From positions 1 to 64,000 of the forward strand of contig JAACWS010000019.1 of the NCBI GenBank assembly GCA_009991955.1: DNA of 64,000 nt, in the 5' to 3' direction. The notes under the pieces are model-generated. The model worked only from the letters and a program-made list of their open reading frames with translations, was not told where the DNA came from and made no database searches. Made by a program: the position numbers and the translations under genes. Of the stretch, positions 1 to 64,000 are shown one piece after another. The stretch is from Spirochaetales bacterium. GTDB lineage: Bacteria > Spirochaetota > Spirochaetia > DSM-27196 > Salinispiraceae. How positions within the stretch are numbered: the stretch's first letter is position 1; each line of letters opens with the position of its first letter.

Positions 1-80
1 GAGTCATAGGTCGCTTCCTTTCACCCCAAGCAGACTAGTATTTCTCCTAAATGTCTAGTCCCTGACCCCTTCTACTTCAT

Positions 81-530
81 ATGCGTTTGCCCTGGTCGAT
101 ATCCCACATGATGGGAATTGCTGACGCACTACTACCCAAAAAAGTAGCAACCGATTTCTTTTCTACCTTCGAAATGAAGGCATTTGTTGCTATTCAAACT
201 TCAAATGGGAGTAACTTCTACCTCGAAGACAAGATTACTGCCGGTAATGTTCTTGAAGTCGCAATAAGAAAAGTTAAGGAAGGATACGAACAAGATTTTG
301 ATAGACTACGCAATGGCTTCTTTGGTCGCATTCAAGAACAGCAGGGGTACCTTTTTGACCAAGAGTTTTTAGATCTTCAAAACGGGGATAAGGTTGTGCT
401 TATTGGATGGAACTCGATTGAAGCATTTCAGAAAGCAGCCGAAAAGTTACAGTCCTATACCGAAATGGGCAACTTTTTTGCTGCGTTAGATGTTAAGGCT
501 TATCAGGCCCTTATGCTTCATTCGGTATAG
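81..530 (+). CDS. ABM (antibiotic biosynthesis monooxygenase-like) domain protein
   Basis: Predicted 149-residue cytosolic protein. The C-terminal two thirds (about residues 55-149) fit the small dimeric alpha/beta-barrel ABM fold: a first strand (VLEVAIRKVKEGYEQDF), a helix, then strands ending in a Val-Val-Leu-Ile-Gly-Trp segment and a helix with an aromatic-rich end. The N-terminal 50 residues are unlike that domain and I cannot assign them. An in-frame stop just upstream limits the start to the ATG at 81 or the Met codons 9-10 residues later. No clear ribosome binding site is visible. ABM proteins range from small-molecule oxygenases to haem-degrading enzymes, so the substrate cannot be stated. 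It stands alone, convergent with the decarboxylase gene. Confidence 0.6.
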   Translation: MRLPWSISHMMGIADALLPKKVATDFFSTFEMKAFVAIQTSNGSNFYLEDKITAGNVLEVAIRKVKEGYEQDFDRLRNGFFGRIQEQQGYLFDQEFLDLQNGDKVVLIGWNSIEAFQKAAEKLQSYTEMGNFFAALDVKAYQALMLHSV

Positions 531-641
531 AAAACTTTAAATCGTGGTGCGAAAGTTTGGCTTATTGCTTCATGGGAGACATCAAGCACTAAGTGAAGGT
601 AGCCTTCATACCTTCCGATACAAAATTCCGCACCACTCTAC

Positions 642-2879
642 TCACACCACACAGTCCACAAAGTACTCCGCCCTTCCATCGACTAGTTGCTTCACTAAAC
701 CATGATTGTCCGTCTCGAACCCTGGGAACTTCTCATTAAACTCCCGGGCAAACTTTAGATAGTTCACAATTACGGTATTAAAGACCTCCCCTGGAATGAG
801 CAAAGGAATCCCCGGTGGATAGGGTGTCAGTAGGACCGCGGTCACCCGGCCTTCTAGGTCGTCAATGGGCACCCGCTCGATCTGTCGGTGGGCCATTTTC
901 GAATAAGCATCCGTAGGTTTCATAGCCGGTACCATATCCGACAGGTACATTTCAGTCGTAAGCCGGGCTACGTTATTGGCCTTGTACACCTCATGAATCT
1001 GAGTAGACAAATCTCTTAGCCCGGTCCGCTCGTACCGGGGATGTTTTTGAACAAATTCAGGCAGAACCCTCCACAGGGGCTGATTTTTATCGTAGTCGTC
1101 TTTAAATTGCTGTAATGCGGCGACCATCGTGTTCCACCGCCCTTTGGTAATCCCGATAGTAAACATAATAAAAAAGGAATAAAGACCAGTTTTCTCAACG
1201 ATAACCCCATGCTCGGCCAGATATTTGGTCACAATAGCCGCAGGAATACCCGACTCCTCGGAAAAGTCGCCATCTACATCGAGACCCGGCGTAATAATAG
1301 TGGCCTTAATGGGGTCCAACATATTGAACCCTTCAGCCAGGTTCCCAAATCCATGCCAACGCTCGTTGGCCTTGAGCATCCAGGCCTCTCGCTCTTCCAG
1401 TCCCTCGGCCGACAGGTCGGTGGGACCCCACACCTTGAACCACCAATCGCTTCCCCACTCTTCGTCGACCTTTCGCATAGCCCGGCGAAACTCCAAAGCT
1501 TCCCGTAAGGACTCCTCAACCAGGGCCGTACCTCCGGGGGCCTCCATCATGGCCGCGGCCACGTCGCAACTGGCAATAATTGCGTATTGGGGGCTGGTCG
1601 AGGTGTGCATGAGGTAGGACTCGTTAAAAATGTCTCGGTCAAGTTGATTTTCCTGGGCGTTCTGGACCAAAATCTGCGAAGCCTGACTAAGCCCTGCGAG
1701 CAACTTGTGCGTAGACTGGGTCGAGAAGACCATCGATTCTTTACACCGAGGGCGGTCGGCCCCAATAGCATGGTAATCACCATAAAAATCGTGGAAGGTA
1801 GCATGGGGTAACCAAGCTTCGTCGAAGTGAAGGGTGTCAATCTTTCCATCGAGCATTTCTTTGATTTCTTCCACGTTGTACAGCACCCCATCGTAGGTTG
1901 ACTGGGTAATGGTCAGCACCCGGGGTTTGGCTTTTTGACCGGCGGCAAAGGGATTTTTTTCAATCTTCCTTTTTATGTTTTCCCATTCAAATTCACTCTT
2001 GGGTATGGGACCAATAATTCCATAGTGATTTCTTGTCGGCATCAGAAAAACTGGTACTGCACCAGTCATGATAATTGAGTGCAGAACCGACTTGTGGCAG
2101 TTTCGATCGACCACAACTACGTCTCCCGGGGCGACCGTCGAGTTCCACACTATCTTGTTTGAGGTCGAGGTCCCGTTAGTCACAAAAAACAAATGGTCGC
2201 AGTTATAAATCCTCGCAGCATTCCGTTCCGAGGCAGCCACCGGCCCCGTGTGGTCCAGGAGCTGACCCAACTCATCAACCGCATTACACACATCGGCCCG
2301 AAGCATGTTCTCCCCAAAAAACTGGTGAAACATCTGACCAACCGGCGACTTTAGAAAGGCTACACCCCCCGAATGACCGGGACAATGCCAGGAGTAGGAG
2401 CCATCGGCGGCGTAGTGGGTAAGGGCTTTAAAAAAGGGCGGGGCTAAACCGTCCAGGTAAGCCCGGGCCTCACGAATAATGAGCCGGGCGATAAATTCCG
2501 GGGTATCCTCGTACATATGAACAAAACCATGGAGTTCTTTGAGTACGTCGTTCGGTATATGACGGCTGGTTCGGGTTTCGCCATGGAGGAAAATCGGAAT
2601 ATCACTGTTTCGAAATCGAATTTCTCCCACAAACTTTCGAAGCCCTTCAATTGCTTCGGGTTTTTCTTCGACGATTTCTTCATCATCAATCGACAAAATA
2701 AACGCCGAAGCTCGACTTTGTTGTTGGGCGAAAGAGGCCATATCCCCGTAACTGGTGACGCCCAGAACCTCGGTACCTTCGTCTTCGAGAGCCTTGGCGA
2801 GTACCCGTATTCCTAGGCCCGAAGAGTTCTCGGACCGAAAGTCTTCGTCGATAATGACAACCGGAAATCTAAATTTCAT
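642..2879 (-). CDS. Orn/Lys/Arg decarboxylase, large AdiA/LdcI type
   Basis: PLP-dependent amino acid decarboxylase of 745 residues, the length of the bacterial inducible arginine, lysine and ornithine enzymes (about 710-755). The N-terminal wing domain (1-130) is followed by a fold-type I core with HCPGHSGGVAF, a VVVDRNCHKS motif, LHFDEAW, and the Schiff-base lysine in Ser-Thr-His-Lys near residue 390. The C-terminal domain contains the YPPGIPLL motif. The order and spacing resemble E. coli AdiA most, but specificity among Arg, Lys and Orn cannot be fixed by eye. The product would be a polyamine precursor. ATG at 2879 follows AAGGGGA at 6-7 nt. The gene is monocistronic, with a promoter and inverted repeat directly upstream. 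Confidence 0.9.
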   Translation of the reverse strand: MKFRFPVVIIDEDFRSENSSGLGIRVLAKALEDEGTEVLGVTSYGDMASFAQQQSRASAFILSIDDEEIVEEKPEAIEGLRKFVGEIRFRNSDIPIFLHGETRTSRHIPNDVLKELHGFVHMYEDTPEFIARLIIREARAYLDGLAPPFFKALTHYAADGSYSWHCPGHSGGVAFLKSPVGQMFHQFFGENMLRADVCNAVDELGQLLDHTGPVAASERNAARIYNCDHLFFVTNGTSTSNKIVWNSTVAPGDVVVVDRNCHKSVLHSIIMTGAVPVFLMPTRNHYGIIGPIPKSEFEWENIKRKIEKNPFAAGQKAKPRVLTITQSTYDGVLYNVEEIKEMLDGKIDTLHFDEAWLPHATFHDFYGDYHAIGADRPRCKESMVFSTQSTHKLLAGLSQASQILVQNAQENQLDRDIFNESYLMHTSTSPQYAIIASCDVAAAMMEAPGGTALVEESLREALEFRRAMRKVDEEWGSDWWFKVWGPTDLSAEGLEEREAWMLKANERWHGFGNLAEGFNMLDPIKATIITPGLDVDGDFSEESGIPAAIVTKYLAEHGVIVEKTGLYSFFIMFTIGITKGRWNTMVAALQQFKDDYDKNQPLWRVLPEFVQKHPRYERTGLRDLSTQIHEVYKANNVARLTTEMYLSDMVPAMKPTDAYSKMAHRQIERVPIDDLEGRVTAVLLTPYPPGIPLLIPGEVFNTVIVNYLKFAREFNEKFPGFETDNHGLVKQLVDGRAEYFVDCVV

Positions 2880-2884
2880 GGAGT

Positions 2885-2930
2885 CCCCTTGGGGGGATTA
2901 TAATTGAATGGCAGTTCGATTGCGACTGCC
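2885..2930 (-). promoter_or_regulatory. Promoter and candidate operator of the decarboxylase gene
   Basis: On the minus strand a perfect TATAAT (2897-2902) lies upstream of the decarboxylase ATG. An inverted repeat, GGCAGT with 9 nt to ACTGCC (2910-2930), covers the expected -35 position, where no good TTGACA is present; this fits an operator or activator site. Between the -10 and the start codon, CCCC and GGGG blocks (about 2885-2896) could pair and partly hide the ribosome binding site. Confidence 0.5.
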
Positions 2931-2971
2931 TTTCTCCACAGATGTATTCAATCAGTCTAGATCAGAAGCAG

Positions 2972-3864
2972 CTATAACTCATTGGTACGCATTTCTCGGA
3001 GGATGTTCAAGAATCGCCTCATGTCTTTGTCCGTCCCGATACTCACCCGAATAAAATTGTTTATCCGTTCTTTTCCGAAGTGGCGCACGAGTACTCCTTG
3101 TCTTTTGAGTTCATCGTAGAGCACGTTGCCTGGGATAGTCTTCGACGACATACATAAGAAATTCGTGCTAGAGCTCAGGACCTCAAAGCCCAAACGGACG
3201 AGTTCTGTAGACACCCATTCTCGGGTTCTTATAATTTTCTTTCGGGTCTTTTCGAAGTACCCTACGTCACTCATGGCGGCGTTAGCTCCAATTATCGCCA
3301 GTCTGTCAACGGTACACAGGAATCACCACCGAAATCGAAATAGGCTTCATCAATAAGGACGATTTTTTCGATTTCTTTCGATGGAAGTCCGATCGATGTA
3401 GGTGCATTTGGATTCGGAATAACTACTCCACCGTTTCTTAGAAGGTAATCTTCGGGAATTATTTCGAAAGAACTATTCAATGGTACAGATGAATACGGTA
3501 GGTTATATAACTCTGCGTACACCGGGTAAAAACTGTAGGTAATATCGGGAAATAGGATTTGTTCCGTAGGTTCAAAAAAGCATAAAAAAGAAAAGGCGAG
3601 TACCTCGTCCGAACCGTTGCCGATGAACACATTTTCTGGGTTCAGTTGAAAGTGTTTCGAAATAGTTTCTCGCAGAACTCGACAAGTTGGATCAGGATAC
3701 AGTCTAAGGTTCGAGTTAACGGCCTTCTTCATCGCCTTTCGAACCTTTGGCGAAGGCGGAAACGGATTCTCGTTCGTATTGAGCTTGATAAACTTCCTAT
3801 CTAAAGGTTGCTCGCCTGGTATATATGGCCGAATACTCCTCAGATGGGTATTCCAGTATCTCAC
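2972..3864 (-). pseudogene. hisC: hisC remnant, histidinol-phosphate aminotransferase with deletions
   Basis: The GTG at 3864, 12 nt after AGGAGG, begins a typical HisC N-terminus (YWN, RPYIPGEQP, KLNTNENPFPPSP, LYPDPT, FIGNGSDEVL, ending VLIDEAYFDF at about 3340). The reading then stops at 3292 after VPLTDW. The C-terminal third (AIIGANAAMSDVGYF, then FEVLPS-like, LVRHFGKERI, NFIRVSIGT) continues in another frame from about 3298 to 2972. About 50-60 residues that normally lie between are absent, including the PLP-binding lysine segment SFSK. A second gap of about 8 residues precedes VLIDEAY. No active aminotransferase could be made. No other his genes are near. The segment follows msrB and may be co-transcribed with it. 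Confidence 0.8.
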
Positions 3865-3918
3865 GGTGTCGGAAAACCTCCTATTTTCGCTCCTACTACT
3901 TCGAATGAGCAAGGCTGA

Positions 3919-4599
3919 TTAGTCTTCCTCCTTAGGAACCAGGAGTTCCGGAGGGGTTCCACCGGTGGGCACAAAAATGAGGGCTTCGCCGTTCATACAA
4001 TACCGTTGGAAGGTTGGTCCTGGTCCGTCGTTAAAAACATGTCCCAAATGGGCGCCGGACAAAGAATCGACTACCTCGATATTTCGAGAAAAAAAACCAG
4101 CCTCGTAGAAATAGGCGACCGCATCGGAGGATATGGGCTTAGTAAAACTAGGCCAGCCGGTACCCGAGTCGTACTTGTCCTCCGAACTAAACAAGGGTTG
4201 TCCGGTAGCTCGGGAATAGTAGATACCCGGGGCGTACACTTTGTCGAGAGGGCTCGTAAAGGCCCTCTCTGTTCCCGACTGGCGAATTACATAAAACTGA
4301 TTAGGGGTCAGCCTTCGGCGCCACTCGTTTTCGGGGAGCTCCACGGGAAAGGTGGTGTTTCTATATCCTTCATCGTGTATCACTCTCTGTCCTACGTTGT
4401 AGGTAGGAGCGATCCGAACGAGAGGACGGCCGTCAACTCGGAAGTCCCTGAGGTGCGTACGAGCCAACTCCGCTGATTGTTGCCAGCTCGTGACATCAAC
4501 ACTAGTTGCCGTTAGTGGTTGAGCAAGAAGTGACCCATGGCCGAATCCCAGAAGGAGGAGAAGGGTAACCCACCCCCCGCGCAAGCGTTTTTGGTTCAT
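3919..4599 (-). CDS. msrB: Exported peptide-methionine (R)-S-oxide reductase
   Basis: MsrB reduces methionine-R-sulfoxide in proteins. The 226-residue product begins with a Sec signal peptide (MNQKRLRGGW, a Leu-rich core, then LAQ), so it should work in the periplasm or at the envelope. The MsrB domain shows ERAFTSPLDK, GIYYSRATG, DKYDSGTGWPSF, HLGHVFNDGP and the catalytic Cys in RYCMNGEAL (about residue 201). The two CxxC zinc pairs of many MsrB proteins are absent. The ATG at 4599 was chosen because GAGGAG lies about 9 nt upstream and it leaves a clean signal peptide; an earlier ATG at 4623 overlaps msrA. It lies 4 nt after msrA, so the two are co-translated. Confidence 0.9.
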   Translation of the reverse strand: MNQKRLRGGWVTLLLLLGFGHGSLLAQPLTATSVDVTSWQQSAELARTHLRDFRVDGRPLVRIAPTYNVGQRVIHDEGYRNTTFPVELPENEWRRRLTPNQFYVIRQSGTERAFTSPLDKVYAPGIYYSRATGQPLFSSEDKYDSGTGWPSFTKPISSDAVAYFYEAGFFSRNIEVVDSLSGAHLGHVFNDGPGPTFQRYCMNGEALIFVPTGGTPPELLVPKEED

Positions 4600-4603
4600 A
4601 TCG

Positions 4604-5197
4604 TTATTCTCCTCGGGCTTCATCGCCCCAAAGCTGATCTAGACGATCGTATCTTCCACAGGCAGTACGGTAATACCAATATCGAACCGGGTTCTTGGTA
4701 TGGTAATCCTGATGATACTCTTCGGCAGAGTAAAATTCCGTATACGGCCGAATAGTTGTCGCGACGGAAGTCGAGAATCTTCGGGAAACTTCCTGTTTCG
4801 TCCGTTCGGCGGCCACGCGTTGTTCTTCGGAAACGTAGAAAATCGCAGTCGTATAACTCTCACCGCGGTCGCAGAACTGCCCACCGGCGTCAATCGGGTC
4901 GATATTTCGCCAATAGATGTAGAGAATTTCGTCAAAACTTATGATCGCGGGATCGAACTCGATCCGCACCACTTCGATATGTCCCGTCCCACCGGCGGTT
5001 ACCTGCCGGTAACTTGGGTTTTCTACATGACCGCCGGCGAAACCAGAGGTCGTAGAAAGTACCCCCTCGTGTTTGTCGAAGGCTTCCTCGACACACCAAA
5101 AACATCCCCCCGCGACCACAACAAACTCAGTTTGAGCGAAGGCAACCCCCGTCGGGAATACGACGAGGGTCAGAATAAGAAAAATCAAGCCTTTCAT
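4604..5197 (-). CDS. msrA: Exported peptide-methionine (S)-S-oxide reductase
   Basis: MsrA reduces methionine-S-sulfoxide, the stereochemical complement of MsrB encoded next to it. The 197-residue protein has a signal peptide (cleavage likely after AFA, residues 19-21) and the catalytic GGCFWCVE motif with the nucleophile near Cys32. SGFAGGHVENPSYRQV, GHIEVVRIEFDP and EEYHQDY are also typical of the family. Both reductases therefore carry export signals, which fits repair of oxidised envelope proteins. The ATG follows an AAAAAAGG stretch. It is the second gene after the small lipoprotein gene in a minus-strand unit that may begin with the two-component system. Confidence 0.93.
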   Translation of the reverse strand: MKGLIFLILTLVVFPTGVAFAQTEFVVVAGGCFWCVEEAFDKHEGVLSTTSGFAGGHVENPSYRQVTAGGTGHIEVVRIEFDPAIISFDEILYIYWRNIDPIDAGGQFCDRGESYTTAIFYVSEEQRVAAERTKQEVSRRFSTSVATTIRPYTEFYSAEEYHQDYHTKNPVRYWYYRTACGRYDRLDQLWGDEARGE

Positions 5198-5204
5198 AAC
5201 TCGA

Positions 5205-5306
5205 TTACCTTTTTTCGATCATCGAGTCCGAGGTAGACATACACGAACCCAAGGAAACCACGGCAAAAACCAAGATAGCCATAAAAACGAACAGATGTTT
5301 TTTCAT
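5205..5306 (-). CDS. Small lipoprotein, 33 residues
   Basis: A short gene of 33 codons. The product has a positively charged start (MKKHLF), a hydrophobic core and a lipobox-like Leu-Gly-Ser-Cys ending at residue 22. That leaves a mature lipopeptide of only about 12 residues (CMSTSDSMIEKR). AAGGAG lies 10 nt before the ATG, a strong reason to believe it is translated. It sits between the sensor kinase gene and msrA, 7 nt before the latter, so it heads or lies within the msrAB operon. It resembles entericidin-like and other tiny lipoproteins in size only. The function is unknown; an envelope stress role is a guess from context. Confidence 0.6.
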   Translation of the reverse strand: MKKHLFVFMAILVFAVVSLGSCMSTSDSMIEKR

Positions 5307-5381
5307 AATTCTGTTTCTCCTTGCTCCAAAATATAGGGTCGCCGAAGGACCAATTCCTCACAGAAGTATCACAAAAGTGTT

Positions 5382-6881
5382 CTATTTTTCTTCCAAGGGC
5401 AAGGTGAAATAGAACTCGCTTCCTCCCGACTGTTCACTTCGCGCTCCAATCTTGCCACCATGAAGTTCTACAATTCTTTGGGCTATAGCAAGGCCAAGTC
5501 CGGTTCTAACCGAACCTCGCTTTGTGCCTTCGGTGTAGTACCGCTGGAAAACGTTTGCCTGCTGCTCTTTGGTAAGTCCGGGTCCTTGATCGGTTATTGA
5601 CACCTGGACCATGGGGCGATCAATACTGACCTCTACCAAAACCACCTGGACCGTTGTCCCCGGAAAGGTATATCGAAGAGCATTTTCCAGTAGATTTGTT
5701 ATGGTCCGTTCAATGAGTGATATGTCGGCCCGAACAACGAAGAGATCTGCCGGTGGTTCCAAGACGATTGATACGTCCCTTTTTTTTGCTTCCAAAGAAA
5801 ATTGCATTACTAGGTCATGACCCAACTCAGCGAGCGAAAAACTCTCGGGCCTTAGGGCGGAATCGGCGTTTTCGAGTCGAGACAATTCAAACAATTCTCC
5901 AACTAACCGACCAAGGGCTTCGGCCGACGAAAGGGAGGTCCGTAAATACTCCCGGCGTTCTGATGGTGAGAGTACTTCGTCCTTCTGAAGGACTGTTTCG
6001 ATGTACCCTCGAATTGTAGAGAGAGGTGTTCTTAGATCGTGGGAGATGTTTGCGACCAAGTCCCGGCGTTCTCGTTCGACTTTGGCTAGGGACTGGACAC
6101 TTGAGGCGATTTGGTCCGCCATCAAGTTGAAACTATCCGATAACTCTCCTACCTCGTCTCGAGATCTGGTGGTAACTCGAACGTCGTACTGCCCTGTGCC
6201 GAATGCCCGAACCGTCGCAGTTAGACGTCTGAGCCGAAGGGTCAGAAGAAAAAAGAGCAGAAGTCCGAGGATCGCTACCAGTGGGATACTCAAAAACAGG
6301 CTCTCCCGGAAGGCATTCTGAAAATACTGGTCTTCGATCTCGGTTCGGGCGGTATCGTAAACACTGCTTTTCAACACTACGTAGAGAAAACCACTGCCAT
6401 TTCCTATCCCGGACAACCGCGCGGCAGAGAAAGTAGTGGGCTGGTTAGGCCGACGAGGATCATCACCATAAATTGGTAACATTCGGTCGTTGGAAAGAAA
6501 GGCGAATACCGGATCGAGATTTATTCGCTCTAGTTGCACTTCTTCGGGAGTGTCGGCGAAATATCCAAGAATAGTACCTTCCGCCGATACTAGGTATATT
6601 TCGATGAGGGGATTAAGAACCATCATGTAGTGGATCGCCGATCCAAGGGCGTCAGAGTATACCCCCATGGACTGACCAAGGGGCGAAAGGTAGGGTTCGA
6701 TTTCGCTGGCCATATCGGCTGCCAGCATTGTGTTGGCCCGTTGATCGATTTCCGCTCTTTTTCGTTCGAACGCATTGGCGGCGATTTGAGCTTGGAGAAC
6801 CGCCAGGAGCAGTATCAAGGTTAAGAATATCAGCGAAAGCCGCACATAGAAGCTCGACAAAAAAGGTACCCGGCCAATCAT
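5382..6881 (-). CDS. Sensor histidine kinase, HAMP-HisKA-HATPase type
   Basis: Membrane histidine kinase of 499 residues. A TM segment (about 11-33), a periplasmic sensor region of roughly 150 residues and a second TM (about 193-215) precede a HAMP linker, the phospho-accepting His in NISHDLRTPLSTIRGY (about residue 277), the N box (NLLENALRYTF), DQGPGLT and the GLGLAIAQRIVELHGG G box. The overall plan matches PhoR/BaeS kinases. The start overlaps the stop of the regulator gene by ATGA, so the pair is translationally coupled. The genes that follow encode an exported MsrA/MsrB pair, so redox or envelope damage is a reasonable signal, but this is inference. Confidence 0.92.
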   Translation of the reverse strand: MIGRVPFLSSFYVRLSLIFLTLILLLAVLQAQIAANAFERKRAEIDQRANTMLAADMASEIEPYLSPLGQSMGVYSDALGSAIHYMMVLNPLIEIYLVSAEGTILGYFADTPEEVQLERINLDPVFAFLSNDRMLPIYGDDPRRPNQPTTFSAARLSGIGNGSGFLYVVLKSSVYDTARTEIEDQYFQNAFRESLFLSIPLVAILGLLLFFLLTLRLRRLTATVRAFGTGQYDVRVTTRSRDEVGELSDSFNLMADQIASSVQSLAKVERERRDLVANISHDLRTPLSTIRGYIETVLQKDEVLSPSERREYLRTSLSSAEALGRLVGELFELSRLENADSALRPESFSLAELGHDLVMQFSLEAKKRDVSIVLEPPADLFVVRADISLIERTITNLLENALRYTFPGTTVQVVLVEVSIDRPMVQVSITDQGPGLTKEQQANVFQRYYTEGTKRGSVRTGLGLAIAQRIVELHGGKIGARSEQSGGSEFYFTLPLEEK

Positions 6882-7597
6882 GATTCACCACCGAACAGTC
6901 GATATCCAAATCCCCAGACCGTTTCGATAAGTTGTGGGTGGGTCGGATCTTTCTCGAGTTTTGCCCGAAGTCGATTTATGTGGCTGTTGACCGTGTGGCT
7001 GTATCCTTCGTATTGGTAGCCCCACACCTGTTCAAGCAGGTCCGATCGACTGAAGGCCTGGCCTGGCTTCTCGGCCAAGACCTGGAGGAGTTTGAACTCC
7101 TTCGCCGTAAGATTTTCCGTTCTTCCGTCTATAATCGCCTCCCGCCGGCCAAAATCGATGGTTAACGGTCCAATGGTTCGAATCTTTTCGATGGGCCCAA
7201 CGTATTCATGCCGGTCAGTTGATCGACGCAGGAGTGCCCGAATCCGAGCGATGAGTTCGAGGACACCAAAGGGTTTGGTTAGATAATCGTCGGCTCCGTT
7301 TTCGAGTCCTACAATTTTGTCGAGCTCTGAAGACCGGGCGGTCAGCATAAGAATAGGAACCAAAATATTCCGATCCCTCATTCGACGACAGATCGAAAGA
7401 CCATCCAAGCCGGGCAACATAATATCGAGGATAACCAAGTCGCACTCTTCGGCTGCCACTAGGACTGTATCTTCGTCCCCCTGAGAAATCACCCTCGAAT
7501 CGTATCCATGATCGGTAAGATGTAATCGGATGAGGTTCACGATTGTAAGATCATCTTCAACAATGAGTATCATTGGTGGACGGTCACTAAATGTCAT
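6878..7597 (-). CDS. OmpR-family response regulator
   Basis: Winged-helix response regulator of 239 residues. The receiver domain has the acidic pair (ILIVEDD), the phospho-Asp in LVILDIMLPGLDG, the conserved Thr-Ala (MLTARSS) and Lys (YLTKPFG). The C-terminal domain is a Trans_Reg_C winged helix (LTAKEFKLLQVLAEKPG, SRSDLLEQVWG, VNSHINRLRAKLE, VWGFGYRL). It pairs with the kinase encoded directly after it. The ATG at 7597 was chosen over a TTG two codons upstream; an internal ATG before ILIVEDD at 7573 is also possible. No Shine-Dalgarno sequence is evident, but TAGTAT lies about 10 nt upstream of the ATG. Confidence 0.93.
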   Translation of the reverse strand: MTFSDRPPMILIVEDDLTIVNLIRLHLTDHGYDSRVISQGDEDTVLVAAEECDLVILDIMLPGLDGLSICRRMRDRNILVPILMLTARSSELDKIVGLENGADDYLTKPFGVLELIARIRALLRRSTDRHEYVGPIEKIRTIGPLTIDFGRREAIIDGRTENLTAKEFKLLQVLAEKPGQAFSRSDLLEQVWGYQYEGYSHTVNSHINRLRAKLEKDPTHPQLIETVWGFGYRLFGGES

Positions 7598-8459
7598 GAG
7601 CAAAAGATACTACAATCCGAAGATTAGTTCCGAACGTTCACCAGAAAACTGTTAGTCATACATACTTGGAAAGCCCGTCGCCATTTTGTTAGTATGTCAA
7701 GCCCACAGGAAAAAGGTATCTTTGCTTATAACTCCTGCCGCCGGACTTAAGAGTGTTTTCAACGGTTTCATCCAACGGTCATTCTATTATTTTGCCAAAA
7801 TATCCTTTGTTTCGGTAAAAACCTACCCTTGCTGAGCAGGTTTGGTGATTCGACAGGAAGAGACTATTGTATTTTTCGATTTTCAACGACGAAGTTGGTA
7901 TGGACTCAACCGACTCGATTTCCCATTTTAGGGACGGGGGCATGGGATGGATCGACCTCGGAGGACGAATAGTTAGGAAGGAGTTTAGTAATCTGAACGG
8001 CAGCAAGATAGTTCAAGCCGCAGAATTACTACAAGAGAACATCCTGAAGGTTCCAAATACATTTTTCAAAAGGATGAAGCTAATCGATACGGTCTGTTCA
8101 CAGCTCTGAGTCGCTCTGCCCGCGTATCGATTGATATGAATTACCAAAGCACTTCGGATATTCGGGCGTCCTTCCTGGGTATTATGCAGGAGCCAAAAGG
8201 CACCCTATTTGTCAAAAAATCCATTCAGGGGATCTTCTTGGAGAGCGCCCCTGACACCGCCCCCGGCCCTTTGTTCCAAGGAATGTTGTGATTAAGCTGC
8301 ATAGCAACGGCGGGGTTTATTAGGTAATGATACCTGGTAAAGAGTATTACCAACGGTGCGGTAAAAGGGTAGGAGGCTATCTGACCGATGGGGCTTTTAT
8401 GGGTGTACTCCTTCGGTCGCAAACCCCACAAGATCATTGTGTACCAAGTCCATGAACCT
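7598..8459. other. Gene-poor stretch, about 860 bases
   Basis: No recognisable gene, RNA or repeat was found here. Two weak plus-strand open frames exist. One (7867-8109) starts with TTG and encodes 80 residues without any motif I know. The other (about 8136-8288, roughly 50 residues) begins STSDIRASFL, like the first residues of alanyl-tRNA synthetase, and then loses all resemblance. Neither has a ribosome binding site. The stretch may be decayed sequence together with the upstream regions of the two-component system and the FGE gene tail. Confidence 0.4.
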
Positions 8460-9455
8460 CTATATTCCTTCTTTTTTCACCCCCGAATCGCTCAATCCTA
8501 CCCGAAACCCCAAATTCCCGGTGCTCGAGTCCGGGGTATTCGAACTTCGGGCGGCCACCCTATATCGATTACAGTAACTGGCGTGGCAGAGGTAACTCCC
8601 ACCTCGGTTTACCCGGCGCTCGCCGGTCGAGGGCCCTCGGGGGTCAATCCGGGTTTGGGGTGTTTCCACTTTGTGCCAATTAGGCGAGAACCAATCGGCA
8701 CACCACTCCCACACATTTCCAGCCATGTTGTACAGACCGTAGCCGTTGGGCTCAAAAGATTGCACCGGGGCGGTCGCCGCGTACCCGTCGTCTTGGGTGT
8801 TTCGATGAGGAAAATCCCCCTGCCAAATATTGGTTTGGTGTTTTCCACCGGGGATAAGTTCGTCGCCCCAGACGTACCGTTTTTGTTCCAGGCCACCTCG
8901 GGCAGCGTACTCCCACTCGGCTTCGGTTAACAGCCGCACCCCCGCCCACTGGCAATAGGCCAGGGCATCGTTGTAGCTCACGTGGACCACCGGATGATCC
9001 ATCCGACCCCGAAGGTCGGACCCTCGCCCCTCCGGTCGTTTCCAGCAGGCTCGGTCGACCCCTAACCACCACTCCAGACCCGGTACCCGGCGCACTTCCC
9101 CTCGTTTATGGGCCATTTTGGTTACAAAGAGGTGAAAGACAAAACTCCATCCGAATTTTTCGGCCTCGGTCACATAGCCGGTGGTCTCGACAAAACGAGC
9201 GAAGTCCCCATTACTCACCACAAAAGGATCTACCCAAAAGGGCGAGAGGGTTACTTCCCTCACCGGACCCTCGCCGTCGGCGGCGAACCCTTCATCCGAA
9301 TCGGTACCCATGAGGAATTTTCCACCCTCGAGGTACATAAGTCGGTCGGGGTGATTCTGGGCTTGGGAATCTAGAGGAATTCGGTTGGGCTCGTTCGGGC
9401 TTGGGTTGTTCGGCTCAGAAGCCTGGCGGGTTGGGCCGCAGCACGATTGGGTCAA
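8460..9455 (-). CDS. Formylglycine-generating enzyme (SUMF1 family)
   Basis: FGE oxidises the active-site cysteine of type I sulfatases to formylglycine. The 331-residue protein carries the FGE/SUMF1 fold (FLMGTDSDEGF, GEGPVREVTLSPFWVD, HPVVHVSYNDALAYCQWAG, RLLTEAEWEYAARGG, NMAGNVWEWCADW). It also has both redox cysteines of true FGEs in GGSYLCHASYCNRYR (Cys290 and Cys295) and the tail NTPDSSTGNLGFR. Many bacterial relatives lack these cysteines, so this one is probably catalytic. The short CC near the N-terminus is seen in other bacterial FGEs. The start is TTG at 9455 with GAGGAGG 5 nt upstream. No sulfatase with a CxPxR motif lies in this window, so the substrate is encoded elsewhere. Confidence 0.92.
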   Translation of the reverse strand: MTQSCCGPTRQASEPNNPSPNEPNRIPLDSQAQNHPDRLMYLEGGKFLMGTDSDEGFAADGEGPVREVTLSPFWVDPFVVSNGDFARFVETTGYVTEAEKFGWSFVFHLFVTKMAHKRGEVRRVPGLEWWLGVDRACWKRPEGRGSDLRGRMDHPVVHVSYNDALAYCQWAGVRLLTEAEWEYAARGGLEQKRYVWGDELIPGGKHQTNIWQGDFPHRNTQDDGYAATAPVQSFEPNGYGLYNMAGNVWEWCADWFSPNWHKVETPQTRIDPRGPSTGERRVNRGGSYLCHASYCNRYRVAARSSNTPDSSTGNLGFRVGLSDSGVKKEGI

Positions 9456-9471
9456 TTGTTCCTCCTCATCC

Positions 9472-9837
9472 TTAAGAAGTGCGAAGAATCTTTTCTAACT
9501 TTTTCCCCTTGGCCAATTCGTCGACCAGCTTGTCCAAATACCGAATTTTTCGAGTTAGGGGATTTTCGATTTCCTCGATTCGATACCCACAAATAACCCC
9601 GGTTATGAGGTGGGCGTTTGGATTCAACTGGGCCTGGTCAAAGAGTTTCCCAAAGGTCGCATTTTCGTCGATAAGTGAGCGAATTTTCGCTTCATCAAAC
9701 CCCGTAAGCCACTGAATAACCTGGTCCAATTCTGCCTTCGTCCTGCCTTTCCGCTCCACCTTCGTCACGTAGAGAGGATAGATCGATGCCAGGGTCATTT
9801 TGGCCATTCGTTCGTTATGTTCAGGAGTGATGGTCAT
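9472..9837 (-). CDS. DUF2200 family protein
   Basis: A 121-residue soluble protein that fits the DUF2200 family nearly end to end: HNERMAKMTLASIYPLYVTKVERKGRTK near the start, QVIQWLTGFDE, LNPNAHLITGVICGYRIEEI, and KLVDELAKGKKLEKIL at the end. The function of the family is not known. ATG at 9837 was selected because it overlaps the stop codon of the preceding small membrane protein gene (ATGA), which suggests translational coupling; an upstream start would give a 13-residue extension. It lies between that membrane protein gene and the FGE gene in one minus-strand unit. Confidence 0.85.
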   Translation of the reverse strand: MTITPEHNERMAKMTLASIYPLYVTKVERKGRTKAELDQVIQWLTGFDEAKIRSLIDENATFGKLFDQAQLNPNAHLITGVICGYRIEEIENPLTRKIRYLDKLVDELAKGKKLEKILRTS

Positions 9838-10091
9838 TGGAAAATCCCCGAACCCATAAGAAGTAGGGTAATCCACGGGATTACACCGGCCGCCAACCAG
9901 GCAATCTTATAAAATCCCAAGAACGAATAGAGCACCACGGTGAAGGTTTCTCTGGGCATGGGGAACACCTTATTGTGAATAGAGTAGATAAAATCACTCC
10001 CAAAAGTCAGCAGCAGGGACAAGAGGACTAATAGTACGAAATTAAGAATTGAGGTCCCCATAAAAAAACTGGTCAATAATTGGATATCCAT
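9834..10091 (-). CDS. Small membrane protein, DUF6868-like
   Basis: An 85-residue predicted inner-membrane protein with two hydrophobic segments (about 13-33 and 58-80) joined by a loop containing HNKVFPMPRETFTVVLYSFLGFYKI. This pattern (short Phe/Leu-rich N-terminus, two helices, a His-x-x-Phe-Pro-x-x-Arg-Glu-Thr-Phe loop) matches small proteins grouped as DUF6868. The function is unknown. The Met at 10091 was preferred; an upstream Met at 10145 would add 18 polar residues, and neither start has a convincing ribosome binding site. It is the first gene of a unit with the DUF2200 and FGE genes. Confidence 0.65.
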   Translation of the reverse strand: MDIQLLTSFFMGTSILNFVLLVLLSLLLTFGSDFIYSIHNKVFPMPRETFTVVLYSFLGFYKIAWLAAGVIPWITLLLMGSGIFQ

Positions 10092-10363
10092 GATGATTAT
10101 CGTACTGCGGTTAAAGGGGATGTGTCGAGTTGGTATCTGGGTCAAATTAATCTACCAATAGTACTACCCCTGCCCCCGGGATGGACTTCCCAGTCACCTT
10201 GAGTTTTGTGCTGCAATGGCCAACTTGGTACCCGGTTCTACTGAGAAGGTGTGGAAGGGACTGTGGTGCCCTTTGGGACACTAAACCACTTGTTTACCGA
10301 ACAATAGGGGGGCGGGTTTATTCTGAATCGTTTCCCCAGTCAAACTATCAGACCCTCTCGACC

Positions 10364-12835
10364 CTATCTAACGCTGGTAGGACGCCCCTGTCTTCCTAAG
10401 GCCTTCAAAAAAGCGTCCACCACCTCGGGATCGAAATATTTCCCCTTCCCATTCACCAGTTCAGAAATTGCCCTGGGTTTTTCCAAGGCCTTTCTATACG
10501 GTCGGTCCTCAATCATTGCATGCCAAGCATCGGCCACCGCAATAATACGGGCGGTCTGGGGAATCTCGGTACCTCTCAGTCCTCGGGGGTAGCCACTTCC
10601 ATCGAAGTGCTCCTGGTGAGAAAGGACAATTTCGGCCACGTCCTTGAAGGAATCAAACCCCGACAAAAGTTGAGCCCCGAATTCGGCGTGTCTTTTCATA
10701 GTCTCCCACTCCTCGTCGGTCAAAGGACCTTCTTTGAGTAGAATTCGATCGGGGACACCAATTTTTCCTACATCGTGCAGAAGTAGCGAGTTCCTAAATA
10801 CCTCATCGACTGACAGGCCCATTTCGGCGGCGATCATAGTTCCATAGGCGAGCACGTCGTTAGAGTGGTCGGCGGTATAGTGATCCCGAAGATCAAGGGA
10901 GCGGGAAAAACCTACCGCTAGTTCGCGCATCTGGTGTTCTAGTTCTTTTGCTCGTAAGGTTGCCTCTTGAAAAAGACTCCGGGTTACCAGGTTACGAATC
11001 CGGGCGTCGAGTTCCCTAATATTTATAGGCTTTGCCAAATAGTCGTCGGCGCCTTCTTCGAGACCGTGGATTCGTTCATCCAATTCAGATTTTGCCGTTG
11101 TAAGTATAACCGGAGTACTTTGGAACTGAGCATCGGCCTGTATGCGACTTAGTAATTCGTAGCCGTCCATCCGGGGCATCATTATATCTGAAACAACAAC
11201 TTCTGGATTGAAGCTTGCGACTTTTTCCCAACCCTCTTGTCCGTCGATAGCTGTCTCGACTTGGTATCCTGCTTTGGTCAACATACGGTAAACATACGAA
11301 CGGAGGTCGGTATTATCTTCCACATACAAGACTCGAGAACCCTTCGCTTCGGCTGGGAGTTCAGGAGAACCTTCATTGGAAGTGAGGAGCGAAGAATCTA
11401 TAAACACCAAGTCGTCTATTTCGATTCGGGCTAGATCGTACCCTCGCCGCGGACCATTACGCCGTTCTGGGCCGGTGTATGGGGCCTGGTCGTTTCGCCG
11501 ATGATACTGCCGCCGATCTTCACCGCGTCGTTTACTTTTGGCGTCGGGTATTCGTTTATCGAGGTTCATTGGGAGCCGGACCGTAAAGGTCGTTCCGCGA
11601 CCAAGCTCACTCGCTACTTCGATTGTTCCGTGCTGAATCTCAACTGCTTCCTTTACGATCGTAAGCCCTAGGCCAGTCCCTTCGTATCGGCGAGTACTTG
11701 AGCTGTCGACCTGTTGAAAGCGCTCGAAGATAGTCGAAAGCCGGTCTTGAGGTATACCGATTCCCGTATCGGCTACCGAAATGACAACCTGTGAACCTTC
11801 AGGGGCAATAGTCAGAGAAATACCACCGGACTCGGTGAACTTAATTGCGTTTCGGACGAGATTCGTCAAGATTCGATCGACCTTCTCCCTATCAAGGTAC
11901 ATTAGGGGAAGATCCACACTTTCAAACTTCAAATATAATGTTTTTCGAGCCGCTACTTCTCGAAAGGCGGTAACTGTCTCGTATACTGTTTTCTCTAGGT
12001 CTACTTCGGCCAGATTTACCTGCATTTTTTTCGCATCGTAGCGAGCGAAATCGAGCATCTGATTGATCATGTCTAAAAGTCGCAAGGTATTCCTGTAAAC
12101 CTGGGAAAGGAGCTCCTTTTGCTCGGAAGTAATTTCTCCTACATCACCTTGGTAAATGCTTTGTACTGGGCCAATGATTGAGGTTAGGGGAGTTCGCACT
12201 TCATGGCTTACATTTGCAAAAAACTGAGATTTTAGAACGTCAAGATGTTTGAGGTCTTCGTTGGCCGTAGCAAGTTCATGGCGGGCAGCGTATTCCCGAA
12301 TCCGTAGTCTGGTATGCATATACGAACTTAGGATGGATAGGATAATGGTCGCCAAAAGAAACGCATTGTTGTTGATAAAAACGGACCACTCAGTAATCTG
12401 TCCCCGGTACAGAATCGGTATCAAATAGCTTGCGTAGATAACACCACATATTACGCCCGCTCGAAGATGGTCCATAGGTAGGATTGCTAGGAATACGATG
12501 AGAATTACATTGATTCCAGCGTAATAGGGGCTCAGGTACCCCTCCGAGAAATGAATCATAAGGACCACAGAAAGGGCGGTGACAATATATTGAATTGTTC
12601 CTATTTCTTGCCCGAAACCTCGGACAAGAGGTAAATAGGTAATAAAAAATAGAACTAGGCTAATGAATACCACGCCGAGTCTCAGAGAAAAGAAGGTAAA
12701 AAAATAATCGGGATATACGGCCAAATCTAGAGGCGAAAAAAGCATTATCGCAATTGCGGCAAATACCGCGGCGATACGACTATTCCCCAAGGCCCGTACC
12801 TTTTGTTCTTTCTGGAATCCCTCCTGCATAGTCAT
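10364..12835 (-). CDS. Hybrid histidine kinase with receiver and HD-GYP phosphodiesterase domains
   Basis: An 823-residue signalling protein. Five to six TM helices occupy about residues 20-175. HisKA has its His near 211 in ANVSHEVRTPLTS. HATPase follows (NLVRNAIKFTES, DTGIGIP, GTGLGLTIVKEAVE), then an Arg-rich linker, a receiver domain with phospho-Asp near 550 (VVVSDIMMPRMDGY) and a C-terminal HD-GYP domain (LLLHDVGKIGVP near 685, HFDGSGYPRGL near 745, ADAWHAM). HD-GYP domains hydrolyse cyclic di-GMP, so this kinase probably controls c-di-GMP directly through its own receiver. The ATG at 12835 has GGAGG 8 nt upstream and follows the radical SAM stop by 4 nt. It ends the operon whose first gene encodes PilZ domains, closing a possible loop. 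Confidence 0.92.
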   Translation of the reverse strand: MTMQEGFQKEQKVRALGNSRIAAVFAAIAIMLFSPLDLAVYPDYFFTFFSLRLGVVFISLVLFFITYLPLVRGFGQEIGTIQYIVTALSVVLMIHFSEGYLSPYYAGINVILIVFLAILPMDHLRAGVICGVIYASYLIPILYRGQITEWSVFINNNAFLLATIILSILSSYMHTRLRIREYAARHELATANEDLKHLDVLKSQFFANVSHEVRTPLTSIIGPVQSIYQGDVGEITSEQKELLSQVYRNTLRLLDMINQMLDFARYDAKKMQVNLAEVDLEKTVYETVTAFREVAARKTLYLKFESVDLPLMYLDREKVDRILTNLVRNAIKFTESGGISLTIAPEGSQVVISVADTGIGIPQDRLSTIFERFQQVDSSSTRRYEGTGLGLTIVKEAVEIQHGTIEVASELGRGTTFTVRLPMNLDKRIPDAKSKRRGEDRRQYHRRNDQAPYTGPERRNGPRRGYDLARIEIDDLVFIDSSLLTSNEGSPELPAEAKGSRVLYVEDNTDLRSYVYRMLTKAGYQVETAIDGQEGWEKVASFNPEVVVSDIMMPRMDGYELLSRIQADAQFQSTPVILTTAKSELDERIHGLEEGADDYLAKPINIRELDARIRNLVTRSLFQEATLRAKELEHQMRELAVGFSRSLDLRDHYTADHSNDVLAYGTMIAAEMGLSVDEVFRNSLLLHDVGKIGVPDRILLKEGPLTDEEWETMKRHAEFGAQLLSGFDSFKDVAEIVLSHQEHFDGSGYPRGLRGTEIPQTARIIAVADAWHAMIEDRPYRKALEKPRAISELVNGKGKYFDPEVVDAFLKALGRQGRPTSVR

Positions 12836-12839
12836 GGTC

Positions 12840-14153
12840 TCAACCTCCGACCAATTGTCTAAATGCATTCTTGAAATACGCGGCCCGAGAACGGAGTTGC
12901 TCCTCGGAATATACCGACCGGTAAATCCGAAGTAAGCCTTCCTCCATTTCTTGGGCACTTAGGTGAGGGTGGGTAATGACACAATTCCACGCAGTGTATA
13001 AACGCCAGTCGCTGGATACAATTCGCCGGGCCTCTTCGAGTCGGTTTCGCAAAACACTTCCTGGAAAAGGGGTAAGAATAGTCACCTGGGTGCCCATAAT
13101 AGAATTAGCATTGGAGAAGTCAGCTATTTCGTCGAACACTGTGGTGGTGTCTTCTTCCATTCCAACGATAAACGATCCGTAGACCCCAATCCCGGCCCCC
13201 TGGATTGCGGCGATAGATTCGGGATACCTCTCTAACCGTCGGGCCTTCCATTGGTTTTGGTTAATTGTCGCTAAATTTTCGTGATTAACACTCTCAAATC
13301 CCACAAAAAGGATTCGAAGGCCATTTCGATGGAGTCGAGTAAGTAAATCCGGATGTTCGGCCAAGGATATATCGCTTTGGGCATACCAGGTGAAGGGAAT
13401 ATCCTCGAACTGGTCCAGAAGGTTATGGACCCACTTTTTATTGACGAACATGTTATCGTCGGCGAATCCAACCTGGGCGTGTTTCCATATTTTCTTGACC
13501 TCAACAATTTCCCGGGCTACCTGATCGGCATCCTTGTGCCGATAGGCTGCCCCGTAAATACGGGTCGCTGCACAAAAATCGCAGTCTAGAGGACACCCCC
13601 GGGTCGCCTGAACCCAAACCACTGGATAATTATTGGCGGCCACCAGGTCATAACGTGGCAGAGGAATGGTAGACAAATTGATGTCAGGATAGTTCTTTTG
13701 GTCGTAACGGTGGAGAGGTTTGCCACCTTCAAAATCCGCCAAGAATTGCGGCCATGTGTTTTCCGCTTCTCCAGTGAGAACGGTATCAACATGCTCCAAA
13801 GCCTCAACTGGAAGCACGGTAGCGTGAATTCCGCCCATAGCTACATAGACCCCCCGTCGACGAAATTCATCGGCGATTTCGTAAGCTCGAGGGGCTTGTT
13901 GAGTCATCCCCGTAAGCCCGACCAGATCTACCGGGGCGGAAAAATCGATGGTTTCGTAGTTCTCGTCACAAATGGAAACTATGTGACGATCGGGGGTCAG
14001 ACCCGCTACGGTTGGAAGGGCAGCTCCCAGCCCATTCCAATAGTGCAGAATTGTCTTCATCTCCCGGGAACCTTCCATATAGGTTCGAAACTCGTCGTTC
14101 CGACTCAGAAATGCCCCACCCGGGGAAATCAGCAAGATCTTAAGATTAGCCAT
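12840..14153 (-). CDS. Cobalamin-dependent-type radical SAM enzyme
   Basis: A 437-residue protein with an N-terminal Rossmann-like B12-binding-type domain (residues about 1-150: KILLISPGGAFL, VGLTGMTQQAPRAYEIADEF, VAMGGIHATVLPVEAL, VDTVLTGEAENTWP) and a radical SAM barrel with the [4Fe-4S] motif Cys-x3-Cys-x2-Cys in ATRGCPLDCDFCAA (about 180-195). The classic DxHxxG cobalamin motif is not apparent, as in many members of this class. Such enzymes methylate, cyclise or rearrange unreactive carbons, often on lipid or natural-product intermediates. ATG at 14153 overlaps the ACP stop by 8 nt. The ACP, AMP ligase and methyltransferase neighbours suggest an acyl-ACP or acyl-derived substrate; this is inference. 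Confidence 0.88.
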   Translation of the reverse strand: MANLKILLISPGGAFLSRNDEFRTYMEGSREMKTILHYWNGLGAALPTVAGLTPDRHIVSICDENYETIDFSAPVDLVGLTGMTQQAPRAYEIADEFRRRGVYVAMGGIHATVLPVEALEHVDTVLTGEAENTWPQFLADFEGGKPLHRYDQKNYPDINLSTIPLPRYDLVAANNYPVVWVQATRGCPLDCDFCAATRIYGAAYRHKDADQVAREIVEVKKIWKHAQVGFADDNMFVNKKWVHNLLDQFEDIPFTWYAQSDISLAEHPDLLTRLHRNGLRILFVGFESVNHENLATINQNQWKARRLERYPESIAAIQGAGIGVYGSFIVGMEEDTTTVFDEIADFSNANSIMGTQVTILTPFPGSVLRNRLEEARRIVSSDWRLYTAWNCVITHPHLSAQEMEEGLLRIYRSVYSEEQLRSRAAYFKNAFRQLVGG

Positions 14154-14397
14154 GGGACTTCCGAATACGGGCTTCGACAAACTGGGAGAATTCTCCAACC
14201 GTTTGAATATCGAACATTTCTGTTTCGTCAATTTCTATTGAAAACTCCCGCTCCAGGGTTGCTACAATCTCCATAGCCATTAGGCTGTCGATACCCAACT
14301 CTTCCCGAATGAGTACATCGTCGGCAAATTCCGACTTCGGAATTCGCGAGATTCGCGATACTACGGATTCGATCTTCTCTCTGCTTGGATTGTCCAA
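14146..14397 (-). CDS. Acyl carrier protein
   Basis: An 83-residue carrier protein. The phosphopantetheine attachment Ser lies in LGIDSLMAMEIVATLE (about residue 38), within the four-helix ACP pattern, and the C-terminal half is acidic (EIDETEMFDIQTVGEF). It is distinct from a housekeeping acpP context, since no fatty acid synthesis gene is adjacent. It sits between an AMP ligase, which could load an acyl group onto it, and a radical SAM enzyme, which could modify that group. The ATG is 10 nt after the ligase stop, and the 3' end overlaps the next gene, so the set is tightly coupled. Confidence 0.92.
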   Translation of the reverse strand: MDNPSREKIESVVSRISRIPKSEFADDVLIREELGIDSLMAMEIVATLEREFSIEIDETEMFDIQTVGEFSQFVEARIRKSHG

Positions 14398-14407
14398 TAT
14401 CCTCTCC

Positions 14408-15805
14408 CTAGGCCCGCCTTATCTTCCGCGGTATTTTGTAGGCGGCTATCTGGTGTTTTAGAACCTCTTGTACCCGCATTTCCTCGCTCTCAATATCGAC
14501 CGCTAAAGGTGTTTCCAAAAGTGCAACTATCGAATATCCTTCAATAATAACTCGGGCATCCCGGGCTACCGTGGCCGAGAGGACTGCAGACCGAACCTCC
14601 TCTAGGTCGACGATAACCCCATTCATTTTGTAGGTATTCTTGGTTTCCCAATCGAATACTAAGTGGTCTTGGTCGAAGTGCCCCAGGTCGCCGGTATGAA
14701 ACCACCCATCCCGGATTGCAAGAAAGGTTTCTTCGGGTCGGTTGTAGTATCCGCCGAACATCGACTCACTTTGTACGAGAATTTCTCCCCGTCCATGGTC
14801 ATCGGGGTTGGCAATTTTGACCTCTACTCCGTCACATACACGTCCAACGGTTCCGGCACGGGACTCTCCCCGGCTATTCCGCGCTATCGGGGTAAACTCC
14901 GTAAGGCCGTAGCCGTGTAGCACCTCAACTGAAAAGGCCTTAGAAAGTTCATCATACTCTTCGATTTCTAGCCGGCTTCCGCCGGAAACAAAGGTCAAGA
15001 GGCTCGAGAACTTCTGCCCCTCTTTTACCGACCGTAGCAGCAGACGATACACCTCGGGGACGGCGGTTACATGGTTAACGCCCAATGTTTCGAATGAAGA
15101 CAAAATAACCCGGGGATGGATTGTGGTCGCCAGTATGCCCGTAAGTCCGTACAACAAAGGGGTGAACAGGCAGCCGACAAGGGTAAAAATATGACTGAGT
15201 GGAAGGGGGTACAAGAGCGACTCCCCAGGTGTGGACTGCAATCCCGCCTGGAGCACTTTCGCACCGTGGAGATACTGTTTTTCGAGGGCGAGACTGCCGA
15301 CCAGAGTCCCTGTTCCCCGGTAAGTGCAGTTAATCGACACCCACTGGTCGGAAATACCCGAAGTCTTGGAAGTACTCGAAGTCGGATTCACAACCGTAAA
15401 ACGCCCCGTCCCTTCGCGAACGAGAAGTCCACGGCCGGAGGCAAACGGTGAAAGCATGGGTACAAACGAAGATTCTGCAATAACCGCCCCCGGACTAAGG
15501 TCCCGGAAAATAGTTGTGAGTTCTATGAACCGATACTCTTTTTTTGCGAAGACCGGAACCGCCCGAAGATAGATAAGGGCAAGAATTACCACTACAAAAT
15601 CGATAGAATTGGACAGAAAAAGCGCGACTACCGTATCCCTATCTATTCCTCCTTGCCGGAGAATAGTTGTCATTGATCGGATCCGGAACTGAAGATCTTC
15701 CGGTCCAACCGATACAATCTCACCCCGCGGTCCGAGCTCGGTCAGCACGGGATTGGTTCCCCACCGACCCAGACTCTCTTCTATGCGGCGGGTTAGTTCA
15801 GACAT
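14408..15805 (-). CDS. Acyl-AMP ligase of the ANL superfamily, C-terminally short
   Basis: A 465-residue adenylate-forming enzyme. ANL landmarks seen: PLPLSHIFTLVGCLFTPLLYG, VSGGSRLEIEEY, the A5 motif HGYGLTEFTP, A7 in WFHTGDLGHFD, and an A8-like YKMNGVIVDLEEVRSAV. The usual TSGTTGxPK phosphate loop reads TYRGTGTLVGS, and the protein ends at AAYKIPRKIRRA, just where the A10 lysine segment should follow. It therefore looks as if 10-20 residues are missing or fused. It could load the neighbouring ACP, but reduced adenylation activity is possible. The ATG at 15805 overlaps the preceding stop by 8 nt and has AAAGGT upstream. Confidence 0.85.
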   Translation of the reverse strand: MSELTRRIEESLGRWGTNPVLTELGPRGEIVSVGPEDLQFRIRSMTTILRQGGIDRDTVVALFLSNSIDFVVVILALIYLRAVPVFAKKEYRFIELTTIFRDLSPGAVIAESSFVPMLSPFASGRGLLVREGTGRFTVVNPTSSTSKTSGISDQWVSINCTYRGTGTLVGSLALEKQYLHGAKVLQAGLQSTPGESLLYPLPLSHIFTLVGCLFTPLLYGLTGILATTIHPRVILSSFETLGVNHVTAVPEVYRLLLRSVKEGQKFSSLLTFVSGGSRLEIEEYDELSKAFSVEVLHGYGLTEFTPIARNSRGESRAGTVGRVCDGVEVKIANPDDHGRGEILVQSESMFGGYYNRPEETFLAIRDGWFHTGDLGHFDQDHLVFDWETKNTYKMNGVIVDLEEVRSAVLSATVARDARVIIEGYSIVALLETPLAVDIESEEMRVQEVLKHQIAAYKIPRKIRRA

Positions 15806-18800
15806 ACCTTTGCCATACCGGGGGCGGATTTCCTGTTGCGGTGCCACTGGCGATATACGCCTGGGCAGGAGTTCCAAGGGAACGAGTCACTTGAATATCT
15901 TGGAAACCCGCATTCTTGAGGAGCAGATAGAGGTCTTCTTCGGAATAAAAGCGGAAGTATCCGTCTTCTTCGAGTTCTAGTAGTCGCGCCGCTTCGTTGA
16001 GCATCGATCGGGCAGCGGTTAACTGTCCATCTTGCCGTTCTGCGCCATTCAGGTGCTCGATATATTTGGTAAAAATCTTCGAAACGTCGCTGTCCGGTCG
16101 CATCGAAGACAGCACAATCCGACCACCAGACTTTAATCTGCTATGAAATTCTGCCAGCAGGTAATCGGGATTCAATATGTACGAGATGAAGAGACTCGCA
16201 ATTAGCCGGTCGAAAACCTCGGTATGTCCTTCCCCGTCGACAGAGACCGAGATCGGGGCACGTACTCCGACCGGTCCAAAGTTGAGTGTATGAAAGCTGA
16301 TTTCTTCCCACCGAACTTCGCCCCTGAGATATCGAAGGGCAGTGTGTATTTCTTGGGCAATTTCCGGGTTTGAAACGCCGTTTGGAACAGAACCTTCGCC
16401 GCTTTTTAACCATGAAGTCAATTGGGGGGTGGATTTCTGTTCCCAAGTGTCAATTACCCGGTTGGAGAGCCCCTCTATTCTTCCCTTGAGAAAAGTGAGA
16501 GGAACTTGAGGGTTGTCTAAAAAGTCTTTGAGGGGGACTAGGCGACTGGGTTCCAGATCTTGTACCCGGAATGAGAGATCCAGACCTCGAAGGTTAGGAT
16601 ACTCGGCGAGAGTTTCTCGACACTTTTTTTCGGTCCGAGCCAGGGCATCGGGAACCAAATCAACCGCCAGAACCGACGTTGGTATATCCACCGAACCTAT
16701 GGCCTTATGATCAGCCAGAGCAAGAAGGATTTCCCGGGTAAGTAGTCCCGTGCCACATCCCATATCCACAATCATTTGACCCGGACCCACATCGAGCAGT
16801 CGAATTTCGTCGTGTAAAAAGGACCGGAACTCGGTGAGTCGACCATAAAAGTCGTATCCTTCGCTCTCGGCTTTCTCACCTACTAGATAGGAGCGCCAGT
16901 AGGCAGAAACCTCATCGGCGTCGAGGGGTTTGTAGACCGCCTCTCGTTCTTCGGAAATTATTTGCAGTAAAACCGCCCGGGGAACGGTTATTGCCGGATT
17001 AACCGAACCTACTAACCCGGTGCAGTACTCGGCAATTATTCGAAAAGCTTCGGCCGCGTCCTGACTGCTGCGTAGATTGTGTCCGGCAGGGATCCTAATT
17101 AGCTCCCGGGAAGCGCCGCTATCAACTGACATTATGTCTTCGACCTCTTTTGGGTCCACCCAGTGATCGTATTCTCCAAGAATCCATAGGACCGGTATCT
17201 TTATTCGCGATAGATCAAACCGGGCGTCGGTCAAGAAGGCATATTTTTCATCTATGAGGTCTTGGGCTAGTTGATCCATATCCACGAAGTGCCCAAGCAT
17301 CCCCCGAACCCCATTTTTCAGACCCGCTTTTGTGTTGGCAATGACGTCGGTTCCAGCCAATACGTTCATAAGGGTAGTTCGGCCGGCCGGGACTCCCATG
17401 AGGCTTACCCAGGCATGGACGCGCTCTCTTTCTATGAGTAGAAGTTTGCGGGCATCGACCGAAGACATGCTCGTAGTAACAAGGATTACCGATGCCGGTT
17501 CGCCAGAGTAGTTCTTGTAGACGAAATCTAACACCGCTTGCATATCCTCAACCCCTTGGGAGGGTCGATAACCTAGCATTTCATAGCCCCGGGAAGGACT
17601 TGGATTCCGATTATAACTTTCCCCGGGTCGATTTATTCCGTCGAATCGCAAAACGATACAACCTTGTCCAATTCGGGCAAAATTGATGCAGAGAGCGGCG
17701 GCAAGAGGCGCAAGAGTTTCCTTTTTCTTTCCAAAGGCAGGAGGAATAATCACTATTACCGGAGATTTGGCATCGCCAACTCGGTTCTCTAATCCGACTA
17801 TTTGTCGCCCTTGTCGATCTAGAAAGGTAATCCGGCGAGTAGGAAAACTCGGCACGGGTTCACGGATCGGTAGCTGACCCGTAGCCTTTCGTTGTTCCCA
17901 CTCTTGGCCAGAAATAATGGTTTCTTTTATTTGCCCACGCCAGATCCCCGCCTCGACACCAACTTGTATTGTGGTTATTCCAATAGAGAAACTAATCTCA
18001 GAAATATGCCGGATTTGTCCAAAAGGGGGCAACTGGAACTCAGAATCCAATGAGTAAGTCACAGGGATACCGGTCTGAATCGGTAGAGAAGTCTGCGTAG
18101 AAATGGTAAATTCCGCAAGGAAACCACGCCAGCTCACATCGACCAGTGTACCTACCAGCCCAATGTTTTCCGAATCTTCCCCATAATAGAGGGTGACTTT
18201 TGTGTTTTTCGGTACCAGTTGGCGCCCAACAGAACGATTGTCGGTTTGATATATTTGTTTCGGCAAGGCTACGGTAAGTTCGGTCTTTGAGTGAGGTTGA
18301 GAATGGAATTCGAGAATCGTCGAGGAAAAATAATGAATGCTTCCGTCAAGGGTAAAACTGACAAACACCGAGTCATCGGCTTTGACAGTTACTAAACCAT
18401 CGACTACAAGACCAAACTTCGTACTATCGTCGGGTTTTTTCTCTGTCCGTATCGAACCATTGTATACTTCAGTTGTACCTTCGACCAAAATATAGACCGG
18501 GCTATTTCGTTGGGCCCTTAATAATCTGAAAGAGGCGGCTGCATCTAACCAATAACCACCATCGTCGGAACCTTTTATAGCTTGGCGTATCGAGGCTAAG
18601 GACTGGGACGCTACCATCTTTTCTATGTAGGCGGATATTCGCGCGCGATTCACCGCAGATACTTCCCTGAACCGAACACCGATACGACTTCGCCTGTGGG
18701 GGTCTTTCACACAGTAGGCTACGACCGAATCAAACCGAAGAGCCCTTTCATCACCGGGGAGGATGAATTCAACTACCAGGTCTGTACCTGAGGGAGTTTC

Positions 18801-19274
18801 CCCATTTGCTATAAGGAGTAAACCTTCGGGGGTCAAGTTCTCGATTGTAACATTAGTAAGGTACCGATCGGTTTTTGCCTCGATAGAGCAGTCCAAACGA
18901 GGAACACGGCGAGACTCCGCATCGTCCGCATTTTCGCTAATGTGGCGCTTTTTGGTTTCGTGAATATAGTTTTCTATTAGACGCAACTGCTGATCTGTAC
19001 TGTGCAGGAACTCAAAGGCATAAATGTGCTGTTTTGATCCGTCTTCGTTTGCGCCTCGTCGGGCAATCCGAACCGGTACCTTAATTTCCGAAGAAATTTC
19101 TGGTAACGAAAATCTGATTATTTCCACCCGTTCGAATGACTGGGGAATAGCAACCTTTACCTGTATTCCATTACGGCTCAGATCTATTGAGACCCCTTCT
19201 ACCGTAGTTCCCGCTCCATCAAACCAGACAACGTCTTCGTGCACAATTCGAGTGTGCCGACGTTTTTCGGACAT
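15798..19274 (-). CDS. Triple PilZ - LuxD-like acyl hydrolase - methyltransferase fusion
   Basis: A 1158-residue protein without signal peptide or TM segments. Three PilZ modules each keep the c-di-GMP motifs: RxxxR at 5-9 with DLSRNG at 31-36; RxxxR at 122-126 with NLTPEG at 146-151; RxxxR at 347-351 with DVSWRG at 379-384. The third is preceded by a YcgR-N-like domain (about 245-345). Residues 480-755 form an alpha/beta hydrolase resembling LuxD acyltransferase/thioesterase, with nucleophile elbow SMSS near 604, Asp near 703 (GEYDHW) and His near 732 (PAGHNL). Residues 800-1150 hold a class I SAM methyltransferase (DMGCGTG near 837). ATG at 19274 was preferred to an upstream TTG. It leads an overlapping operon. 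Confidence 0.85.
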   Translation of the reverse strand: MSEKRRHTRIVHEDVVWFDGAGTTVEGVSIDLSRNGIQVKVAIPQSFERVEIIRFSLPEISSEIKVPVRIARRGANEDGSKQHIYAFEFLHSTDQQLRLIENYIHETKKRHISENADDAESRRVPRLDCSIEAKTDRYLTNVTIENLTPEGLLLIANGETPSGTDLVVEFILPGDERALRFDSVVAYCVKDPHRRSRIGVRFREVSAVNRARISAYIEKMVASQSLASIRQAIKGSDDGGYWLDAAASFRLLRAQRNSPVYILVEGTTEVYNGSIRTEKKPDDSTKFGLVVDGLVTVKADDSVFVSFTLDGSIHYFSSTILEFHSQPHSKTELTVALPKQIYQTDNRSVGRQLVPKNTKVTLYYGEDSENIGLVGTLVDVSWRGFLAEFTISTQTSLPIQTGIPVTYSLDSEFQLPPFGQIRHISEISFSIGITTIQVGVEAGIWRGQIKETIISGQEWEQRKATGQLPIREPVPSFPTRRITFLDRQGRQIVGLENRVGDAKSPVIVIIPPAFGKKKETLAPLAAALCINFARIGQGCIVLRFDGINRPGESYNRNPSPSRGYEMLGYRPSQGVEDMQAVLDFVYKNYSGEPASVILVTTSMSSVDARKLLLIERERVHAWVSLMGVPAGRTTLMNVLAGTDVIANTKAGLKNGVRGMLGHFVDMDQLAQDLIDEKYAFLTDARFDLSRIKIPVLWILGEYDHWVDPKEVEDIMSVDSGASRELIRIPAGHNLRSSQDAAEAFRIIAEYCTGLVGSVNPAITVPRAVLLQIISEEREAVYKPLDADEVSAYWRSYLVGEKAESEGYDFYGRLTEFRSFLHDEIRLLDVGPGQMIVDMGCGTGLLTREILLALADHKAIGSVDIPTSVLAVDLVPDALARTEKKCRETLAEYPNLRGLDLSFRVQDLEPSRLVPLKDFLDNPQVPLTFLKGRIEGLSNRVIDTWEQKSTPQLTSWLKSGEGSVPNGVSNPEIAQEIHTALRYLRGEVRWEEISFHTLNFGPVGVRAPISVSVDGEGHTEVFDRLIASLFISYILNPDYLLAEFHSRLKSGGRIVLSSMRPDSDVSKIFTKYIEHLNGAERQDGQLTAARSMLNEAARLLELEEDGYFRFYSEEDLYLLLKNAGFQDIQVTRSLGTPAQAYIASGTATGNPPPVWQRYV

Positions 19275-19499
19275 AGTTTTCAGGAAAACTATACCAGAGT
19301 ATCTAGGGGGTAACAAGCTTTATGTTCCATGCCACGGTCCGGTATGAATAGGTGATAAGTTACATCGAGCACGAGAGCTTGGTGTGGTTCCTATATCTGG
19401 GTTTTTAGAACTGAAAACCCCTCGAGAACATATGAACCATCGTGGATGAAATAGTGGTAAGGGTAAAGAATCGCACCGGAGGCTTTTATTGGCTGAAGT

Positions 19500-20354
19500 A
19501 TGGTCTACAACCCAATGAATCCAGTATTCATTTCGATGACCCTCGGATTACTGGGAACCTCGGTTATTCACCTTTCTAAAGGTTTCATGGCTTACGGCCT
19601 AAACCCTAGAAAAGTTCGTGCAAAAAAAACGATCTATATCCTTGGAATACTCCTGAATTTCACGAATCCCTTTTGGGTGATTGTCTCAAATCGATTTTCC
19701 CCAACTCCCTACTACACCTCAATGTACGGCTTTGGCCTATTACCCCTACTCGTCTATTCTCGGATTTTTTTAGGTCAGAAATTTCGACCTCACGAAGTAG
19801 CCAGCATAGTGAGTATAATCATCGGTACAACTTTTCTGGGGTATTCACAAATCGTCTCTGGGGTTCCGTCAATGTATACACCAAATCCCCGAAATATCGT
19901 GGTCTTTGCTCTTGGTTGGATCGTTGGTGGACCGTTAATTCTTTCGGCCCTCGGAAAGACGAAAATCCCCTTTCAAGAAGTTGCCTTTGGATTTTTCGCT
20001 GGTGGTATGGCGGCTTTAGACGCGGTGCTCAAGGGAATTGCTCAATCTACCAAGGCAGGTAGCGGATTTTTGCCCACCAGTCCTCTGGGATGGATAATTT
20101 TTGTCGGTAGCTTTCTAGGGGCTCTAGGTGCTTTTGTCCTTATTCAATGGTCCTATTTACGTCACTGCCGACCAGCCATGATGGGCAGTGTCTACGATGT
20201 TTCTTATACAACCCTCCCGTTTTTTATATTGGCTGTATTTAGGGGCTTTAGTTTGATTTCGATTCCTCTCATCTTGGGACTAGGATTTCTCTTCCTTGGA
20301 GTAATCGTAGCTTTGGGTTCACCTAAAATCCTTTCGCCCGAATATCCCCAATAA
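19500..20354 (+). CDS. DMT-superfamily-like integral membrane protein
   Basis: A 284-residue polytopic membrane protein with about nine to ten hydrophobic helices and few charged residues. The repeat-like halves (about 8-130 and 145-275) and the small-residue-rich helices (GWIVGGPLILSALG, FFAGGMAALDAVLKGIAQ) fit the drug/metabolite transporter or NIPA-like group, but no signature residue fixes a substrate. It faces away from the PilZ fusion gene and is convergent with the pstS-like gene, with which its 3' end overlaps by 32 nt. The ribosome binding site is weak; a second Met six codons in is an alternative start. Confidence 0.6.
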   Translation: MVYNPMNPVFISMTLGLLGTSVIHLSKGFMAYGLNPRKVRAKKTIYILGILLNFTNPFWVIVSNRFSPTPYYTSMYGFGLLPLLVYSRIFLGQKFRPHEVASIVSIIIGTTFLGYSQIVSGVPSMYTPNPRNIVVFALGWIVGGPLILSALGKTKIPFQEVAFGFFAGGMAALDAVLKGIAQSTKAGSGFLPTSPLGWIIFVGSFLGALGAFVLIQWSYLRHCRPAMMGSVYDVSYTTLPFFILAVFRGFSLISIPLILGLGFLFLGVIVALGSPKILSPEYPQ

Positions 20355-21429
20355 CTCGATCTCCTAGAGCCTCATTGTCCCATACCAAAGAACGAATCAT
20401 GTGAATCGCTACCTCTTGGGCCTCAGCCGGAAGGGGAGCAAATCCAAGTTGTGAATTAAGCTTTTGACCTTCGGTTACAAGGTAGTAGAGAAATCGGACA
20501 AGCTCTATTGCTGTCTCTCGGTTGGGAATCGAGTTGTTACGGGCTAGGTTTTCGTAGACCAAGGCCCAGGAAAAGCCCGTAATCGGGTACCCGTCCGGGG
20601 CTGGAGTGTTCGTTAAGTCTACCCGGCCATCCCGGGGAATTGCCACTTGGGCCGAGGCGGTGGTTCCTTCCAGACTGGGGGTAATAATGACCCCTCGTTG
20701 ATTTATAATCTGGGCGTAGGAAAGGGAGTACAGCTGGGCGAAGGCCAGGCTGTTGTACCCCAGGGCTCCAGGGATCGCAGCAACCAGGGACGCAACTCCG
20801 TCATTCCCCTCCCCACTTCGACCCAGGGGCCACCTCACTCGGGTACCCTTCCCAACTCTGCTCGCCCATTCGGGACTCACCCGAGACAGAAACGACGTAA
20901 AGATGCTCGTCGTTCCCGAACCATCGCTCCGATAGATCAGCACTATCGGCAGATCGGGAAGTTCTACTCCCGGGTTCAGGGAGGCGATGGCCGGATCATT
21001 CCACCGAGAAATCTTCCCTAAAAAAAGATTCGCCGTAAGTTCAGAAGAAAAAATAAGACCCTCGCCGCTTGGGTCCAGGCTAGGAAGATTATAGGTAAGG
21101 GCTACGTCGCCGAGGGTAAGCGGAATGTTAAAACCGACTCCCTCGCTAAGGGGGGCTTCGGACACACCGAACATAAATCGTTGGTCCATAAAGCCCCGAA
21201 TTCCCGCTCCCGAGCCTATTACCGCATACTCCAAGCGTACTCGTCCATGAGTAAGAGATTCGTAACCCTGAGCCCAGGCCTGTACCAGGGGGGCAGGGAA
21301 GGTCGCACCACCACCTACCAAAGTAAGAGTCGCGCGAGAAAGTTCGATAGGTAGGAGTCCTCGTCGAACTACGACAAATGAAACGAATAGACCAATTACG
21401 AGAATAGCTACGAAAAGAAACTGTTTCAC
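20323..21429 (-). CDS. PstS-like phosphate-binding protein, membrane-anchored
   Basis: A 368-residue substrate-binding protein of the PstS type. After an N-terminal TM anchor or uncleaved signal (residues 5-25) come GGGATFPAPLVQAWAQGY, YAVIGSGAGIRGF, ISRWNDPAIASLNPGVELP, the phosphate-loop-like YRSDGSGTTSIFTSFLS, and PGALGYNSLAFA. No pstC, pstA or pstB lies nearby, so the protein either works with a transporter encoded elsewhere or senses or scavenges phosphate alone. The GTG at 21429 has GGGGAGA upstream and overlaps the MFS gene stop (GTGA), so the two are coupled. Its 3' end overlaps the convergent DMT gene. Confidence 0.88.
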   Translation of the reverse strand: MKQFLFVAILVIGLFVSFVVVRRGLLPIELSRATLTLVGGGATFPAPLVQAWAQGYESLTHGRVRLEYAVIGSGAGIRGFMDQRFMFGVSEAPLSEGVGFNIPLTLGDVALTYNLPSLDPSGEGLIFSSELTANLFLGKISRWNDPAIASLNPGVELPDLPIVLIYRSDGSGTTSIFTSFLSRVSPEWASRVGKGTRVRWPLGRSGEGNDGVASLVAAIPGALGYNSLAFAQLYSLSYAQIINQRGVIITPSLEGTTASAQVAIPRDGRVDLTNTPAPDGYPITGFSWALVYENLARNNSIPNRETAIELVRFLYYLVTEGQKLNSQLGFAPLPAEAQEVAIHMIRSLVWDNEALGDRVIGDIRAKGF

Positions 21430-22793
21430 CCGCGGCGTCTCCCCATTCCAAGGTAGAGGGTTCCCCCGGTAAGTACAAGACCGAAGCCGAAGATCCAGGC
21501 CGGTGCCAGGGTGGGGTCGCTGGGAACCAGCATCGATCCTAGAAAGTAAGCCCCAGGCACGAGCAGGGAGGTAAGGGTTTCCAAAACCCCATGGCGCCGC
21601 CCGCCGGTTTTGCCTGCCCCTTCTTGAACCTTTTCAATCGCCGATAGGTACATCCATCCCAGACCAAATCCGAAAAATCCAAGCATTATCACCCCAAGGC
21701 CCAGAGGTATACCAAAACCAAAAAGATCTAAGGCTCCCAGAATACCCAAGGAGAGGGTTGAACCCAAAGTAAGCCCGACTACCCCATTCGCCGACCCCTT
21801 CCATCCCCGGGCCCGAACCAGCCCGGCACCGATACTCCCCGCCAAAAGCAGGGCAAATACCCAGCCCACCGCCTGCTCGGGTAGGCCAAGACCTCCGGTA
21901 AGATATCCGGGCAGGAGGATTGTCAGTAGGGGCAATACAATCTGAAACAATAAGTAGAGGTTTACGGGGAACATTTTCAAGAATTCTAAGGGATTAGTCG
22001 ATTTCTGAGCCGGACCTGGGTCGACCAGGGGTTCGTTAACCCGCCGCCCAGCCCGAATGAACATCTCGCTGAGACCACTGGCAAAAAATCCTATTCCGGT
22101 GGCGACGAGCAGAGCCGAAAGCCCAAAGGCAACGAACAATATTCCACCCAGGGCATTACCCGCCAAGGTTGCGGTGTGCAGACTCGCGGTCCGAAGGCCT
22201 AGTACCCCAACCCGTTGGCCCCGGCGGTGAAAATCCCCTTCCAGACGAACACTTAAAAGGACCACTGCGGGGATAAAGAAGGCTTGGAGTCCACCATTGA
22301 TAAAGACCAGAGGCAAGAGTACTCCCAAGGAATGGTTCGAAAATCCCAGGCCAAAAGACACAAAAACCACCCCTCGAAGTAAATCGGTAAGAACAATAAG
22401 AAAGCGGGGACCTAGGCGATCGGCGACCCGACCGGCAAAAAGAGAAAACAGGGCCATTGGAAGGTAGGCGGTACCCTGAACGAGTCCCAGGAACTGGCTT
22501 GAATTCACCTGGGTACCTCCGTAGATGAGGAGGGCTACCAGAAAAACTCCGTTCCCAAAGGTCGATACGGCGTTTCCCAGAATTAAAAGCCAAGTGTCAA
22601 CTCCTGGTGAGGTTGATGGGAGGCGGTGCGAGTTCATGTCCGGTTGGGGTGCTCGGGCCACTGTCCCACCGTTATTCGGCGCTGCTATCGGGTTAGATGG
22701 GGGCCCACCTGCCAAAGTCGGAGTTACCTTACCACGCACAGCCCCTGTAAAACCCTCGGTTATTCCCTTGTCCCTATCCTCGGTCGGTGGCAT
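21426..22793 (-). CDS. MFS exporter
   Basis: A 455-residue major facilitator protein with about 12 TM helices after an unusual 60-residue polar, Pro- and Gly-rich N-terminal extension. FAGRVADRLGPRFLIVLTDLLRG between TM2 and TM3 is the MFS motif A region, of the type seen in EntS-like and MFS_3 exporters. The ATG at 22793 was chosen because AGGAG lies 5 nt upstream. The extension overlaps the promoter region of the divergent methyltransferase gene, 14 nt away, so the two starts are nearly back to back. It precedes and overlaps the PstS-like gene. Its position beside a biosynthetic cluster makes product export possible. Confidence 0.85.
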   Translation of the reverse strand: MPPTEDRDKGITEGFTGAVRGKVTPTLAGGPPSNPIAAPNNGGTVARAPQPDMNSHRLPSTSPGVDTWLLILGNAVSTFGNGVFLVALLIYGGTQVNSSQFLGLVQGTAYLPMALFSLFAGRVADRLGPRFLIVLTDLLRGVVFVSFGLGFSNHSLGVLLPLVFINGGLQAFFIPAVVLLSVRLEGDFHRRGQRVGVLGLRTASLHTATLAGNALGGILFVAFGLSALLVATGIGFFASGLSEMFIRAGRRVNEPLVDPGPAQKSTNPLEFLKMFPVNLYLLFQIVLPLLTILLPGYLTGGLGLPEQAVGWVFALLLAGSIGAGLVRARGWKGSANGVVGLTLGSTLSLGILGALDLFGFGIPLGLGVIMLGFFGFGLGWMYLSAIEKVQEGAGKTGGRRHGVLETLTSLLVPGAYFLGSMLVPSDPTLAPAWIFGFGLVLTGGTLYLGMGRRRG

Positions 22794-22807
22794 ATTACTC
22801 CTCATCT

Positions 22808-23761
22808 ATGAAAGCTCCCCAAGATTCGGTCAGTACGTATTATAACAAAAATACCCGCCGATTCATCCGCCAAGGCGAGGGCGGCGGTGCCCTGGCCATT
22901 CACCGGGGAATTTGGGCCCCAGGAATTCAATCCCCTGAACAGGCCGCAAACTGGGTTCCCCAGGCCATGTTTGACCGCCTGTCGACGTCGGCTTTGCCGG
23001 CCCCCACAATTTTGGACCTAGGGTGCGGTGTCGGGGGCACCCTCCAATTCCTGGCTCGAAAGTTCGGCGCCCTGACGGGCAACAAAGTATCGGACGGTTC
23101 CGCTGGAGCCGCCAGTGGTTCGACGGTTCCAGCCCACTCTGCTCGAATATTGAAGTTCTGGGGTGTTACTATTTCGACTGCCCAGGTCGATTTAGGAAGA
23201 ACCTTCCTTCAGCAACAAGGGCTTGGTTCGACAATTACCCTCCTCCACGGCGACTACACCCAAGAATCAACCTTCGAACCCCTTCCACCTATTGGCGCGG
23301 TGCTTGCCCTGGAAAGTTTTCTTCATAGCCCGGACTTACAAAAGACTTTCCAGTTGGCCGCCGGCGCCTTGGCCCCTGGGGGAATCTGTCTGGTTTGTGA
23401 CGATATGCTTTCTCTCGAGCCCGAATTCCTTGGTCCAACAGACCACGCCCACCTGCAACGATTTATATCCCAGTGGCACGGTTATGGCCTTACGACCCAC
23501 CAGAGAATGCTCGACCTCGGGGCACAGGTGGGCTTGGAGCTGGTCTCGGACCAGGACTTAACCCCCTTTCTACGGCTTTTTCGACCTCGGGACCGGTTTG
23601 CCGCGGCGGTTTTGCCCCTGCTTAGAGGTTTACGATTCTTCTCTGGTCACAAGGAATCGCCTGCCTGGGTTCAAAACCTCGATGGAGGAACCTCGCTTCA
23701 GCGGCTCCTGTACCAAAGAACTCTGAACTACCGACTATTGGTTTGGCGTAAGCGAGCGTAA
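22808..23761 (+). CDS. Class I SAM-dependent methyltransferase
   Basis: A 317-residue methyltransferase. Motif I is ILDLGCGVGGTLQFLARKFG (about residues 65-85), followed by an insert rich in Gly, Ser and Ala, a post-I strand (KFWGVTISTAQVDLG), motif II/III region VLALESFLHSPD and a GGICLVCDDML strand. The N-terminal YYNKNTRRFIRQGEGGGALAIHRGIW resembles small-molecule and isoprenoid-ring methyltransferases rather than RNA or protein ones. The ATG at 22808 has no ribosome binding site; a GTG seven codons upstream is possible. The 3' end overlaps the convergent CDP-alcohol transferase gene by 34 nt. Context suggests it acts on the product of the 23728-29284 cluster. Confidence 0.85.
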   Translation: MKAPQDSVSTYYNKNTRRFIRQGEGGGALAIHRGIWAPGIQSPEQAANWVPQAMFDRLSTSALPAPTILDLGCGVGGTLQFLARKFGALTGNKVSDGSAGAASGSTVPAHSARILKFWGVTISTAQVDLGRTFLQQQGLGSTITLLHGDYTQESTFEPLPPIGAVLALESFLHSPDLQKTFQLAAGALAPGGICLVCDDMLSLEPEFLGPTDHAHLQRFISQWHGYGLTTHQRMLDLGAQVGLELVSDQDLTPFLRLFRPRDRFAAAVLPLLRGLRFFSGHKESPAWVQNLDGGTSLQRLLYQRTLNYRLLVWRKRA

Positions 23762-25236
23762 ATATCACCACTCCGACCCCGAGTAGTAGGTCCGGAGATA
23801 AATTCAACTACCGTGGCCTCATCGACCCAACTTGGAAACACAAATTTCATCGTCTCGACCATCGACAAGTTAAACTCGTATTCCCCGAGGCGCCGAAGTT
23901 GGGTCAGGCTCTCTAATGCCGATTCCAAGGCCATGGGCAGAAACTCTATACTGAGGGCGGGAACCGGAAAAGAAAGGCCCGCAAGCACCTGGGGTTCGAA
24001 TCCTTCTACGTCGATTTTTACGAAGTCTGGCATTCCATAGGTTTTAATGAGAGTATCGAGGGTACTCACCTTTACGGGCACTTCTTTCTGCCAAGCAATT
24101 CCCTCAAAGGCTTTCTTAGTCTGAACCTGATCTACCCATTCCTGGGATAGGGTCGTTAAGGTAGGATGTTCTTCGCTTATGAGTAGATTCATCTGACCTA
24201 CTTCGGGTCCTAATCCCCAGGGCAAAATGGTTACCAGGGGATCTTCGCCGAACCAATTCTCCAAGACCCGAGCCAGGCCGGGCTGGGGTTCTACCCCGAT
24301 GCTCCGTACCCCCATGGCCGACCACCCACGAATTCGATTTCCTACATGGGCACCTACGTCTATAGCCAAGGATCCAGGTTGTACGAACTGTCTGTACATT
24401 CGACGAATACGCCTCTGCCTTCCGGGGATTCCCTGGTACACCACCATTGACTTGGCTATTGCCCTCCGATAGGCCTTAGAACCCAGAGATTGAAACTCCT
24501 TTATTCGTAAGATCCCTTCGAAACCGAAGGAGATTCCTAAACCAGTCACCATCCCAATCCCTACCCAGTCCAACACCCTCGGTGGAATTGTCTCTGGAAA
24601 GAGGCCCCCGATCCACAGGGCAACTATTCCGATCTGCACCAACGCGGCGATCGTTTTTGCAAACCACCGGAACTTAAGGTTCGGGGCCAATCGCCAGGGG
24701 GGCAGCAAAAAAATCACCCCAAAAACATACCGAAACAACCCAACCGCAGCAGTTGCGCCACCACCTATTCCTGGCATATGCCAATATATCCATCCTCCAA
24801 ATATCAGAAACAAGAGGCTGTCGCTTTCCATATCCAGCCAGCCCCCAAATCGTTCTTGTCGCCTTTGCAGTTCTCCACCTTGTTCCCCGGACCCGGAAAA
24901 TCGTCGGGCCAAGAACCCATCTACCCCATCAAAGACAAAGGCACTCATTCCCAGAAGGAGAACAAACCAATTTTCTTGACCAATTCCAACTCGGGCCAGG
25001 GCGACTGCCCCCAGTCCAAAAATGAGGCGCGTGAGGGTCGCAATATTCGCCGGCCTTCGAAAAATCATCGGCCAGGTAAGCTTCCACCCCCGCCGAGCCA
25101 GGTCTAGGCCCCACCCAAACACCAGAAGAGTCGGGACGAGCACAGGAAAAAAGTACCCGGGAAGCAAAACAAAAATGAGAGCCACGAGGGCCATGGTCGG
25201 AAGCCATCTTAGATGGAGGGGATGAAAAAGGTTCAC
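23728..25236 (-). CDS. CDP-alcohol phosphatidyltransferase fused to FkbM-type methyltransferase
   Basis: A 502-residue fusion. The N-terminal half (1-250) has several TM helices and the CDP-alcohol phosphotransferase signature: DGVDGFLARR near residue 103, then GGWLDMESD near 131. The gap between the AR and the G-x3-D-x3-D part is longer than the usual 8 residues because of a Gln/Arg/Glu-rich insert. The C-terminal half (about 280-490) is an FkbM methyltransferase (SLAIDVGAHVGNRI, SIGVEPQPG, DFVKIDVEGFEPQVLAGL). The enzyme should move a phospho-alcohol from a CDP-activated donor at the membrane and methylate a hydroxyl on a sugar or lipid. The GTG at 25236 has GGAGG upstream and overlaps the GT gene stop. 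Confidence 0.85.
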   Translation of the reverse strand: MNLFHPLHLRWLPTMALVALIFVLLPGYFFPVLVPTLLVFGWGLDLARRGWKLTWPMIFRRPANIATLTRLIFGLGAVALARVGIGQENWFVLLLGMSAFVFDGVDGFLARRFSGSGEQGGELQRRQERFGGWLDMESDSLLFLIFGGWIYWHMPGIGGGATAAVGLFRYVFGVIFLLPPWRLAPNLKFRWFAKTIAALVQIGIVALWIGGLFPETIPPRVLDWVGIGMVTGLGISFGFEGILRIKEFQSLGSKAYRRAIAKSMVVYQGIPGRQRRIRRMYRQFVQPGSLAIDVGAHVGNRIRGWSAMGVRSIGVEPQPGLARVLENWFGEDPLVTILPWGLGPEVGQMNLLISEEHPTLTTLSQEWVDQVQTKKAFEGIAWQKEVPVKVSTLDTLIKTYGMPDFVKIDVEGFEPQVLAGLSFPVPALSIEFLPMALESALESLTQLRRLGEYEFNLSMVETMKFVFPSWVDEATVVEFISGPTTRGRSGDIYARLRQTNSR

Positions 25237-26354
25237 GTCATTCCTCCGAAACTAGACTGGAGCACCAGTGACACGACAAAATTGAGTCGCCGACGCCGGC
25301 CCTCCCAGCTGAGTAGGGTTTGTAATTCGGGTCGGGGTTCAGGCCGGAGTCCGGATTGTTCAATTACCGGTTCAAGGGCCTCTAGAATCCCTCGGGACAG
25401 GGCCAATACCCGGGTAGAATCACTCGTGTCCTCATCTCCGGTCACCAGTATCCCACTTCGTCGGCCTCGCCAACTAGGTTCATCTTCTACCTCTGCCCTC
25501 AAAGCTTGCCCCAAGGCAAGGGCTTCGCTCACCCCTCCCCGATCGAGGGCCACCACCCCACAGCCTGCCGCGGCTGCCTCGTAGACCGCCATAGAAAAGG
25601 TTTCAGCCAGGCTGGGCTGAATAAGTACATCGATTGTGTGGAGAAAGTCTGGAACTTCCTCGGAGGGAAGGGTGCCCGGAGTTTCAAACTTGCTTCCGAG
25701 CTTTTTGTAGATTGTGTGTTCTAGTTCTCGATTTCCCGGTCCCGCAGCTATCCAAGACCAGGATGGCAATTCCAACAAAGCCAAAGCTTCGGCGGCAAGA
25801 TTATGTCCTTTTCCTTCCGATACCCGTCCAAGGCTGGCAAATCGGTACTCTTCCAACTTTTCGGGAAGGGTTCGACGACGAGGTTTTAGAAGCTCCGGAC
25901 CGTGGGTATCCCACCCGGGGTATAGAACAATAAGAGGCAGGATCTCGGGAAAAAGGTTTCGGGGAAGCCCAAACTTTGATTCGGTTTCCAAATCCTCCTC
26001 GACTAGGTAGGTCGGTCGCCACCCTTTCAGTTCTTGGGTGAATTTCCGAGCTATCCACAGGGAGGGGAGAATTACTAGATTTGTTTTGCCAAGGGACTCA
26101 AAGAGGGGGCCGGTATCCGGCGGAAGTCCATGGAGAATGATTCCCCAAGGTTGGTTGGCAGACACCTGGGGTAAAGTCGCCAAATACTCGGGACTGTACC
26201 AGAATAGGCTATCGAAAAGGACGAGGTCCTCGGGTCCCAGAGTAACGTCCGAAGAACCCAAGAGCCCCAAACGATCGTTGTAGAGAAATCCCCCCGAAAT
26301 CCCGCCGTACGCTTCCCGGGAGCCCGGTGGCTCGAGGATAACTATTCTACCCAA
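25233..26354 (-). CDS. GT4-family glycosyltransferase
   Basis: A 373-residue GT-B glycosyltransferase. The C-terminal domain has FASLGRVSEGKGHNLAAEAL, WIAAGPGNREL, and the donor-binding E-x7-E pattern in PSLAETFSMAVYEAAAAGCGVVALDRGG (about residues 240-270). The N-terminal domain is shorter and less conserved; ILHGLPPDTG (about residues 73-82) lies where the acceptor domain strands run. The start appears to be TTG at 26354, overlapping the PTPS stop by 8 nt; no other start fits. Its place between a CDP-alcohol transferase fusion and a PTPS-like gene suggests it glycosylates a cluster intermediate. The sugar donor is not predictable. Confidence 0.88.
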   Translation of the reverse strand: MGRIVILEPPGSREAYGGISGGFLYNDRLGLLGSSDVTLGPEDLVLFDSLFWYSPEYLATLPQVSANQPWGIILHGLPPDTGPLFESLGKTNLVILPSLWIARKFTQELKGWRPTYLVEEDLETESKFGLPRNLFPEILPLIVLYPGWDTHGPELLKPRRRTLPEKLEEYRFASLGRVSEGKGHNLAAEALALLELPSWSWIAAGPGNRELEHTIYKKLGSKFETPGTLPSEEVPDFLHTIDVLIQPSLAETFSMAVYEAAAAGCGVVALDRGGVSEALALGQALRAEVEDEPSWRGRRSGILVTGDEDTSDSTRVLALSRGILEALEPVIEQSGLRPEPRPELQTLLSWEGRRRRLNFVVSLVLQSSFGGMT

Positions 26355-26730
26355 GAGGTTGCTCGAGCTCTGCCCAGGCGTGTTCGTTCTCCCAAATTCG
26401 TAAGGTCATCTGGGTTGCGGCTCCCCCGGCGGCGGGGGTTTTTGCTAATTCTTGCCAGAAAAACAAACAGACGTGTTCCAAACTCGATTGGCGCTCGGCA
26501 AAAAAGGGCAAATCATTGAGAAGCACCGAGTCGTACTTCGTCAAAAGTTCTTCGAGTAAACGTTCCATAAGGGCAATATCGACCCCAAATCCGTTGGAAT
26601 CCAGAGTAGGAACCCCGATACGCCATTCGACCAAATATGGGTGACTGTGGGGGGCTAATTCTTCCTGCCCAAAACTCCCGACCAAAAAGTGGGTTGCCCG
26701 AAACGAACGCTGAACTCCAATGGTATACAT
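26347..26730 (-). CDS. PTPS/QueD-like protein with altered active site
   Basis: A 127-residue T-fold protein related to 6-pyruvoyl-tetrahydropterin synthase and QueD. The three zinc histidines are present: His14 in FRATHF, His28 and His30 in PHSHPY. The catalytic Cys that lies four residues before His28 in QueD-type enzymes is Glu24, and the Asp-His pair appears as Asp-Ser (KYDSVLLND). The later Glu (SSLEHVC) is kept. It therefore probably binds a pterin-like or pyrimidine-triphosphate-like ligand but does not catalyse the standard reaction. ATG at 26730 has AAGGAG upstream. It follows the RibD-MDR fusion gene by 34 nt. Confidence 0.85.
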   Translation of the reverse strand: MYTIGVQRSFRATHFLVGSFGQEELAPHSHPYLVEWRIGVPTLDSNGFGVDIALMERLLEELLTKYDSVLLNDLPFFAERQSSLEHVCLFFWQELAKTPAAGGAATQMTLRIWENEHAWAELEQPLG

Positions 26731-26764
26731 ACAGTTTCTCCTTTTTTTGCCCACTCAGGACTGG

Positions 26765-28531
26765 TTACTGTCCGGGGTCTATAACAACCTGCAGCACCGG
26801 CTCGGTTGGGTTATCTAGTAGAGTATACGCCTCGGCGGCTTTATCAAGTCCAAATCGATGGGTAATAAACCGAGAGGGTCTCAAACGTCCCAATAAATCT
26901 ACCACCTGACCCATCCTCCTTGCCTTAGTCCACCGAGGGCCTAAGGGCCGGCCCACGTTACTCACCTGGCTACTCACCAAGGACAGCCGTCGTCGATGAA
27001 AGGCCTGGCCCAGGTTCAGGGACACGGGTTTGTCGGCGTACCACGAAGCCTCGACGATAGTCGACTCAAAGGGAGCGTGGTCGATAAGGGTCTGTAAACC
27101 CCGGAAGTTTCCGCTGCAATGAATCGCCTTGTCCCATCCTCGGCCATCGGTAACCTCGGTTAAACGTTCGGCGAGATCTGGGTCGAGGGGATTGTACTCT
27201 TGGGCTCCCAAATCGTGACTTACTTTTCTCCGATAGGGGTCTGGATCCAGGGCCAGAACCTTCACCCCGTGGGACAGCAGTATTTGGGTGACCAAAAGGC
27301 CTACCACCCCCTGGCCAGCAACAGCAACCACATCTCCTAAGCGAGCATGGGTGTCGTGAACAATCGACACGGCGGTTTCGGTAGAAGCAAGAAAGATGCC
27401 GTCCTCCCAGGATAGATCTCCCAGGTCGATGAGCCCGTCTTCGGGGTAGGCAAACCAGTCTTGATGGAGGGCAAAGCCAAAAACTCGACGACCCCGGGGA
27501 TCTTCCCCAACATTAATGTACCCATAGGTTAGGGGATACTCTTGGGGCTGTAGACTCGCTATGGCCTCACCCGAGAAGTCCTGGCATTCTCCCCGATATA
27601 CCGCCATTTCGGTGCCTGCGCTTATACCCTGGAGCCGAGATCGGACCAACACCTCGCCGGCTTTGGGACGGAGATCGATAGTCCGAACCGCCGCTTTCCG
27701 AGGAGCGGTAAATACGAGTTGCCGAGCCTTCACCAACTCGGCAGTCGGGCCCAACGAAGGTCTTGTGAAGAGCAGTTTCAGATCCGGCGCCGAACTATTT
27801 TCGCATATCTCGGCCAAGCCAGGCATCGGGATGGTGCTTTGGCCCGTCGAAGAATACTCGAGGACTAGATCGCTCCCACCCTGGGCAAGGGCGGTAAGAT
27901 TCCATTTTCGCGACAACTTCGGGTCCACACTTGTTCCCCGGGGCTCGGCGGTGGGTGCCTGGGTTATGATGAGGGAGTCTTCAATTCCTTCAGACAGTGC
28001 CGAGGACAGAACCGCCCCTCCCCCTTCAATAAAGAGGCTCTGCAACCCATGGTCTGCTAGCCAGGCAAGAACTTCGTCCCAAGGTAGAGGACTCGCCGAA
28101 AGTGGAACAAGGGTAGCACCTTTGCCTTCGAGCACCTGCTTTTTTGAAAGAAGTTCGGGACCTAACTCCCGGGAGTAATAAAAAAGAATGACCCGATCCT
28201 TGTCTCCGAGTTCGGAAAATATGCGGGCGTTTTCGGGTGTTCGAAGCCGGGAATCTAGGACGAGTCGCCATGGCTGTCCCAAGGGTCTACCGTTCCATTG
28301 CCGGCCAGTCGCCGAATAATCACCTACCCTCTGACTAAGCTGGGGGTCATCGGAAAGTATTGTGTCGATACCAACTAAGACCCCATCGTAGAGTCCCCTT
28401 AGAACGTGGGTGAGAAATAGAGTCGCGTCGCAAGATATTGCCAAGGGGCTCGTGGCCTCCTTGGAGGATCGACCCAGAACGCCATTGAGGGTCTGGGCGT
28501 ACGATACCAAAACCGAAACAGAATTCATCAT
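26765..28531 (-). CDS. RibD-type reductase fused to MDR dehydrogenase
   Basis: A 588-residue fusion. Residues 1-230 are a RibD C-terminal/DHFR-like reductase domain (SYAQTLNGVLG, LRGLYDGVLVGIDTILSDDPQLSQR, RLVLDSRLRTP, LFIEGGGAVLSSAL) without the RibD deaminase. Residues about 255-588 are a medium-chain dehydrogenase (GEVLVRSRLQGISAGTEMAVYRGE, VAVAGQGVVGLLVTQILLSHGVKVLALDPDPYRR). The catalytic zinc Cys of ordinary alcohol dehydrogenases is replaced (SAGTE), as in BchC-like relatives. The protein could reduce a ribosylaminopyrimidine or pterin and oxidise or reduce a side chain. The gene is divergent from a GTP cyclohydrolase II gene, 57 nt away. TACCAT lies 6 nt before the ATG. Confidence 0.87.
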   Translation of the reverse strand: MMNSVSVLVSYAQTLNGVLGRSSKEATSPLAISCDATLFLTHVLRGLYDGVLVGIDTILSDDPQLSQRVGDYSATGRQWNGRPLGQPWRLVLDSRLRTPENARIFSELGDKDRVILFYYSRELGPELLSKKQVLEGKGATLVPLSASPLPWDEVLAWLADHGLQSLFIEGGGAVLSSALSEGIEDSLIITQAPTAEPRGTSVDPKLSRKWNLTALAQGGSDLVLEYSSTGQSTIPMPGLAEICENSSAPDLKLLFTRPSLGPTAELVKARQLVFTAPRKAAVRTIDLRPKAGEVLVRSRLQGISAGTEMAVYRGECQDFSGEAIASLQPQEYPLTYGYINVGEDPRGRRVFGFALHQDWFAYPEDGLIDLGDLSWEDGIFLASTETAVSIVHDTHARLGDVVAVAGQGVVGLLVTQILLSHGVKVLALDPDPYRRKVSHDLGAQEYNPLDPDLAERLTEVTDGRGWDKAIHCSGNFRGLQTLIDHAPFESTIVEASWYADKPVSLNLGQAFHRRRLSLVSSQVSNVGRPLGPRWTKARRMGQVVDLLGRLRPSRFITHRFGLDKAAEAYTLLDNPTEPVLQVVIDPGQ

Positions 28532-28537
28532 CCTTTA

Positions 28538-28588
28538 ATGGTACGAAAGAGAATTGACGTTGACCAGCGGTTTATTTACTTTGTATGA
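28538..28588 (+). promoter_or_regulatory. Divergent promoter pair, leaderless type
   Basis: For the plus-strand GTP cyclohydrolase gene: TTGACG (28554-28559), a 17-nt spacer, TACTTT (28577-28582) and then only 6 nt to the ATG. The transcript would start at or beside the start codon. For the minus-strand RibD-MDR gene, TACCAT (28538-28543) is likewise 6 nt from its ATG, with a weaker -35 (TGGTCA) 17 nt away. Neither gene has a good Shine-Dalgarno sequence. Confidence 0.6.
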
Positions 28589-29284
28589 ATGAAGGATCCA
28601 ATCACCCTCCCGACCCTCGAGTCCTTACCCAAAATTGAGCCCCGATTCCCCGAGGATCCCAAGTATTTCCGCGACTATACCACATCATCGGGCAAAATTT
28701 TTCGGATTTCTATGATTTCTGATGCGCTCTTGCCCACTCGCTTTGGTCAGTTCAGCATTATTGGGTTCCTCGATACCCAAGGGGGACGGGAACACACGGC
28801 CATAATTAGGGGAGATATCCGTGGGGCCGAAGATGTTCCCTTGCGAATTCACAGCGAATGCCACACGGGAGACATTTTTGGTAGCCTTCGTTGCGATTGT
28901 AGAGATCAGTTAGAAGCTGCCTTAACCTATATAGGCGAACTTGATCGGGGGGCAGTATTGTACCTGCGACAAGAGGGTCGGGGTATCGGCCTCATGGCCA
29001 AAATCCAAGCCTACCGACTCCAGGACCATGGACGCGATACGATTCAGGCCAACGAGGAGCTAGGTTTACCGGCCGAAGCCCGAGAATACGGCGAAGCGGT
29101 TGCAATGATGGAGCTCTTAGGTATTCGTTCGGTCGCCCTTATGACTAATAACCCGGCAAAAATGGATGGTTTATCGAATTTAGGATTTCCAATTTCTCGT
29201 CGGATTCCCATCATTATAGAACCAAATGTCCACAACGCCCGGTACCTGGGTACCAAGCGACTTTCAATGGGTCACCTGATCTAA
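28589..29284 (+). CDS. ribA: GTP cyclohydrolase II (RibA-type), stand-alone
   Basis: A 231-residue GTP cyclohydrolase II without the RibB domain. The zinc cysteines are in HSECHTGDIFGSLRCDC, followed by LYLRQEGRGIGLMAKIQAYRLQDHGRDTIQANEELG and LMTNNPAKMDGL. The Tyr in AYRLQ appears to match the catalytic Tyr of E. coli RibA, so the normal triaminopyrimidine product is possible. About 35 extra residues precede the domain core. No other riboflavin gene is near. Instead it faces the RibD-MDR gene, so it probably supplies a GTP-derived pyrimidine to a specialised pathway, although it may also be the only RibA of the cell. Transcript likely leaderless. Confidence 0.9.
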   Translation: MKDPITLPTLESLPKIEPRFPEDPKYFRDYTTSSGKIFRISMISDALLPTRFGQFSIIGFLDTQGGREHTAIIRGDIRGAEDVPLRIHSECHTGDIFGSLRCDCRDQLEAALTYIGELDRGAVLYLRQEGRGIGLMAKIQAYRLQDHGRDTIQANEELGLPAEAREYGEAVAMMELLGIRSVALMTNNPAKMDGLSNLGFPISRRIPIIIEPNVHNARYLGTKRLSMGHLI

Positions 29285-29296
29285 ACACCTTCTTTC

Positions 29297-30232
29297 CTAC
29301 ACAAGCCTCTTTCCCATAGCCCGCAGGATGAGTTCTGCCGCCAATCTTGCGGTCTTGTTCCCTACATCGAGGGCAGGGTTCACCTCCACCAGATCCAAAC
29401 TTACTAATCGTCCGGTTTCGTGAACCCTTTCCATTAAATACAGGACCTCCCGCTCGGTGAGCCCTCCCATTACCGGAGTTCCTGTACCCGGGGCGTAGAG
29501 GGGGTCTATGCTATCCATATCAAAGCTTAGGTGAAAGTACTCAACTCCCTCGGTAACAATCGCCAAGGCCTGTTGAAGGCAGGGGAAAAATCCCTTTTCT
29601 AGAATATCCCGGGTAGTAAAGACCCGGGCCCTACTCTCGGTTAACAGCCTTCGCTCCTCGGCATCCAAGTCGCGGATTCCAAAGAGTACCGTATTCTCCT
29701 CCCTTACCCCGGGAAAGGGGCCAATGTCTAGGAGGGTTTTTTCTCCCCGCCCGGTTATGACCGCTAAGGGCATACCGTGAATATTTCCCGAGGGGGTAGT
29801 TTCGGGAATATTAAAGTCCCCGTGGGCATCGACCCACAGGAGTCCCAAGTTACCCTGGTACTTTTTTTGTAACCCCGCCAAAGATCCCATAGCCATGCTA
29901 TGGTCGCCGCCCAAAATTATGGGGAATGCACCTCGGTCGACGATAGCTTCTACTTCTTTTTTCAAAAGGTACATGTTTTTCGTAATAGGAGTTAGGTACT
30001 TCAGGACCCCGGCAGATTCTTCGACCGCGTCGGCCATGGTAAGGCCCTCGACATTGCCCTCGTCGGTTACTTGGTAGCCCAAACCCCGTAAATTTTCGAT
30101 CAGGTGCTCAGCTCGAATCGCATAGCTGCCCATGTCGACTCCACGCTTAGAGGCCCCAATGTCCTGAAGAAATCCAATAACACCCAGGTCGCGAAAGAAT
30201 GTGTCCATGGGTGCAAGAGTGACGTATTTCAT
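29297..30232 (-). CDS. Arginase family hydrolase
   Basis: A 311-residue manganese ureohydrolase. The metal motifs are GGDHSMAMGSLAG, DAHGDFN (LLWVDAHGDFNIPETTPSGNIHGMP) and SFDMDSIDPLYAPGTGTPVMGGLTEREV. The SGNIHGMPLA and APGTGTPV segments are those of true arginases (RocF) rather than agmatinases, so hydrolysis of arginine to ornithine and urea is the best call. The ATG at 30232 directly follows AGGGGAA; a Met eight codons in is an alternative. It is divergent from the Cof-type phosphatase gene, 42 nt away, and its 3' end lies 12 nt from the convergent GTP cyclohydrolase II gene. Confidence 0.9.
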   Translation of the reverse strand: MKYVTLAPMDTFFRDLGVIGFLQDIGASKRGVDMGSYAIRAEHLIENLRGLGYQVTDEGNVEGLTMADAVEESAGVLKYLTPITKNMYLLKKEVEAIVDRGAFPIILGGDHSMAMGSLAGLQKKYQGNLGLLWVDAHGDFNIPETTPSGNIHGMPLAVITGRGEKTLLDIGPFPGVREENTVLFGIRDLDAEERRLLTESRARVFTTRDILEKGFFPCLQQALAIVTEGVEYFHLSFDMDSIDPLYAPGTGTPVMGGLTEREVLYLMERVHETGRLVSLDLVEVNPALDVGNKTARLAAELILRAMGKRLV

Positions 30233-30274
30233 TTCCCCTGGTCAAGGTGGCGGTAATTTTATACCCTCGGGGAT

Positions 30275-31093
30275 ATGAACTACAAACTTATCGCTTTTGA
30301 TATGGACGATACCCTGCTCAACGGTCAGGGGAAAATGAGTAAAGAAAATCACGATGCTTTAGATGATTTGGTATCCCAGGGGGTACAAATTGTTCTCTGC
30401 TCCGGGAGGCCCACATCGGTTCTGTTGGGGAATGCCCGGGCCCTGTTAGGAGAAAAACAAGGAGAGTACATCATCAGCTTCAACGGTGGGGTAGTGTGTT
30501 CGGTCGCAACCGGAGAGGAATTAGTTCGAATTCCAATGCTCCCCGAAGGGGGTAAAATCGTGCTGGAAGCGGCCCGGAAAAAGGGTGTTTTGGTCCAGGC
30601 TTATCTTGGTTCAGACTTTTATGTCGAGATCGATGATCCCCGGGCCCAAAAGTACTCCCAGGGTCTTTCAATGGCGTATTCGGTGGTGAACGATCTTATG
30701 ACAATTATCAATCAGGGGTCGCTTAAATTGTTATTAAACGGTCCCAGGGAGAAACTCTTGGAAATCGAAAAAGAACTTACTCCCCTGGCACCGGGCAACT
30801 TTACCATGGCTTTCTCGAAACCCGAGTACCTCGAGTTCGTCCATCCCCAGGTTCACAAAGGTACGGGAATCGAGGCTCTGGCCAGGATCTTGGGTCTTTC
30901 GGTAGACCAGACTATTGGGGTTGGCGACAGCTACAACGACATCGAAATGCTTCGAACCGCCGGGCTAGGTATTGCGGTTGCAAATGCAAAGCCCGAGGTA
31001 AAAGAGGTGGCCGATATCGTCTTGGATTCGTCGAACGAAGAATCTATTGTTTTAGAAATTCGAAGACGATTTTTTGACTCCCAAGAAGTATAA
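30275..31093 (+). CDS. Cof-type HAD-IIB phosphatase
   Basis: A 272-residue HAD phosphatase. Motif I is FDMDDTLLNGQG (residues 8-19) and motif II the Ser in CSGRPTSV. The large C2B cap domain fills about residues 85-190, motif III Lys is near KGTGIEAL, and motif IV is IGVGDSYNDIEML. This layout is that of YidA/Cof proteins, which act on sugar phosphates, flavin mononucleotide or other small phosphates. A TATACC lies 9 nt before the ATG. The gene is followed 30 nt later by a small exported protein gene on the same strand. Confidence 0.92.
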   Translation: MNYKLIAFDMDDTLLNGQGKMSKENHDALDDLVSQGVQIVLCSGRPTSVLLGNARALLGEKQGEYIISFNGGVVCSVATGEELVRIPMLPEGGKIVLEAARKKGVLVQAYLGSDFYVEIDDPRAQKYSQGLSMAYSVVNDLMTIINQGSLKLLLNGPREKLLEIEKELTPLAPGNFTMAFSKPEYLEFVHPQVHKGTGIEALARILGLSVDQTIGVGDSYNDIEMLRTAGLGIAVANAKPEVKEVADIVLDSSNEESIVLEIRRRFFDSQEV

Positions 31094-31123
31094 TGGGCAT
31101 ACATCAAATTATTGGAGGAAGCA

Positions 31124-31489
31124 ATGAAAAAAATTGCGTTGTTATTAGCCCTCATTTTAGTCGGGGCCCTCGCTTTTGGCCAAGCTATTAACCTGGGAAA
31201 CTTCCCCTTGGGGAGCTATGTCGACCAGAACTACGATGCTGTATGGGAGTTTACCAGCAGCAATATTCGCATACTGTCGTTAGGTGGCGAGGTGCTCTTT
31301 GACTTTGGCCAGAATACGGTTCGAGATTTTCGAGTTGGTCTAGAAGGAACGAGCCCAATGATTACCTTCTCCTGCGACGAGAGCCAACGTTCCTATACAT
31401 TTGTAAAACCACTGACCAGTCAGAACGTAAACATGCAGTTCCAAGCTCCTTGGAATTCGAACTACCAGGTTACTCTCGTTCGACGGTAG
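31124..31489 (+). CDS. Small exported protein of unknown function
   Basis: A 121-residue protein with a clear signal peptide (MKKIALLLALILVGALAFGQA, cleavage after about residue 19-21) and a mature part of about 100 residues rich in beta-type, Asn- and aromatic-containing segments (NFPLGSYVDQNYDAVWEF, ILSLGGEVLFDF). I do not recognise a family. The ATG at 31124 was chosen over an upstream TTG because GGAGG lies 5 nt before it. It follows the Cof gene in the same direction and its last 20 nt overlap the convergent LTA-synthase-like gene. A periplasmic or surface role is all that can be inferred. Confidence 0.75.
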   Translation: MKKIALLLALILVGALAFGQAINLGNFPLGSYVDQNYDAVWEFTSSNIRILSLGGEVLFDFGQNTVRDFRVGLEGTSPMITFSCDESQRSYTFVKPLTSQNVNMQFQAPWNSNYQVTLVRR

Positions 31490-33104
31490 GCTCTTGAGGG
31501 TAGACCGAGTCCAGAAGATCGGTTAAAAAACTCGAAAAATCTTCCATACCCCGGTGGGGTTCCGGTTCATCGCCCGGGACCATCCGGGGTTGTAATCCCC
31601 ATTCTTCTGCATACTTCTGTACATCTGGTTCCCGGGACAAAATATGAAATGGCACCGAGTAAGTCGATTCTCTTTCGGATATGGGAATTCGAGGTTGATG
31701 ATCTCCTACAATAATTACCAGGCTTTCGGGATCGACGTAACGCTCTATATACCCTCGAATGGTAGTTAACTCGTAGTCCATACTGTAAATGTACCCTTCA
31801 GGAAACTCACCACCCCACAGCCAATTATTGCGAAATTGCCGAAGTTTTCCTTCCTGCCGGTAGACCGAACCATCACCCAGGTTCCAGTCGGGTAAATACT
31901 CTGGAAGAGTCTCGTAGGGTACGTGGGAGTTAGCAAGAATATACATGGCCATTTGGGGCTGATTTTGGGTGATTGTTGCCTCTCCCAGGGCTATTCCCGC
32001 TTTTGAAAGGGCAAATTGGTCGGACATGCGGCCGAAAGTAATGAATGGACCCCGGTACTCAAAATCCTTTTCGAGCATGTACCGGTCAAAATCATACACA
32101 GAAACCCACTCGGGAGTAGAAAACTGGGTGCCGGGGGCGGCCAAAAGACGGTAGTAACCCCGATCGCCCAGGTCGTTGGACAGGTTCCGGGCCCCCGATT
32201 GGCTATACTGGTCGTAGGCTTCTTGGTTTCGCAAACGAACTCCGGCCAAGAGAGTTCCATCGGCCAACCAACTACGCCCCCCAAAGGCCGGCGAAGACAG
32301 AAATCCACTGGCCCCCGTCCAACCCTGAGAAAAGAGGTCGTCTTCAAAGGCCCCATAAATAGGTGCCATAAGTTGGTGGTAGTCGTCCCGGGAAAAGAGG
32401 GTGTGGCCGTAGCTTTCAACCACAAAGAGATGAATGTCCGGCAAGGCTTTTGCTCGGGGAACCTCGACTTCTTCGACCTCCACGACTACGGCGTCGGTAG
32501 GCGGGGGAAGATCGACAACCTCTAGGGCCGGGGCAGGCGCCAGGGAACGGACAAAAAGGATTGCAGGACTGTCTTGGGGAAGAAACAGATACTGACCTAA
32601 AGCGCTCAAAATCAGCCCGGAAACGAGGATCCATCGAACCGGACCGGCTATTTCGTGTTTCCAAGAAAGTAGCCAAAGAAGCAAGAAACCAATCCCCAAA
32701 ACCCCTACGACCACTACCAAAAAGGTGGCGACCGAGACGATCGCTCCCGGACCACCCGAACCTTCCAGGAGCATATTCACCATCCCGGGCAAAAGACCGA
32801 GGTCCTGGGTGAGAACCACCGATTCCCGGTAGAAGAAGCGATAGAACCACTCCCCCCAATTAAAAGCAAACCCCAGACCCAGCACCAGCGCGAGGATCCC
32901 AGAGAGCAGAACCGAGACCCGACCTACCCGGGCTTGTGTCCACTTGTCCCCGGAAAACCCGACGAGTACCGCCAGGACCACAAGAACCTCGGGTACCGGG
33001 ACCATTACGAGCCAGGAACCAGCCCAGCTAAAGGGCAGGGTACGAAACCACCCGGTGAGAAGGGAGACTATTCCGATGCGAAAGAGAAAAAGAATTGTAA
33101 ACAC
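31470..33104 (-). CDS. LTA-synthase-like membrane phosphotransferase/sulfatase-fold protein
   Basis: A 544-residue protein with four to five N-terminal TM helices (about 1-180), a Pro/Val/Glu linker and an extracytoplasmic alkaline-phosphatase-fold domain. Metal and nucleophile positions are suggested by LFVVESYGH (about 228), AFGGRSWLADGTLLAGV (about 270-290) and IIVGDHQPRI (near 460). This plan is shared by LtaS, phosphoglycerol transferase (MdoB) and phosphoethanolamine transferases, which modify envelope glycans or lipids. It is not a CxPxR sulfatase and so is not an obvious FGE substrate. The start is GTG at 33104, with AGGAG directly adjacent to it. Its 3' end overlaps the small exported protein gene by 20 nt. 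Confidence 0.82.
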   Translation of the reverse strand: MFTILFLFRIGIVSLLTGWFRTLPFSWAGSWLVMVPVPEVLVVLAVLVGFSGDKWTQARVGRVSVLLSGILALVLGLGFAFNWGEWFYRFFYRESVVLTQDLGLLPGMVNMLLEGSGGPGAIVSVATFLVVVVGVLGIGFLLLWLLSWKHEIAGPVRWILVSGLILSALGQYLFLPQDSPAILFVRSLAPAPALEVVDLPPPTDAVVVEVEEVEVPRAKALPDIHLFVVESYGHTLFSRDDYHQLMAPIYGAFEDDLFSQGWTGASGFLSSPAFGGRSWLADGTLLAGVRLRNQEAYDQYSQSGARNLSNDLGDRGYYRLLAAPGTQFSTPEWVSVYDFDRYMLEKDFEYRGPFITFGRMSDQFALSKAGIALGEATITQNQPQMAMYILANSHVPYETLPEYLPDWNLGDGSVYRQEGKLRQFRNNWLWGGEFPEGYIYSMDYELTTIRGYIERYVDPESLVIIVGDHQPRIPISERESTYSVPFHILSREPDVQKYAEEWGLQPRMVPGDEPEPHRGMEDFSSFLTDLLDSVYPQEPTVERE

Positions 33105-33187
33105 CTCCTAGGAGACCATTTTGTCGAGTACTTCCTCAAACAAAGCGGGGACCTCTATAAACCCCTATTCTTATTCGGCTTAGGTTC

Positions 33188-33331
33188 TTAAGTCATTGCA
33201 GTGCAATGACCAACTTTGCCAGAAAACCAGATTATAGAGACCCCCAAAGCGTATTCTTCTTCAGAAATATAAAGAATTCCGGGCCCTGCGGCGACAATAA
33301 CCACAACGAGCAGCACAAGCTTTCCTCCCAT
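33188..33331 (-). CDS. Possible small membrane protein, 47 residues
   Basis: A short open frame with one strong hydrophobic helix near its N-terminus (KLVLLVVVIVAA) and a short polar tail (ISEEEYALG). AAAAGGGG lies 5 nt before the ATG and TAGAAT about 19 nt before it, so a promoter and ribosome binding site are both plausible. It lies between the LTA-synthase-like gene and the HMG-CoA reductase gene, divergent from the latter. Its last codons contain a perfect palindrome. I know no homologue, and chance cannot be excluded for a frame of this size. Confidence 0.35.
   Translation of the reverse strand: MGGKLVLLVVVIVAAGPGILYISEEEYALGVSIIWFSGKVGHCTAMT
33192..33210. promoter_or_regulatory. Perfect 19-base palindrome, candidate operator
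   Basis: GTCATTGCAGTGCAATGAC reads as two 9-base arms around one central G. It lies 85 nt upstream of the LTA-synthase-like start and about 170 nt upstream of the HMG-CoA reductase ATG, in a divergent intergenic region. The size and symmetry fit a dimeric repressor site. A transcription stop is unlikely because no T-tract follows on either strand. Confidence 0.45.
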
Positions 33332-33368
33332 AGGGACCCCTTTTGTTCCATTCTATCGCAGAATTTGG

Positions 33369-33381
33369 TACAATTTCCTCT
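33369..33381 (+). promoter_or_regulatory. Probable -10 element of the mevalonate operon
   Basis: TACAAT (33369-33374) is followed by 7 nt and then the HMG-CoA reductase ATG, with no Shine-Dalgarno sequence in between. This matches the leaderless arrangement seen at the csoR and ribA genes. A -35 element is weak: TTCCAT lies 17 nt upstream, or TTGTTC 20 nt upstream. Confidence 0.45.
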
Positions 33382-34677
33382 ATGGCTCCATTACCCCTCC
33401 CTATCCCAGGTTTTCGAAAATCGTCTATTCGCCAACGGCGGAATTTGGTATCCACTTCGCCCGATCCGGTTTGGAATGCCTCCGATCTGTCGGCTACTTC
33501 AGCAGATCCGGCAATCCTTGATCTTGCCGAGGTTATGGTAGAAAACGCTCTGGGTGTTATGCCCGTCCCCCTGGGTATCGCCCAAGGTTTTCTCATTGAT
33601 GGAGTCCAACGGGCTATTCCCCTGGCCACCGAAGAACCCTCGGTCATTGCCGCGGCCTCCTTTGCCGGTAGCCTTATTGCCCGACACGGTGGAATTACTA
33701 CCTCTACCGCCGAACCACTTATGACCGGTCAGATCTACCTGGAACCAGGGAATCTCCCAGGACCCGAGGTCACCCAAGTGCTTCTCCAGCAGAGAGAAGG
33801 AGTGCCGGTCCTTTTGTCGTCGATTTTACAACCGATGGCAGCCCGGGGTGGGGGGTATCGGGGACTCGAAGCTGAATGGTTGGAAGACCTGGGGATGGTG
33901 CGGGTGCATTTTCACCTGGATGTGCGGGATGCTATGGGGGCCAACCTCATAAACACCTGCGCCGAGGCCCTTCGGCCCTGGCTCGAGGAGCTGTCCGGGG
34001 GTTCGGTGATAATGGCAATTTTGACAAACCAAGCCCTGGGGCGGCTTACCCGAGCACGATTTTCCCTCCCCTTCTCGGCTCTAAAACGGGGGACTTTTTC
34101 GGGCCCCCAGATGGCCCAAAGAATGGTTCGGGGATACGATATCGCCCGCCTCGATCCTGCCCGGGCGGTTACCCACAACAAGGGGATTATGAACGGCATT
34201 TCGAGTTTGGCCCTGGCTACAGCCAATGATACCCGAGGGATCGAGGCCGCCGCCCACGCCTACGCCGCTCGTAACGGGCGATATACTAGCCTCACCAGGT
34301 ACTGGATCGAGGAAGAAAGACTCTACGGCGCAATTGAGGTACCCCTACCCTTTGCAGTGGTTGGTGGGGGGGTAGGATTCCATCCCGCTGCCCAGGCGGC
34401 CCTCAAGGTACTGGGCCACCCATCGGCTACCGAGTTGTCGGCTATTGCTGCAGCCCTGGGCCTGGCCCAGAACTACGCTGCCCTTGCAGCCTTAACCGGC
34501 GAGGGCATTCAAAGTGGTCATATGCGCCTTCACGGAGGTCGTTTAGCTTACAGCGCCGGGGCCCGGGGAGACGAAATTTCTCGGCTCCAAACCCTCCTAT
34601 CCCGAGACGGTACCTTCAATATTCCAACCGCCCGAAGGCTCTTAGAGGAACTCCGGGGGGAAAAGGAGGAATCATGA
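33382..34677 (+). CDS. mvaA: HMG-CoA reductase, class II
   Basis: Converts HMG-CoA to mevalonate. The 431-residue protein starts with the class II hallmark LPIPGFRKSSIRQRR and contains ENALGVMPVPLGIAQGFLIDG (catalytic Glu), VTHNKGIMNGISSLALATANDTRGIEAAAHA (catalytic Lys and the following Asp region), and a C-terminal GHMRLHGG with the catalytic His. The length is usual for the class. The ATG at 33382 is favoured over an in-frame TTG 13 codons upstream. It is the first gene of a four-gene mevalonate operon and overlaps mvaD by ATGA. A biosynthetic role is clear from the downstream kinases. HMG-CoA synthase and thiolase are not in the window. Confidence 0.93.
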   Translation: MAPLPLPIPGFRKSSIRQRRNLVSTSPDPVWNASDLSATSADPAILDLAEVMVENALGVMPVPLGIAQGFLIDGVQRAIPLATEEPSVIAAASFAGSLIARHGGITTSTAEPLMTGQIYLEPGNLPGPEVTQVLLQQREGVPVLLSSILQPMAARGGGYRGLEAEWLEDLGMVRVHFHLDVRDAMGANLINTCAEALRPWLEELSGGSVIMAILTNQALGRLTRARFSLPFSALKRGTFSGPQMAQRMVRGYDIARLDPARAVTHNKGIMNGISSLALATANDTRGIEAAAHAYAARNGRYTSLTRYWIEEERLYGAIEVPLPFAVVGGGVGFHPAAQAALKVLGHPSATELSAIAAALGLAQNYAALAALTGEGIQSGHMRLHGGRLAYSAGARGDEISRLQTLLSRDGTFNIPTARRLLEELRGEKEES

Positions 34678-35840
34678 CCACTCCAGTTACGTGCACCGCA
34701 CGACCAAGTTTAGCCCTCATCAAATATTGGGGGAAAAATCCCGGGCCGGGGGTAAATCTTCCGGCCACCCCCAGTCTGGCAATGACGCTGGACAGCATCG
34801 AAACCCGTACCCAGGTCCGGGTAGTCCAGACTTCCAATGGGAATTTAGGCGACCAAATCGTCATCGGTGACGAGGTTCAGAGTCCAGAGGCCTTTGCTGG
34901 GTTCTTCCAAAATCTACGCCAGGTGCTGGGGCCTCTTATTCGGGCGAACGCCCAGTCCTTTGAACCATCGGTGGGCGAGGGTCCGGCCTGGGCATTTGAT
35001 GTCCGGTCTCAGAATAACTTTCCGACCGCTGCGGGGCTGGCCAGTAGCGCCAGCGGCTTGGCCGCCCTCACCGGCGCCTGTGTAGCATCCCTCCTACGAC
35101 CCGAATTCCGCACCCCCTGGGAAAGGGCCCTGGTCGATCAGGAAAAATCCCTTCAAGAAAAGAGAACCGAACCCCTGACTGCCGATTCGGAATTTCGTGA
35201 GTTAGGAAGAGAACTACCGGGGTTTCCTGGGTTACCCGGGCTCCTAAGCCTTTCGGCCCTGGCCCGGTATGGATCGGGGAGTGCCAGCCGTTCGGTGTTT
35301 GGCGGATTTACCCTATTTCCTCAAGGTAGCCCCGTGGCCCACCCCCTTGAGTCTGCAGATTTTTGGCCCGAGGCCCGTATCATTCTCGTGCCCTTAAGCT
35401 CGGCAAGGAAACCAGTCTCCAGCCGGATAGCAATGAATCGAACCCGAGACACGAGCCCCTATTACGAAGCCTGGGTTAACGACGCCCCTAAGGTAGCTGT
35501 GGAAGCCCAAGAGGCGCTTAAGAAAAGGGATGAGGAAAAGCTCGGCACCCTCATGATCAACAGTTACCTTCGAATGTTTTCCACCATGTTCGCCGCCCAA
35601 CCGCCGGTTGTCTATTGGTTACCCGAAAGCCTTGTGGTAATTCGCCTGGCCGCTGAACTACGATCCAAGGGTTTACCGGTGTGGGAGACCATGGATGCGG
35701 GCCCCCAGGTAAAACTCTTTACCCTATCATCCTCGGTTCCGGAAATCCTTCGTGCGGTTGAACAAGCACTTCCTTCGGTAGTTCCTGTGGTCAGCGGACC
35801 AGGAAACGGATTACAATGGGTGAAGGAGAGTACACTATGA
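34674..35840 (+). CDS. mvaD: Diphosphomevalonate decarboxylase
   Basis: The GHMP-fold enzyme that turns mevalonate diphosphate into isopentenyl diphosphate. In its 388 residues are PSLALIKYWGKNPGPGVNLPATPSLAMTLD (the substrate-binding N-terminus), NNFPTAAGLASSASGLAALTGA (phosphate loop), YGSGSASRSVFGGFTLFP, and a C-terminal TMDAGPQVKLFTL. It is slightly longer than the bacterial norm of about 330, mainly through inserts near 150-175. The start overlaps the reductase stop (ATGA), and its stop overlaps the phosphomevalonate kinase ATG. Position and motifs leave little doubt. Confidence 0.94.
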   Translation: MTTPVTCTARPSLALIKYWGKNPGPGVNLPATPSLAMTLDSIETRTQVRVVQTSNGNLGDQIVIGDEVQSPEAFAGFFQNLRQVLGPLIRANAQSFEPSVGEGPAWAFDVRSQNNFPTAAGLASSASGLAALTGACVASLLRPEFRTPWERALVDQEKSLQEKRTEPLTADSEFRELGRELPGFPGLPGLLSLSALARYGSGSASRSVFGGFTLFPQGSPVAHPLESADFWPEARIILVPLSSARKPVSSRIAMNRTRDTSPYYEAWVNDAPKVAVEAQEALKKRDEEKLGTLMINSYLRMFSTMFAAQPPVVYWLPESLVVIRLAAELRSKGLPVWETMDAGPQVKLFTLSSSVPEILRAVEQALPSVVPVVSGPGNGLQWVKESTL

Positions 35841-36847
35841 ATGTAAGCCCCCAGGTTCTTTGGTCGGTGGAGGTTCCGGGGAATCTGCTCCTCTTTGGGG
35901 AGTACCTCGTTCTGGAGGAAGGGGGTACCGGCATAGCGGCGGGAGTTGGGGGTCCGGCGATTTGTTCTGCCTATCCGCTTCATAGTCCCAAGCCCGGGCT
36001 CATTATTCTTGAGGGTTTTTCTAGACCCAATGGCTCAGAAGAAGAATTTTTCCTCGACCTGGGCTCCCCCACTATGACCCAACCGGGGAATTGGGAAACC
36101 GAAATGCCCCTACTCCACGCAGTATGGGCATCGATGTCGACTCTCGTTTCGTCCTATCTGGGCAAGGTAAGCTTGCCAAAGGGAATTCGCCTTCGCCTCG
36201 ACACCCGAGCCTTCTTCTACGACGACGGGCGCAAGATGGGACTGGGTTCCAGCGCAGCGGGAGCGGTAGCCCTTACTGCTGCCCTTATGCGAGTATTCGA
36301 CCTACCCGGTTGGGAGTCTCCCGGACCGGTCTTCCCCCTGGCAAACCAGGCCCACAAGCTCTTTCAAAAAGGACGGGGAAGTGGTTACGACGTGGCGGCG
36401 AGCTGCTACGGTGGATTAGGGCTGTTTATTGGGGGTCGAACTCCCGTGTGGGAACCGGCCATTATTCCCTGGCTTACTCGAATATCGGTGTTTCCCGGAG
36501 AAGGTCCTGTACCTACGGGGGCCAGCATTCGAAGTTACAGCATTTGGCGTTCGGACAATCCCGATGCTGCAGCCGATCTATTGCGGAAAAATAATCAGAA
36601 TATTCAGGAGCTCTTGTACACCGAGACCTGGGCCGATGCCCTGACCCCCGCCAGAGAGTTAAAGGAAATTGGTATTCGTTTAGGTGATTTACTCGACCGT
36701 CCAGCCCGAATTTCCGACCCATCTTTCTCCTTCTATTTTTCGAAGGCCAGCGGAGCAGGAAATGAAATTGGTTTTGCCCTGAGCGACGATCATACCTTGG
36801 GGTATTCCCCGGTCATGAGGGGACTACGTTGGAAGAACTTCGGATAG
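35837..36847 (+). CDS. mvaK2: Phosphomevalonate kinase
   Basis: A 336-residue GHMP kinase that makes mevalonate diphosphate. It has the N-terminal VPGNLLLFGEYLVLEEGGTGIAAGV motif, the ATP loop GLGSSAAGAVALTAALM (about residues 135-150), and GRGSGYDVAASCYGGLGLF, which is typical of phosphomevalonate kinases. The C-terminal KASGAGNEIGFAL is the third GHMP motif. The ATG at 35837 overlaps the mvaD stop by 4 nt and has AAGGAG upstream; an earlier ATG at 35816 lies inside mvaD. The 3' end overlaps the mevalonate kinase start by 19 nt. Confidence 0.92.
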   Translation: MNVSPQVLWSVEVPGNLLLFGEYLVLEEGGTGIAAGVGGPAICSAYPLHSPKPGLIILEGFSRPNGSEEEFFLDLGSPTMTQPGNWETEMPLLHAVWASMSTLVSSYLGKVSLPKGIRLRLDTRAFFYDDGRKMGLGSSAAGAVALTAALMRVFDLPGWESPGPVFPLANQAHKLFQKGRGSGYDVAASCYGGLGLFIGGRTPVWEPAIIPWLTRISVFPGEGPVPTGASIRSYSIWRSDNPDAAADLLRKNNQNIQELLYTETWADALTPARELKEIGIRLGDLLDRPARISDPSFSFYFSKASGAGNEIGFALSDDHTLGYSPVMRGLRWKNFG

Positions 36848-37821
36848 ATTCTCTGGTGGTCCAGGGAACAGCTCGGGGCAAATTGCTGCTTTTTGGAGAA
36901 CATTCGGCGGTCTATGGGTACCCGGCCCTGGGCATCCCCTTGGACTTAACCTGCACGATCGACTTTTTCCCTGGCCCAACCACCTCGGTCACCTATAATA
37001 ATCGCGATCTTACCTCCGACTCTCTGGAGGGGGAACTCTTTTTCTCCCTTCTTCAGCGCACCAACGAGTTTCTTATGGGGTTTCGTATGCCTTCGGGTGC
37101 CTACCACATATCGAGTACGGTTCCTGAGTCCGGAGGATTCGGTTCCAGCGCCGCCCTCTGTGGGAGTCTGGCCCGAGTGATTTTGAGTCTCGCCCCGGTT
37201 GGCGATGGGTGGGAACTGGCGAACTTCTTGGAAGGTGTGTTTCACGGTAGCCCCTCGGGAGTCGATACGGGATTGTCCCTTAGTCCCGGACCCGCGGTGT
37301 TTTTTGATGGTCCAAAGAGCACCACCACCCTTCCCTCCCGACGTTTCCTTCCCGATCCCCGAATTCCCTTGGTCTATGGGGCCCTTCACCGGGCCGGAAG
37401 CACGAAGGAATTGGTTGGGGAAATTCGCACCCGAATGCAAGCTGGCGATGTCTCTACCAAAGGCCACTTGGAGTCCTTGGGTACTATCGCCGGGAAAGCA
37501 ATAAACTTGTACGAGACCGGTGGGCCTTGGTCATCATGGGCCGAAAAAGATCGTTGTAGGTTTGGGGATCTGGCAAACAAAGCTCACAATCACCTGAAGT
37601 CCTTGGATCTTAGTACCCCGGACCTCGATCGGATAATGGCTCTCTCCCTGGCCTCGGGATTTCGTGGGGGCAAACTATCGGGGGCCGGCGGTGGAGGGGC
37701 TTTTTACTTGATACCCGGGGACTGGTCTCCCGGTGAAGGTCTTAAGCGCGTTCAACAACTGGAAGAGAGGCTCCTATCGGCCGACATAGCTTTGGCCCTA
37801 GCTCTCCAGACCCTTGCTTGA
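36829..37821 (+). CDS. mvk: Mevalonate kinase
   Basis: A 330-residue GHMP kinase that phosphorylates mevalonate. Motifs: GKLLLFGEHSAVYGYPALGIPLD at the N-terminus, ESGGFGSSAALCGSLARVIL as the ATP loop, HGSPSGVDTGLSLSPGPAVFF, and the C-terminal GGKLSGAGGGGAFYL. Start: a TTG at 36829 with GAGGGG 6 nt upstream, inside the end of the preceding gene; a GTG at 36856 is an alternative. It is the last mevalonate gene. The stop is directly followed by the csoR promoter, so the csoR gene has its own start of transcription in addition to any read-through. Confidence 0.93.
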   Translation: MEELRIDSLVVQGTARGKLLLFGEHSAVYGYPALGIPLDLTCTIDFFPGPTTSVTYNNRDLTSDSLEGELFFSLLQRTNEFLMGFRMPSGAYHISSTVPESGGFGSSAALCGSLARVILSLAPVGDGWELANFLEGVFHGSPSGVDTGLSLSPGPAVFFDGPKSTTTLPSRRFLPDPRIPLVYGALHRAGSTKELVGEIRTRMQAGDVSTKGHLESLGTIAGKAINLYETGGPWSSWAEKDRCRFGDLANKAHNHLKSLDLSTPDLDRIMALSLASGFRGGKLSGAGGGGAFYLIPGDWSPGEGLKRVQQLEERLLSADIALALALQTLA

Positions 37822-37852
37822 TACCCCCAGGGGGTTTGTTTATACTTCATTT
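37818..37852 (+). promoter_or_regulatory. csoR promoter with operator palindrome in the spacer
   Basis: TTGATA (37818-37823), a 17-nt spacer and TATACT (37841-37846) make a near-consensus promoter. The spacer holds the perfect palindrome ACCCCCAGGGGGT (37823-37835), which fits the C-tract/G-tract operators of CsoR-family repressors. Only 6 nt separate the -10 hexamer from the csoR ATG, so the message should be leaderless. Bound repressor would block RNA polymerase directly. Confidence 0.7.
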
Positions 37853-38134
37853 ATGTTGAACGATGAATTAAAAACTCAAATTGCCAACCGCCTCACCCGG
37901 ATACAGGGCCAACTCGGGGGTATTCGCAAAATGGTTGATGAAGACCGGTATTGCATGGATATTCTCGTCCAAACCCGAGCTATAAGTGCAGCACTCAAAG
38001 CCGTCGAAGACCTGGTCATGGAAAACCACCTGAACACCTGTGTCTCCGATGCCATGCAAAATCCTAATCCCCATGAAAAAGAAGAGAAAATCGGCGAGCT
38101 TATGGAAATAATTTCCAAGTTTCGTAAGGGGTAA
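37853..38134 (+). CDS. csoR: CsoR-family metal-sensing repressor
   Basis: A 93-residue all-helical repressor of the CsoR/RcnR/FrmR family (RLTRIQGQLGGIRKMVDEDRYCMDILVQTRAISAALKAV). The Cu(I) ligand set Cys-His-Cys is present at Cys34, His59 and Cys63, with the same 25 and 4 residue spacing as in M. tuberculosis CsoR (Cys36, His61, Cys65). This favours copper sensing over nickel (RcnR) or formaldehyde (FrmR). The gene follows mevalonate kinase and has its own operator-bearing promoter, so autoregulation is likely. No copper exporter or chaperone gene lies in the window, so its main target is elsewhere. Confidence 0.88.
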   Translation: MLNDELKTQIANRLTRIQGQLGGIRKMVDEDRYCMDILVQTRAISAALKAVEDLVMENHLNTCVSDAMQNPNPHEKEEKIGELMEIISKFRKG

Positions 38135-38154
38135 GCCTTCCGTAACCGCTCAAC

Positions 38155-38187
38155 GAGACCCAGGTTCGGCGTCTCTAACGCTTTTTC
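38155..38187 (+). terminator. Possible terminator after csoR
   Basis: GAGAC and GTCTC arms (38155-38159 and 38171-38175), with further CC/GG pairing possible inside, are followed within 7 nt by a short T run (CTTTTTC, 38181-38187). It lies between the convergent csoR and CPBP genes. The stem is short, so the call is tentative. Confidence 0.4.
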
Positions 38188-38239
38188 GAGATGCCGGACT
38201 CTAGTGAGTTCTCGAAATTGTGTATCCTTCGAGTTCTTT

Positions 38240-38956
38240 CTACTCAAAGTCCATTTCGGGATGGGCCTTTATCGCTTTGATATCATTTCCAAGGGCCAAA
38301 ATGCAATGGAATAAAAACGGTAGGTAAAAAGAGTTGGTATAGTAGGCAACAAAGCAAAAACCGATTCCCAAGAAAAATGCCCCAAAAGACTCCCCAGGGC
38401 CCTTAAAAATATGGGCAAGACTATACAAAGCGACGTTGATTCCTAGGGCTACCTCAAAGCCCCAGATTTCAACCAAAGGAAAGAACAAAAACCCCCGAAA
38501 AGCGAACTCGTAGCCCCAGTGATAGAAAACCCAAGCTAAACCATTCAGCAAGAGACGCCGCGGTGGCCAGTGGGGTTGTCGGACCTGAGGGTAGTACTCC
38601 CAAGGAATCTTCGACGTTGGTCGTAAAATACTACTACTCAAAAACACAATACTGGGGACCACACCCAGCCAAAAAAGAAAGGGTCCCTGGGGTAGCCCTA
38701 GTCCCATTTCCACGCCGGGCGAAAAAACCCTTCCGTACACAACGAGGAGGGGACCGAGAAGCAAGAATCCCAGAAATTTCTGGAGGTAGATTGTCCACTC
38801 TTGGGTCCTGCCCGAGCCTCCGGAAGAGTCGACTCGCCTTCCAATCTCAGAAGCCAAATGAAGAAGGGGTGGGAATCGGTCGACAAAAAGATAGACCATA
38901 TAGGCAAAAGCAAAAACACCAGGGTACGTCCAGATTCCAAGAACGAAAGAATTCAT
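38240..38956 (-). CDS. CPBP-family intramembrane protein
   Basis: A 238-residue protein with about six to seven TM helices. The C-terminal half holds the CPBP (Abi, Rce1-like) elements: YEFAFRGFLFFPL in place of the usual EExxxRG, NVALYSLAHIFKG (motif 2 His) and FLFHCILALGNDI (motif 3 His and Asn). Only one Glu precedes the Arg, so proteolytic activity is uncertain. The ATG at 38956 has GGAGG about 8 nt upstream. It is the last gene in a minus-strand run DUF4256-epimerase-SDR-CPBP. The role is not known. Confidence 0.75.
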   Translation of the reverse strand: MNSFVLGIWTYPGVFAFAYMVYLFVDRFPPLLHLASEIGRRVDSSGGSGRTQEWTIYLQKFLGFLLLGPLLVVYGRVFSPGVEMGLGLPQGPFLFWLGVVPSIVFLSSSILRPTSKIPWEYYPQVRQPHWPPRRLLLNGLAWVFYHWGYEFAFRGFLFFPLVEIWGFEVALGINVALYSLAHIFKGPGESFGAFFLGIGFCFVAYYTNSFYLPFLFHCILALGNDIKAIKAHPEMDFE

Positions 38957-38976
38957 AATAGCCTCCTGGATACCTA

Positions 38977-39798
38977 CTATTTGGAAGAAGAGTTGCGGAT
39001 AGAACCACCGACCGTTGAATTTTTTCCAAAGGTTCGGAGAACAAAACCAACGAGGCCGGGAAAATAGCGAAAGGCCCCGTCGGCAAAAAATCCTAGGACT
39101 CCAATGACCTTCCGCCGTCGATGAAAACGTACCATCGTGTACACTGCTTTGGCTACCTGGGACTGGGTAGATGAATTCTTTCCCCGGACCAAGGAGCCCA
39201 AGGAGCCATCGGCCCGGTAGACCGTTTTGTTTTGATCGTTCTCGGTAAAACTTACGTAGAGAATTCCGACGTGGAGACGATGACGAAACTCCCCTTGAAG
39301 GCTTTGAGCCAGGGCGGTAAGGGCCATTTTAGATGCCGAATAACCGCTCACCTGGGGAAGTCCAAAAAACCCTGCCAGACTCGAAATAAAAACTACTGAA
39401 CCTCCAGTTTGGAGCAAGGCCGGAAGGGCTACTTTGGTCATATATACTGCCCCAAGGTAGTTTATAGCGATAAGGTCGCGATACACCTTCTCGGTAGTCT
39501 CCGCGAATGAGCCTCTCATGGCCATACCGGCGTTGTTCACCAGACAATCTAATCGACCGAAGTTTTGGATCGTTTGGTCTACAATTCGACGACAGTCTTC
39601 AATTATGGTCACATCGCCGGCTACAGCGAGGGTTTCGAATCCTTCGGTCGTAAACCTAAGCTTGGCTTTTTCGAGGGCTTCGGAATCTCTACCGCAAATA
39701 GTTACCTTGTAACCCTTGCGAAGAAACTCTAGGGCCGTTTCCCGACCAATGCCCTTGCCTCCCCCGGTAATGAGTACTACAGGTCCTGAATTAGACAT
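38977..39798 (-). CDS. Short-chain dehydrogenase/reductase
   Basis: A 273-residue classical SDR. The NAD(P) motif is VLITGGGKGIGRETALEFLRKG at the N-terminus, then CGRDSE, DVTIIEDC, NNAGMAMRGSF, the catalytic Ser region (VVFISSLAGFFGLPQ) and YSASK with the Tyr and Lys. The basic residue after the first strand (Arg in CGRD) favours NADPH. A C-terminal hydrophobic patch (VIGVLGFFADGAFRYFPGLVGFVLR) may sit on the membrane, as in sphingoid- or lipid-metabolising SDRs. The ATG at 39798 overlaps the epimerase stop by 8 nt. Confidence 0.88.
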   Translation of the reverse strand: MSNSGPVVLITGGGKGIGRETALEFLRKGYKVTICGRDSEALEKAKLRFTTEGFETLAVAGDVTIIEDCRRIVDQTIQNFGRLDCLVNNAGMAMRGSFAETTEKVYRDLIAINYLGAVYMTKVALPALLQTGGSVVFISSLAGFFGLPQVSGYSASKMALTALAQSLQGEFRHRLHVGILYVSFTENDQNKTVYRADGSLGSLVRGKNSSTQSQVAKAVYTMVRFHRRRKVIGVLGFFADGAFRYFPGLVGFVLRTFGKNSTVGGSIRNSSSK

Positions 39799-40579
39799 AG
39801 TTATTTCCCTTGAACCAGGCAATGGCCTCGGCTACTCCTACCTCAAAGGGGGTTTGGGGCATGGCCAATTCTTCAACTGCTTTTCTATTCGAGTAGTAAC
39901 AATCCTCATTTGCCAGTCTCGCCATTGGAAAGGATATTCTCGGAGCCTTGCCAGAAATCCGTCCTGAAACACTACCAAGAACACCGACGATGAAAGAAAG
40001 CCCCGGAGGAATAGGCAGTCGGGGCGGGGCGACTCCAAGCACTCGGCATATACGAGTAAAGGCCTCTAAGTAGTCGAGGTTTTCACCCGCGGCCAAATAA
40101 CATTCCCCATTTCTTCCCATCCTAAGGGCGTTCACGGCGGCAACGGCCACGTCTTTGGCGGCGATATAACTCTTTCCTCCCCGGGTGTAGCCTGGGGTCT
40201 TTCCTTCATAGAGGGCAAGGATCATTTGACCCGAGCCGGGTTTCGTGTCGTAAGCCCCAAACATAAAGGTAGGATTAATAATTGTAACCGGAAGCCCCCG
40301 TTTACTGGCAGCCTCGAGCAAGAACTTCTGGGCCGCGTATTTCGAATCTTGGTAGTCCAAACCGTATCTATCGTCGGTGTAAGGATTCTCTTCGGAGCCT
40401 GGATTTGATTTTGGACCTGGGGCGAAAGAATTTGCCGTACCTATATGGATTAGTTTTGGAATCTTCTTCTCGAGGACCACCTTCGATAGAAGCTGGACTC
40501 CATGAAAATTGATGTCCCATAGGGCCTTTCCTCTGGCGGGCCATATTTGGGTAGAGGCAGCCCCGGTAACAGCTATCAT
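39791..40579 (-). CDS. NAD-dependent epimerase/dehydratase lacking most of the Rossmann fold
   Basis: A 262-residue extended-SDR protein, where relatives (dihydroflavonol reductase or epimerase-like) have about 325. The start MIAVTGA runs straight into a segment (STQIWPARGKALWDINFHG) that normally lies some 60 residues later. The GxxGxxG motif and the NAD ribose-binding Asp are therefore missing. The rest looks normal: TANSF, YQDSKYAAQKFLLEA (Tyr and Lys), INPTFMFGAYD, and a typical C-terminal domain. The frame is open. AGGGGA lies 5 nt before the ATG at 40579, 8 nt after the DUF4256 stop. It is probably non-catalytic or a decaying gene. Confidence 0.7.
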   Translation of the reverse strand: MIAVTGAASTQIWPARGKALWDINFHGVQLLSKVVLEKKIPKLIHIGTANSFAPGPKSNPGSEENPYTDDRYGLDYQDSKYAAQKFLLEAASKRGLPVTIINPTFMFGAYDTKPGSGQMILALYEGKTPGYTRGGKSYIAAKDVAVAAVNALRMGRNGECYLAAGENLDYLEAFTRICRVLGVAPPRLPIPPGLSFIVGVLGSVSGRISGKAPRISFPMARLANEDCYYSNRKAVEELAMPQTPFEVGVAEAIAWFKGNNYV

Positions 40580-40587
40580 AGAATCCC

Positions 40588-41118
40588 CTAGACCCTCACC
40601 AAACCTCGAAAACCTCGGGCACCGTAGTAGGAATCTGCACCATTGTGGTACACGAATACCTGGCCGTAGCGGCGATCCATAAAGAGAGCACCCCCAAGCT
40701 TTCGAACCTCCCCAGGAGTAAGAATCCAACTCGAAGTCTTCGTGTCGAACTCCCCAAGACTTTGGAGGTGGCGATACCAGTCTTGGTCCAGGACCTCTAC
40801 TCCAATTTCCTTGGCCAGGTCCATGACCGTATTCCCTGGTCGAGCGGATTTTCGTTTCTCCCAGGCTGCCCGGTCGTAGCACAAACTTCGCCTGCCCGAA
40901 GGACTCTCGGGCGAACAGTCCACAAAAATACACTCTCCAGACTTTTCGTCGAACCCTATAACATCCGGTTCGCCACCGGTTTCTTCCATCTTTGTAAGAA
41001 CTTCGAGCTTATCGAGTTTCCCCTCGAGGTGTTGCTGGACCTTATCCCAAGACAATCCTCTATGCCGTTGGGGATGTTTCTCGAACCGCTCTTGTAGTTT
41101 TTCGAAAAGGTTATTCAT
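40588..41118 (-). CDS. DUF4256 family protein
   Basis: A 176-residue soluble protein that matches DUF4256 along its whole length: [107 protein letters not shown]. The function is unknown; the many conserved charged and aromatic residues suggest an enzyme or ligand-binding protein. The ATG at 41118 has GGAGGAGG just upstream and was chosen over a Met at 41142. First gene of a minus-strand run and divergent from the chemoreceptor gene, 53 nt away. Confidence 0.88.
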
Positions 41119-41171
41119 CGCCTCCTCCTTTTTGCCGACCATATCGATATACCCTAGGAGCTAATCTACCC

Positions 41172-42923
41172 ATGTTACATTCTATCAAACAAAAGTTCGA
41201 ATCCGAAAGCATACAAAGGCGAATGAAGGTACCTTCCCTACTCCTTATGCAAGGATTGTATACCTTTGCGTATTTGGTGTCCTTTGTGAGTCGGTACTTT
41301 ATTACCGGTGACCTCGTCTTTGCTTATCTTGGCGGGGTCCTAAGCATGATCCTGGCCTTTATAGCCTTGGCCTCGGGAAAGCTCGATATTTCTCTCTTGC
41401 TCACCGTTATCGGGGTGGTCATCGTAGAAATTATCTTACTCATTATAAGTAACGGGACGTCCAATGTCCAAATTGCTATTACTGTTCTCGGGAGTTCGGG
41501 GGTTCTTCTAACCGCAGCCCTTCTGGTAGATAATCGCCGCATTCTTGGGGTAATTGCCGGGATAGTAGCTCTTCAAGTGATTCTTAGTTTGGTTGGAGGA
41601 ATGGTAGGCGTTTTGGTTCCGGTAGTCGAAGAGGTTGCCGAGTGGGATGGGGTAAGCTCTGCTACCTGGGAGGGCGAAGAGAGTCTATCGTCGGTCGATG
41701 CTGTCAGCGGTGCTACCGACTGGCAGGGACGGGTAATAAGCGAAAATACTACTGCCCTCTTTTACTTCCTCGTCCTGGCAATGCAAATTCTTCTATTCTA
41801 TGAAAACACTGGTCGAACATTCCGCGAGGTAGAAGCCCAAAAACGGCGGGTAGAGGGCCAAAAAAAAGCCGGCGAAGACCTCATTGCCTCGACCTCGGCG
41901 CAACTTCAAATTTACCAAGGTCTGGACACCGCCGGGGAAAAAGGCCGCGAGTCCTTAGAACGGATACAAAACGCATTAAAAGATATAGAACAACGGGTCC
42001 AGCAACTGAAAGCCAGTTTAGATCTAAGCAAAAGGTCAATTGCCCAGACCGAAGATTCTTTCCAAAAACTAAAGGCAACCGCCCAAGGCCAAATGAGCCA
42101 CGTCACCCAATCCAGTGCATCGATCGAAGAAATGGCTGCCTCGATAGTCAATGTAGGTTCGGTAGTAGGCCAACGGCAGCAAAACGCCCAGAGGCTCTTA
42201 CAGACCGCCGAAAAGGGCGCCGAAACCCTCGAGTTTGCGGCTGCCAGTAGTAAAGAAGTCCTGGCAAACATCGACAAAATCAACGAGATGATTGCAGTCA
42301 TCTCGGGGGTCGCCAGCCAGACGAACCTCCTGGCTATGAATGCAGCAATCGAAGCCGCCCACGCCGGTGATGCAGGGAGAGGATTTGCGGTAGTTGCGGA
42401 TGAAATTCGAAAACTCGCCGAGTCCAGTGCCGGAAGTGCCCGCTCGATCCGAATCAACCTCAAAGACCTCATACAAAATATCGAAGAGTCGAACCGAACA
42501 ATTTTGGGTTCCTCGGCGTCATTTGGCGAAATTACCCGGGACGTGCAGCAGGTCCTTGGTGGACTAAACGAGATGCATATGAGCACCCAGGAACTTAGCG
42601 TCGGAGCAAAAGAAATTCTTGAAAGTACCGGGATGCTCAATTCCCAGACCCAAGAACTCTCCTTAGTCCTGGGCGAAACCGAACAAGTCCAATCCAGCTA
42701 CCGAAAGTCCGAGGCAGAAATCGAAGTTTCGGTCGGCCTCGTGGCGAACAGCACCCGTTCAATAACCCAAGGAGTCGAAGATATAGCTCGAGCGATAGAG
42801 GACATTCAAAACGTTGCTCGAGCCCTGGAGGACCATGGCCGCGCCCTGGAGATGGATATCGAAAATGTAAGGACCTCCCAAGACCAAAAACCTCTTACAA
42901 CGCCAGAAACCACAGAGGTGTAG
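41172..42923 (+). CDS. Methyl-accepting chemotaxis protein with multi-TM N-terminus
   Basis: A 583-residue chemoreceptor. The N-terminal 220 residues contain about six TM helices and an acidic extracellular loop ([16 protein letters not shown]) before the last helix. No HAMP domain is evident; a coiled coil (about 210-300) leads into the signalling domain. The CheA/CheW-binding hairpin tip is [21 protein letters not shown] followed by [17 protein letters not shown] (about 380-420). Because the sensing region is mostly membrane, it may detect a hydrophobic compound, the membrane state or a partner protein. Its last 29 nt overlap the convergent AEC transporter gene. AGGAG lies 12 nt before the ATG. 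Confidence 0.92.
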
Positions 42924-43815
42924 TAACCACCGACAGGAAAGTCGATATCGAAATAATCTCCCCCGCAAGATTCGAATCTGCCCCGTAGGCATCGGCCATA
43001 ACAAAACTGGCAACGGCCGTGGGGCTTCCCGCCCCCAACACCAGTATGGCCCTCATCTCTCCAGAAATCCCCATCCAACTCGTCCCAAAAAAGACTATTG
43101 CAGGCAATAGGATAAGCTTGAGGGCGACACTTGTTCCCCACAGCACTCGACCGTGATTAATACTCGTTAAACTCAGGGAGCCCCCGATGCTCATGAGAGC
43201 TAGGGGTAGGGTTAAACGAGATAGATAGGTAAGGGTCGAATCAAGGGCTTTGGGAACAGAGATACGGAAAAACGCAAAGACTAACCCAAAGACCAACCCC
43301 CAAATAAGGGGATTCCTCACCAGGTCCCGAAAGAATGAACCCAGGGCGACCCTTAGACTTCCACCCTTTTCGAACCCCAGAATGATAATTGCCAATACAT
43401 TATACAAGGGCATAACCACCGCAATGAGGACCAAGGTGTAGGCGACCGCGGCCTCGGACAACAAGCCCTTAACAACCGCCAAGGCTATTATGGCCAGGTT
43501 TCCCCGAAAGGCTCCCTGGATGGCCGCCTTGACCATGGACGAAGGAAATCGCCGAAGCAGCAAAAAAGCTACCCCAATAATCCCGAAGGTAGCCAGAACA
43601 AAGACCCCAAGTCCACCCAAAAGCTCCATGGGTACAGAAGAAATTTCCCGCAAGTCCTGAAACACCATCGCAGGCATGGCAAAGGAAAACACAATCTTAT
43701 TGGCCCGACTTATGAAGTCGTCGGACAGAAATTTTGATCTCTTTAAGTAGACCCCAAGGAAGATGAGGGCAAAAATCGGGAACACCCCTTCGAGGGCGAA
43801 TAGGAGGGTCGACAT
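42895..43815 (-). CDS. AEC (auxin efflux carrier) family transporter
   Basis: A 306-residue permease with about ten TM helices: [21 protein letters not shown] at the N-terminus, [49 protein letters not shown], and [20 protein letters not shown]. These are typical of the AEC family, whose bacterial members move malonate, malate or other small acids. The substrate is not predictable here. The ATG at 43815 was chosen over a TTG 19 codons upstream. It is convergent and overlapping with the MCP gene. Confidence 0.87.
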
Positions 43816-43970
43816 CTGGCTATCTTGCCCTATCTTGACCCCTTCGGACAAGCCCAGTAAGACGGGAGTCAATCAGAATGGACTCAATCAGAAAGGAAGA
43901 GAGCCTAAACCCTCGGCCTTAATTTTCCAGCCATCATTATTCGAAGACCCCGAGGCCGAGTAGATTTAGC

Positions 43971-43986
43971 CCTAGAGCCCTCTAGG
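43971..43986. repeat. 16-base inverted repeat downstream of the GH16 gene
   Basis: CCTAGAG and CTCTAGG arms are separated by CC. The site lies 19 nt past the GH16 stop codon, at the end of the sugar operon and upstream of the AEC gene. No T-run follows on the minus strand, so a classical terminator is doubtful. It could be an operator for the AEC gene or a weak hairpin at the operon end. Confidence 0.3.
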
Positions 43987-44004
43987 ACCACGAGAAAAAG
44001 GAAA

Positions 44005-44799
44005 TTACCTTCGACTATAAACCCGTACGTAGTCGACTTCCATTCGGTCGGGGAAAGCCTCTCGATCTACACCCTCGGCGCCACCCCATTCGCCTCCAAC
44101 AGCCAGGTTCAATAGCAGGTAGAACGGAACATCAAAGGGCCAGGCTTCCCACCCGGTTCCCTCATTAGGATACTGGGTGATAAACTGGTCATCTACATAA
44201 AAATCGAGGGCTTCTTCGGTCCATTCGAGAATGTAGGTACGAAACTCCGTCGATGCAGTCGGGACAGACAAGGTTCGGGTAAAGTTATTACCCAGGGACC
44301 AGTTGTACTTCGACGTATGCACCGAAGAGTGAATAATCCCCGGCTGGTACCCAACAAACTCCATCAGGTCGATTTCGCCACTATGGGGCCAACCGTATCG
44401 CCCATCGGTGCTTACCGGCAAGAACCAAATCGCGGGCCAAGAACCCTTGGCGGAGGGCAGTTTTGCCCTGACTTCAATTCGGCCCTCGAATATATCTTTT
44501 TTAAACTGGGTAGTAAGTCTTGCGCTCGTATACCCCCGAGTTGTCCCCGGTATAGGTAGAGCCTCAATTACCAGCACCCCATTCTCTACTCGAGCATTCT
44601 CGGGCTTCGAGGTGTAAGCCTGAAGTTCACGGTTGTAGGTTCCAGGGGGTAAGACCTCGAAGTTCCAAATATCGGAGTCCGGTGCCCCGGCCACTTCAAA
44701 CTCATCGTTCCAATCCAGGCGATAGCCCTCGGGAGTAGGAACCGTATTTTGACACCCAAGTATCAGGAGCGAACCAAGAAAAGCAACAAGTACCTTCAT
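44005..44799 (-). CDS. GH16 beta-glucanase lipoprotein
   Basis: A 264-residue glycoside hydrolase of family 16. The signal peptide ends in a lipobox (LLILGCQN, Cys16), so the enzyme is tethered to the membrane. The catalytic motif is GEIDLMEFVG with the two Glu residues of the E-x-D-x-x-E pattern, preceded by GSWPAIWFLP and followed by HSSVHTSKYNW and YVDDQFITQY. This pattern is that of laminarinase or lichenase-type beta-1,3(4)-glucanases. The ATG is 1 nt after the phosphorylase stop. It is the last gene of the ABC transporter-phosphorylase operon, so it should cut polymer at the cell surface to feed uptake. Confidence 0.92.
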   Translation of the reverse strand: MKVLVAFLGSLLILGCQNTVPTPEGYRLDWNDEFEVAGAPDSDIWNFEVLPPGTYNRELQAYTSKPENARVENGVLVIEALPIPGTTRGYTSARLTTQFKKDIFEGRIEVRAKLPSAKGSWPAIWFLPVSTDGRYGWPHSGEIDLMEFVGYQPGIIHSSVHTSKYNWSLGNNFTRTLSVPTASTEFRTYILEWTEEALDFYVDDQFITQYPNEGTGWEAWPFDVPFYLLLNLAVGGEWGGAEGVDREAFPDRMEVDYVRVYSRR

Positions 44800-44800
44800 T

Positions 44801-47800
44801 TCAGAACCTCACTTCGATATGGGAAGCCTTTTGCTCTCGAATCTGTTCGGCGACCCGTCCCCGGATCAACGAACCTTCTATCTGTGATACGGAGGATTGG
44901 GAGTCTCTCCAGGTTACCAAATACTCCCGAGGGTGCTGGTCCCCAAAAAGATTTCGTTTTTGGGGATTCAGAAACCTTACCCGGGTACTCCCCAGAAAAG
45001 TTGCCTCGATCGATCCATCATCCAAAAATAGCCAGCCCGGTAGTAGCGGCACAAATCCCAAGGACAGTTCTCCATCCTCGTAACCGAAGGGATGCAGTCC
45101 CCACAGGGCCAATTGTATCATACTCAGAAACTCGGCGGTCGAACCAGAGAGCCGCGCCACGAACCCTCTTCCCCATAACTCGGGATCCGGATGGGCGCTG
45201 GACACAATAAAAGACGAATTTTCTAAGATACTCCGACCGTAGGTCGCCTCGTCCATGAAGGGAGGCATGCAGGTCCTAGCGTCTTCCCAAAAAAGATCGG
45301 CCCGTCCAGCCTTAAGGATTTCCAATAAAAATTTGTACTCCATATGAAGCCATATCGATTCGTTTTCTAACCAACCGGGAGGAAAGGCCCGGGTCCGTCC
45401 TATTTGTAAGGGCAAGTGGGCAAGGGACTCGTTCACCTTATACATAGAAAGCTTCTGGTCGAAAAGGTTCGAACTCCTAACCCGGTTTCGAATGTCCTGG
45501 GCTAATTCGGGAAAAACTTTGACAAACTTTACGACCCCTTCCAAGAAAAGGGGAAGGGCAGAGTACTCCAGGTCGTGGACCTGAATTTCCGGGGTACCTT
45601 GGGCGTTCTTGCTCGCCGTCCACGACTTGGCCTGGGCCCTATAGTAGGTAGGTGGAAGTTCGGTAGACGAGTCCTGCCACCGCTGCAGGGCTTCGGAAAG
45701 GTCTTCAAAAACGGCTTCTAGCCACTGCTCGAGCTCCGATACCTCGAGGGCGTGTTGGCCATGTTCTCTTTTCGCGTAGAGCTCGTGTCGATAGTGCTCC
45801 CGCAGACTATTCATGCCGTCCCAGTACCAGAAGCGACTTTTACCCTCCGAACGATATGCTGTCCACAGTTGGTGGGTTTCCTTTAAAAGGGCCACCGCGG
45901 GAATGGGAAGCTGGATCGATTCGGGCCTGACTGCTACCGAGAGGGCAGTCCAACGGTCCTTTAGCTCCTTTACGAGTCGGTAGAGCTCTGCCAGTTCACT
46001 GGTAGAGGATCCGAATTGAGCCGGAAGGCCATTGAGTGCATCGTACCACCCCGGCTTGCCCGCCTCCATTTCGATTCCGATACCCTGGGCGTCGAGAGTG
46101 GTGTACTTTACCGCGGCCAAAACGAGTAGTTTTTCAAAAAGCGTATATCGAAGGCTCCCATGTTCGCGTTCTTCTTTGGTTTGGGGAAGATGTTCAATTT
46201 CCTCGATGCTCTTATATTGATACACCGCTCCCGCATCCTCGACATACCTTCGATTCCTGGGAAGGACATGGGCATCGTTGGAGTAGAACGTGTAGCCTCG
46301 ATCGTCAAAGTAAAGGTCCTTGGCCCTATCGGGATACAATCGCAGGTACTCGTCAATAAGGTCTTGTCCGTAGGTCCAGTGATCTACCCAGTATCCTTCG
46401 CCAAATTCTGCGGTACTCTTGACCCTACTTTGAGCAATAATCGTTTCTAAGGGTTCAGATCTCTTGGTTGCAGTCAAGCTCCCAAGGGTTCGGCTACCCT
46501 CCAGGCCCGGAACTTCTATTGCCAGTCCGGTTACCAGGAGCGGATTATACCCATCGGCCTGGATAAGATTCATGAATTCACGAATATCCCAGGTACCAAC
46601 CCTGGGCTCGTACCAAATTTCGGTCCGGCGATTCTGAAATACGTCCCGAAAGTTACCCGGACCTCGAGAGTAGTACTCGGGTCGCAAAGAAAACCGGTTA
46701 TAGTCCCGTTCCATGTCACCGTGTTTACGACCAAATAGGTGGTAGGGAATCTCCCCATCGAGAGTTTTCATAATCCAGGGATAACCTCCCCGAAGAAGGT
46801 TATCGAGGTAGGTTTGGGAAAGGTAGGCATCAAACTCCCGAGATCCCGAACGAACGAGACCGGGAGCCAAGAGTTGGGTCAAGAAATTTGCCCCGGCCTG
46901 GCGATTTTTTTCGGTAAAGTTCGGTTCAAGAATGGTTTCTTGGATTTGCACAACCGATTCCCTCTCTCCTGCTGTTCCTATAAAGGTTGTGACGACAAAG
47001 GATTCGCTTGGTTCCAGTCTTCGCTTCCCTCCAGAAAAAGCACAGGGGAATCGACCTACAGCAACCTGGGGTCTAGCCGACAAGCCTGCCAATCCTTTTT
47101 CCATAAACCACGAAGGTGCACCAAACGACGTATCGGATCCAAAAACGAGACTAGGGTCGTAAATGAGTGGCAAAACCTGGGACTCGCCCTCAACAAAGCT
47201 CAGAACCCAATTCCCTCCCCTTTGTTCCCTCACCTCCGTACTATCGGCAAAGGTCGAAGACATTCGAGAATACAGTCCCTTACCCTCAAAGGTCTCGGCC
47301 AGCATCCAACCAGTGAGGGTATTGGCAATATTTTTAGTTCCGTCATCGTTCGAACCAAAGGGTACCAAACGAGATAGACCGTCTAAAAATTCCACCTCTA
47401 CCCCTTGGGCTGAGGTATTTTTGATTTCGAGGGTACGAACCAGCGCCCCAAGAGGCTGTCCAAAGAGACTCGAGTAGGTGACGGTTATTTCGAAACCCTG
47501 GCGAGTTTCAACAAAGCTTACCCGATCTTCGTTTATGAGCATACTTTGTTGGACCGTAAACTCAGAGTCGCCAGAACAATATTCAAAGGGCTCGAAAGAC
47601 TGGCTTGTGGGAGCTTCTACCCGTAGAAATGTTCGAAAACCTTGGGTATGAACAAGAGAATAAGCCTTTACTGCCGGTTGGAACTCGAGGATTGCGCCGT
47701 CTTTATCGCCCCAACCAAATGAGGTTATTCCTTGTCCACGATTGCAGTAAAAGGCCCACATCGGTATGCCCCGGAAACCGGCAATTCCCGGGAGAAAACT

Positions 47801-47842
47801 CGAAAACGCCGGCTTCTTTTGAAAATCCTCTATTCGATACAT
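44801..47842 (-). CDS. Beta-glucan/oligoglucan phosphorylase-like enzyme (GH94-related)
   Basis: A 1013-residue cytosolic protein. The N-terminal part (SFLPGIAGFRGIPMWAFYCNRGQGITSFG, GFRTFLR, EYCSGDSEFTVQQSML) is a beta-sandwich of the kind in GH94, GH149 and GH161 phosphorylases. GNFRDVFQNRR follows in the (alpha/alpha)6 region. GKPGWYDALNGLPAQFGSS near residue 600 aligns with the general-acid Asp segment of GH94 (DWND). Two readings fit: a 1,2-beta-oligoglucan phosphorylase, which the length and N-terminus favour, or a beta-1,3-glucan phosphorylase, which the GH16 neighbour favours. Either would release glucose 1-phosphate from imported oligosaccharides. The ATG at 47842 is used; a GTG four codons upstream is possible. 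Confidence 0.75.
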   Translation of the reverse strand: MYRIEDFQKKPAFSSFLPGIAGFRGIPMWAFYCNRGQGITSFGWGDKDGAILEFQPAVKAYSLVHTQGFRTFLRVEAPTSQSFEPFEYCSGDSEFTVQQSMLINEDRVSFVETRQGFEITVTYSSLFGQPLGALVRTLEIKNTSAQGVEVEFLDGLSRLVPFGSNDDGTKNIANTLTGWMLAETFEGKGLYSRMSSTFADSTEVREQRGGNWVLSFVEGESQVLPLIYDPSLVFGSDTSFGAPSWFMEKGLAGLSARPQVAVGRFPCAFSGGKRRLEPSESFVVTTFIGTAGERESVVQIQETILEPNFTEKNRQAGANFLTQLLAPGLVRSGSREFDAYLSQTYLDNLLRGGYPWIMKTLDGEIPYHLFGRKHGDMERDYNRFSLRPEYYSRGPGNFRDVFQNRRTEIWYEPRVGTWDIREFMNLIQADGYNPLLVTGLAIEVPGLEGSRTLGSLTATKRSEPLETIIAQSRVKSTAEFGEGYWVDHWTYGQDLIDEYLRLYPDRAKDLYFDDRGYTFYSNDAHVLPRNRRYVEDAGAVYQYKSIEEIEHLPQTKEEREHGSLRYTLFEKLLVLAAVKYTTLDAQGIGIEMEAGKPGWYDALNGLPAQFGSSTSELAELYRLVKELKDRWTALSVAVRPESIQLPIPAVALLKETHQLWTAYRSEGKSRFWYWDGMNSLREHYRHELYAKREHGQHALEVSELEQWLEAVFEDLSEALQRWQDSSTELPPTYYRAQAKSWTASKNAQGTPEIQVHDLEYSALPLFLEGVVKFVKVFPELAQDIRNRVRSSNLFDQKLSMYKVNESLAHLPLQIGRTRAFPPGWLENESIWLHMEYKFLLEILKAGRADLFWEDARTCMPPFMDEATYGRSILENSSFIVSSAHPDPELWGRGFVARLSGSTAEFLSMIQLALWGLHPFGYEDGELSLGFVPLLPGWLFLDDGSIEATFLGSTRVRFLNPQKRNLFGDQHPREYLVTWRDSQSSVSQIEGSLIRGRVAEQIREQKASHIEVRF

Positions 47843-47861
47843 AATCTTGGGCACCCTTCTT

Positions 47862-48770
47862 CTACAGGGATCTTTTGTCCAGGCTTTTGGTGATCTTCCG
47901 GTTGACCATGGTCATGAGAAGGATGAAGAAAAACAGTATCCACGCTATGGCGCTAGCTTTACCAAATCGTGTAGCACTCCACCCGGTAAACATTAGGTAA
48001 TACGCACTGGTGAGACCGGTGTTCGCAATTCCACCCATGGTTTGGTAACCACCCATAAGAACGTAGGGTTCGTCGAAGAGTTGCATTCCTCCAATAATAC
48101 TCATGGTTACCCCGAAGAAGATTATGGGCATGAGCAAGGGAACGGTAATGCGCGTATGGGTTTGCCACTTGGTTGCCCCGTCGATGTAAGCAGCTTCGTA
48201 GAGGGTATCGGGTATCGACTGGAGACCTGCCAGGTAGATAATGGTATTCCACCCGATAAAACGCCAGTTGATGAGGGTTGCAATCATGACCTTCGCCGGC
48301 CACTCAGCGGTAAACCAACTTATATTCTCCCCTCCAAAAAAATTCACCAGATAGTTGATCCAGCCAAAGTTGTTGTCAAAAAGTTGGCTAAAAATCAACG
48401 TTGCCGAAACCGTACTGGTAATGTAAGGAACGAAGAAGGCGGTCTTAAAGAACTCCTTGCCCTTTAGCACTTTGTCGTTCAGTCCAATTGCCAAAGGTAT
48501 CGCCACGAAGTGCTGAGTAAACGACCCAAACACCAACAGCCATAGGGTATTGGTAATTGCCCGCCAGAAGAAAGGATCTGAAGTGAGTAAATTTACGTAG
48601 TTACTAATACCCATAAACTCTACGGGCCCCCGCATGGTCCACCGCCAAAGGGACAGGTAGATAGAAAATCCAATTGGATACAGACCAAAGACCAGGAAGA
48701 GGATAAAGAATGGACTAATGAATACGTAAGGAGCAAGACGCTTGTCGGAAAGTAAATTGATTTTTGTCAT
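47862..48770 (-). CDS. Sugar ABC transporter permease, MalF/UgpA type
   Basis: A 302-residue CUT1-family permease with six TM helices. The EAA-type loop that contacts the ATPase is YEAAYIDGATKWQTHTRITVPLLMP. The N-terminal RLAPYVFISPFFILFLVFGLYP is the usual start of the family. AAAGGA precedes the ATG by about 8 nt. It lies 4 nt after the other permease gene. No ATPase gene is present in the operon, so a shared MsmK/UgpC-type ATPase encoded elsewhere must energise transport. The partner genes suggest beta-gluco-oligosaccharides as cargo. Confidence 0.93.
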   Translation of the reverse strand: MTKINLLSDKRLAPYVFISPFFILFLVFGLYPIGFSIYLSLWRWTMRGPVEFMGISNYVNLLTSDPFFWRAITNTLWLLVFGSFTQHFVAIPLAIGLNDKVLKGKEFFKTAFFVPYITSTVSATLIFSQLFDNNFGWINYLVNFFGGENISWFTAEWPAKVMIATLINWRFIGWNTIIYLAGLQSIPDTLYEAAYIDGATKWQTHTRITVPLLMPIIFFGVTMSIIGGMQLFDEPYVLMGGYQTMGGIANTGLTSAYYLMFTGWSATRFGKASAIAWILFFFILLMTMVNRKITKSLDKRSL

Positions 48771-48774
48771 TGGA

Positions 48775-49626
48775 TTATCCTTTCACCGCGCCAGCAGCCA
48801 GGTTTGCGATAATTTTCTTTGAGAAGAAAATAAATATGACAACCAGGGGCAGAATAGAAAGGGCAGTTCCCAACATCAGGCCACCATAGTTTCCGTCACT
48901 TCGTACAAAAAGGGACGATAGAGATACCGGTAAGGTGGAATTACGTGGGTCCGGCAGCATTACCAGGGCGCCCAAGAAGTTATTCCAACTACCTACAAAA
49001 GTGAGAGTTCCCAAAATAGCAATACCAGGCTTTGCTAAGGGAAATACGACTGCGGGTAGAAGCTGAAACTCGTTGAGGCCATCGATTCTCGCGGCATCCA
49101 TGAGTTCTCCGGGAATCGATTCCTCGAGAAACTGTTTCATAAGAAAGATTCCAAAAGCGTTTGCCATTCCGGGAACAATGAGCGGAAGCCAAGTCTGATA
49201 CCAACCAAATGCGACCATCATCCGAAAGAATGGAATGATATTCAAGAAGGGAGGTATAGCCATGGTCATGACAACAAATACCAGGAGGGCTTCTTTGCCC
49301 TTGAAGTCGTACTTCGCAAAAGCAAAGCCTCCAAGGGTACAAAAGAAAATAACCGATGCGGTAGCGAGAACGGCTATTCCCAGACTGTTACCGAAGGACT
49401 GAAGGAACGGAATCTGCCGAAAAAGGGCGTCAAAGTTCTCTGCTACCGATGGGCCAAAGAAAAGATGGGGCGGATTTGCAAATGGAACCCTATGGGTCGC
49501 AAGAACAAATACATAATAGAAGGGAAACACGAAGAGAAAGGCAAAAATACCCAGCCCCCCGTACCTTCCAAGACCGAGGAGAAAGGTTCCGGGGCGTCCA
49601 GACCCTTTCGACTGTACTTTATTCAT
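48775..49626 (-). CDS. Sugar ABC transporter permease, MalG/UgpE type
   Basis: A 283-residue permease with six TM helices. The coupling loop is MDAARIDGLNEFQLLPAVVFPLAKPGIA, and the NNFLGALVMLPDP segment before the last helix is typical of MalG-type subunits. The ATG at 49626 has AAGGAC upstream and was chosen over an earlier Met at 49668. It stands between the binding protein gene (74 nt upstream) and the other permease gene. The binding protein, MalG-like, MalF-like order is reversed with respect to the more common order. It would form the heterodimeric channel with the 47862-48770 product. Confidence 0.93.
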   Translation of the reverse strand: MNKVQSKGSGRPGTFLLGLGRYGGLGIFAFLFVFPFYYVFVLATHRVPFANPPHLFFGPSVAENFDALFRQIPFLQSFGNSLGIAVLATASVIFFCTLGGFAFAKYDFKGKEALLVFVVMTMAIPPFLNIIPFFRMMVAFGWYQTWLPLIVPGMANAFGIFLMKQFLEESIPGELMDAARIDGLNEFQLLPAVVFPLAKPGIAILGTLTFVGSWNNFLGALVMLPDPRNSTLPVSLSSLFVRSDGNYGGLMLGTALSILPLVVIFIFFSKKIIANLAAGAVKG

Positions 49627-49700
49627 TGGAGTGTCCTTCTCAATTAAGGTTCGAGAAGAAACCGGCAAGGGTTATCTTGCCGGTTCTTTTTCTGAAAAAT

Positions 49701-50990
49701 TTACTGAATAGTTGCGATTATCTGGGATCGAGCTTCGTTATAAGCTTCTTCAACCCCCAACTCGCCAGTTATTACGCCGGTTACTGCGTTACCCCAAATA
49801 GCTAGGGCGGTGGCATCGTACTCACTTACCTGCTCGTTTGGCATACTCTGAGCTACATCGGCAAAAATCTGGCGCACTGGTTTGTTTCCAAAGTAGGGAA
49901 CATTTTCGTTCATAACAGGATTTGTGTAGGTCGAAACCAATGCGGGATAGGCATCAATAGTTCGGAATACTGTGAGTTGCGCGTTTTCGCTGGTAGTAAG
50001 GTACTTGATAATTTCCCAGGCTACGGCTTTCTTGTCGGCGGGTACTTGCTCGGGGATTCCAAGATAGGTACCACCAAGGGCTGCAGGTGCCTTTCCAGGA
50101 AGGTAGGTAATTCTCCAGTCGGTTATATCTGGAGCCATCCAGGTTCGCAGAGCTCCACCAAACCATGCACCGTTTACCATAAGAGCAACGTCGCCGTTAG
50201 CGAAGCCTTCTACCCAAGGACCAGACCAGGCACCATAATCGGCGTCCACTCCTCGGTCTCGAATTTCTTTTACTAGTTCCAAAGCCCCCATGAATTTGGC
50301 CTTCGGCTCTAAGGGCTGATTGTTAACAAACCATCCACCCTTTCCGCCACTCAAGGGTACCATCGCTACATCGTTAGGATGGGGAAATGCAATTTGTCCC
50401 GCAGCCTTCAGTCGCTCACTTATGGCAAGAATATCGTCCCAGTTTCGGGCGTTTTCGATTTCCCTAGGGTCTACTCCCGCTGCCCGAACCAAATCTTCCC
50501 GGTAAAACATGACCGCAGGCGCAATATCTACGGGCATTGCTACTAAGGCACCTTCGGTAGTCGTAGCATTTGCCATAGCAAAGGATACAAGGCCACTTCC
50601 TACACTGACCCCGTTAAAGGGTGCGGCTGCCAAGTTGCTAAGACCCCCACCGGCGACAAATTGAGCAATATACCCAACTTCCAAGGCTTCGATGTCATTG
50701 GTTGCCTCGTTAGCCGCCAAGACAGTGGTAAGGCGATTATGGTGACCACCAAAGTCACTAGTTTGATACTCGATGGTAATGTTTGGGAACTTCGCCTTAA
50801 AGTCGGCCGAAGCAAAAACTTCTTTATATGCCGCTTCTAAGTCACCGTAAAGTCCAATACTCACGGTATAAGACTGGGCTGGATCGTAGGCAGCAATAGA
50901 ATCTCCCGCAGCACCGGCTTGTTGTCCACAGGAAACGAGAGTCGCAAGGGCTGCACCCAATACCAAAAGAAACACTAGAATACGCTTCAT
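49701..50990 (-). CDS. Sugar-binding lipoprotein of an ABC transporter
   Basis: A 429-residue family 1 extracellular solute-binding protein. The signal peptide ends in a lipobox (LATLVSCGQQ, Cys21). The core shows FPNITIEYQTSD, VEALEVGYIAQF-like segments (IEALEVGYIAQFVAGG), PAVMFYREDLVRAAGVDP, FANGDVALMVNGAWFG and LGGTYLGIPEQVPADKKAVAWEIIKYLTT, all typical of the group. It should capture oligosaccharides in the periplasm for the two permeases encoded next. A strong AAGGAGG precedes the ATG. As first gene of the operon it has the operator repeats just upstream, facing the ROK regulator gene. Confidence 0.93.
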   Translation of the reverse strand: MKRILVFLLVLGAALATLVSCGQQAGAAGDSIAAYDPAQSYTVSIGLYGDLEAAYKEVFASADFKAKFPNITIEYQTSDFGGHHNRLTTVLAANEATNDIEALEVGYIAQFVAGGGLSNLAAAPFNGVSVGSGLVSFAMANATTTEGALVAMPVDIAPAVMFYREDLVRAAGVDPREIENARNWDDILAISERLKAAGQIAFPHPNDVAMVPLSGGKGGWFVNNQPLEPKAKFMGALELVKEIRDRGVDADYGAWSGPWVEGFANGDVALMVNGAWFGGALRTWMAPDITDWRITYLPGKAPAALGGTYLGIPEQVPADKKAVAWEIIKYLTTSENAQLTVFRTIDAYPALVSTYTNPVMNENVPYFGNKPVRQIFADVAQSMPNEQVSEYDATALAIWGNAVTGVITGELGVEEAYNEARSQIIATIQ

Positions 50991-51008
50991 AGCGCACCTC
51001 CTTTGAGT

Positions 51009-51033
51009 TTAGTTGATTTGATCAACCAACTAA
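51009..51033 (-). promoter_or_regulatory. Operator palindrome before the sugar operon
   Basis: Nested inverted repeats: outer arms TTAGTTG and CAACTAA, inner palindrome GTTGATTTGATCAAC. It lies 19 nt from the binding protein ATG and just beside its ribosome binding site. The half-site ATCAACCAAC recurs at 51121-51130 near the ROK gene start. Binding by the divergent ROK regulator is the simplest reading. Confidence 0.65.
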
Positions 51034-51117
51034 TATTCCCACGACTTTCTTGAGCTGTCAAATACTTTTTCACAAAATGTAGACAAAGTTCGGGGTATAG
51101 CCTAGGATATAGTTTAT

Positions 51118-51130
51118 CGAATCAACCAAC
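51118..51130 (+). promoter_or_regulatory. Second operator half-site, before the ROK gene
   Basis: CGAATCAACCAAC repeats the right half of the 51009-51033 palindrome (ATCAACCAAC, 10 identical bases) 13 nt before the ROK start codon. It probably mediates autoregulation. TATAGC and TATAGT hexamers lie just upstream as possible -10 elements. Confidence 0.5.
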
Positions 51131-51143
51131 CTGGGATAAATGT

Positions 51144-52328
51144 ATGATTTCTAAAGCTGCATTGAACACGATGAACATGAATAGAGTCCTAAGGACTCTT
51201 TGGGAAAAGGAACCGATCTCCCGAATTGAAATAGCGAAACTCTTGGACCTCGATAAATCGACTATTACAAAAATTATGTCTCTCTTACTGGAACGAAATA
51301 TCGTAATTGAAAAGGCTATGGGCGATTCGGGTCCGATTGGTGGGCGAAAACCGGTAAATCTTGGGGTAAACGATAAATATGGGGCCGTTATCGGCGTGGA
51401 ATTACAAACTGACCTGGCTCGAGTTACAACAATCGACCTTACGGGAGAAATATTTTGGAAGGAATCACAGCAACTTCGTTTCGAAAAGTCTGATGTGTCG
51501 GGGATTTTCGAAGAGATTGTAGTGGGCCAAAGACGGAAACTCGAGGACCAGGGGTATCGAGTTCTCGGAGCATCCTTGGGGATAGCAGGAATTATTGATC
51601 CCTTTACGAAAACAATTGTTCGATCCAACCCCCTTTCTATTACCCACCCTAAGCGAATTGATCCCTCAATCGAAAAGCGTTTGGGAATACCAATATTTGT
51701 TGAGAACGATACCCGATGCTGCTGTTGGTCTAAGTTGGTGGACAAACGACGGACGGGAACCGATCACTTCATGTACGTCCTCGGGGAGTTTCGCAAACAC
51801 ACTATTTTGGACAATTCTGCCCGGGTGTTAGCCCTAGGTTTTGCATTTGTCGTCGATGGGAAGGTTCACAACGGTCGCAATTTTACCAGTGGAGAGTTCA
51901 GTTCTATTTTTAAGAAGGACCGCGAACCTGCCCAGCTTTCATCCCCTACGGGCCTTGTAACTCTTGAAGGCCTCGGGTGCCCAGACCAGCGCAAACGAAT
52001 GTTCGAAGAGCTCGCGGGCAATGCAGCCTTCCTGGTCAACATGCTCAATTTCCAGACTATTGGGTTCGCGGGGGACATTGTACAGTTTGCCGACGAACTT
52101 TCGCCCATCTTTCGCCAGGCTATCGAAGACAACTGGTCTTACCCTAACCAAGCAGAAGTCGATATCGAGTACAACCCCTTCGGTGAGTGGGCAGTTGCGG
52201 TTGGTGCTGCCTCGCTCATTCTGGAACAGTTGTTCGCCCTGCCCAAGTTAAACGATAATGAGGCAGAAAAACTCCCTTTTGGCATTGGGCTTTTCGACCT
52301 CATCGATGAGCTTTCCGGAGTGTCCTAA
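51144..52328 (+). CDS. ROK-family transcriptional regulator
   Basis: A 394-residue NagC/XylR-type regulator. The N-terminal winged helix (NRVLRTLWEKEPISRIEIAKLLDLDKSTITKIMSLLLERN) is followed by the Gly-Gly-Arg linker (GPIGGRKPVNLG) and a ROK domain (GAVIGVELQTDLARVTTIDLTG, GASLGIAGIIDP, PIFVENDTRCCCW). The zinc motif of sugar-kinase ROK proteins is not present, so it is a regulator rather than a kinase. It is divergent from the beta-glucan operon, and repeated half-sites flank both starts. A beta-glucoside or glucose is the likely effector. Its stop overlaps the convergent PelB-like gene by 4 nt. Confidence 0.92.
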   Translation: MISKAALNTMNMNRVLRTLWEKEPISRIEIAKLLDLDKSTITKIMSLLLERNIVIEKAMGDSGPIGGRKPVNLGVNDKYGAVIGVELQTDLARVTTIDLTGEIFWKESQQLRFEKSDVSGIFEEIVVGQRRKLEDQGYRVLGASLGIAGIIDPFTKTIVRSNPLSITHPKRIDPSIEKRLGIPIFVENDTRCCCWSKLVDKRRTGTDHFMYVLGEFRKHTILDNSARVLALGFAFVVDGKVHNGRNFTSGEFSSIFKKDREPAQLSSPTGLVTLEGLGCPDQRKRMFEELAGNAAFLVNMLNFQTIGFAGDIVQFADELSPIFRQAIEDNWSYPNQAEVDIEYNPFGEWAVAVGAASLILEQLFALPKLNDNEAEKLPFGIGLFDLIDELSGVS

Positions 52329-55300
52329 GGAACTAGAACCCGAGAGTGGGTGTTTCGTACCCCAAAACTAAACTGGGTCGCAAAGTAGGCAGGAAGCCCT
52401 TCGAACACACCGCTGTTTCGAATAGCTGCACTTCCGTATCCACTCAAGTAGAAACTTATAGGGCCCAGTGCTAAATCAAACCGAAAATCCCCATCAATAA
52501 GAGGAAGGACCCGGGCTTCTTTTGGGTCAGTTGCCAACCCGCCCTCGGGAATTTCCCAATCTCGATAGACTCCCCCAGCAATTCGACCTCCAATTCCTAA
52601 GACATTTCGACCTGTATTGCCTAAGCCAATCCACGTGGAAGCCTGTACACCACCCTTGAAGGTAAAAACCCGGTCGGGAACGTAAAAACTCTCTACGTCC
52701 TTGGAGTCGCCGTCTTCGTAGGTTATGCCTAGGGGAATATTGAAGGTTGTCCAAGGATTGTCTGCCAGGTGCAAGCTCAAGCTCACATCTTGGGCGACGG
52801 TAAATGTGTAGGGTGTCTGGTCCGGTACCTCATCGGTCCTACGGAGGTCTAGAGCCCCATAGGTTCGGCTGGCGATATGGTTTACGACCCGAGACTGGGG
52901 AAACGGAAAGACCAGGCTGATGGTGGCTTCGGGACGATGGCTCATGGTGGGGAACCGCAATCCGCCGAGGCTTTCGAGCACTGGTGCGTAGTGGTAGCCA
53001 AGGGTTGCCGAAAATACTCCGGTCTGCAATCGTAGGTCTGCCCCAAGACGGGGGTACGCCCACAATGCCCCTACTAGGTCGGCTAATACAATAGGTGCTG
53101 GTATTTGGGAGAATAGATCCTCGACAAGGCGATTTTGTAGCACCACCCCGAGCCGGGGCTCAAGAAATAAGGTATCACGAATAAGGGCAAAACCCATGGA
53201 TACCCCAAGGGTATGAAATTGGGTCGACTCGGGATTGTTGAAGATTCCCGAAGCCGTATGAATTCGTTGGTTCTCCAGACTGTACTTGGCCTGGAAGGAT
53301 ATCCGAGAGCTAAGTTCGGCAGAGAACCCTAGGTTTGCTTGGCTCGTGGTCCGACCCGTGTCGGTCATGGTTACAAAGTCGCCGGTAACTACTCGCGGGT
53401 GGAGGGCAGACAATTCGTTGAACCGAAGGATTGCCAGGGAGTTTCCCCGGTCAATTTCGTGAACCCTCTCGTAGGTCTTCATGGCTGCGGACCAATTGCC
53501 TAAACGTTCCTGAACCGTGGCCAGTTGGTAGGTCGCCTCGACATTTTGGGGATCCATGACCAGAACCCGACTAAACTGTTGGACCGCTCCACTGTAGTTT
53601 CCGTCAGCCACCATAAATTGGGCGATTTGGTTTCGTAACACGTAGGTTTCTTCTTCGAAAAGGTAGGTTCTATAGGCAGCCACAATCTGCTGGGCCTGGT
53701 GGGACCATTGAAGAAAAGCTTGAACCATCGCCTGGTATCCCTGGGTCTTGGACGGTACCTCCCGAAGCAGGGTCCGTAGGCGATCAACTTCCGCAACAAA
53801 CGACTCTGGTCCCAATTGTGGGATAAAGGCAGGAAGCGAAGGCGAGGCTACTTCCACTGATCCTTGGCCGGTCCAACTCTGGAAGTACGACTCTAGAACT
53901 GGAAGCGAGCCCAAGTTGGGGGGGGTAGCTCGGCTCAGGGCCTCGCGGGCGGAATCCCAACGAGCCAAACCTAAATACAGAAAACTTAGAGACCCGTCGG
54001 CCAGAGCATTTCCCTGGAGAGCCCCAGGAATGAGATCGGCTAGGGCGACCCGGTGGTCATAGGACCAGTTTTTTTGTTGTTTGACCTGTTCGAGCTGATT
54101 AGTCAAAGGGACTAGGTCGGCCTCCAGATCCTGACGAGTAGAGGTCAGGCTTTCGCCCCGGATACCAAGAGCATCAATGTTTGCCAAATAGACCGACACC
54201 AAAGCGAACAGCTCGTTCATATTCTGCTGTTCGCGGGACTGGGTTTCCATGGCTTGGGCTACTTGGATTTCCAAATTCTGAGCCTTTGCCTGCTCGCTAA
54301 CCAAGGCATCCCCTTCCAAGCTAACAATCCGTTGGAGCGAACGATCGAGGGCGGTACGAACATCCGCAAGAAAACGGCCAGCCAAGTTATAGGCGACAAG
54401 TTGCCTCTGGAGTTGATCGATAAAGGTTGGGGCCAAGGCTCCAGCTCCTTGAATTTCGAAGAGCAACTGATACCCCTCGCTTGTCCGATCCAGAAGGGGA
54501 GCAAAATCTTCGAGAGCGGGCATGAGATTTCTATAATAGCGGTTAATAAGAATATTTTGTTGTTCTTGGATAGCCTCGGTTCTGCGACCGTTCCAGAAGA
54601 GGGCCTGGGATAGGGCATCACGTAGCTCGAGGTTGTCGGGGTCCAGGGCCAAACGATCGCGGTACCGCTGAATAAGGGCGTCTGAGAGGGACTGCTTTTG
54701 CCGAAGGGTATCGAGGTACCGATTCAGGCCCGGATCGCTACCCGATCGGACAAAGAGATTGTGCAAAACCTGGTCGGCGGCCTCAGCCTGTCCTTGGCTC
54801 AGGAGAAGATTCGATAGTTCGATTGTGAGCTCTACGTATTCCGGAAATTTCTCGAGTCCTTCCTCGTAGGTACTTTGAGCCTGGTCGGCATACCCGTTGA
54901 CGTCGAAAGCTCGAGCGAGTTGTGCCACCTTATCGGGCGACTCTAGGGCAAACTCTTTAGCTTCGCGAATAATTCGAAGGCCTTCGACCCCTCGATTGGC
55001 CCACAAATAGGTAAGTGCCATATTTGCGAATAGGTTGAGATCGTCAGGAAAAAGTTCCCTGGCCCGTCGGTACAGACTGATCGACCGATCGTATTGGGAG
55101 GTCCAGGCTGCAATTTTTGCTGCCTCGGCCCACACTGCCTGATCGTCGGGATAAAGCGAAAGATACCTCTCGAACCCATCCAGACCTTCGGCCACGTCAC
55201 CTCGCCATATTCGATTTTTCGCGGTTAACAACAGCAGCTGGGGATTTTCCGGCTCTATAAGCTGAGCACGAATGAGGTAGCGGAGAGTGCTCTGGTAATC

Positions 55301-56080
55301 ACCTACTAAAGAATAGACCGTAGAGAGAGTAATGTAGCGACTTACGTTTTGGGGATCTTCGGAAATAAGGAACTGATAGTCGTTAATACTCCGGTAGGGG
55401 TTATCGATAGTGCGATCTTCGAGGTTTTTTGGGAAAGGGTGTGCCAAGATTGCAGGATCGGGTGCCGGCGCATCGGTTTTAAGAAGAAAGATACTATCGA
55501 GGTACAAGTAGTATTTATTGTCATAACCCCGTCGTTCGGCGACCTCGATACGCAGGGTTTGGAGACCGGGCTCAAAATCCGCCTCGCCGAAAGTAACCCA
55601 ATAGAGTATCGACGACAAGGGTTCAACGACCGCCGTGTTCTCCCTATAAACAGGAATTCGCTCCCCTTCGTTTATGACGTAAGAAAATGGGCTGGCGTAG
55701 GAAGGGAGTAATTGGTCGGCGGGGCCGGGTGGAGTCCCACTGTACCATAGCTGGTAGGTACCAGGTTCCTCGACTAAGAAAACAAACTCCGCAAAGTACG
55801 CCGCTCCCTCGTACAGGTCGGTGGTTTTGTTTAACTGAATCATCCGTTGACCTGAACTCGAGTAGTCGAGGGTTGCTTGGGTAGTAAAATTAGTAGAAAC
55901 TGCGTTTTCGGCTTCGATATAAATGAGACCTGGAACGTCCTGGGGATAGACTAGGCCAAGAACTTCCTGCACAGTTTCTTCTGCGGGAACCTCGGAAACG
56001 TCCGGTTCTTCTTGAGCTTTTAGGGAGTTTGATGAGAAAAAAAACAAGAACCCGATCAAAACGACCGAAAGTATATTCAT
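52325..56080 (-). CDS. PelB-like outer membrane exporter with N-terminal carbohydrate-binding module
   Basis: A 1251-residue exported protein. A signal peptide (MNILSVVLIGFLFFF, then SLKAQ) is followed by a CBM6/CBM35-like beta-sandwich (about 45-205: LIYIEAENAVS, GTYQLWYSG, YYLYLDSIFLL). TPR-type repeats run from about 230 to 560, with an alpha-helical region to about 850 and one more TPR pair near 790-870. The last 360 residues alternate as beta strands and end in a typical porin-like tail. TPR scaffold plus 16-strand-type barrel is the plan of PelB, which exports Pel polysaccharide; the CBM is an addition. ATG at 56080 has AAAAAAGG upstream. It is divergent from pelD, 45 nt away. Confidence 0.75.
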   Translation of the reverse strand: MNILSVVLIGFLFFFSSNSLKAQEEPDVSEVPAEETVQEVLGLVYPQDVPGLIYIEAENAVSTNFTTQATLDYSSSGQRMIQLNKTTDLYEGAAYFAEFVFLVEEPGTYQLWYSGTPPGPADQLLPSYASPFSYVINEGERIPVYRENTAVVEPLSSILYWVTFGEADFEPGLQTLRIEVAERRGYDNKYYLYLDSIFLLKTDAPAPDPAILAHPFPKNLEDRTIDNPYRSINDYQFLISEDPQNVSRYITLSTVYSLVGDYQSTLRYLIRAQLIEPENPQLLLLTAKNRIWRGDVAEGLDGFERYLSLYPDDQAVWAEAAKIAAWTSQYDRSISLYRRARELFPDDLNLFANMALTYLWANRGVEGLRIIREAKEFALESPDKVAQLARAFDVNGYADQAQSTYEEGLEKFPEYVELTIELSNLLLSQGQAEAADQVLHNLFVRSGSDPGLNRYLDTLRQKQSLSDALIQRYRDRLALDPDNLELRDALSQALFWNGRRTEAIQEQQNILINRYYRNLMPALEDFAPLLDRTSEGYQLLFEIQGAGALAPTFIDQLQRQLVAYNLAGRFLADVRTALDRSLQRIVSLEGDALVSEQAKAQNLEIQVAQAMETQSREQQNMNELFALVSVYLANIDALGIRGESLTSTRQDLEADLVPLTNQLEQVKQQKNWSYDHRVALADLIPGALQGNALADGSLSFLYLGLARWDSAREALSRATPPNLGSLPVLESYFQSWTGQGSVEVASPSLPAFIPQLGPESFVAEVDRLRTLLREVPSKTQGYQAMVQAFLQWSHQAQQIVAAYRTYLFEEETYVLRNQIAQFMVADGNYSGAVQQFSRVLVMDPQNVEATYQLATVQERLGNWSAAMKTYERVHEIDRGNSLAILRFNELSALHPRVVTGDFVTMTDTGRTTSQANLGFSAELSSRISFQAKYSLENQRIHTASGIFNNPESTQFHTLGVSMGFALIRDTLFLEPRLGVVLQNRLVEDLFSQIPAPIVLADLVGALWAYPRLGADLRLQTGVFSATLGYHYAPVLESLGGLRFPTMSHRPEATISLVFPFPQSRVVNHIASRTYGALDLRRTDEVPDQTPYTFTVAQDVSLSLHLADNPWTTFNIPLGITYEDGDSKDVESFYVPDRVFTFKGGVQASTWIGLGNTGRNVLGIGGRIAGGVYRDWEIPEGGLATDPKEARVLPLIDGDFRFDLALGPISFYLSGYGSAAIRNSGVFEGLPAYFATQFSFGVRNTHSRVLVP

Positions 56081-56125
56081 AGGGACACCTTTTTTAATTG
56101 TCGACATAATACTTCTAGGATTGGC

Positions 56126-57490
56126 ATGAAATCAACCTCAGGGAACAAATACCCCTGGCTTCCGTACGTAGAATTTCTCCTCATCTTCGGAATCCTTCTG
56201 GCAATCGACACCCAAGTTGGGCCCGGGCTTGGGTTTCGGACCCTGCAACAACTCCCGTATCTAGGGCTCTTACTCCTTTTCGGCGTTTTTTACGGTATAC
56301 CTTTGGTACTATTTGCATCTCTGTTCATAGGTGTAGCGATTCTCATCGTCTTTCCTTGGATACAACAAACCCCGATACCGCCGGTAGATTACGGGTTCTT
56401 TGTACTCTTTTTTCTCGGAAGTCTAGGATCTTCATCCCGAATCGATGGGCTCAAAGCGACTGTCCTGGCTTATCGCCGTCGAATTCGAGCGATTGCCCAG
56501 CGGGAATGGAACGTGAATAAACAAAATCGGGTACTCATTCGGGTCCAGGATGAGTTAGAAGAACGGGTAGTTCGCCAAAGTGATTCACTCATCCTCCTAT
56601 CGAAGCAGTTAAGGACCCTCGAACGTTCCGACCTCAATGAAGCCCTGAACATTTTGTTGGAGACTATCCACATTTATTCAAAATGTACAAAGGCTACTAT
56701 CTGGGTTCTCGACAAGGCAAAAAAACAGTTCGTGTTAACCACCTCCTTTGGTTACGAACCCGAAGAGAGGCCTCCCAAGTTTCGAAATCTCGAAAAAAAT
56801 CCCCAAGCCTGGGCCCTCAAGAATCTGGAGCTTTACTCTGTCCGAAACATTCAGTCCAACCATGAGGTCGGTGCATACGACGATCAGACGACGATTTTGG
56901 CGATGCCTATAATCCTTAGCCAAGGACCCTGGGCGGTGGTATCGATCGAAGAAATGCCTTTTGAAAAATTCAATCCCTATACCGAAACCCTCGTACAACT
57001 CATTGTTCGGCTCTCGGAGCCGGGCTTGCGCAGGATATGGGAACTGGACCGTATATATTCGATCCACGAAACTTATACCCAAACTGGTCTACCACTCTTT
57101 AGTTTGCTCCTTCGAGCTATGCCCGGTGCCTATCAAAGGGCCAATGAAGAGAACTCCGAGTTCAGTGTTCTCATCATTGAACTCATACATCTAGACCTAG
57201 AAAAATACGATAGCCTTATAAAGGAAGTAGAAACCCAACTACGAAATGCGTTGCCGGAAAACGCACAACTGTATCATTACAAGGCCGATGAACAATTGGT
57301 GGTTCTCTTGCCCGATTTGGGTGAGGATGGGGTTGCCCTCATGGCTATCAATTTGCTCTCCTCTACCGGGGAGAACGCATGGCCCCTGGAGTTTATACTA
57401 GGGTACAGCACCTATCACCCAGGGGATGAAGAAAATCCAACCCGGCTTTTTAACTCGGCCGAACAGCTTCTGGAGATTCAACGGATATGA
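56126..57490 (+). CDS. pelD: PelD-like membrane GAF/degenerate GGDEF protein
   Basis: A 454-residue inner-membrane protein with about four TM helices (12-105), a coiled-coil stretch (about 120-170), a GAF domain (about 175-300) and a C-terminal degenerate GGDEF domain (about 320-454). The active GGDEF position reads Lys-Ala-Asp-Glu-Gln (near residue 386). In P. aeruginosa PelD, an RxxD inhibitory site 5 residues before this binds c-di-GMP and switches on Pel synthesis; here the equivalent residues are Pro-Glu-Asn-Ala. Ligand control may therefore be lost or moved to the GAF domain. AGGA lies 7 nt before the ATG. The stop overlaps the next gene (ATGA). Confidence 0.82.
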   Translation: MKSTSGNKYPWLPYVEFLLIFGILLAIDTQVGPGLGFRTLQQLPYLGLLLLFGVFYGIPLVLFASLFIGVAILIVFPWIQQTPIPPVDYGFFVLFFLGSLGSSSRIDGLKATVLAYRRRIRAIAQREWNVNKQNRVLIRVQDELEERVVRQSDSLILLSKQLRTLERSDLNEALNILLETIHIYSKCTKATIWVLDKAKKQFVLTTSFGYEPEERPPKFRNLEKNPQAWALKNLELYSVRNIQSNHEVGAYDDQTTILAMPIILSQGPWAVVSIEEMPFEKFNPYTETLVQLIVRLSEPGLRRIWELDRIYSIHETYTQTGLPLFSLLLRAMPGAYQRANEENSEFSVLIIELIHLDLEKYDSLIKEVETQLRNALPENAQLYHYKADEQLVVLLPDLGEDGVALMAINLLSSTGENAWPLEFILGYSTYHPGDEENPTRLFNSAEQLLEIQRI

Positions 57491-58176
57491 GTATTTTCCG
57501 TGAGAAGCTACCAGCTTTTGTACCTCGAACCCCCCAAGCCGCACTCCTAGGCCTTAAAAGTGGAGTCGTAAGCCCTGAACACTTCATAGCGAAACGGCTG
57601 AGTCTGATGCCCCTCAACTATCAGCCCTACGATATACAAGAAGTCGAAAGGGTTTTAGCTCACCGAAATTTGGATGAGGAAACGGTGCTTTTGTTGGTAG
57701 ATATCTTGCGAGATATTCTTCAAGACCCCGACCGAGAAATTGCCCAAGTTGCCGCCGAAAGCCTTACCTCCTTAGAAAATCGCTACGTTCAAAGGATTCA
57801 AGGATTTAAAGAAATACTCGAGTACGAAGACGATGAGCTCGACCAGGTGAAACTCATGCGTGGACTCGCTGAGGATCTTCGAATTCTTGCCCTCATGTAT
57901 CGACATCAACGTATTCTTAGCCGCTTTTATTTTAAAGAAGCCTTCGTGTACAGTAACGAACTTTTTTCGACCCCTTCCCTCTTGCCACACCTGAGCGAAC
58001 AGGATGCGATCGCCCATATCGTCCTACTACTCGACCTGGGCATCCCCGGCCAGGCCAGGGCAGAAATAGAAAAGACCCAGCTCCAAGAGCTTTGCCAAGC
58101 CTCGACCCTCGAAAATCTTCGAAACAGAATCTACTTTGCCCAAGGACACTTTCGAAAGGTGCGGTTTCATGAGTAA
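57487..58176 (+). CDS. PelE-like TPR/helical protein
   Basis: A 229-residue, all-helical cytosolic protein (VERVLAHRNLDEETVLLLVDILRDIL, AQVAAESLTSLENRYVQRIQGFKEIL, AIAHIVLLLDLGIPGQARAEIEKTQL). It occupies the pelE position between pelD and pelF and has the PelE-type TPR character, but it lacks the two N-terminal TM helices of the Pseudomonas protein. PelE bridges PelD and PelF in the synthase complex, which a soluble version could still do. Assignment rests on gene order as much as on sequence. The ATG overlaps the pelD stop, and its own stop overlaps pelF by 8 nt. Confidence 0.65.
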   Translation: MSIFREKLPAFVPRTPQAALLGLKSGVVSPEHFIAKRLSLMPLNYQPYDIQEVERVLAHRNLDEETVLLLVDILRDILQDPDREIAQVAAESLTSLENRYVQRIQGFKEILEYEDDELDQVKLMRGLAEDLRILALMYRHQRILSRFYFKEAFVYSNELFSTPSLLPHLSEQDAIAHIVLLLDLGIPGQARAEIEKTQLQELCQASTLENLRNRIYFAQGHFRKVRFHE

Positions 58177-59575
58177 TTCCTCGCCCCGCCTTCGGGTATG
58201 TTTTGTCATCGAGGGCTCCTACCCCTACGTAACAGGAGGGGTAAGCGCGTGGGTCCACGACCTCATTCAGGGCCTGGAGGAAATAGACTTCGTCCTCTGG
58301 ACAATTTCGGCAGACTCGAAACCCAAGCTCCGTTACACCCTACCGGACAACGTGGTCGAACATCGAAACCTACTTCTTACCGAACAACAGGCGAAGGCCT
58401 TTGGAGTACACCTCGACACAATCCAACTTACCCACGAGGTCTTGGCCAAACACCAAGAAATATTCCGGGGTGGCCATCCAAGTTTTCGGACCATGATCGA
58501 GACAATCCCCGAAGGGTACTACCTGTCGGAACTATCGGTGACCCAAGATGAGTATTGGAATCTCATCGTAGGTATGAACCAGAAAAATAACCCGATCTAC
58601 CCTTTCACCGACTATTACTGGGCGTGGAAGTCCGCCCACGACCTCATGTTCACCGTTCTCGGCGCCCCCGCACCCCAGGCCGATATTTACCACGCCCTAT
58701 CCACAGGGTTTGCCGGATTAGCGGCCCTTGCGGCCAAGTACCGCCACCAAAAGCGATTTCTCCTCACCGAACACGGCCTATACCATAAGGAGAGGGAAAT
58801 CGAAATACGAAAATCCCAGTTTGTCCGGGGTTACCAGCGGGATATGTGGATTAAGGTCTATAATCGCTTAAGCGAGGTCTGCTACCGAGAGGCGGATCTT
58901 ATTACTGCCCTCTTTGAAGAGAATCGCCAAAAACAAATTGAGCTTGGTGCCGATCCTTCGAGATGCCAGGTCATTCCTAACGGAATAGATCCGACAAAGT
59001 TCGGTGTCCAGCGGCAACCTCGCCCGGGCTACCACGTCGGTTTGGTCGGTCGGGTTGTTCCCATTAAGGATATTAAGACTTTTATTGCGGCGGGCAAAAT
59101 TCTCCTAGACCTCTACGACGATCTGACGGTCTACTGTATTGGACCAACCGATGAGGATCCGGGCTACTACGAAGACTGTATGCGCATGGTAACCAGCCTC
59201 AAAATGGAAGACCGATTCATCTTTACAGGCCGACAAAACGTGTTGGAATACTACTCGTTTCTCGATGTGCTCATGCTCACCAGTATTCGGGAGGCCCAAC
59301 CCTTGGTAATATTGGAGGCCTGGGCGGCGGGTGTTCCGGTGGTTTCTACCGAAGTAGGCAACGTCGGGGAAATGCTCGAATACAACACCCGCTACCTGTC
59401 TCGCCCAAAAGACCCCGAAAAACTCGCCGATGGGGTCCGTTATATTCGAGAAAATCCCAAAGAGGCCGCAATAACCCTCAAGAGTAATCGTAAGCGGCTC
59501 GAAACCCTTTATTCCCGTAACATCCTCCTCCAGGCCTACCGGGACCTCTACGCCCAAGCCCGGGATCTAGGGTAG
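58169..59575 (+). CDS. pelF: PelF glycosyltransferase (GT4)
   Basis: The cytosolic glycosyltransferase that polymerises Pel. The 468-residue sequence has the distinctive PelF start VCFVIEGSYPYVTGGVSAWVHDLI, LLTEHGLYHKEREIEI, CQVIPNGIDPTKF, VGLVGRVVPIKDIKTFI and the donor site in TSIREAQPLVILEAWAAGVPVVSTEVGNVGE. These residues are very well conserved among PelF proteins, which use UDP-GalNAc/UDP-GlcNAc-type donors. The ATG at 58169 has AAAGGTG upstream and overlaps the preceding stop. It is followed after 2 nt by pelG. The most confident anchor for calling this locus Pel. Confidence 0.94.
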   Translation: MSNSSPRLRVCFVIEGSYPYVTGGVSAWVHDLIQGLEEIDFVLWTISADSKPKLRYTLPDNVVEHRNLLLTEQQAKAFGVHLDTIQLTHEVLAKHQEIFRGGHPSFRTMIETIPEGYYLSELSVTQDEYWNLIVGMNQKNNPIYPFTDYYWAWKSAHDLMFTVLGAPAPQADIYHALSTGFAGLAALAAKYRHQKRFLLTEHGLYHKEREIEIRKSQFVRGYQRDMWIKVYNRLSEVCYREADLITALFEENRQKQIELGADPSRCQVIPNGIDPTKFGVQRQPRPGYHVGLVGRVVPIKDIKTFIAAGKILLDLYDDLTVYCIGPTDEDPGYYEDCMRMVTSLKMEDRFIFTGRQNVLEYYSFLDVLMLTSIREAQPLVILEAWAAGVPVVSTEVGNVGEMLEYNTRYLSRPKDPEKLADGVRYIRENPKEAAITLKSNRKRLETLYSRNILLQAYRDLYAQARDLG

Positions 59576-59577
59576 TT

Positions 59578-60942
59578 ATGGCTGGGATTGGATTTACCTT
59601 GCGCAAAATTATGGGACGTAGCTACATGAGCTTCATCCTCCAAGCTGCCTTCACCGGAGTATTTATTGTCGCTGGCCCTTGGCTCTTGTCGATTCTGAAT
59701 TTGTCGCTCCTGGGTGCTTTATTGCCTGCCGATTCGGGGGTCAATCCATCGACCCTCTTTGCTCCAATCGTCTATGGATATGCATTCTTTTTGATCACTT
59801 CCAGCCCCCTACACTACCTCTTTACTCGCATGGCTGCGGATTTCCTGTATAACAAGCAGGAACGGCAGGTAACTCGCATCATGCTCTGGTTTCTGGTTCC
59901 CATCGAGCTCGTTGGATTGGTTGTTAGCTTGGGAATTTTGTATTTTGCCGACCCGACTGGGACCGTGCTGTCCCTTCCTTTCCGCCTGGGATACGTCCTC
60001 TTTGGTTTGGGGATTAACGCTTTATGGTTGATTCTCATCGTCGTAAGCCTGCTGCGTTGGCACGGTCGGCTTTTGGCGAGCTTTCTTTTCTCTATGGGGA
60101 TTTCGGTGGCGGTGCTTTTGGTGATTGGTAACGATTTACCGACCATTATGCTGGCCTTTGGGGCGAGTAACGTGTTGTTGGCCGTAGTGTTGGGTATTCT
60201 GTGCCTGGTGGCCTTTGCCCCTGCTCGTATTGCCCATCTGGGCACCCAGGTTCGCACGACTCTGTACGAGAGCCGGTTCCTCATCGCATCCGGATGGCTC
60301 TATGGACTTACCCTATGGTCGGAAAAAATCCTCTATTGGTTCACCAAGGGTTCTCGGGTGGGGGATTTGGGATTACGTCTTTTCGAGACCTATGATTTTG
60401 CAGTCTACATCGCGAACTTGTCTCTTATACCTGGTATGGTCTACTTCGTTATTTACGCCGAAACCTCCTTTGCCTCGAACCTTCGCCGATTCCTCAACGC
60501 CTTGGACCACCAAACCTACGCCTTTATCCAGCGAGAAAAAGTCGATCTTTTGGACACCGTCAAGGTTCAGATTCGACTGGTAGCCTTGGTTCAAGGAGCC
60601 GTAATGCTGGTGCTTGCCCTATTGACCCCTTTTCTTTCCACCGCCTTACTCAACCTGAATCCCCAGGCTTGGCTCATGAATCTAGGAATCGTCCTATTCC
60701 AGAGCCTGAACGTTACCCTCATGAACTTCCTCTACTACATTAACCAATTCCGCCGGGTCTTTCGGGTCACCTTGACCTACCTCTTCATGGTCCTGAGTCT
60801 TTCGCTCATTGAAATTGCCCTTGGTTTGCCGTTGGGATTAGGAGCTCTACTTGGAGCATTTGGGGCTTTCTGGCTCTACGCCTACCAACTAAAGGTAGCA
60901 ATTGCTTCTTTAGATCGCATTATTTTGACCCGAAAAGAGTAA
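59578..60942 (+). CDS. pelG: PelG membrane transporter subunit
   Basis: A 454-residue polytopic protein with about 12 TM helices, beginning MAGIGFTLRKIMGRSYM, the usual PelG start. PelG is a polysaccharide-transporter (MOP/Wzx-like) relative that forms the inner membrane part of the Pel synthase with PelD, PelE and PelF. ASGWLYGLTLWSEKILYWFTKG and VKVQIRLVALVQGAVML are characteristic segments. The start lies 2 nt after the pelF stop. Last gene of the plus-strand pel operon; no pelA hydrolase/deacetylase follows. Confidence 0.93.
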   Translation: MAGIGFTLRKIMGRSYMSFILQAAFTGVFIVAGPWLLSILNLSLLGALLPADSGVNPSTLFAPIVYGYAFFLITSSPLHYLFTRMAADFLYNKQERQVTRIMLWFLVPIELVGLVVSLGILYFADPTGTVLSLPFRLGYVLFGLGINALWLILIVVSLLRWHGRLLASFLFSMGISVAVLLVIGNDLPTIMLAFGASNVLLAVVLGILCLVAFAPARIAHLGTQVRTTLYESRFLIASGWLYGLTLWSEKILYWFTKGSRVGDLGLRLFETYDFAVYIANLSLIPGMVYFVIYAETSFASNLRRFLNALDHQTYAFIQREKVDLLDTVKVQIRLVALVQGAVMLVLALLTPFLSTALLNLNPQAWLMNLGIVLFQSLNVTLMNFLYYINQFRRVFRVTLTYLFMVLSLSLIEIALGLPLGLGALLGAFGAFWLYAYQLKVAIASLDRIILTRKE

Positions 60943-60978
60943 GATTCCCTGTCGATATTCTAGAGAAAATTGGAAAAA

Positions 60979-61009
60979 ACTTGTAATACCTAACAAGTCT
61001 AGTTATACT
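60979..61009 (+). promoter_or_regulatory. Promoter with inverted repeat before the 61059 lipoprotein gene
   Basis: TTGTAA (60981-60986), a 17-nt spacer and TATACT (61004-61009) form a plausible promoter. An inverted repeat ACTTGT (60979-60984) and ACAAGT (60993-60998) overlaps the -35 element and part of the spacer, which fits a repressor site. The start codon is 49 nt downstream of the -10, with AGAGG before it. Confidence 0.55.
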
Positions 61010-61058
61010 CACCCAAGGAAGTACTGTGTTTATTCCGATGTAAAAAAAGAGGTTGAAG

Positions 61059-62075
61059 ATGATGAAAAAAAAACTGCCCATAATTACAGCTCTAACTGCC
61101 CTCATTTTTCTCGCAGGGTGTAATGTTATGCCCTCGTATGTGGGATTTGAGGACTTCGAAGAGAACTTAATGTCCTCATACCGGATGATTGGGTATAGCG
61201 ATTATACGGTTGAGCAAAGTCGAGCAATCGCACCGATCTGGCCTATCGCCAATGGAGGTGTAGGAGAAAAAGCCCTCTCCAACGGTGTAACCTACACCTT
61301 GGCCGACTATCCGGAGTACGGGCAAAATACGAGTTGGACGTATAACGACGCAAGCGGTACTTATGGTACCAATGTGTGGAAAGTCAGTGTGCTTACTGAA
61401 TTTCCTAATGATATCATGATTCTTAAGACCGAAGAAGTGTATTACATCCTTAATTCTGCCCCTTTAGAGTCCCACGGAAACGAAGATATTATAATCGATC
61501 CAAGTAACACGAGTACGGAGAATAACCTCTTTCGCGAAAAATTCGAGACCACTATGGCCGACGGTTCGATTCGTTACGATGTTATCGTAAACGATGCTTC
61601 AACCTCAGGGGGTGAGGTGAAATATGCATTCATCGACCTCAATGGTACGCTATCTTATAGTTCGGCAAGTCCAGTAGCTGATTCTTTCGATCCGGCAGAG
61701 TCAACTGCACAGCGATGGTCCAGCACCGTCGAGTTTGCCCATCGAACCAGCTCATCCATCAATTGGGGATTTTGGGGCAAACTGAACAATATTGCGGTCA
61801 CAGGAACTCGCTATTATTCGTCAGGATATGTAGATGGTGTACTTCATCAAACGTACCTCATCAAAGAAGAAGGAACGGTAAATAATCCCGATTGGTCAGC
61901 AGAGTTCACTGGTTTGGAAAGCCTAAGCAAAGGGAAGACCGCTTTTACCGGGGTCCTTCGGGTTGAGATAGTAGGTTCGACAAAACGTTTAGTGGGTCAG
62001 TATGTAATTGAAGATAAGAAGGGTCGTATCTACGTCCTCAATATTGAGAATAGCACGATAACCCTTCAGCGATAG
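61059..62075 (+). CDS. Lipoprotein of unknown function
   Basis: A 338-residue lipoprotein. The signal peptide (MMKKKLPIITALTALIFLAGCN) has a lipobox with Cys near residue 21. The mature part is rich in Ser, Thr, Asn, Tyr and Trp and looks all-beta (VTYTLADYPEYGQNTSWTYND, NVWKVSVLTEFP, STVEFAHRTSSSINWGFWG, RYYSSGYVDGVLHQTYLI). I recognise no family. The ATG at 61059 has AGAGG 6 nt upstream; a TTG two codons earlier is less likely. The gene is monocistronic, with its own promoter and a terminator on either side of which transcription converges. It might be a surface or periplasmic component; a link to the pel genes is only positional. Confidence 0.8.
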   Translation: MMKKKLPIITALTALIFLAGCNVMPSYVGFEDFEENLMSSYRMIGYSDYTVEQSRAIAPIWPIANGGVGEKALSNGVTYTLADYPEYGQNTSWTYNDASGTYGTNVWKVSVLTEFPNDIMILKTEEVYYILNSAPLESHGNEDIIIDPSNTSTENNLFREKFETTMADGSIRYDVIVNDASTSGGEVKYAFIDLNGTLSYSSASPVADSFDPAESTAQRWSSTVEFAHRTSSSINWGFWGKLNNIAVTGTRYYSSGYVDGVLHQTYLIKEEGTVNNPDWSAEFTGLESLSKGKTAFTGVLRVEIVGSTKRLVGQYVIEDKKGRIYVLNIENSTITLQR

Positions 62076-62093
62076 ATTTTTTTTCGATGACTA

Positions 62094-62127
62094 GAAAAAG
62101 CCCGATTCGCCTCGGGCCTTATTTATT
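62094..62127. terminator. Bidirectional intrinsic terminator
   Basis: The arms GCCCGA (62100-62105) and TCGGGC (62112-62117) enclose a 6-nt loop. An A-rich tract precedes the stem and a T-rich stretch (CTTATTTATTT) follows, so it can stop both the lipoprotein transcript and the convergent oppF transcript. Confidence 0.8.
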
Positions 62128-63109
62128 TCCCAAATAACCAACACGCTACGTTCCGTCCGACCTCGGGCTCGAATGTCGGGGGGTAGGCCTCGCGGCATCG
62201 GTCGGTCGCAAATGGGCAGCGGGGAGCAAAATGGCAACCCTTTGGGGGATCGATCGGAGATGGGACGTCGCCAGATACAATCCGTTTAGTTACCCCCCGT
62301 TTACGGGGATCGATCACCGGATAGGCCTCAAAGAGGGCCTGGGTATAGGGATGGAGGGGTTTGGCCATCAAATCTTTCGTGGTTGCTTCTTCGACAATTC
62401 GGCCTAAATACATAACCACAACTCGAGTCGCAATAAACTCAACTACCGAGAGGTCATGGGAAATAAACAGATAGGTCAGATTTCGACGATCTTGTAGGTC
62501 GGCCAAAAGATTCAAGATCTGGGCCTGGACCGACACGTCCAGGGCACTCACGGCCTCGTCACAGACGATCAACTCGGGGTCTACCGCTAGGGCCCGGGCA
62601 ATTCCAATACGTTGCCGCTGGCCGCCGGAAAACTGGTGGGGAAAACGAGTACGAAACTTGGGGTCTAGGCCCACCTCAGCCATTAAGGCTTCGACCCGTT
62701 GGATTCGGTCAGATAGATCACCGATGGAGTGGAGTCGTAGGGGTTGTTCAAGAAGTGAACTTACTCGTTTCCGAGGATTCAGGGACGAATAAGGGTCTTG
62801 AAAAATCATCTGGACGTGCTTACGCAATTCGTTTACTCGTTCGGGAGTTGCCTCAAACACATTTTCCTCACGAAAGTACACATCTCCACTCGTTCTTTCT
62901 TCAAGACGCAATACAGTTCGACCAAGGGTGGACTTGCCACAACCCGATTCCCCCACAATCCCGAGAATCTCACCCGGGGCAATCGATAGAGTAACCCCGT
63001 CGACGGCGTAGAGTTTTTGCTTTTGCCCATCTTTGGGGTTCACCACCGTAAAATGGGTTTTAAGATCCTTGGTCCTCAGGATGATTTCCTTCGATTCGTG
63101 AGCATTCAT
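62123..63109 (-). CDS. oppF: Oligopeptide/dipeptide ABC transporter ATPase, OppF/DppF type
   Basis: A 328-residue ATPase. Walker A is GESGCGKST, the signature motif QFSGGQRQRIGIARAL, Walker B ELIVCDEAVSALDVSVQAQ, and the switch His is in LFISHDLSVVEF. The C-terminal extension has the Cys-rich iron-sulfur-type motif of peptide transporter ATPases (GCHFAPRCPFATDRCREAYP). The ATG at 63109 overlaps the oppD stop (ATGA) and has GAGG upstream. It would pair with OppD to drive peptide uptake; permease and binding protein genes are expected beyond the window edge. Confidence 0.95.
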   Translation of the reverse strand: MNAHESKEIILRTKDLKTHFTVVNPKDGQKQKLYAVDGVTLSIAPGEILGIVGESGCGKSTLGRTVLRLEERTSGDVYFREENVFEATPERVNELRKHVQMIFQDPYSSLNPRKRVSSLLEQPLRLHSIGDLSDRIQRVEALMAEVGLDPKFRTRFPHQFSGGQRQRIGIARALAVDPELIVCDEAVSALDVSVQAQILNLLADLQDRRNLTYLFISHDLSVVEFIATRVVVMYLGRIVEEATTKDLMAKPLHPYTQALFEAYPVIDPRKRGVTKRIVSGDVPSPIDPPKGCHFAPRCPFATDRCREAYPPTFEPEVGRNVACWLFGK

Positions 63110-64000
63110 AAGACAGGTTCCTCTTCTATGGCATAACACCAAACCTTATGATCGGTATCCAAAGTTGTAGGTTCAGGAAACGCGAGTGTACATTCGGGGC
63201 GAACCAGGGGACATCGATTGGCGAAAGGACAACCTTCACCCAAGGTAATCATGTCGGGCACGGAGCCGGGTATAGCCTTTAGCCTTTTCGTTTCTTTGTA
63301 AAGGGGATTTGATGGAAGCGACTCCAGAAGCCCCCGGGTATAGGGGTGCGATGGATTCTCGAAGATCCGAAAAACCTCGCCCTCCTCGACTACTCTTCCG
63401 GCATACATCACCGCCACCCGATCGGCCACCTCGGCGACGACCCCCATATCGTGGGTGATAAGGAGCAAAGCCATACCAATTTTCTCTTTCAGGTCTTCTA
63501 GGAGGGCAAGAATTTGGGCCTGAATAGTTACATCCAAAGCGGTTGTTGGCTCGTCGGCGATCATGAGTCCCGGGTTAGGGCTGGCCAGGGCTAGGGCAAT
63601 CATGACCCGCTGTCTCATTCCGCCCGAAAGCTGGTGGGGATATGACTTAAAACGTCGCTCAGGAGCAGGGATTTTTACCAATTCTAATAGCGAAAGTGCC
63701 TTGGCCCGGGCATCCACCTTCTTCATTTTGGTGTGGGTCAATAAGACGTCCATTATTTGACTCCCGATCGGAAATACGGGGTTCAGACTTGTCATTGGCT
63801 CTTGAAAGATCATTGAGATTCGGCTACCCCGAAGGTCGCGAAGCTTCGGCTCTGGAATTTGAAGAAGATCTACTCCCTCAAACAAGATCTTTCCGCCGGT
63901 GATCCTTCCGGGGGGGGTGGGTATGAGCCGGGTAATCGAGTGCGCGGTGACAGACTTTCCACAACCCGATTCTCCTACAAGCGCAAGGGTTTCGCCTTTT
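63106..64000 (-). CDS. oppD: Oligopeptide/dipeptide ABC transporter ATPase, OppD/DppD type (5' end outside window)
   Basis: Partial gene: the reading frame is open to the window edge. It contains Walker A GESGCGKS (about 63946-63969), the Q loop IFQEPMTSLNPVF, signature QLSGGMRQRVMIALAL, Walker B GLMIADEPTTALDVTIQAQ and LLITHDMGVVAEV. The C-terminal GCPFANRCPLVRPEC is the Cys motif of this subfamily. About 25-30 N-terminal residues should lie past position 64000. The 3' end overlaps oppF, so the two ATPases are made together. Confidence 0.95.
   Translation of the reverse strand, partial: KGETLALVGESGCGKSVTAHSITRLIPTPPGRITGGKILFEGVDLLQIPEPKLRDLRGSRISMIFQEPMTSLNPVFPIGSQIMDVLLTHTKMKKVDARAKALSLLELVKIPAPERRFKSYPHQLSGGMRQRVMIALALASPNPGLMIADEPTTALDVTIQAQILALLEDLKEKIGMALLLITHDMGVVAEVADRVAVMYAGRVVEEGEVFRIFENPSHPYTRGLLESLPSNPLYKETKRLKAIPGSVPDMITLGEGCPFANRCPLVRPECTLAFPEPTTLDTDHKVWCYAIEEEPVL

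Follow-up and report, generated by a model that had tools for sequence, protein, structure and literature searches.

A conserved five-gene spirochaete operon joins a PilZ-thioesterase-methyltransferase fusion to a PhcS-type hybrid kinase and may encode a lipid-signal circuit

The window analysed here, a 64,000-nucleotide stretch of DNA from an uncultured spirochaete (a Spirochaetota MAG), carries a five-gene operon with the following genes and domains:

10364-19274, minus strand: the five-gene operon
15798..19274, minus strand: fusion protein of 1158 aa with three PilZ units, a LuxD-like thioesterase and a class I SAM methyltransferase (Pfam, alignments, AlphaFold2 and Foldseek)
18930..19268, minus strand: PilZ unit 1, RRHTR ... 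DLSRNG (Pfam PF07238, 3e-20; motif conservation in 24 homologues)
18570..18917, minus strand: PilZ unit 2, RRVPR ... ENLTPEG (TIGR02266 match, 144-231)
17910..18557, minus strand: PilZ unit 3, YcgR-like PilZN plus PilZ, RSVGR ... DVSWRG (Pfam, profile, motifs)
17010..17843, minus strand: LuxD-like acyl-ACP thioesterase domain, triad S602, D703, H732 (Foldseek, PF02273, triad)
15825..16967, minus strand: SAM-dependent class I methyltransferase domain (Pfam Methyltransf_23; AlphaFold2 model and PDB matches)
14408..15805, minus strand: ANL-superfamily (AMP-ligase fold) protein without P-loop and A10 lysine (Pfam AMP-binding, 1.6e-38; alignment)
14146..14397, minus strand: acyl carrier protein (ACP), phosphopantetheine site S38 in GIDSL (Pfam PP-binding, 2.3e-15; conserved in 21 loci)
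12840..14153, minus strand: B12-binding radical SAM protein, CPLDCDFC, optional (Pfam; homologue alignment)
10364..12835, minus strand: hybrid kinase with six-helix sensor, HisKA, HATPase, REC and HD-GYP (Pfam; homologue alignment)
12221..12835, minus strand: six-helix PhcS-type membrane sensor domain (hhalign; hydropathy; blastp)
10421..10900, minus strand: HD-GYP phosphodiesterase domain, HDVGK ... HQEHFDGSGYP (Pfam HD_5, 2.6e-37; motifs across homologues)

The initial annotation had described five close-packed minus-strand genes, and all of them were found at the claimed position. Refinement by homologue alignment placed the gene starts at ATG 19274 (fusion), ATG 15805 (ligase-like, overlapping the fusion gene by 8 nt), TTG 14397 (ACP, 10-nt gap from the ligase-like gene), ATG 14153 (radical SAM, 8-nt overlap with the ACP gene) and ATG 12835 (kinase, 4-nt gap from the radical SAM gene), leaving overlaps and gaps of 4-10 nt. 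The domain calls made at that stage (three PilZ units, LuxD-like hydrolase, methyltransferase, ACP, radical SAM, hybrid kinase) were borne out by Pfam, motifs and structure. Promoter and terminator scans of the operon gave results no better than chance, and no transposase or integrase was seen within it. The same genome encodes 14 GGDEF domains and a phosphopantetheinyl transferase.

In the fusion protein, the RxxxR and [DN]x[ST]xxG motifs of all three PilZ units are retained in nearly all homologues. R122, R126 and G151 of unit 2 were present in the 22 of 22 homologues with letters at those sites, and R347, R351, S381 and G384 of unit 3 were invariant in 24 of 24. The region of unit 3 was matched by PilZ in 13 of 22 homologues and by PilZNR in three; its profile aligned with PDB 3KYF/2GJG at an E value of 0.008, and the unit looks like a YcgR-type PilZN-PilZ unit. 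With both motifs present in each, the three units are predicted c-di-GMP receptors. A Foldseek search with the AlphaFold2 model of the thioesterase domain returned LuxD (1THT) as top PDB match (E 4.4e-14, TM 0.78), and the triad S602, D703 and H732 was invariant in 24 of 24 homologues. PF02273 recognised 13 of 23 homologues, at 6.7e-8 in the best case, with the window protein itself falling below the Pfam cut-off. The methyltransferase domain retains a GCGTG motif and carries a helical insert roughly 100 residues long. A direct homology to PhcB was not supported for this domain: hhalign reached a probability of 64 over 59 columns, around motif I only; a PhcB HMM matched none of the operon fusions but one (E 1.6e-4), and by these comparisons the domain is assigned to a different subfamily than PhcB. 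Methylation and demethylation of the BioC/BioH type, known from biotin synthesis, was discarded, the matches being weak (BioC 0.0035, BioH 0.05) and LuxD the best fold.

The second gene had been annotated as an acyl-AMP ligase, a name that holds for the fold (see the Pfam value above; GYGLTE and TGD are kept in the A5 and A7 regions) but not for the adenylation motifs. NYTYRGxGYPLGA stands where YTSGTTGxPKG is expected in the A3 phosphate-binding loop, with a TYRGxGYPLG-type sequence in 20 of 20 aligned proteins, and the A10 lysine is missing from all 23 complete homologues, nearly all of which stop at the A9 region. Canonical paralogues from the same genome group have both P-loop and A10 lysine. 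Because both features are gone in every homologue compared, the ligase-like protein is unlikely to be a normal adenylating ligase, and ordinary fatty-acid activation was dropped as its leading reading after this motif comparison.

The radical SAM protein combines a conserved CxxxCxxC stretch with a B12-binding domain. HpnJ was its best NCBIfam match, with a score of 105 that lies far under the cut-off of 578, and a role in hopanoid synthesis was discarded on that ground. This enzyme had been counted as part of the set; it is present with intact motifs, but its gene is missing from the ACP-kinase interval in L074, L078, L079, L080, L087 and L094, which makes it an optional member outside the operon core.

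The HD-GYP domain of the hybrid kinase has intact HD and GYP motifs and is a predicted c-di-GMP phosphodiesterase; Pfam found no HPt domain in the kinase. When the sensor was compared by hhalign with that of a kinase from a Paraburkholderia MTase-kinase-RR-RR cluster, taken as phcBSRQ-like from its gene order, domain make-up and histidine position, the probability was 98.2 (E 3.7e-14, 189 columns), and unrelated membrane proteins used as negative controls stayed below 0.3. The phospho-His of the Paraburkholderia kinase lies at position 233, and the corresponding histidine of PhcS is H230 (PMC11960443). By way of this kinase, profile comparison identifies the sensor as homologous to a PhcS-like sensor, of the type that perceives fatty-acid methyl esters. 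The diguanylate cyclase 8WCN and Pfam MASE8 were weaker matches, a Pfam and NCBIfam search for a sensor family name gave nothing decisive, and the sensor of one homologue was not found in plasmids. Sensors of such a six-helix fold can bind other ligands. The earlier assignment of the kinase to c-di-GMP removal thus agrees with its intact HD-GYP motifs but is incomplete, the PhcS-type sensor pointing to lipid-signal perception.

Neighbourhood co-occurrence had been set beforehand as the check that could refute the grouping, and its outcome was strongly positive. About 30 spirochaete loci, whose flanks are unrelated, share the order fusion, AMP-ligase-fold protein, ACP, (B12 radical SAM protein) and kinase-REC-HD-GYP, and every complete locus keeps it; ACP and kinase genes were present in each of the 18 database loci on contigs that extend far enough. 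Chance grouping is dismissed because the same genes recur in the same order across many divergent loci: the five-gene operon is a real, non-random grouping, and its gene content, order, conservation, domains and intact catalytic motifs are direct observations. Its occurrence is patchy, with a match in 19 of 61 relatives (one of them marginal) and in 5 of 393 genomes of a phylum-wide sample. Two Desulfobacteraceae MAG contigs nest inside the spirochaete tree, and many hosts were sampled from soda lakes and saline sediments.

The sensor follows the fusion closely. Of the 18 genomes that have the fusion, 16 contain the sensor at E<1e-77, against 2 of the 43 that lack the fusion (Fisher p 1e-10, with related species not independent). 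The two fusion genomes without the sensor are incomplete bins whose contigs end at or before the ligase gene. In the two sensor genomes without the fusion, the kinase gene adjoins, in divergent orientation, a PhcB-like methyltransferase fusion gene, and this kinase nests inside the operon kinases in the tree with moderate support (82/92). A sister genus thus carries a PhcB-like methyltransferase with this kinase, in place of the five-gene operon. Outside the operon, 9 of 15 sensor-bearing loci immediately adjoin PhcB-like methyltransferase genes.

Given a PhcS-type sensor whose relatives are paired with PhcB-like methyltransferases, production and perception of a lipid signal is a likelier role for the operon than synthesis of an end-product lipid. 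We therefore favour, as a moderately probable reading, a lipid-signal circuit that is complete in itself and tied to c-di-GMP. In such a circuit, the dedicated ACP would carry an acyl chain, which the LuxD-type thioesterase of the fusion would free from acyl-ACP and the methyltransferase would methylate, to yield a small signal molecule of fatty-acid type, perhaps a methyl ester. Where it is encoded, the B12 radical SAM enzyme may modify the chain further, and the ligase-like protein may handle acyl-ACP by a reaction other than adenylation. The six-helix sensor encoded by the last gene would perceive the product in the membrane, and kinase and receiver would then set HD-GYP activity and hence c-di-GMP breakdown; c-di-GMP in turn could feed back on the fusion enzyme through its three PilZ units. 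We infer here that the product is a signal, what its chemistry is, that it is the ligand of the kinase, and in which direction the feedback acts. A link between acyl chemistry and c-di-GMP, already suggested in the initial annotation, is supported. Experimental precedent exists in RpfC/RpfG and PhcB/PhcS, where thioesterase or methyltransferase synthases work with kinase receptors and the output is HD-GYP (PMC7912708).

The same domains might instead serve the c-di-GMP-controlled production of a membrane lipid, a pigment or another non-signal metabolite, in which case the kinase would respond to an external cue, for example salinity or membrane state, and use its HD-GYP domain to lower c-di-GMP and so switch the PilZ-bearing enzyme. 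The enzyme set fits any acyl product, lipid pathways include B12 radical SAM proteins that are related by profile (the sub-cut-off HpnJ match), soda lakes and saline sediments are the sampling sites of many hosts, and ligands of six-helix MASE-type sensors are mostly unknown. This explanation nevertheless leaves the recurrent encoding of the sensor family beside PhcB-like methyltransferases unaccounted for and gives no reason why the kinase should survive the swap of a whole biosynthetic set for one PhcB-like protein, and we regard it as unlikely. ATP-driven activation of a fatty acid on the ligase, followed by ACP loading and conversion to a modified acyl product, could claim the AMP-ligase fold and the adjoining ACP gene; it is nonetheless very improbable, as TYRGxGYPLG replaces STSGTTGxPKG in all homologues compared and the A10 lysine is absent, features that ordinary paralogues of the same genome group possess. 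The start from a fatty acid by ATP activation, as originally proposed, is thus unsupported, since the ligase-like protein lacks P-loop and A10 lysine.

That unrelated genes are held together merely as a mobile or selfish cluster would suit the patchy spread, the differing flanks and the nested Desulfobacteraceae contigs. It is scarcely credible in view of the overlapping gene ends, the fixed order, the invariant catalytic residues and the dedicated sensor, all of which point to one function, and of an operon in which neither transposase nor integrase was seen; members scattered yet functional apart would be expected of such a cluster, and the data show the reverse.

To our knowledge, synthase, receptor and c-di-GMP enzymes are separate proteins in known lipid signalling systems. 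The operon, as read from its domains, would unite a candidate synthase with a c-di-GMP receptor in one protein and a candidate signal receptor with a phosphodiesterase in another. Literature searches for PilZ with LuxD, ACP, radical SAM or Spirochaetes and for ligases lacking A10 returned nothing relevant, and texts mentioning both PhcB and PilZ had neither word in their titles; the earlier statement that no pathway of such composition has been described agrees with our finding no paper that describes one. If the lipid-signal circuit is real, two proteins would form a compact connection from cell-cell signalling to c-di-GMP, a novel layout for chemical signalling in bacteria. It would also point to the use of lipid signals by free-living spirochaetes and would add a family of ligase-fold proteins that no longer perform ATP chemistry. 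A bolder version, put forward tentatively and on balance doubtful, is a spirochaete lipid quorum sensing in which the synthase would itself be the c-di-GMP receptor and the signal receptor the phosphodiesterase, an ATP-independent ligase-fold protein would work with a private ACP, optional radical SAM enzymes would create signal dialects, and extracellular signal and c-di-GMP would directly control each other's synthesis. Since PhcB-like/PhcS-like pairs are present in many other Spirochaetota genomes, the operon seems to be part of a wider, little-noticed spirochaete signalling repertoire.

Among known systems, YcgR-type PilZN-PilZ receptors share with PilZ unit 3 an N-terminal barrel-like stretch, but YcgR is a flagellar brake whereas PilZ unit 3 is part of an enzyme. 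The LuxD myristoyl-ACP thioesterase of luxCDE is the best structural match of the fusion domain and agrees with it in triad topology and in a Ser-x-Ser nucleophile region; the LuxC reductase and LuxE are absent from the operon, whose thioesterase shares one polypeptide with PilZ units and a methyltransferase. The Rpf/DSF system (RpfF, RpfB, RpfC, RpfG) has a thioesterase-type synthase that turns acyl-ACP into a fatty-acid signal, as is proposed for the operon, together with a hybrid membrane kinase, a REC-HD-GYP output and an acyl ligase homologue nearby (PMC7912708). It differs in that RpfF has a crotonase fold instead of a LuxD alpha/beta-hydrolase fold with a class I methyltransferase, whereas in the operon the functions of RpfC and RpfG lie in one polypeptide, no HPt was found and the candidate synthase bears PilZ units. 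In the Phc quorum sensing of Ralstonia (PhcB/PhcS/PhcR/PhcQ), with methyl 3-hydroxymyristate or 3-hydroxypalmitate as signal, a SAM methyltransferase and a membrane sensor kinase are likewise encoded together, and the sensor domains appear homologous through the phcBSRQ-like kinase. The operon departs from it in a methyltransferase that belongs to another subfamily and is joined to a thioesterase and three PilZ units, in its added ACP, ligase-like and radical SAM genes, and in an HD-GYP output placed inside the kinase where Phc uses separate response regulators.

The five minus-strand genes at 10364-19274 proved to be genuine open reading frames carrying the domains named in the initial annotation, with a qualification for the ligase-like gene that is given below:

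15798-19274, minus strand: fusion of three PilZ units, LuxD-like thioesterase and class I SAM methyltransferase (1158 aa)
14408-15805, minus strand: ligase-like protein
14146-14397, minus strand: acyl carrier protein (ACP)
12840-14153, minus strand: radical SAM enzyme
10364-12835, minus strand: six-helix membrane sensor (12221-12835), kinase, receiver and HD-GYP

Their tight packing held once some starts had been shifted after homologue alignment, with overlaps of 8 nt (fusion and ligase-like genes; ACP and radical SAM genes) and gaps of 10 and 4 nt. The source genome, a 2.4 Mb draft in 90 contigs, encodes 14 GGDEF domains and a phosphopantetheinyl transferase, so that the partners required by the circuit proposed below exist. 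Downstream of the operon, at a distance of a few kb (window 5382-7603), an ordinary sensor kinase with HAMP is paired with an OmpR-type regulator; similar pairs are found just upstream of the operon in loci L079 and L080. At window 3292-3912, a short and possibly truncated frame of 206 aa adjoins methionine sulfoxide reductase genes; it is class I/II aminotransferase-like, with a profile match confined to the first 196 of 361 positions.

Searches of 61 related genomes and 84,980 prokaryote species retrieved 33 loci, nearly all spirochaete, the operon-bearing relatives being labelled Spirochaetaceae, Spirochaetales or Spirochaetes MAGs. The gene set, read initially as one operon, stays together in them: the genes for ACP and kinase come after those for the fusion and the ligase-like protein in 18/18 database loci whose contig extends far enough, the shorter ones ending at a contig edge. 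Gene order is fixed, L064 with its swapped ACP and radical SAM genes being the one exception, and flanking genes vary from locus to locus. The radical SAM gene is missing in L074, L078, L079, L080, L087 and L094, which are spread over several tree branches. Occurrence is patchy (18 clear cases among the 61 relatives, 5 of 393 genomes sampled across the phylum). Copies on two Desulfobacteraceae-labelled contigs (L070, L073) are placed within the spirochaete tree, which indicates transfer or misbinning; the fusion frame is split in L073, and the first PilZ unit appears to be missing in L070. A search of open-access papers found no described operon of this kind.

In the fusion, c-di-GMP motifs are kept in all three PilZ units of nearly every homologue. 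The third unit has no Pfam match in the window protein; it was detected in 13 of 22 homologues, a few with YcgR-type N-terminal matches, and it matches PDB entries for PP4397, a YcgR-like protein. The LuxD family PF02273 is matched by the hydrolase domain of 13/23 homologues. Residues 465-1158 were modelled with AlphaFold2 (mean pLDDT 80.7); the best PDB match of the model is 1THT, the myristoyl-ACP thioesterase LuxD of Vibrio harveyi (E 4.4e-14, TM-score 0.78 on target), and Ser602, Asp703 and His732, invariant across 24 homologues, follow strands as expected for a triad. The methyltransferase, of generic class I type in the model, carries a helical insert, and its structural neighbours do not point to a particular substrate.

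The designation "acyl-AMP ligase" stands for the fold and fails for the adenylation motifs. All 20 aligned homologues have a TYRGxGYPLG-type sequence where the phosphate-binding loop would be expected, and the A10 lysine is absent from 23/23 complete ones, nearly all of which stop at the A9 region; more ordinary ligases of the relatives have both. Given these losses, the protein is unlikely to adenylate a free acid; that it is conserved next to the ACP points to a putative role with acyl-ACP.

The sensor of the last gene was detected at E < 1e-77 in 16 of 18 fusion-bearing genomes, the other two being incomplete bins with contigs ending at or before the ligase gene, versus 2 of 43 genomes without the fusion (Fisher p 1e-10, for related and hence not independent genomes). 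As reference for this sensor we used the kinase of a Paraburkholderia graminis cluster, phcBSRQ-like by cluster make-up and histidine position: methyltransferase, kinase and two response regulators, the same make-up as described for phcBSRQ (PMC6989110), the last regulator combining a receiver with an unnamed C-terminal part, and the kinase histidine at residue 233 (H230 in PhcS; PMC11960443). The two sensors aligned over 189 columns with 98.2 percent probability (E 3.7e-14), and two unrelated membrane proteins, as negative controls, gave 0.1 and 0.3 percent. In L065, L067, L069, L105 and L106, from a second spirochaete family, the kinase architecture is kept with a core of divergent type (SHELRTPLTLILAPL). 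L117:1429-3165 combines the same sensor with PAS and HD-GYP, its Pfam matches including no kinase domain.

In the two fusion-less genomes with the sensor (G005, G042), the kinase is divergent from an adjoining, different fusion whose C-terminal methyltransferase part is homologous to that of the P. graminis cluster. The G042 kinase branches among the operon kinases (82/92, moderate support), which suggests that the receptor was retained when the biosynthetic side was exchanged. At L101:3090-4763 and L102:4-1668, a PhcB-like fusion is divergent from an operon-type HD-GYP kinase; its N-terminal stretches are PilZ-like (RxxxR, ExSxxG) but too weak for Pfam to detect. Across the phylum, 9/15 further sensor-bearing loci directly adjoin a PhcB-like methyltransferase; in many Spirochaetota genomes (L118, L120, L122-L127, L130) such genes are immediate neighbours of six-helix PhcS-type kinases. 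Independently, a PilZ domain (1.1e-7) is fused to a PhcB-like methyltransferase at L111:1036-2403; the adjoining 7TM protein matches HisKA_7TM, a family of kinase N-terminal regions.

The most economical explanation of this arrangement would be a lipid-signal circuit with c-di-GMP feedback on the synthase, in which product, ligand and direction of control are putative. The LuxD-type thioesterase and the methyltransferase would act on the dedicated ACP to yield a putative lipid signal, the PhcS-type receptor would sense it, with HD-GYP in the same chain, and c-di-GMP would act back on the synthase through the three PilZ units.

In Phc quorum sensing, the methyltransferase PhcB yields methyl 3-hydroxy fatty acids that are sensed by the kinase PhcS, and in the DSF system RpfF makes the signal from acyl-ACP via thioesterase action, RpfC/RpfG relaying it to an HD-GYP domain (PMC7912708). 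With its PhcS-type receptor the operon is proposed to work like Phc; however, its methyltransferase shows no homology to PhcB beyond the general class, and it is thus not a Phc system. It would resemble Rpf/DSF in thioesterase-type synthesis on ACP and in HD-GYP output, and it carries PhcS-type receptor and HD-GYP in a single chain.

Follow-up and report, generated by a model that had tools for sequence, protein, structure and literature searches.

A fused CDP-alcohol phosphatidyltransferase and FkbM methyltransferase of Spirochaetota in a recurrent cluster of flavin-precursor and lipid enzymes

The minus strand of a spirochaete contig encodes, at positions 23728-25236 of the 64,000-nucleotide stretch analysed here (the window), a 502-residue protein that is a genuine fusion of two enzyme domains, a CDP-alcohol phosphatidyltransferase (CDP-AP) and an FkbM methyltransferase. 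It belongs to a gene cluster consisting of a GTP cyclohydrolase II (RibA), a RibD_C reductase, an MDR dehydrogenase, a PTPS-fold protein, a GT4-type glycosyltransferase, a methyltransferase, an LtaS-fold transferase and a flippase, in addition to the CDP-AP and FkbM enzymes. The fusion alone is of modest novelty, and its membership in a widespread, uncharacterised cluster of flavin-precursor and lipid enzymes is the more interesting part; we know of no pathway that these two kinds of enzyme share. Tentatively, and with a chance that we would put slightly short of even, we read the protein as a bifunctional membrane enzyme in which the CDP-AP half would couple a glycosylated pyrimidine or pterin polyol to phosphatidate and the FkbM half would carry out an O-methylation.

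The reading frame runs uninterrupted for 502 codons from a GTG start codon that has a GGAGG ribosome site ahead of it and shares bases with the stop codon of the GT4 gene (GTGA). The N-terminal half matches the Pfam family CDP-OH_P_transf (PF01066) over residues 63-208 (24613-25050, minus strand) with 22.8 bits, and the narrow margin of 0.8 bits over the cut-off of 22 counts against our reading. The C-terminal half matches Methyltransf_21 over residues 293-423 (23968-24360, minus strand) with 36.9 bits (cut-off 22.7) and the NCBIfam model fkbM_fam (TIGR01444) with 67.9 bits (cut-off 37.7), and the SAM-site and KIDVEG motifs were found in it. In the NCBIfam scan the protein fell below all of the functional CDP-AP cut-offs listed, and it did not appear among matches to the PgsA equivalog TIGR00560 (cut-off 109.1) at E values up to 0.1. 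An AlphaFold2 model built from 42 rows, insert included, was confident (mean pLDDT 87.6, pTM 0.84). Aligned with VIA-align, its residues 60-244 form a six-helix fold like that of PgsA with CDP-DAG (7drk_B; Z 11.4, rmsd 3.0, 166 aligned), while residues 273-495 form a Rossmann methyltransferase fold like that of the FkbM protein 2py6 (Z 12.4, rmsd 2.7, 162 aligned, 21% identity). The PgsA score is modest for a helical bundle, a further point against our reading, and this match came from VIA-align, the best 50 Foldseek matches to the model being methyltransferases only. A direct search of the PDB with the sequence of the window protein returned nothing convincing, but profile searches did match, and a profile of the fused proteins found PgsA (7drj) as its best entry (E 4.2e-8).

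The initial annotation of this DNA had described the fusion and had called the two domains usually separate, and both statements hold. Fused homologues comprise 13 distinct sequences, all from the window's relatives or other Spirochaetota, and an alignment of eleven of them has no break across the junction. In the search of relatives, the FkbM half had a strong homologue (E of 1e-25 or lower) in 26 of 61 genomes; this homologue was fused in 11, standalone in 14 and cut by contig ends in one (G032); two extra fused proteins (L060 and L061) lie on named Spirochaetota contigs, and four loci that appear to repeat sequences from these genomes (L082, L094, L117 and L121) were left out of the 13. It had also been suggested that a sequencing error, in the form of a missing stop near codon 265, might have joined two genes. 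The assembly does consist of 90 contigs, but 13 distinct sequences share the junction and come from separate assemblies, one of which is the single-contig genome G003; this recurrence together with the unbroken alignment excludes a missing stop, leaving a sequencing or assembly error with a probability close to nil.

Outside the fused set, the CDP-AP and FkbM genes are separate and often neighbours. No fusion from beyond the Spirochaetota was seen among the best 80 of at least 443 relatives in genome_contigs, or among 10 plasmid records, of which the sole one with coverage above 80% carries two adjacent genes. A sample of 392 genomes of the phylum, few of them from the window's order, gave full-length matches only in the window's own genome (G000) and G003, and the fusion is therefore no general feature of the phylum. 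As to a viral origin, no relative turned up in a single scan of viral_contigs. The fusion state needs four changes on a tree of FkbM domains (99 rows, 12 fused, without the truncated L053) and two on a tree of CDP-AP domains (56 rows, 13 fused, with three outgroup CDP-APs on long branches), seven duplicate loci having been removed from each, and a single origin of the fusion may be compatible with both trees.

CDP-APs carry a signature of four aspartates, two glycines and an Ala-Arg pair, ordered DxxDGxxAR...GxxxDxxxD, in which a spacing of eight residues from AR to G is typical but not defining. The fused protein has the complete signature, as first annotated (D103-x2-D106-G107-x2-A110-R111 ... 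G131-x3-D135-x3-D139, residues 103-139), and the Asp/Gly/Ala/Arg catalytic set is intact in all 13 fused sequences. The insert of about 10 residues that had been noted between its halves is also real, amounting to 11 residues (19 rather than 8; residues 112-130, 24847-24903, minus strand), but it is not singular. Across the fused proteins this loop has 7, 8, 11, 12, 13 or 19 residues, with 11-13 in the window's four nearest fused relatives and 7-8 in the remaining eight; the separate homologues have 8 in every case (40 of 40). The insert is a lineage-specific extension and no singular oddity, though a spacing that differs from 8 is a point against our reading. Pfam membership in PF01066 is independent of the loop spacing. 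In the model, the insert extends the TM2-TM3 hairpin, lengthening helices 89-119 and 122-153 around a turn at residues 120-121, and by family topology this hairpin should lie on the cytosolic side. For a PSS of solved structure, the loop that joins helices 2 and 3 on the cytoplasmic side is reported to help to hold CDP (PMC8633023).

A glutamate two residues past the third motif aspartate is found in 13 of 13 fused proteins and 37 of 40 separate CDP-APs of the cluster, as opposed to 0 of 2 of the genome's other motif-bearing CDP-APs, and marks the fused and separate cluster enzymes as one subfamily. Arg169 and Lys194 of the fusion align with an Arg and a Lys of PgsA that we take to form the acceptor phosphate pocket, and both are invariant in a ten-row alignment. 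Were the CDP-AP part a dead membrane anchor, with the FkbM part as the sole enzyme, the weak Pfam score of the former and the variable loop length among the fused proteins would fit; the catalytic set conserved in 13 of 13 fused proteins and the invariant Arg169 and Lys194 speak against this, and we regard it as very improbable.

Within the window, the fused gene is the last of four minus-strand genes that lie close together or overlap, the others being a RibD_C reductase fused to an MDR (BchC/threonine-dehydrogenase-like) dehydrogenase (26765-28531), the PTPS-fold protein (PF01242; 26347-26754) and the GT4-type glycosyltransferase (25233-26354). The tie to the adjacent glycosyltransferase that was implied at the outset is borne out by this operon-like run. 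Divergent and upstream of the four is RibA (28589-29284, plus strand), found once in this genome, which scores above the curated cut-off of TIGR00505 and thereby supports the first pathway step; convergent and downstream, tail-to-tail with the fusion, is a class I SAM methyltransferase (22787-23761, plus strand), another recurrent part of the cluster. An MFS transporter is encoded at 21426-22805 (minus strand), and MFS genes also stand beside cluster genes in L037, L142 and L143. Pfam found no deaminase domain in the window's RibD_C protein, and the PTPS-fold protein has FGQEELAPHSHPY where the motif FGPAQ is expected. The membrane protein encoded at 31470-33104 (minus strand) matches no Pfam or NCBIfam family above cut-off and has an LtaS/EptA-type phosphotransferase fold (to LtaP 4uop_A, Z 22.3, rmsd 3.1, 257 aligned). 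In L060, L061 and L037 a homologue is encoded right after the fused gene; that the window's copy lies 2.2 kb past RibA, with other genes intervening, counts against our reading. When the cluster profiles were run across the window, the sole match outside 22-34 kb was a GT4 at 58136-59575.

The same set of genes recurs in distant bacteria. FkbM loci were chosen by sequence alone (the best 80 of at least 443 relatives) and searched with profiles representing the neighbouring genes in the window and relatives of these, and co-occurrence was counted in the 37 of these 80 with at least 8 kb on either side. CDP-AP, MDR dehydrogenase, PTPS and GT4 genes were each present in 24 of the 37, LtaS-like genes in 22, a second methyltransferase and a PF03706-type flippase in 17 each, and RibD_C and RibA in 16 each. 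At least four of seven core parts were found in 23 of the 37; none were found in 8, and the CDP-AP was missing from 13, both of which weigh against our reading. The loci listed come from Actinomycetota, Pseudomonadota, Chloroflexota, Acidobacteriota, Gemmatimonadota, Bacteroidota and Spirochaetota. The set is carried on annotated plasmids of Peteryoungia, where separate CDP-AP and FkbM genes lie side by side, and of Thiodictyon, Streptomyces fungicidicus and Palleronia; haloarchaeal plasmids have partial sets, one with a GTP cyclohydrolase IIa. Other fusions within the set, of RibD_C with the dehydrogenase (window, L037 and L053), RibA with RibD_C (L103) and GT4 with the methyltransferase (L141), also point to one shared cluster. 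Some clusters have an added cytochrome b561. In several members of the window's order the cluster is divided over contigs, again a point against our reading. The genes nevertheless occur together in a genome even when they are not neighbours; in G020 and G035 the fused gene is on one contig and RibA, RibD_C, dehydrogenase, PTPS and GT4 are on another. Among 61 genomes, FkbM and the cluster-type dehydrogenase were both present in 23, one without the other in 3 and 3, and neither in 32 (Fisher p 1.4e-10), or 10/1/2/18 at genus level (p 1.5e-5), with thresholds (E 1e-25 and 1e-50) chosen after the lists were seen and phylogeny handled only by the collapse to genera.

In one family of the same order (f6), a standalone FkbM neighbours RibA and RibD_C at a locus that lacks both CDP-AP and GT4. 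The missing CDP-AP at these loci counts against our reading, and the loci favour methylation of the pathway product over methylation of any lipid. They bear as well on a rival account, in which an ordinary phospholipid is the product of the CDP-AP half, the FkbM half methylates a sugar that the GT4 has added, and RibA, RibD_C and PTPS have a separate job. CDP-AP, GT4 and FkbM proteins are indeed all common envelope enzymes, and PgsA is the best PDB match for the profile of the fused proteins. However, the window's genome encodes its own PgsA elsewhere (128.8 bits on TIGR00560, against the cut-off of 109.1) as well as two further CDP-APs, so the fused CDP-AP is not the housekeeping enzyme. The presence of CDP-AP, FkbM, PTPS, dehydrogenase, RibD_C and RibA together in several phyla, and of FkbM alone with RibA and RibD_C in f6, likewise argues against this account, which we consider unlikely.

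One RibA, one RibD_C and one PTPS were found in the window's genome, all of them in the cluster, and lumazine synthase (RibH, PF00885) and riboflavin synthase (PF00677) had no match there or in G035 and G060; these assemblies are 93%, 91% and 81% complete, respectively, and gaps could account for the missing genes. In control genomes, the same search found lumazine synthase in 14 of 14 and riboflavin synthase in 11 of 14, and in the 10 genomes searched each was found in 6. Since neither synthase is detectable and the sole RibA and RibD_C are in the cluster, these two enzymes probably do not serve riboflavin synthesis and probably feed a different product. In the single-contig genome G003, a riboflavin operon lies near 552-556 kb besides the cluster copies. 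If the cluster's product were instead a cofactor, either riboflavin or an F420-type deazaflavin, and CDP-AP and FkbM were passengers or export aids, a RibA above its cut-off would be expected, and a PTPS-IV group has been placed in F420 synthesis, for which the excerpted text of PMC5041015 cites unpublished work. The unmatched RibH and riboflavin synthase in G000, G035 and G060, the separate operon in G003 and the missing FGPAQ signature in the window's PTPS run counter to this and make it rather improbable. Nor were FO or F420 genes noticed among the neighbouring genes that were scanned.

For the bifunctional membrane enzyme that we prefer, the substrate, order of steps, site of methylation and product are proposed from the parts of the cluster. 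The occurrence of both halves with RibA, RibD_C, PTPS and MDR dehydrogenase makes a GTP-derived pyrimidine or pterin polyol the likely substrate, in place of an ordinary head group or sugar. RibA would convert GTP to 2,5-diamino-6-ribosylamino-pyrimidinone 5'-phosphate and RibD_C would turn its ribose into ribityl, after which no deaminase, lumazine synthase or riboflavin synthase step would follow; the PTPS-fold protein, MDR dehydrogenase, GT4 and second methyltransferase would remodel, glycosylate and methylate the intermediate. In the six-helix CDP-AP domain, the resulting polyol, which is probably phosphorylated like the substrate of PgsA, would attack CDP-diacylglycerol to give a phosphatidyl-X lipid, where X would be the product of the surrounding pathway. 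The cytosolic FkbM domain would then O-methylate X, or a sugar on X, with X at the membrane. The membrane location first proposed for the methyltransferase agrees with its being held there by the fusion, on the cytoplasmic side by family topology, and head-group O-methylation, also predicted at the time, is plausible, so that the initial interpretation as a whole is partly supported. The finished head group could be flipped by the MFS transporter or a PF03706 flippase, and the LtaS-fold transferase may pass it to an outside acceptor. Enzymes of the LtaS fold work outside the membrane, where they take phospho-head groups from lipids, and a phosphatidyl-X donor would suit such a reaction.

A broader proposal, possible but on balance doubtful, is that the cluster makes a widespread and undescribed class of envelope lipid or glycopolymer. 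Dedicated RibA and RibD_C enzymes would make the riboflavin precursor from which its head group derives, a phosphoribityl-aminopyrimidine or pterin. PTPS would reshape this compound, further enzymes would glycosylate and methylate it, the CDP-AP would join it to phosphatidate and, in many lineages, an LtaS-type enzyme would hand it to an acceptor outside, with coupling and methylation fused in Spirochaetota. Given the cytochrome b561 of some clusters, the lipid-bound ring might serve as a membrane redox or radical-quenching group. If our reading holds, actinobacteria, proteobacteria, Chloroflexi, acidobacteria, spirochaetes and, judging by partial clusters, haloarchaea would use a GTP-derived ring as a head group in the membrane or as a substituent of the envelope. 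The cluster seems to divert building blocks of the vitamin B2 type into the cell envelope. Many annotations of 'RibA', 'RibD' and '6-carboxytetrahydropterin synthase' may not mean riboflavin or queuosine. The fusion would identify two steps that act on the same intermediate and reduces the question to one purified protein.

Some of the gene context has been published; no description of the fusion or of the cluster product was found in the open-licence PMC literature. The PTPS-IV group was characterised by PF00925 and PF01872 neighbours and the motif FGPAQ (AGeNNT; PMC5445326, in excerpt). The present cluster resembles it in that the window's PTPS lies beside RibA and RibD_C and that 39 of 45 cluster PTPS proteins have FGPAQ; the window's own lacks it and is for that reason not filed as PTPS-IV, and the excerpted text does not name CDP-AP, FkbM, LtaS-like or flippase parts. 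Diversion of a RibA/RibD pair from riboflavin, followed by methylation, has been described for pseudoiodinine by analogy with toxoflavin (PMC9911603); the products there are soluble and small, and the excerpts of that paper describe no CDP-AP, GT4, PTPS or LtaS-like parts. The formamidase BrbF, a member of the creatininase family, acts between GTP and 2,5-diamino-6-ribosylamino-pyrimidinone phosphate and serves riboflavin, as stated in the excerpted part of PMC9478397; creatininase-family genes like it were found in 10 of the 80 loci (the best 80 of at least 443 relatives) and not in the window's cluster. The 31470-33104 protein shares its fold with LtaS, LtaP and EptA transferases. The fused protein resembles PgsA and other class I CDP-APs (PF01066) in fold, in the order of the signature and in the aligned Arg and Lys, and differs from PgsA by its C-terminal FkbM domain, the glutamate after the third aspartate and a longer TM2-TM3 loop. 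With FkbM methyltransferases (TIGR01444, PF05050; 2py6) it shares scores above both cut-offs, the fold and the SAM-site and KIDVEG motifs, but it is anchored to the membrane by the fusion and comes from a subfamily whose genes accompany those of RibA, RibD_C and PTPS.

The window carries another fusion of the cluster, at 26765-28531, in which a RibD_C reductase and an MDR dehydrogenase form one protein. The same pair is also found as one protein in loci L037 and L053 and as two genes in most other loci. Single frames matching two cluster profiles were seen elsewhere, namely RibA with RibD_C (locus L103, 10774-12153) and GT4 with a methyltransferase (locus L141, 9927-11915). Elsewhere in the window, a 1172-aa frame (15798-19316) appears by eye to join PilZ-like, hydrolase-like, and methyltransferase-like regions.

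Genomes of family f6 (L044-L047) have a pared-down order of RibA, RibD_C, and a stand-alone FkbM; a different contig carries their dehydrogenase and PTPS genes (L140 and L141 for genomes G008 and G014). Some proteobacterial versions include a cytochrome b561 gene (PF01292), as at L054 (2770-3297) and L077 (16026-16580); a profile scan of the FkbM loci found matches in 7 of 80.

PTPS proteins usually carry a zinc-binding HGH motif. Motif comparison of the cluster PTPS set showed HGAT in its place in the majority, while the window PTPS (26347-26754) has HSH at this position. This pattern suggests altered PTPS chemistry.
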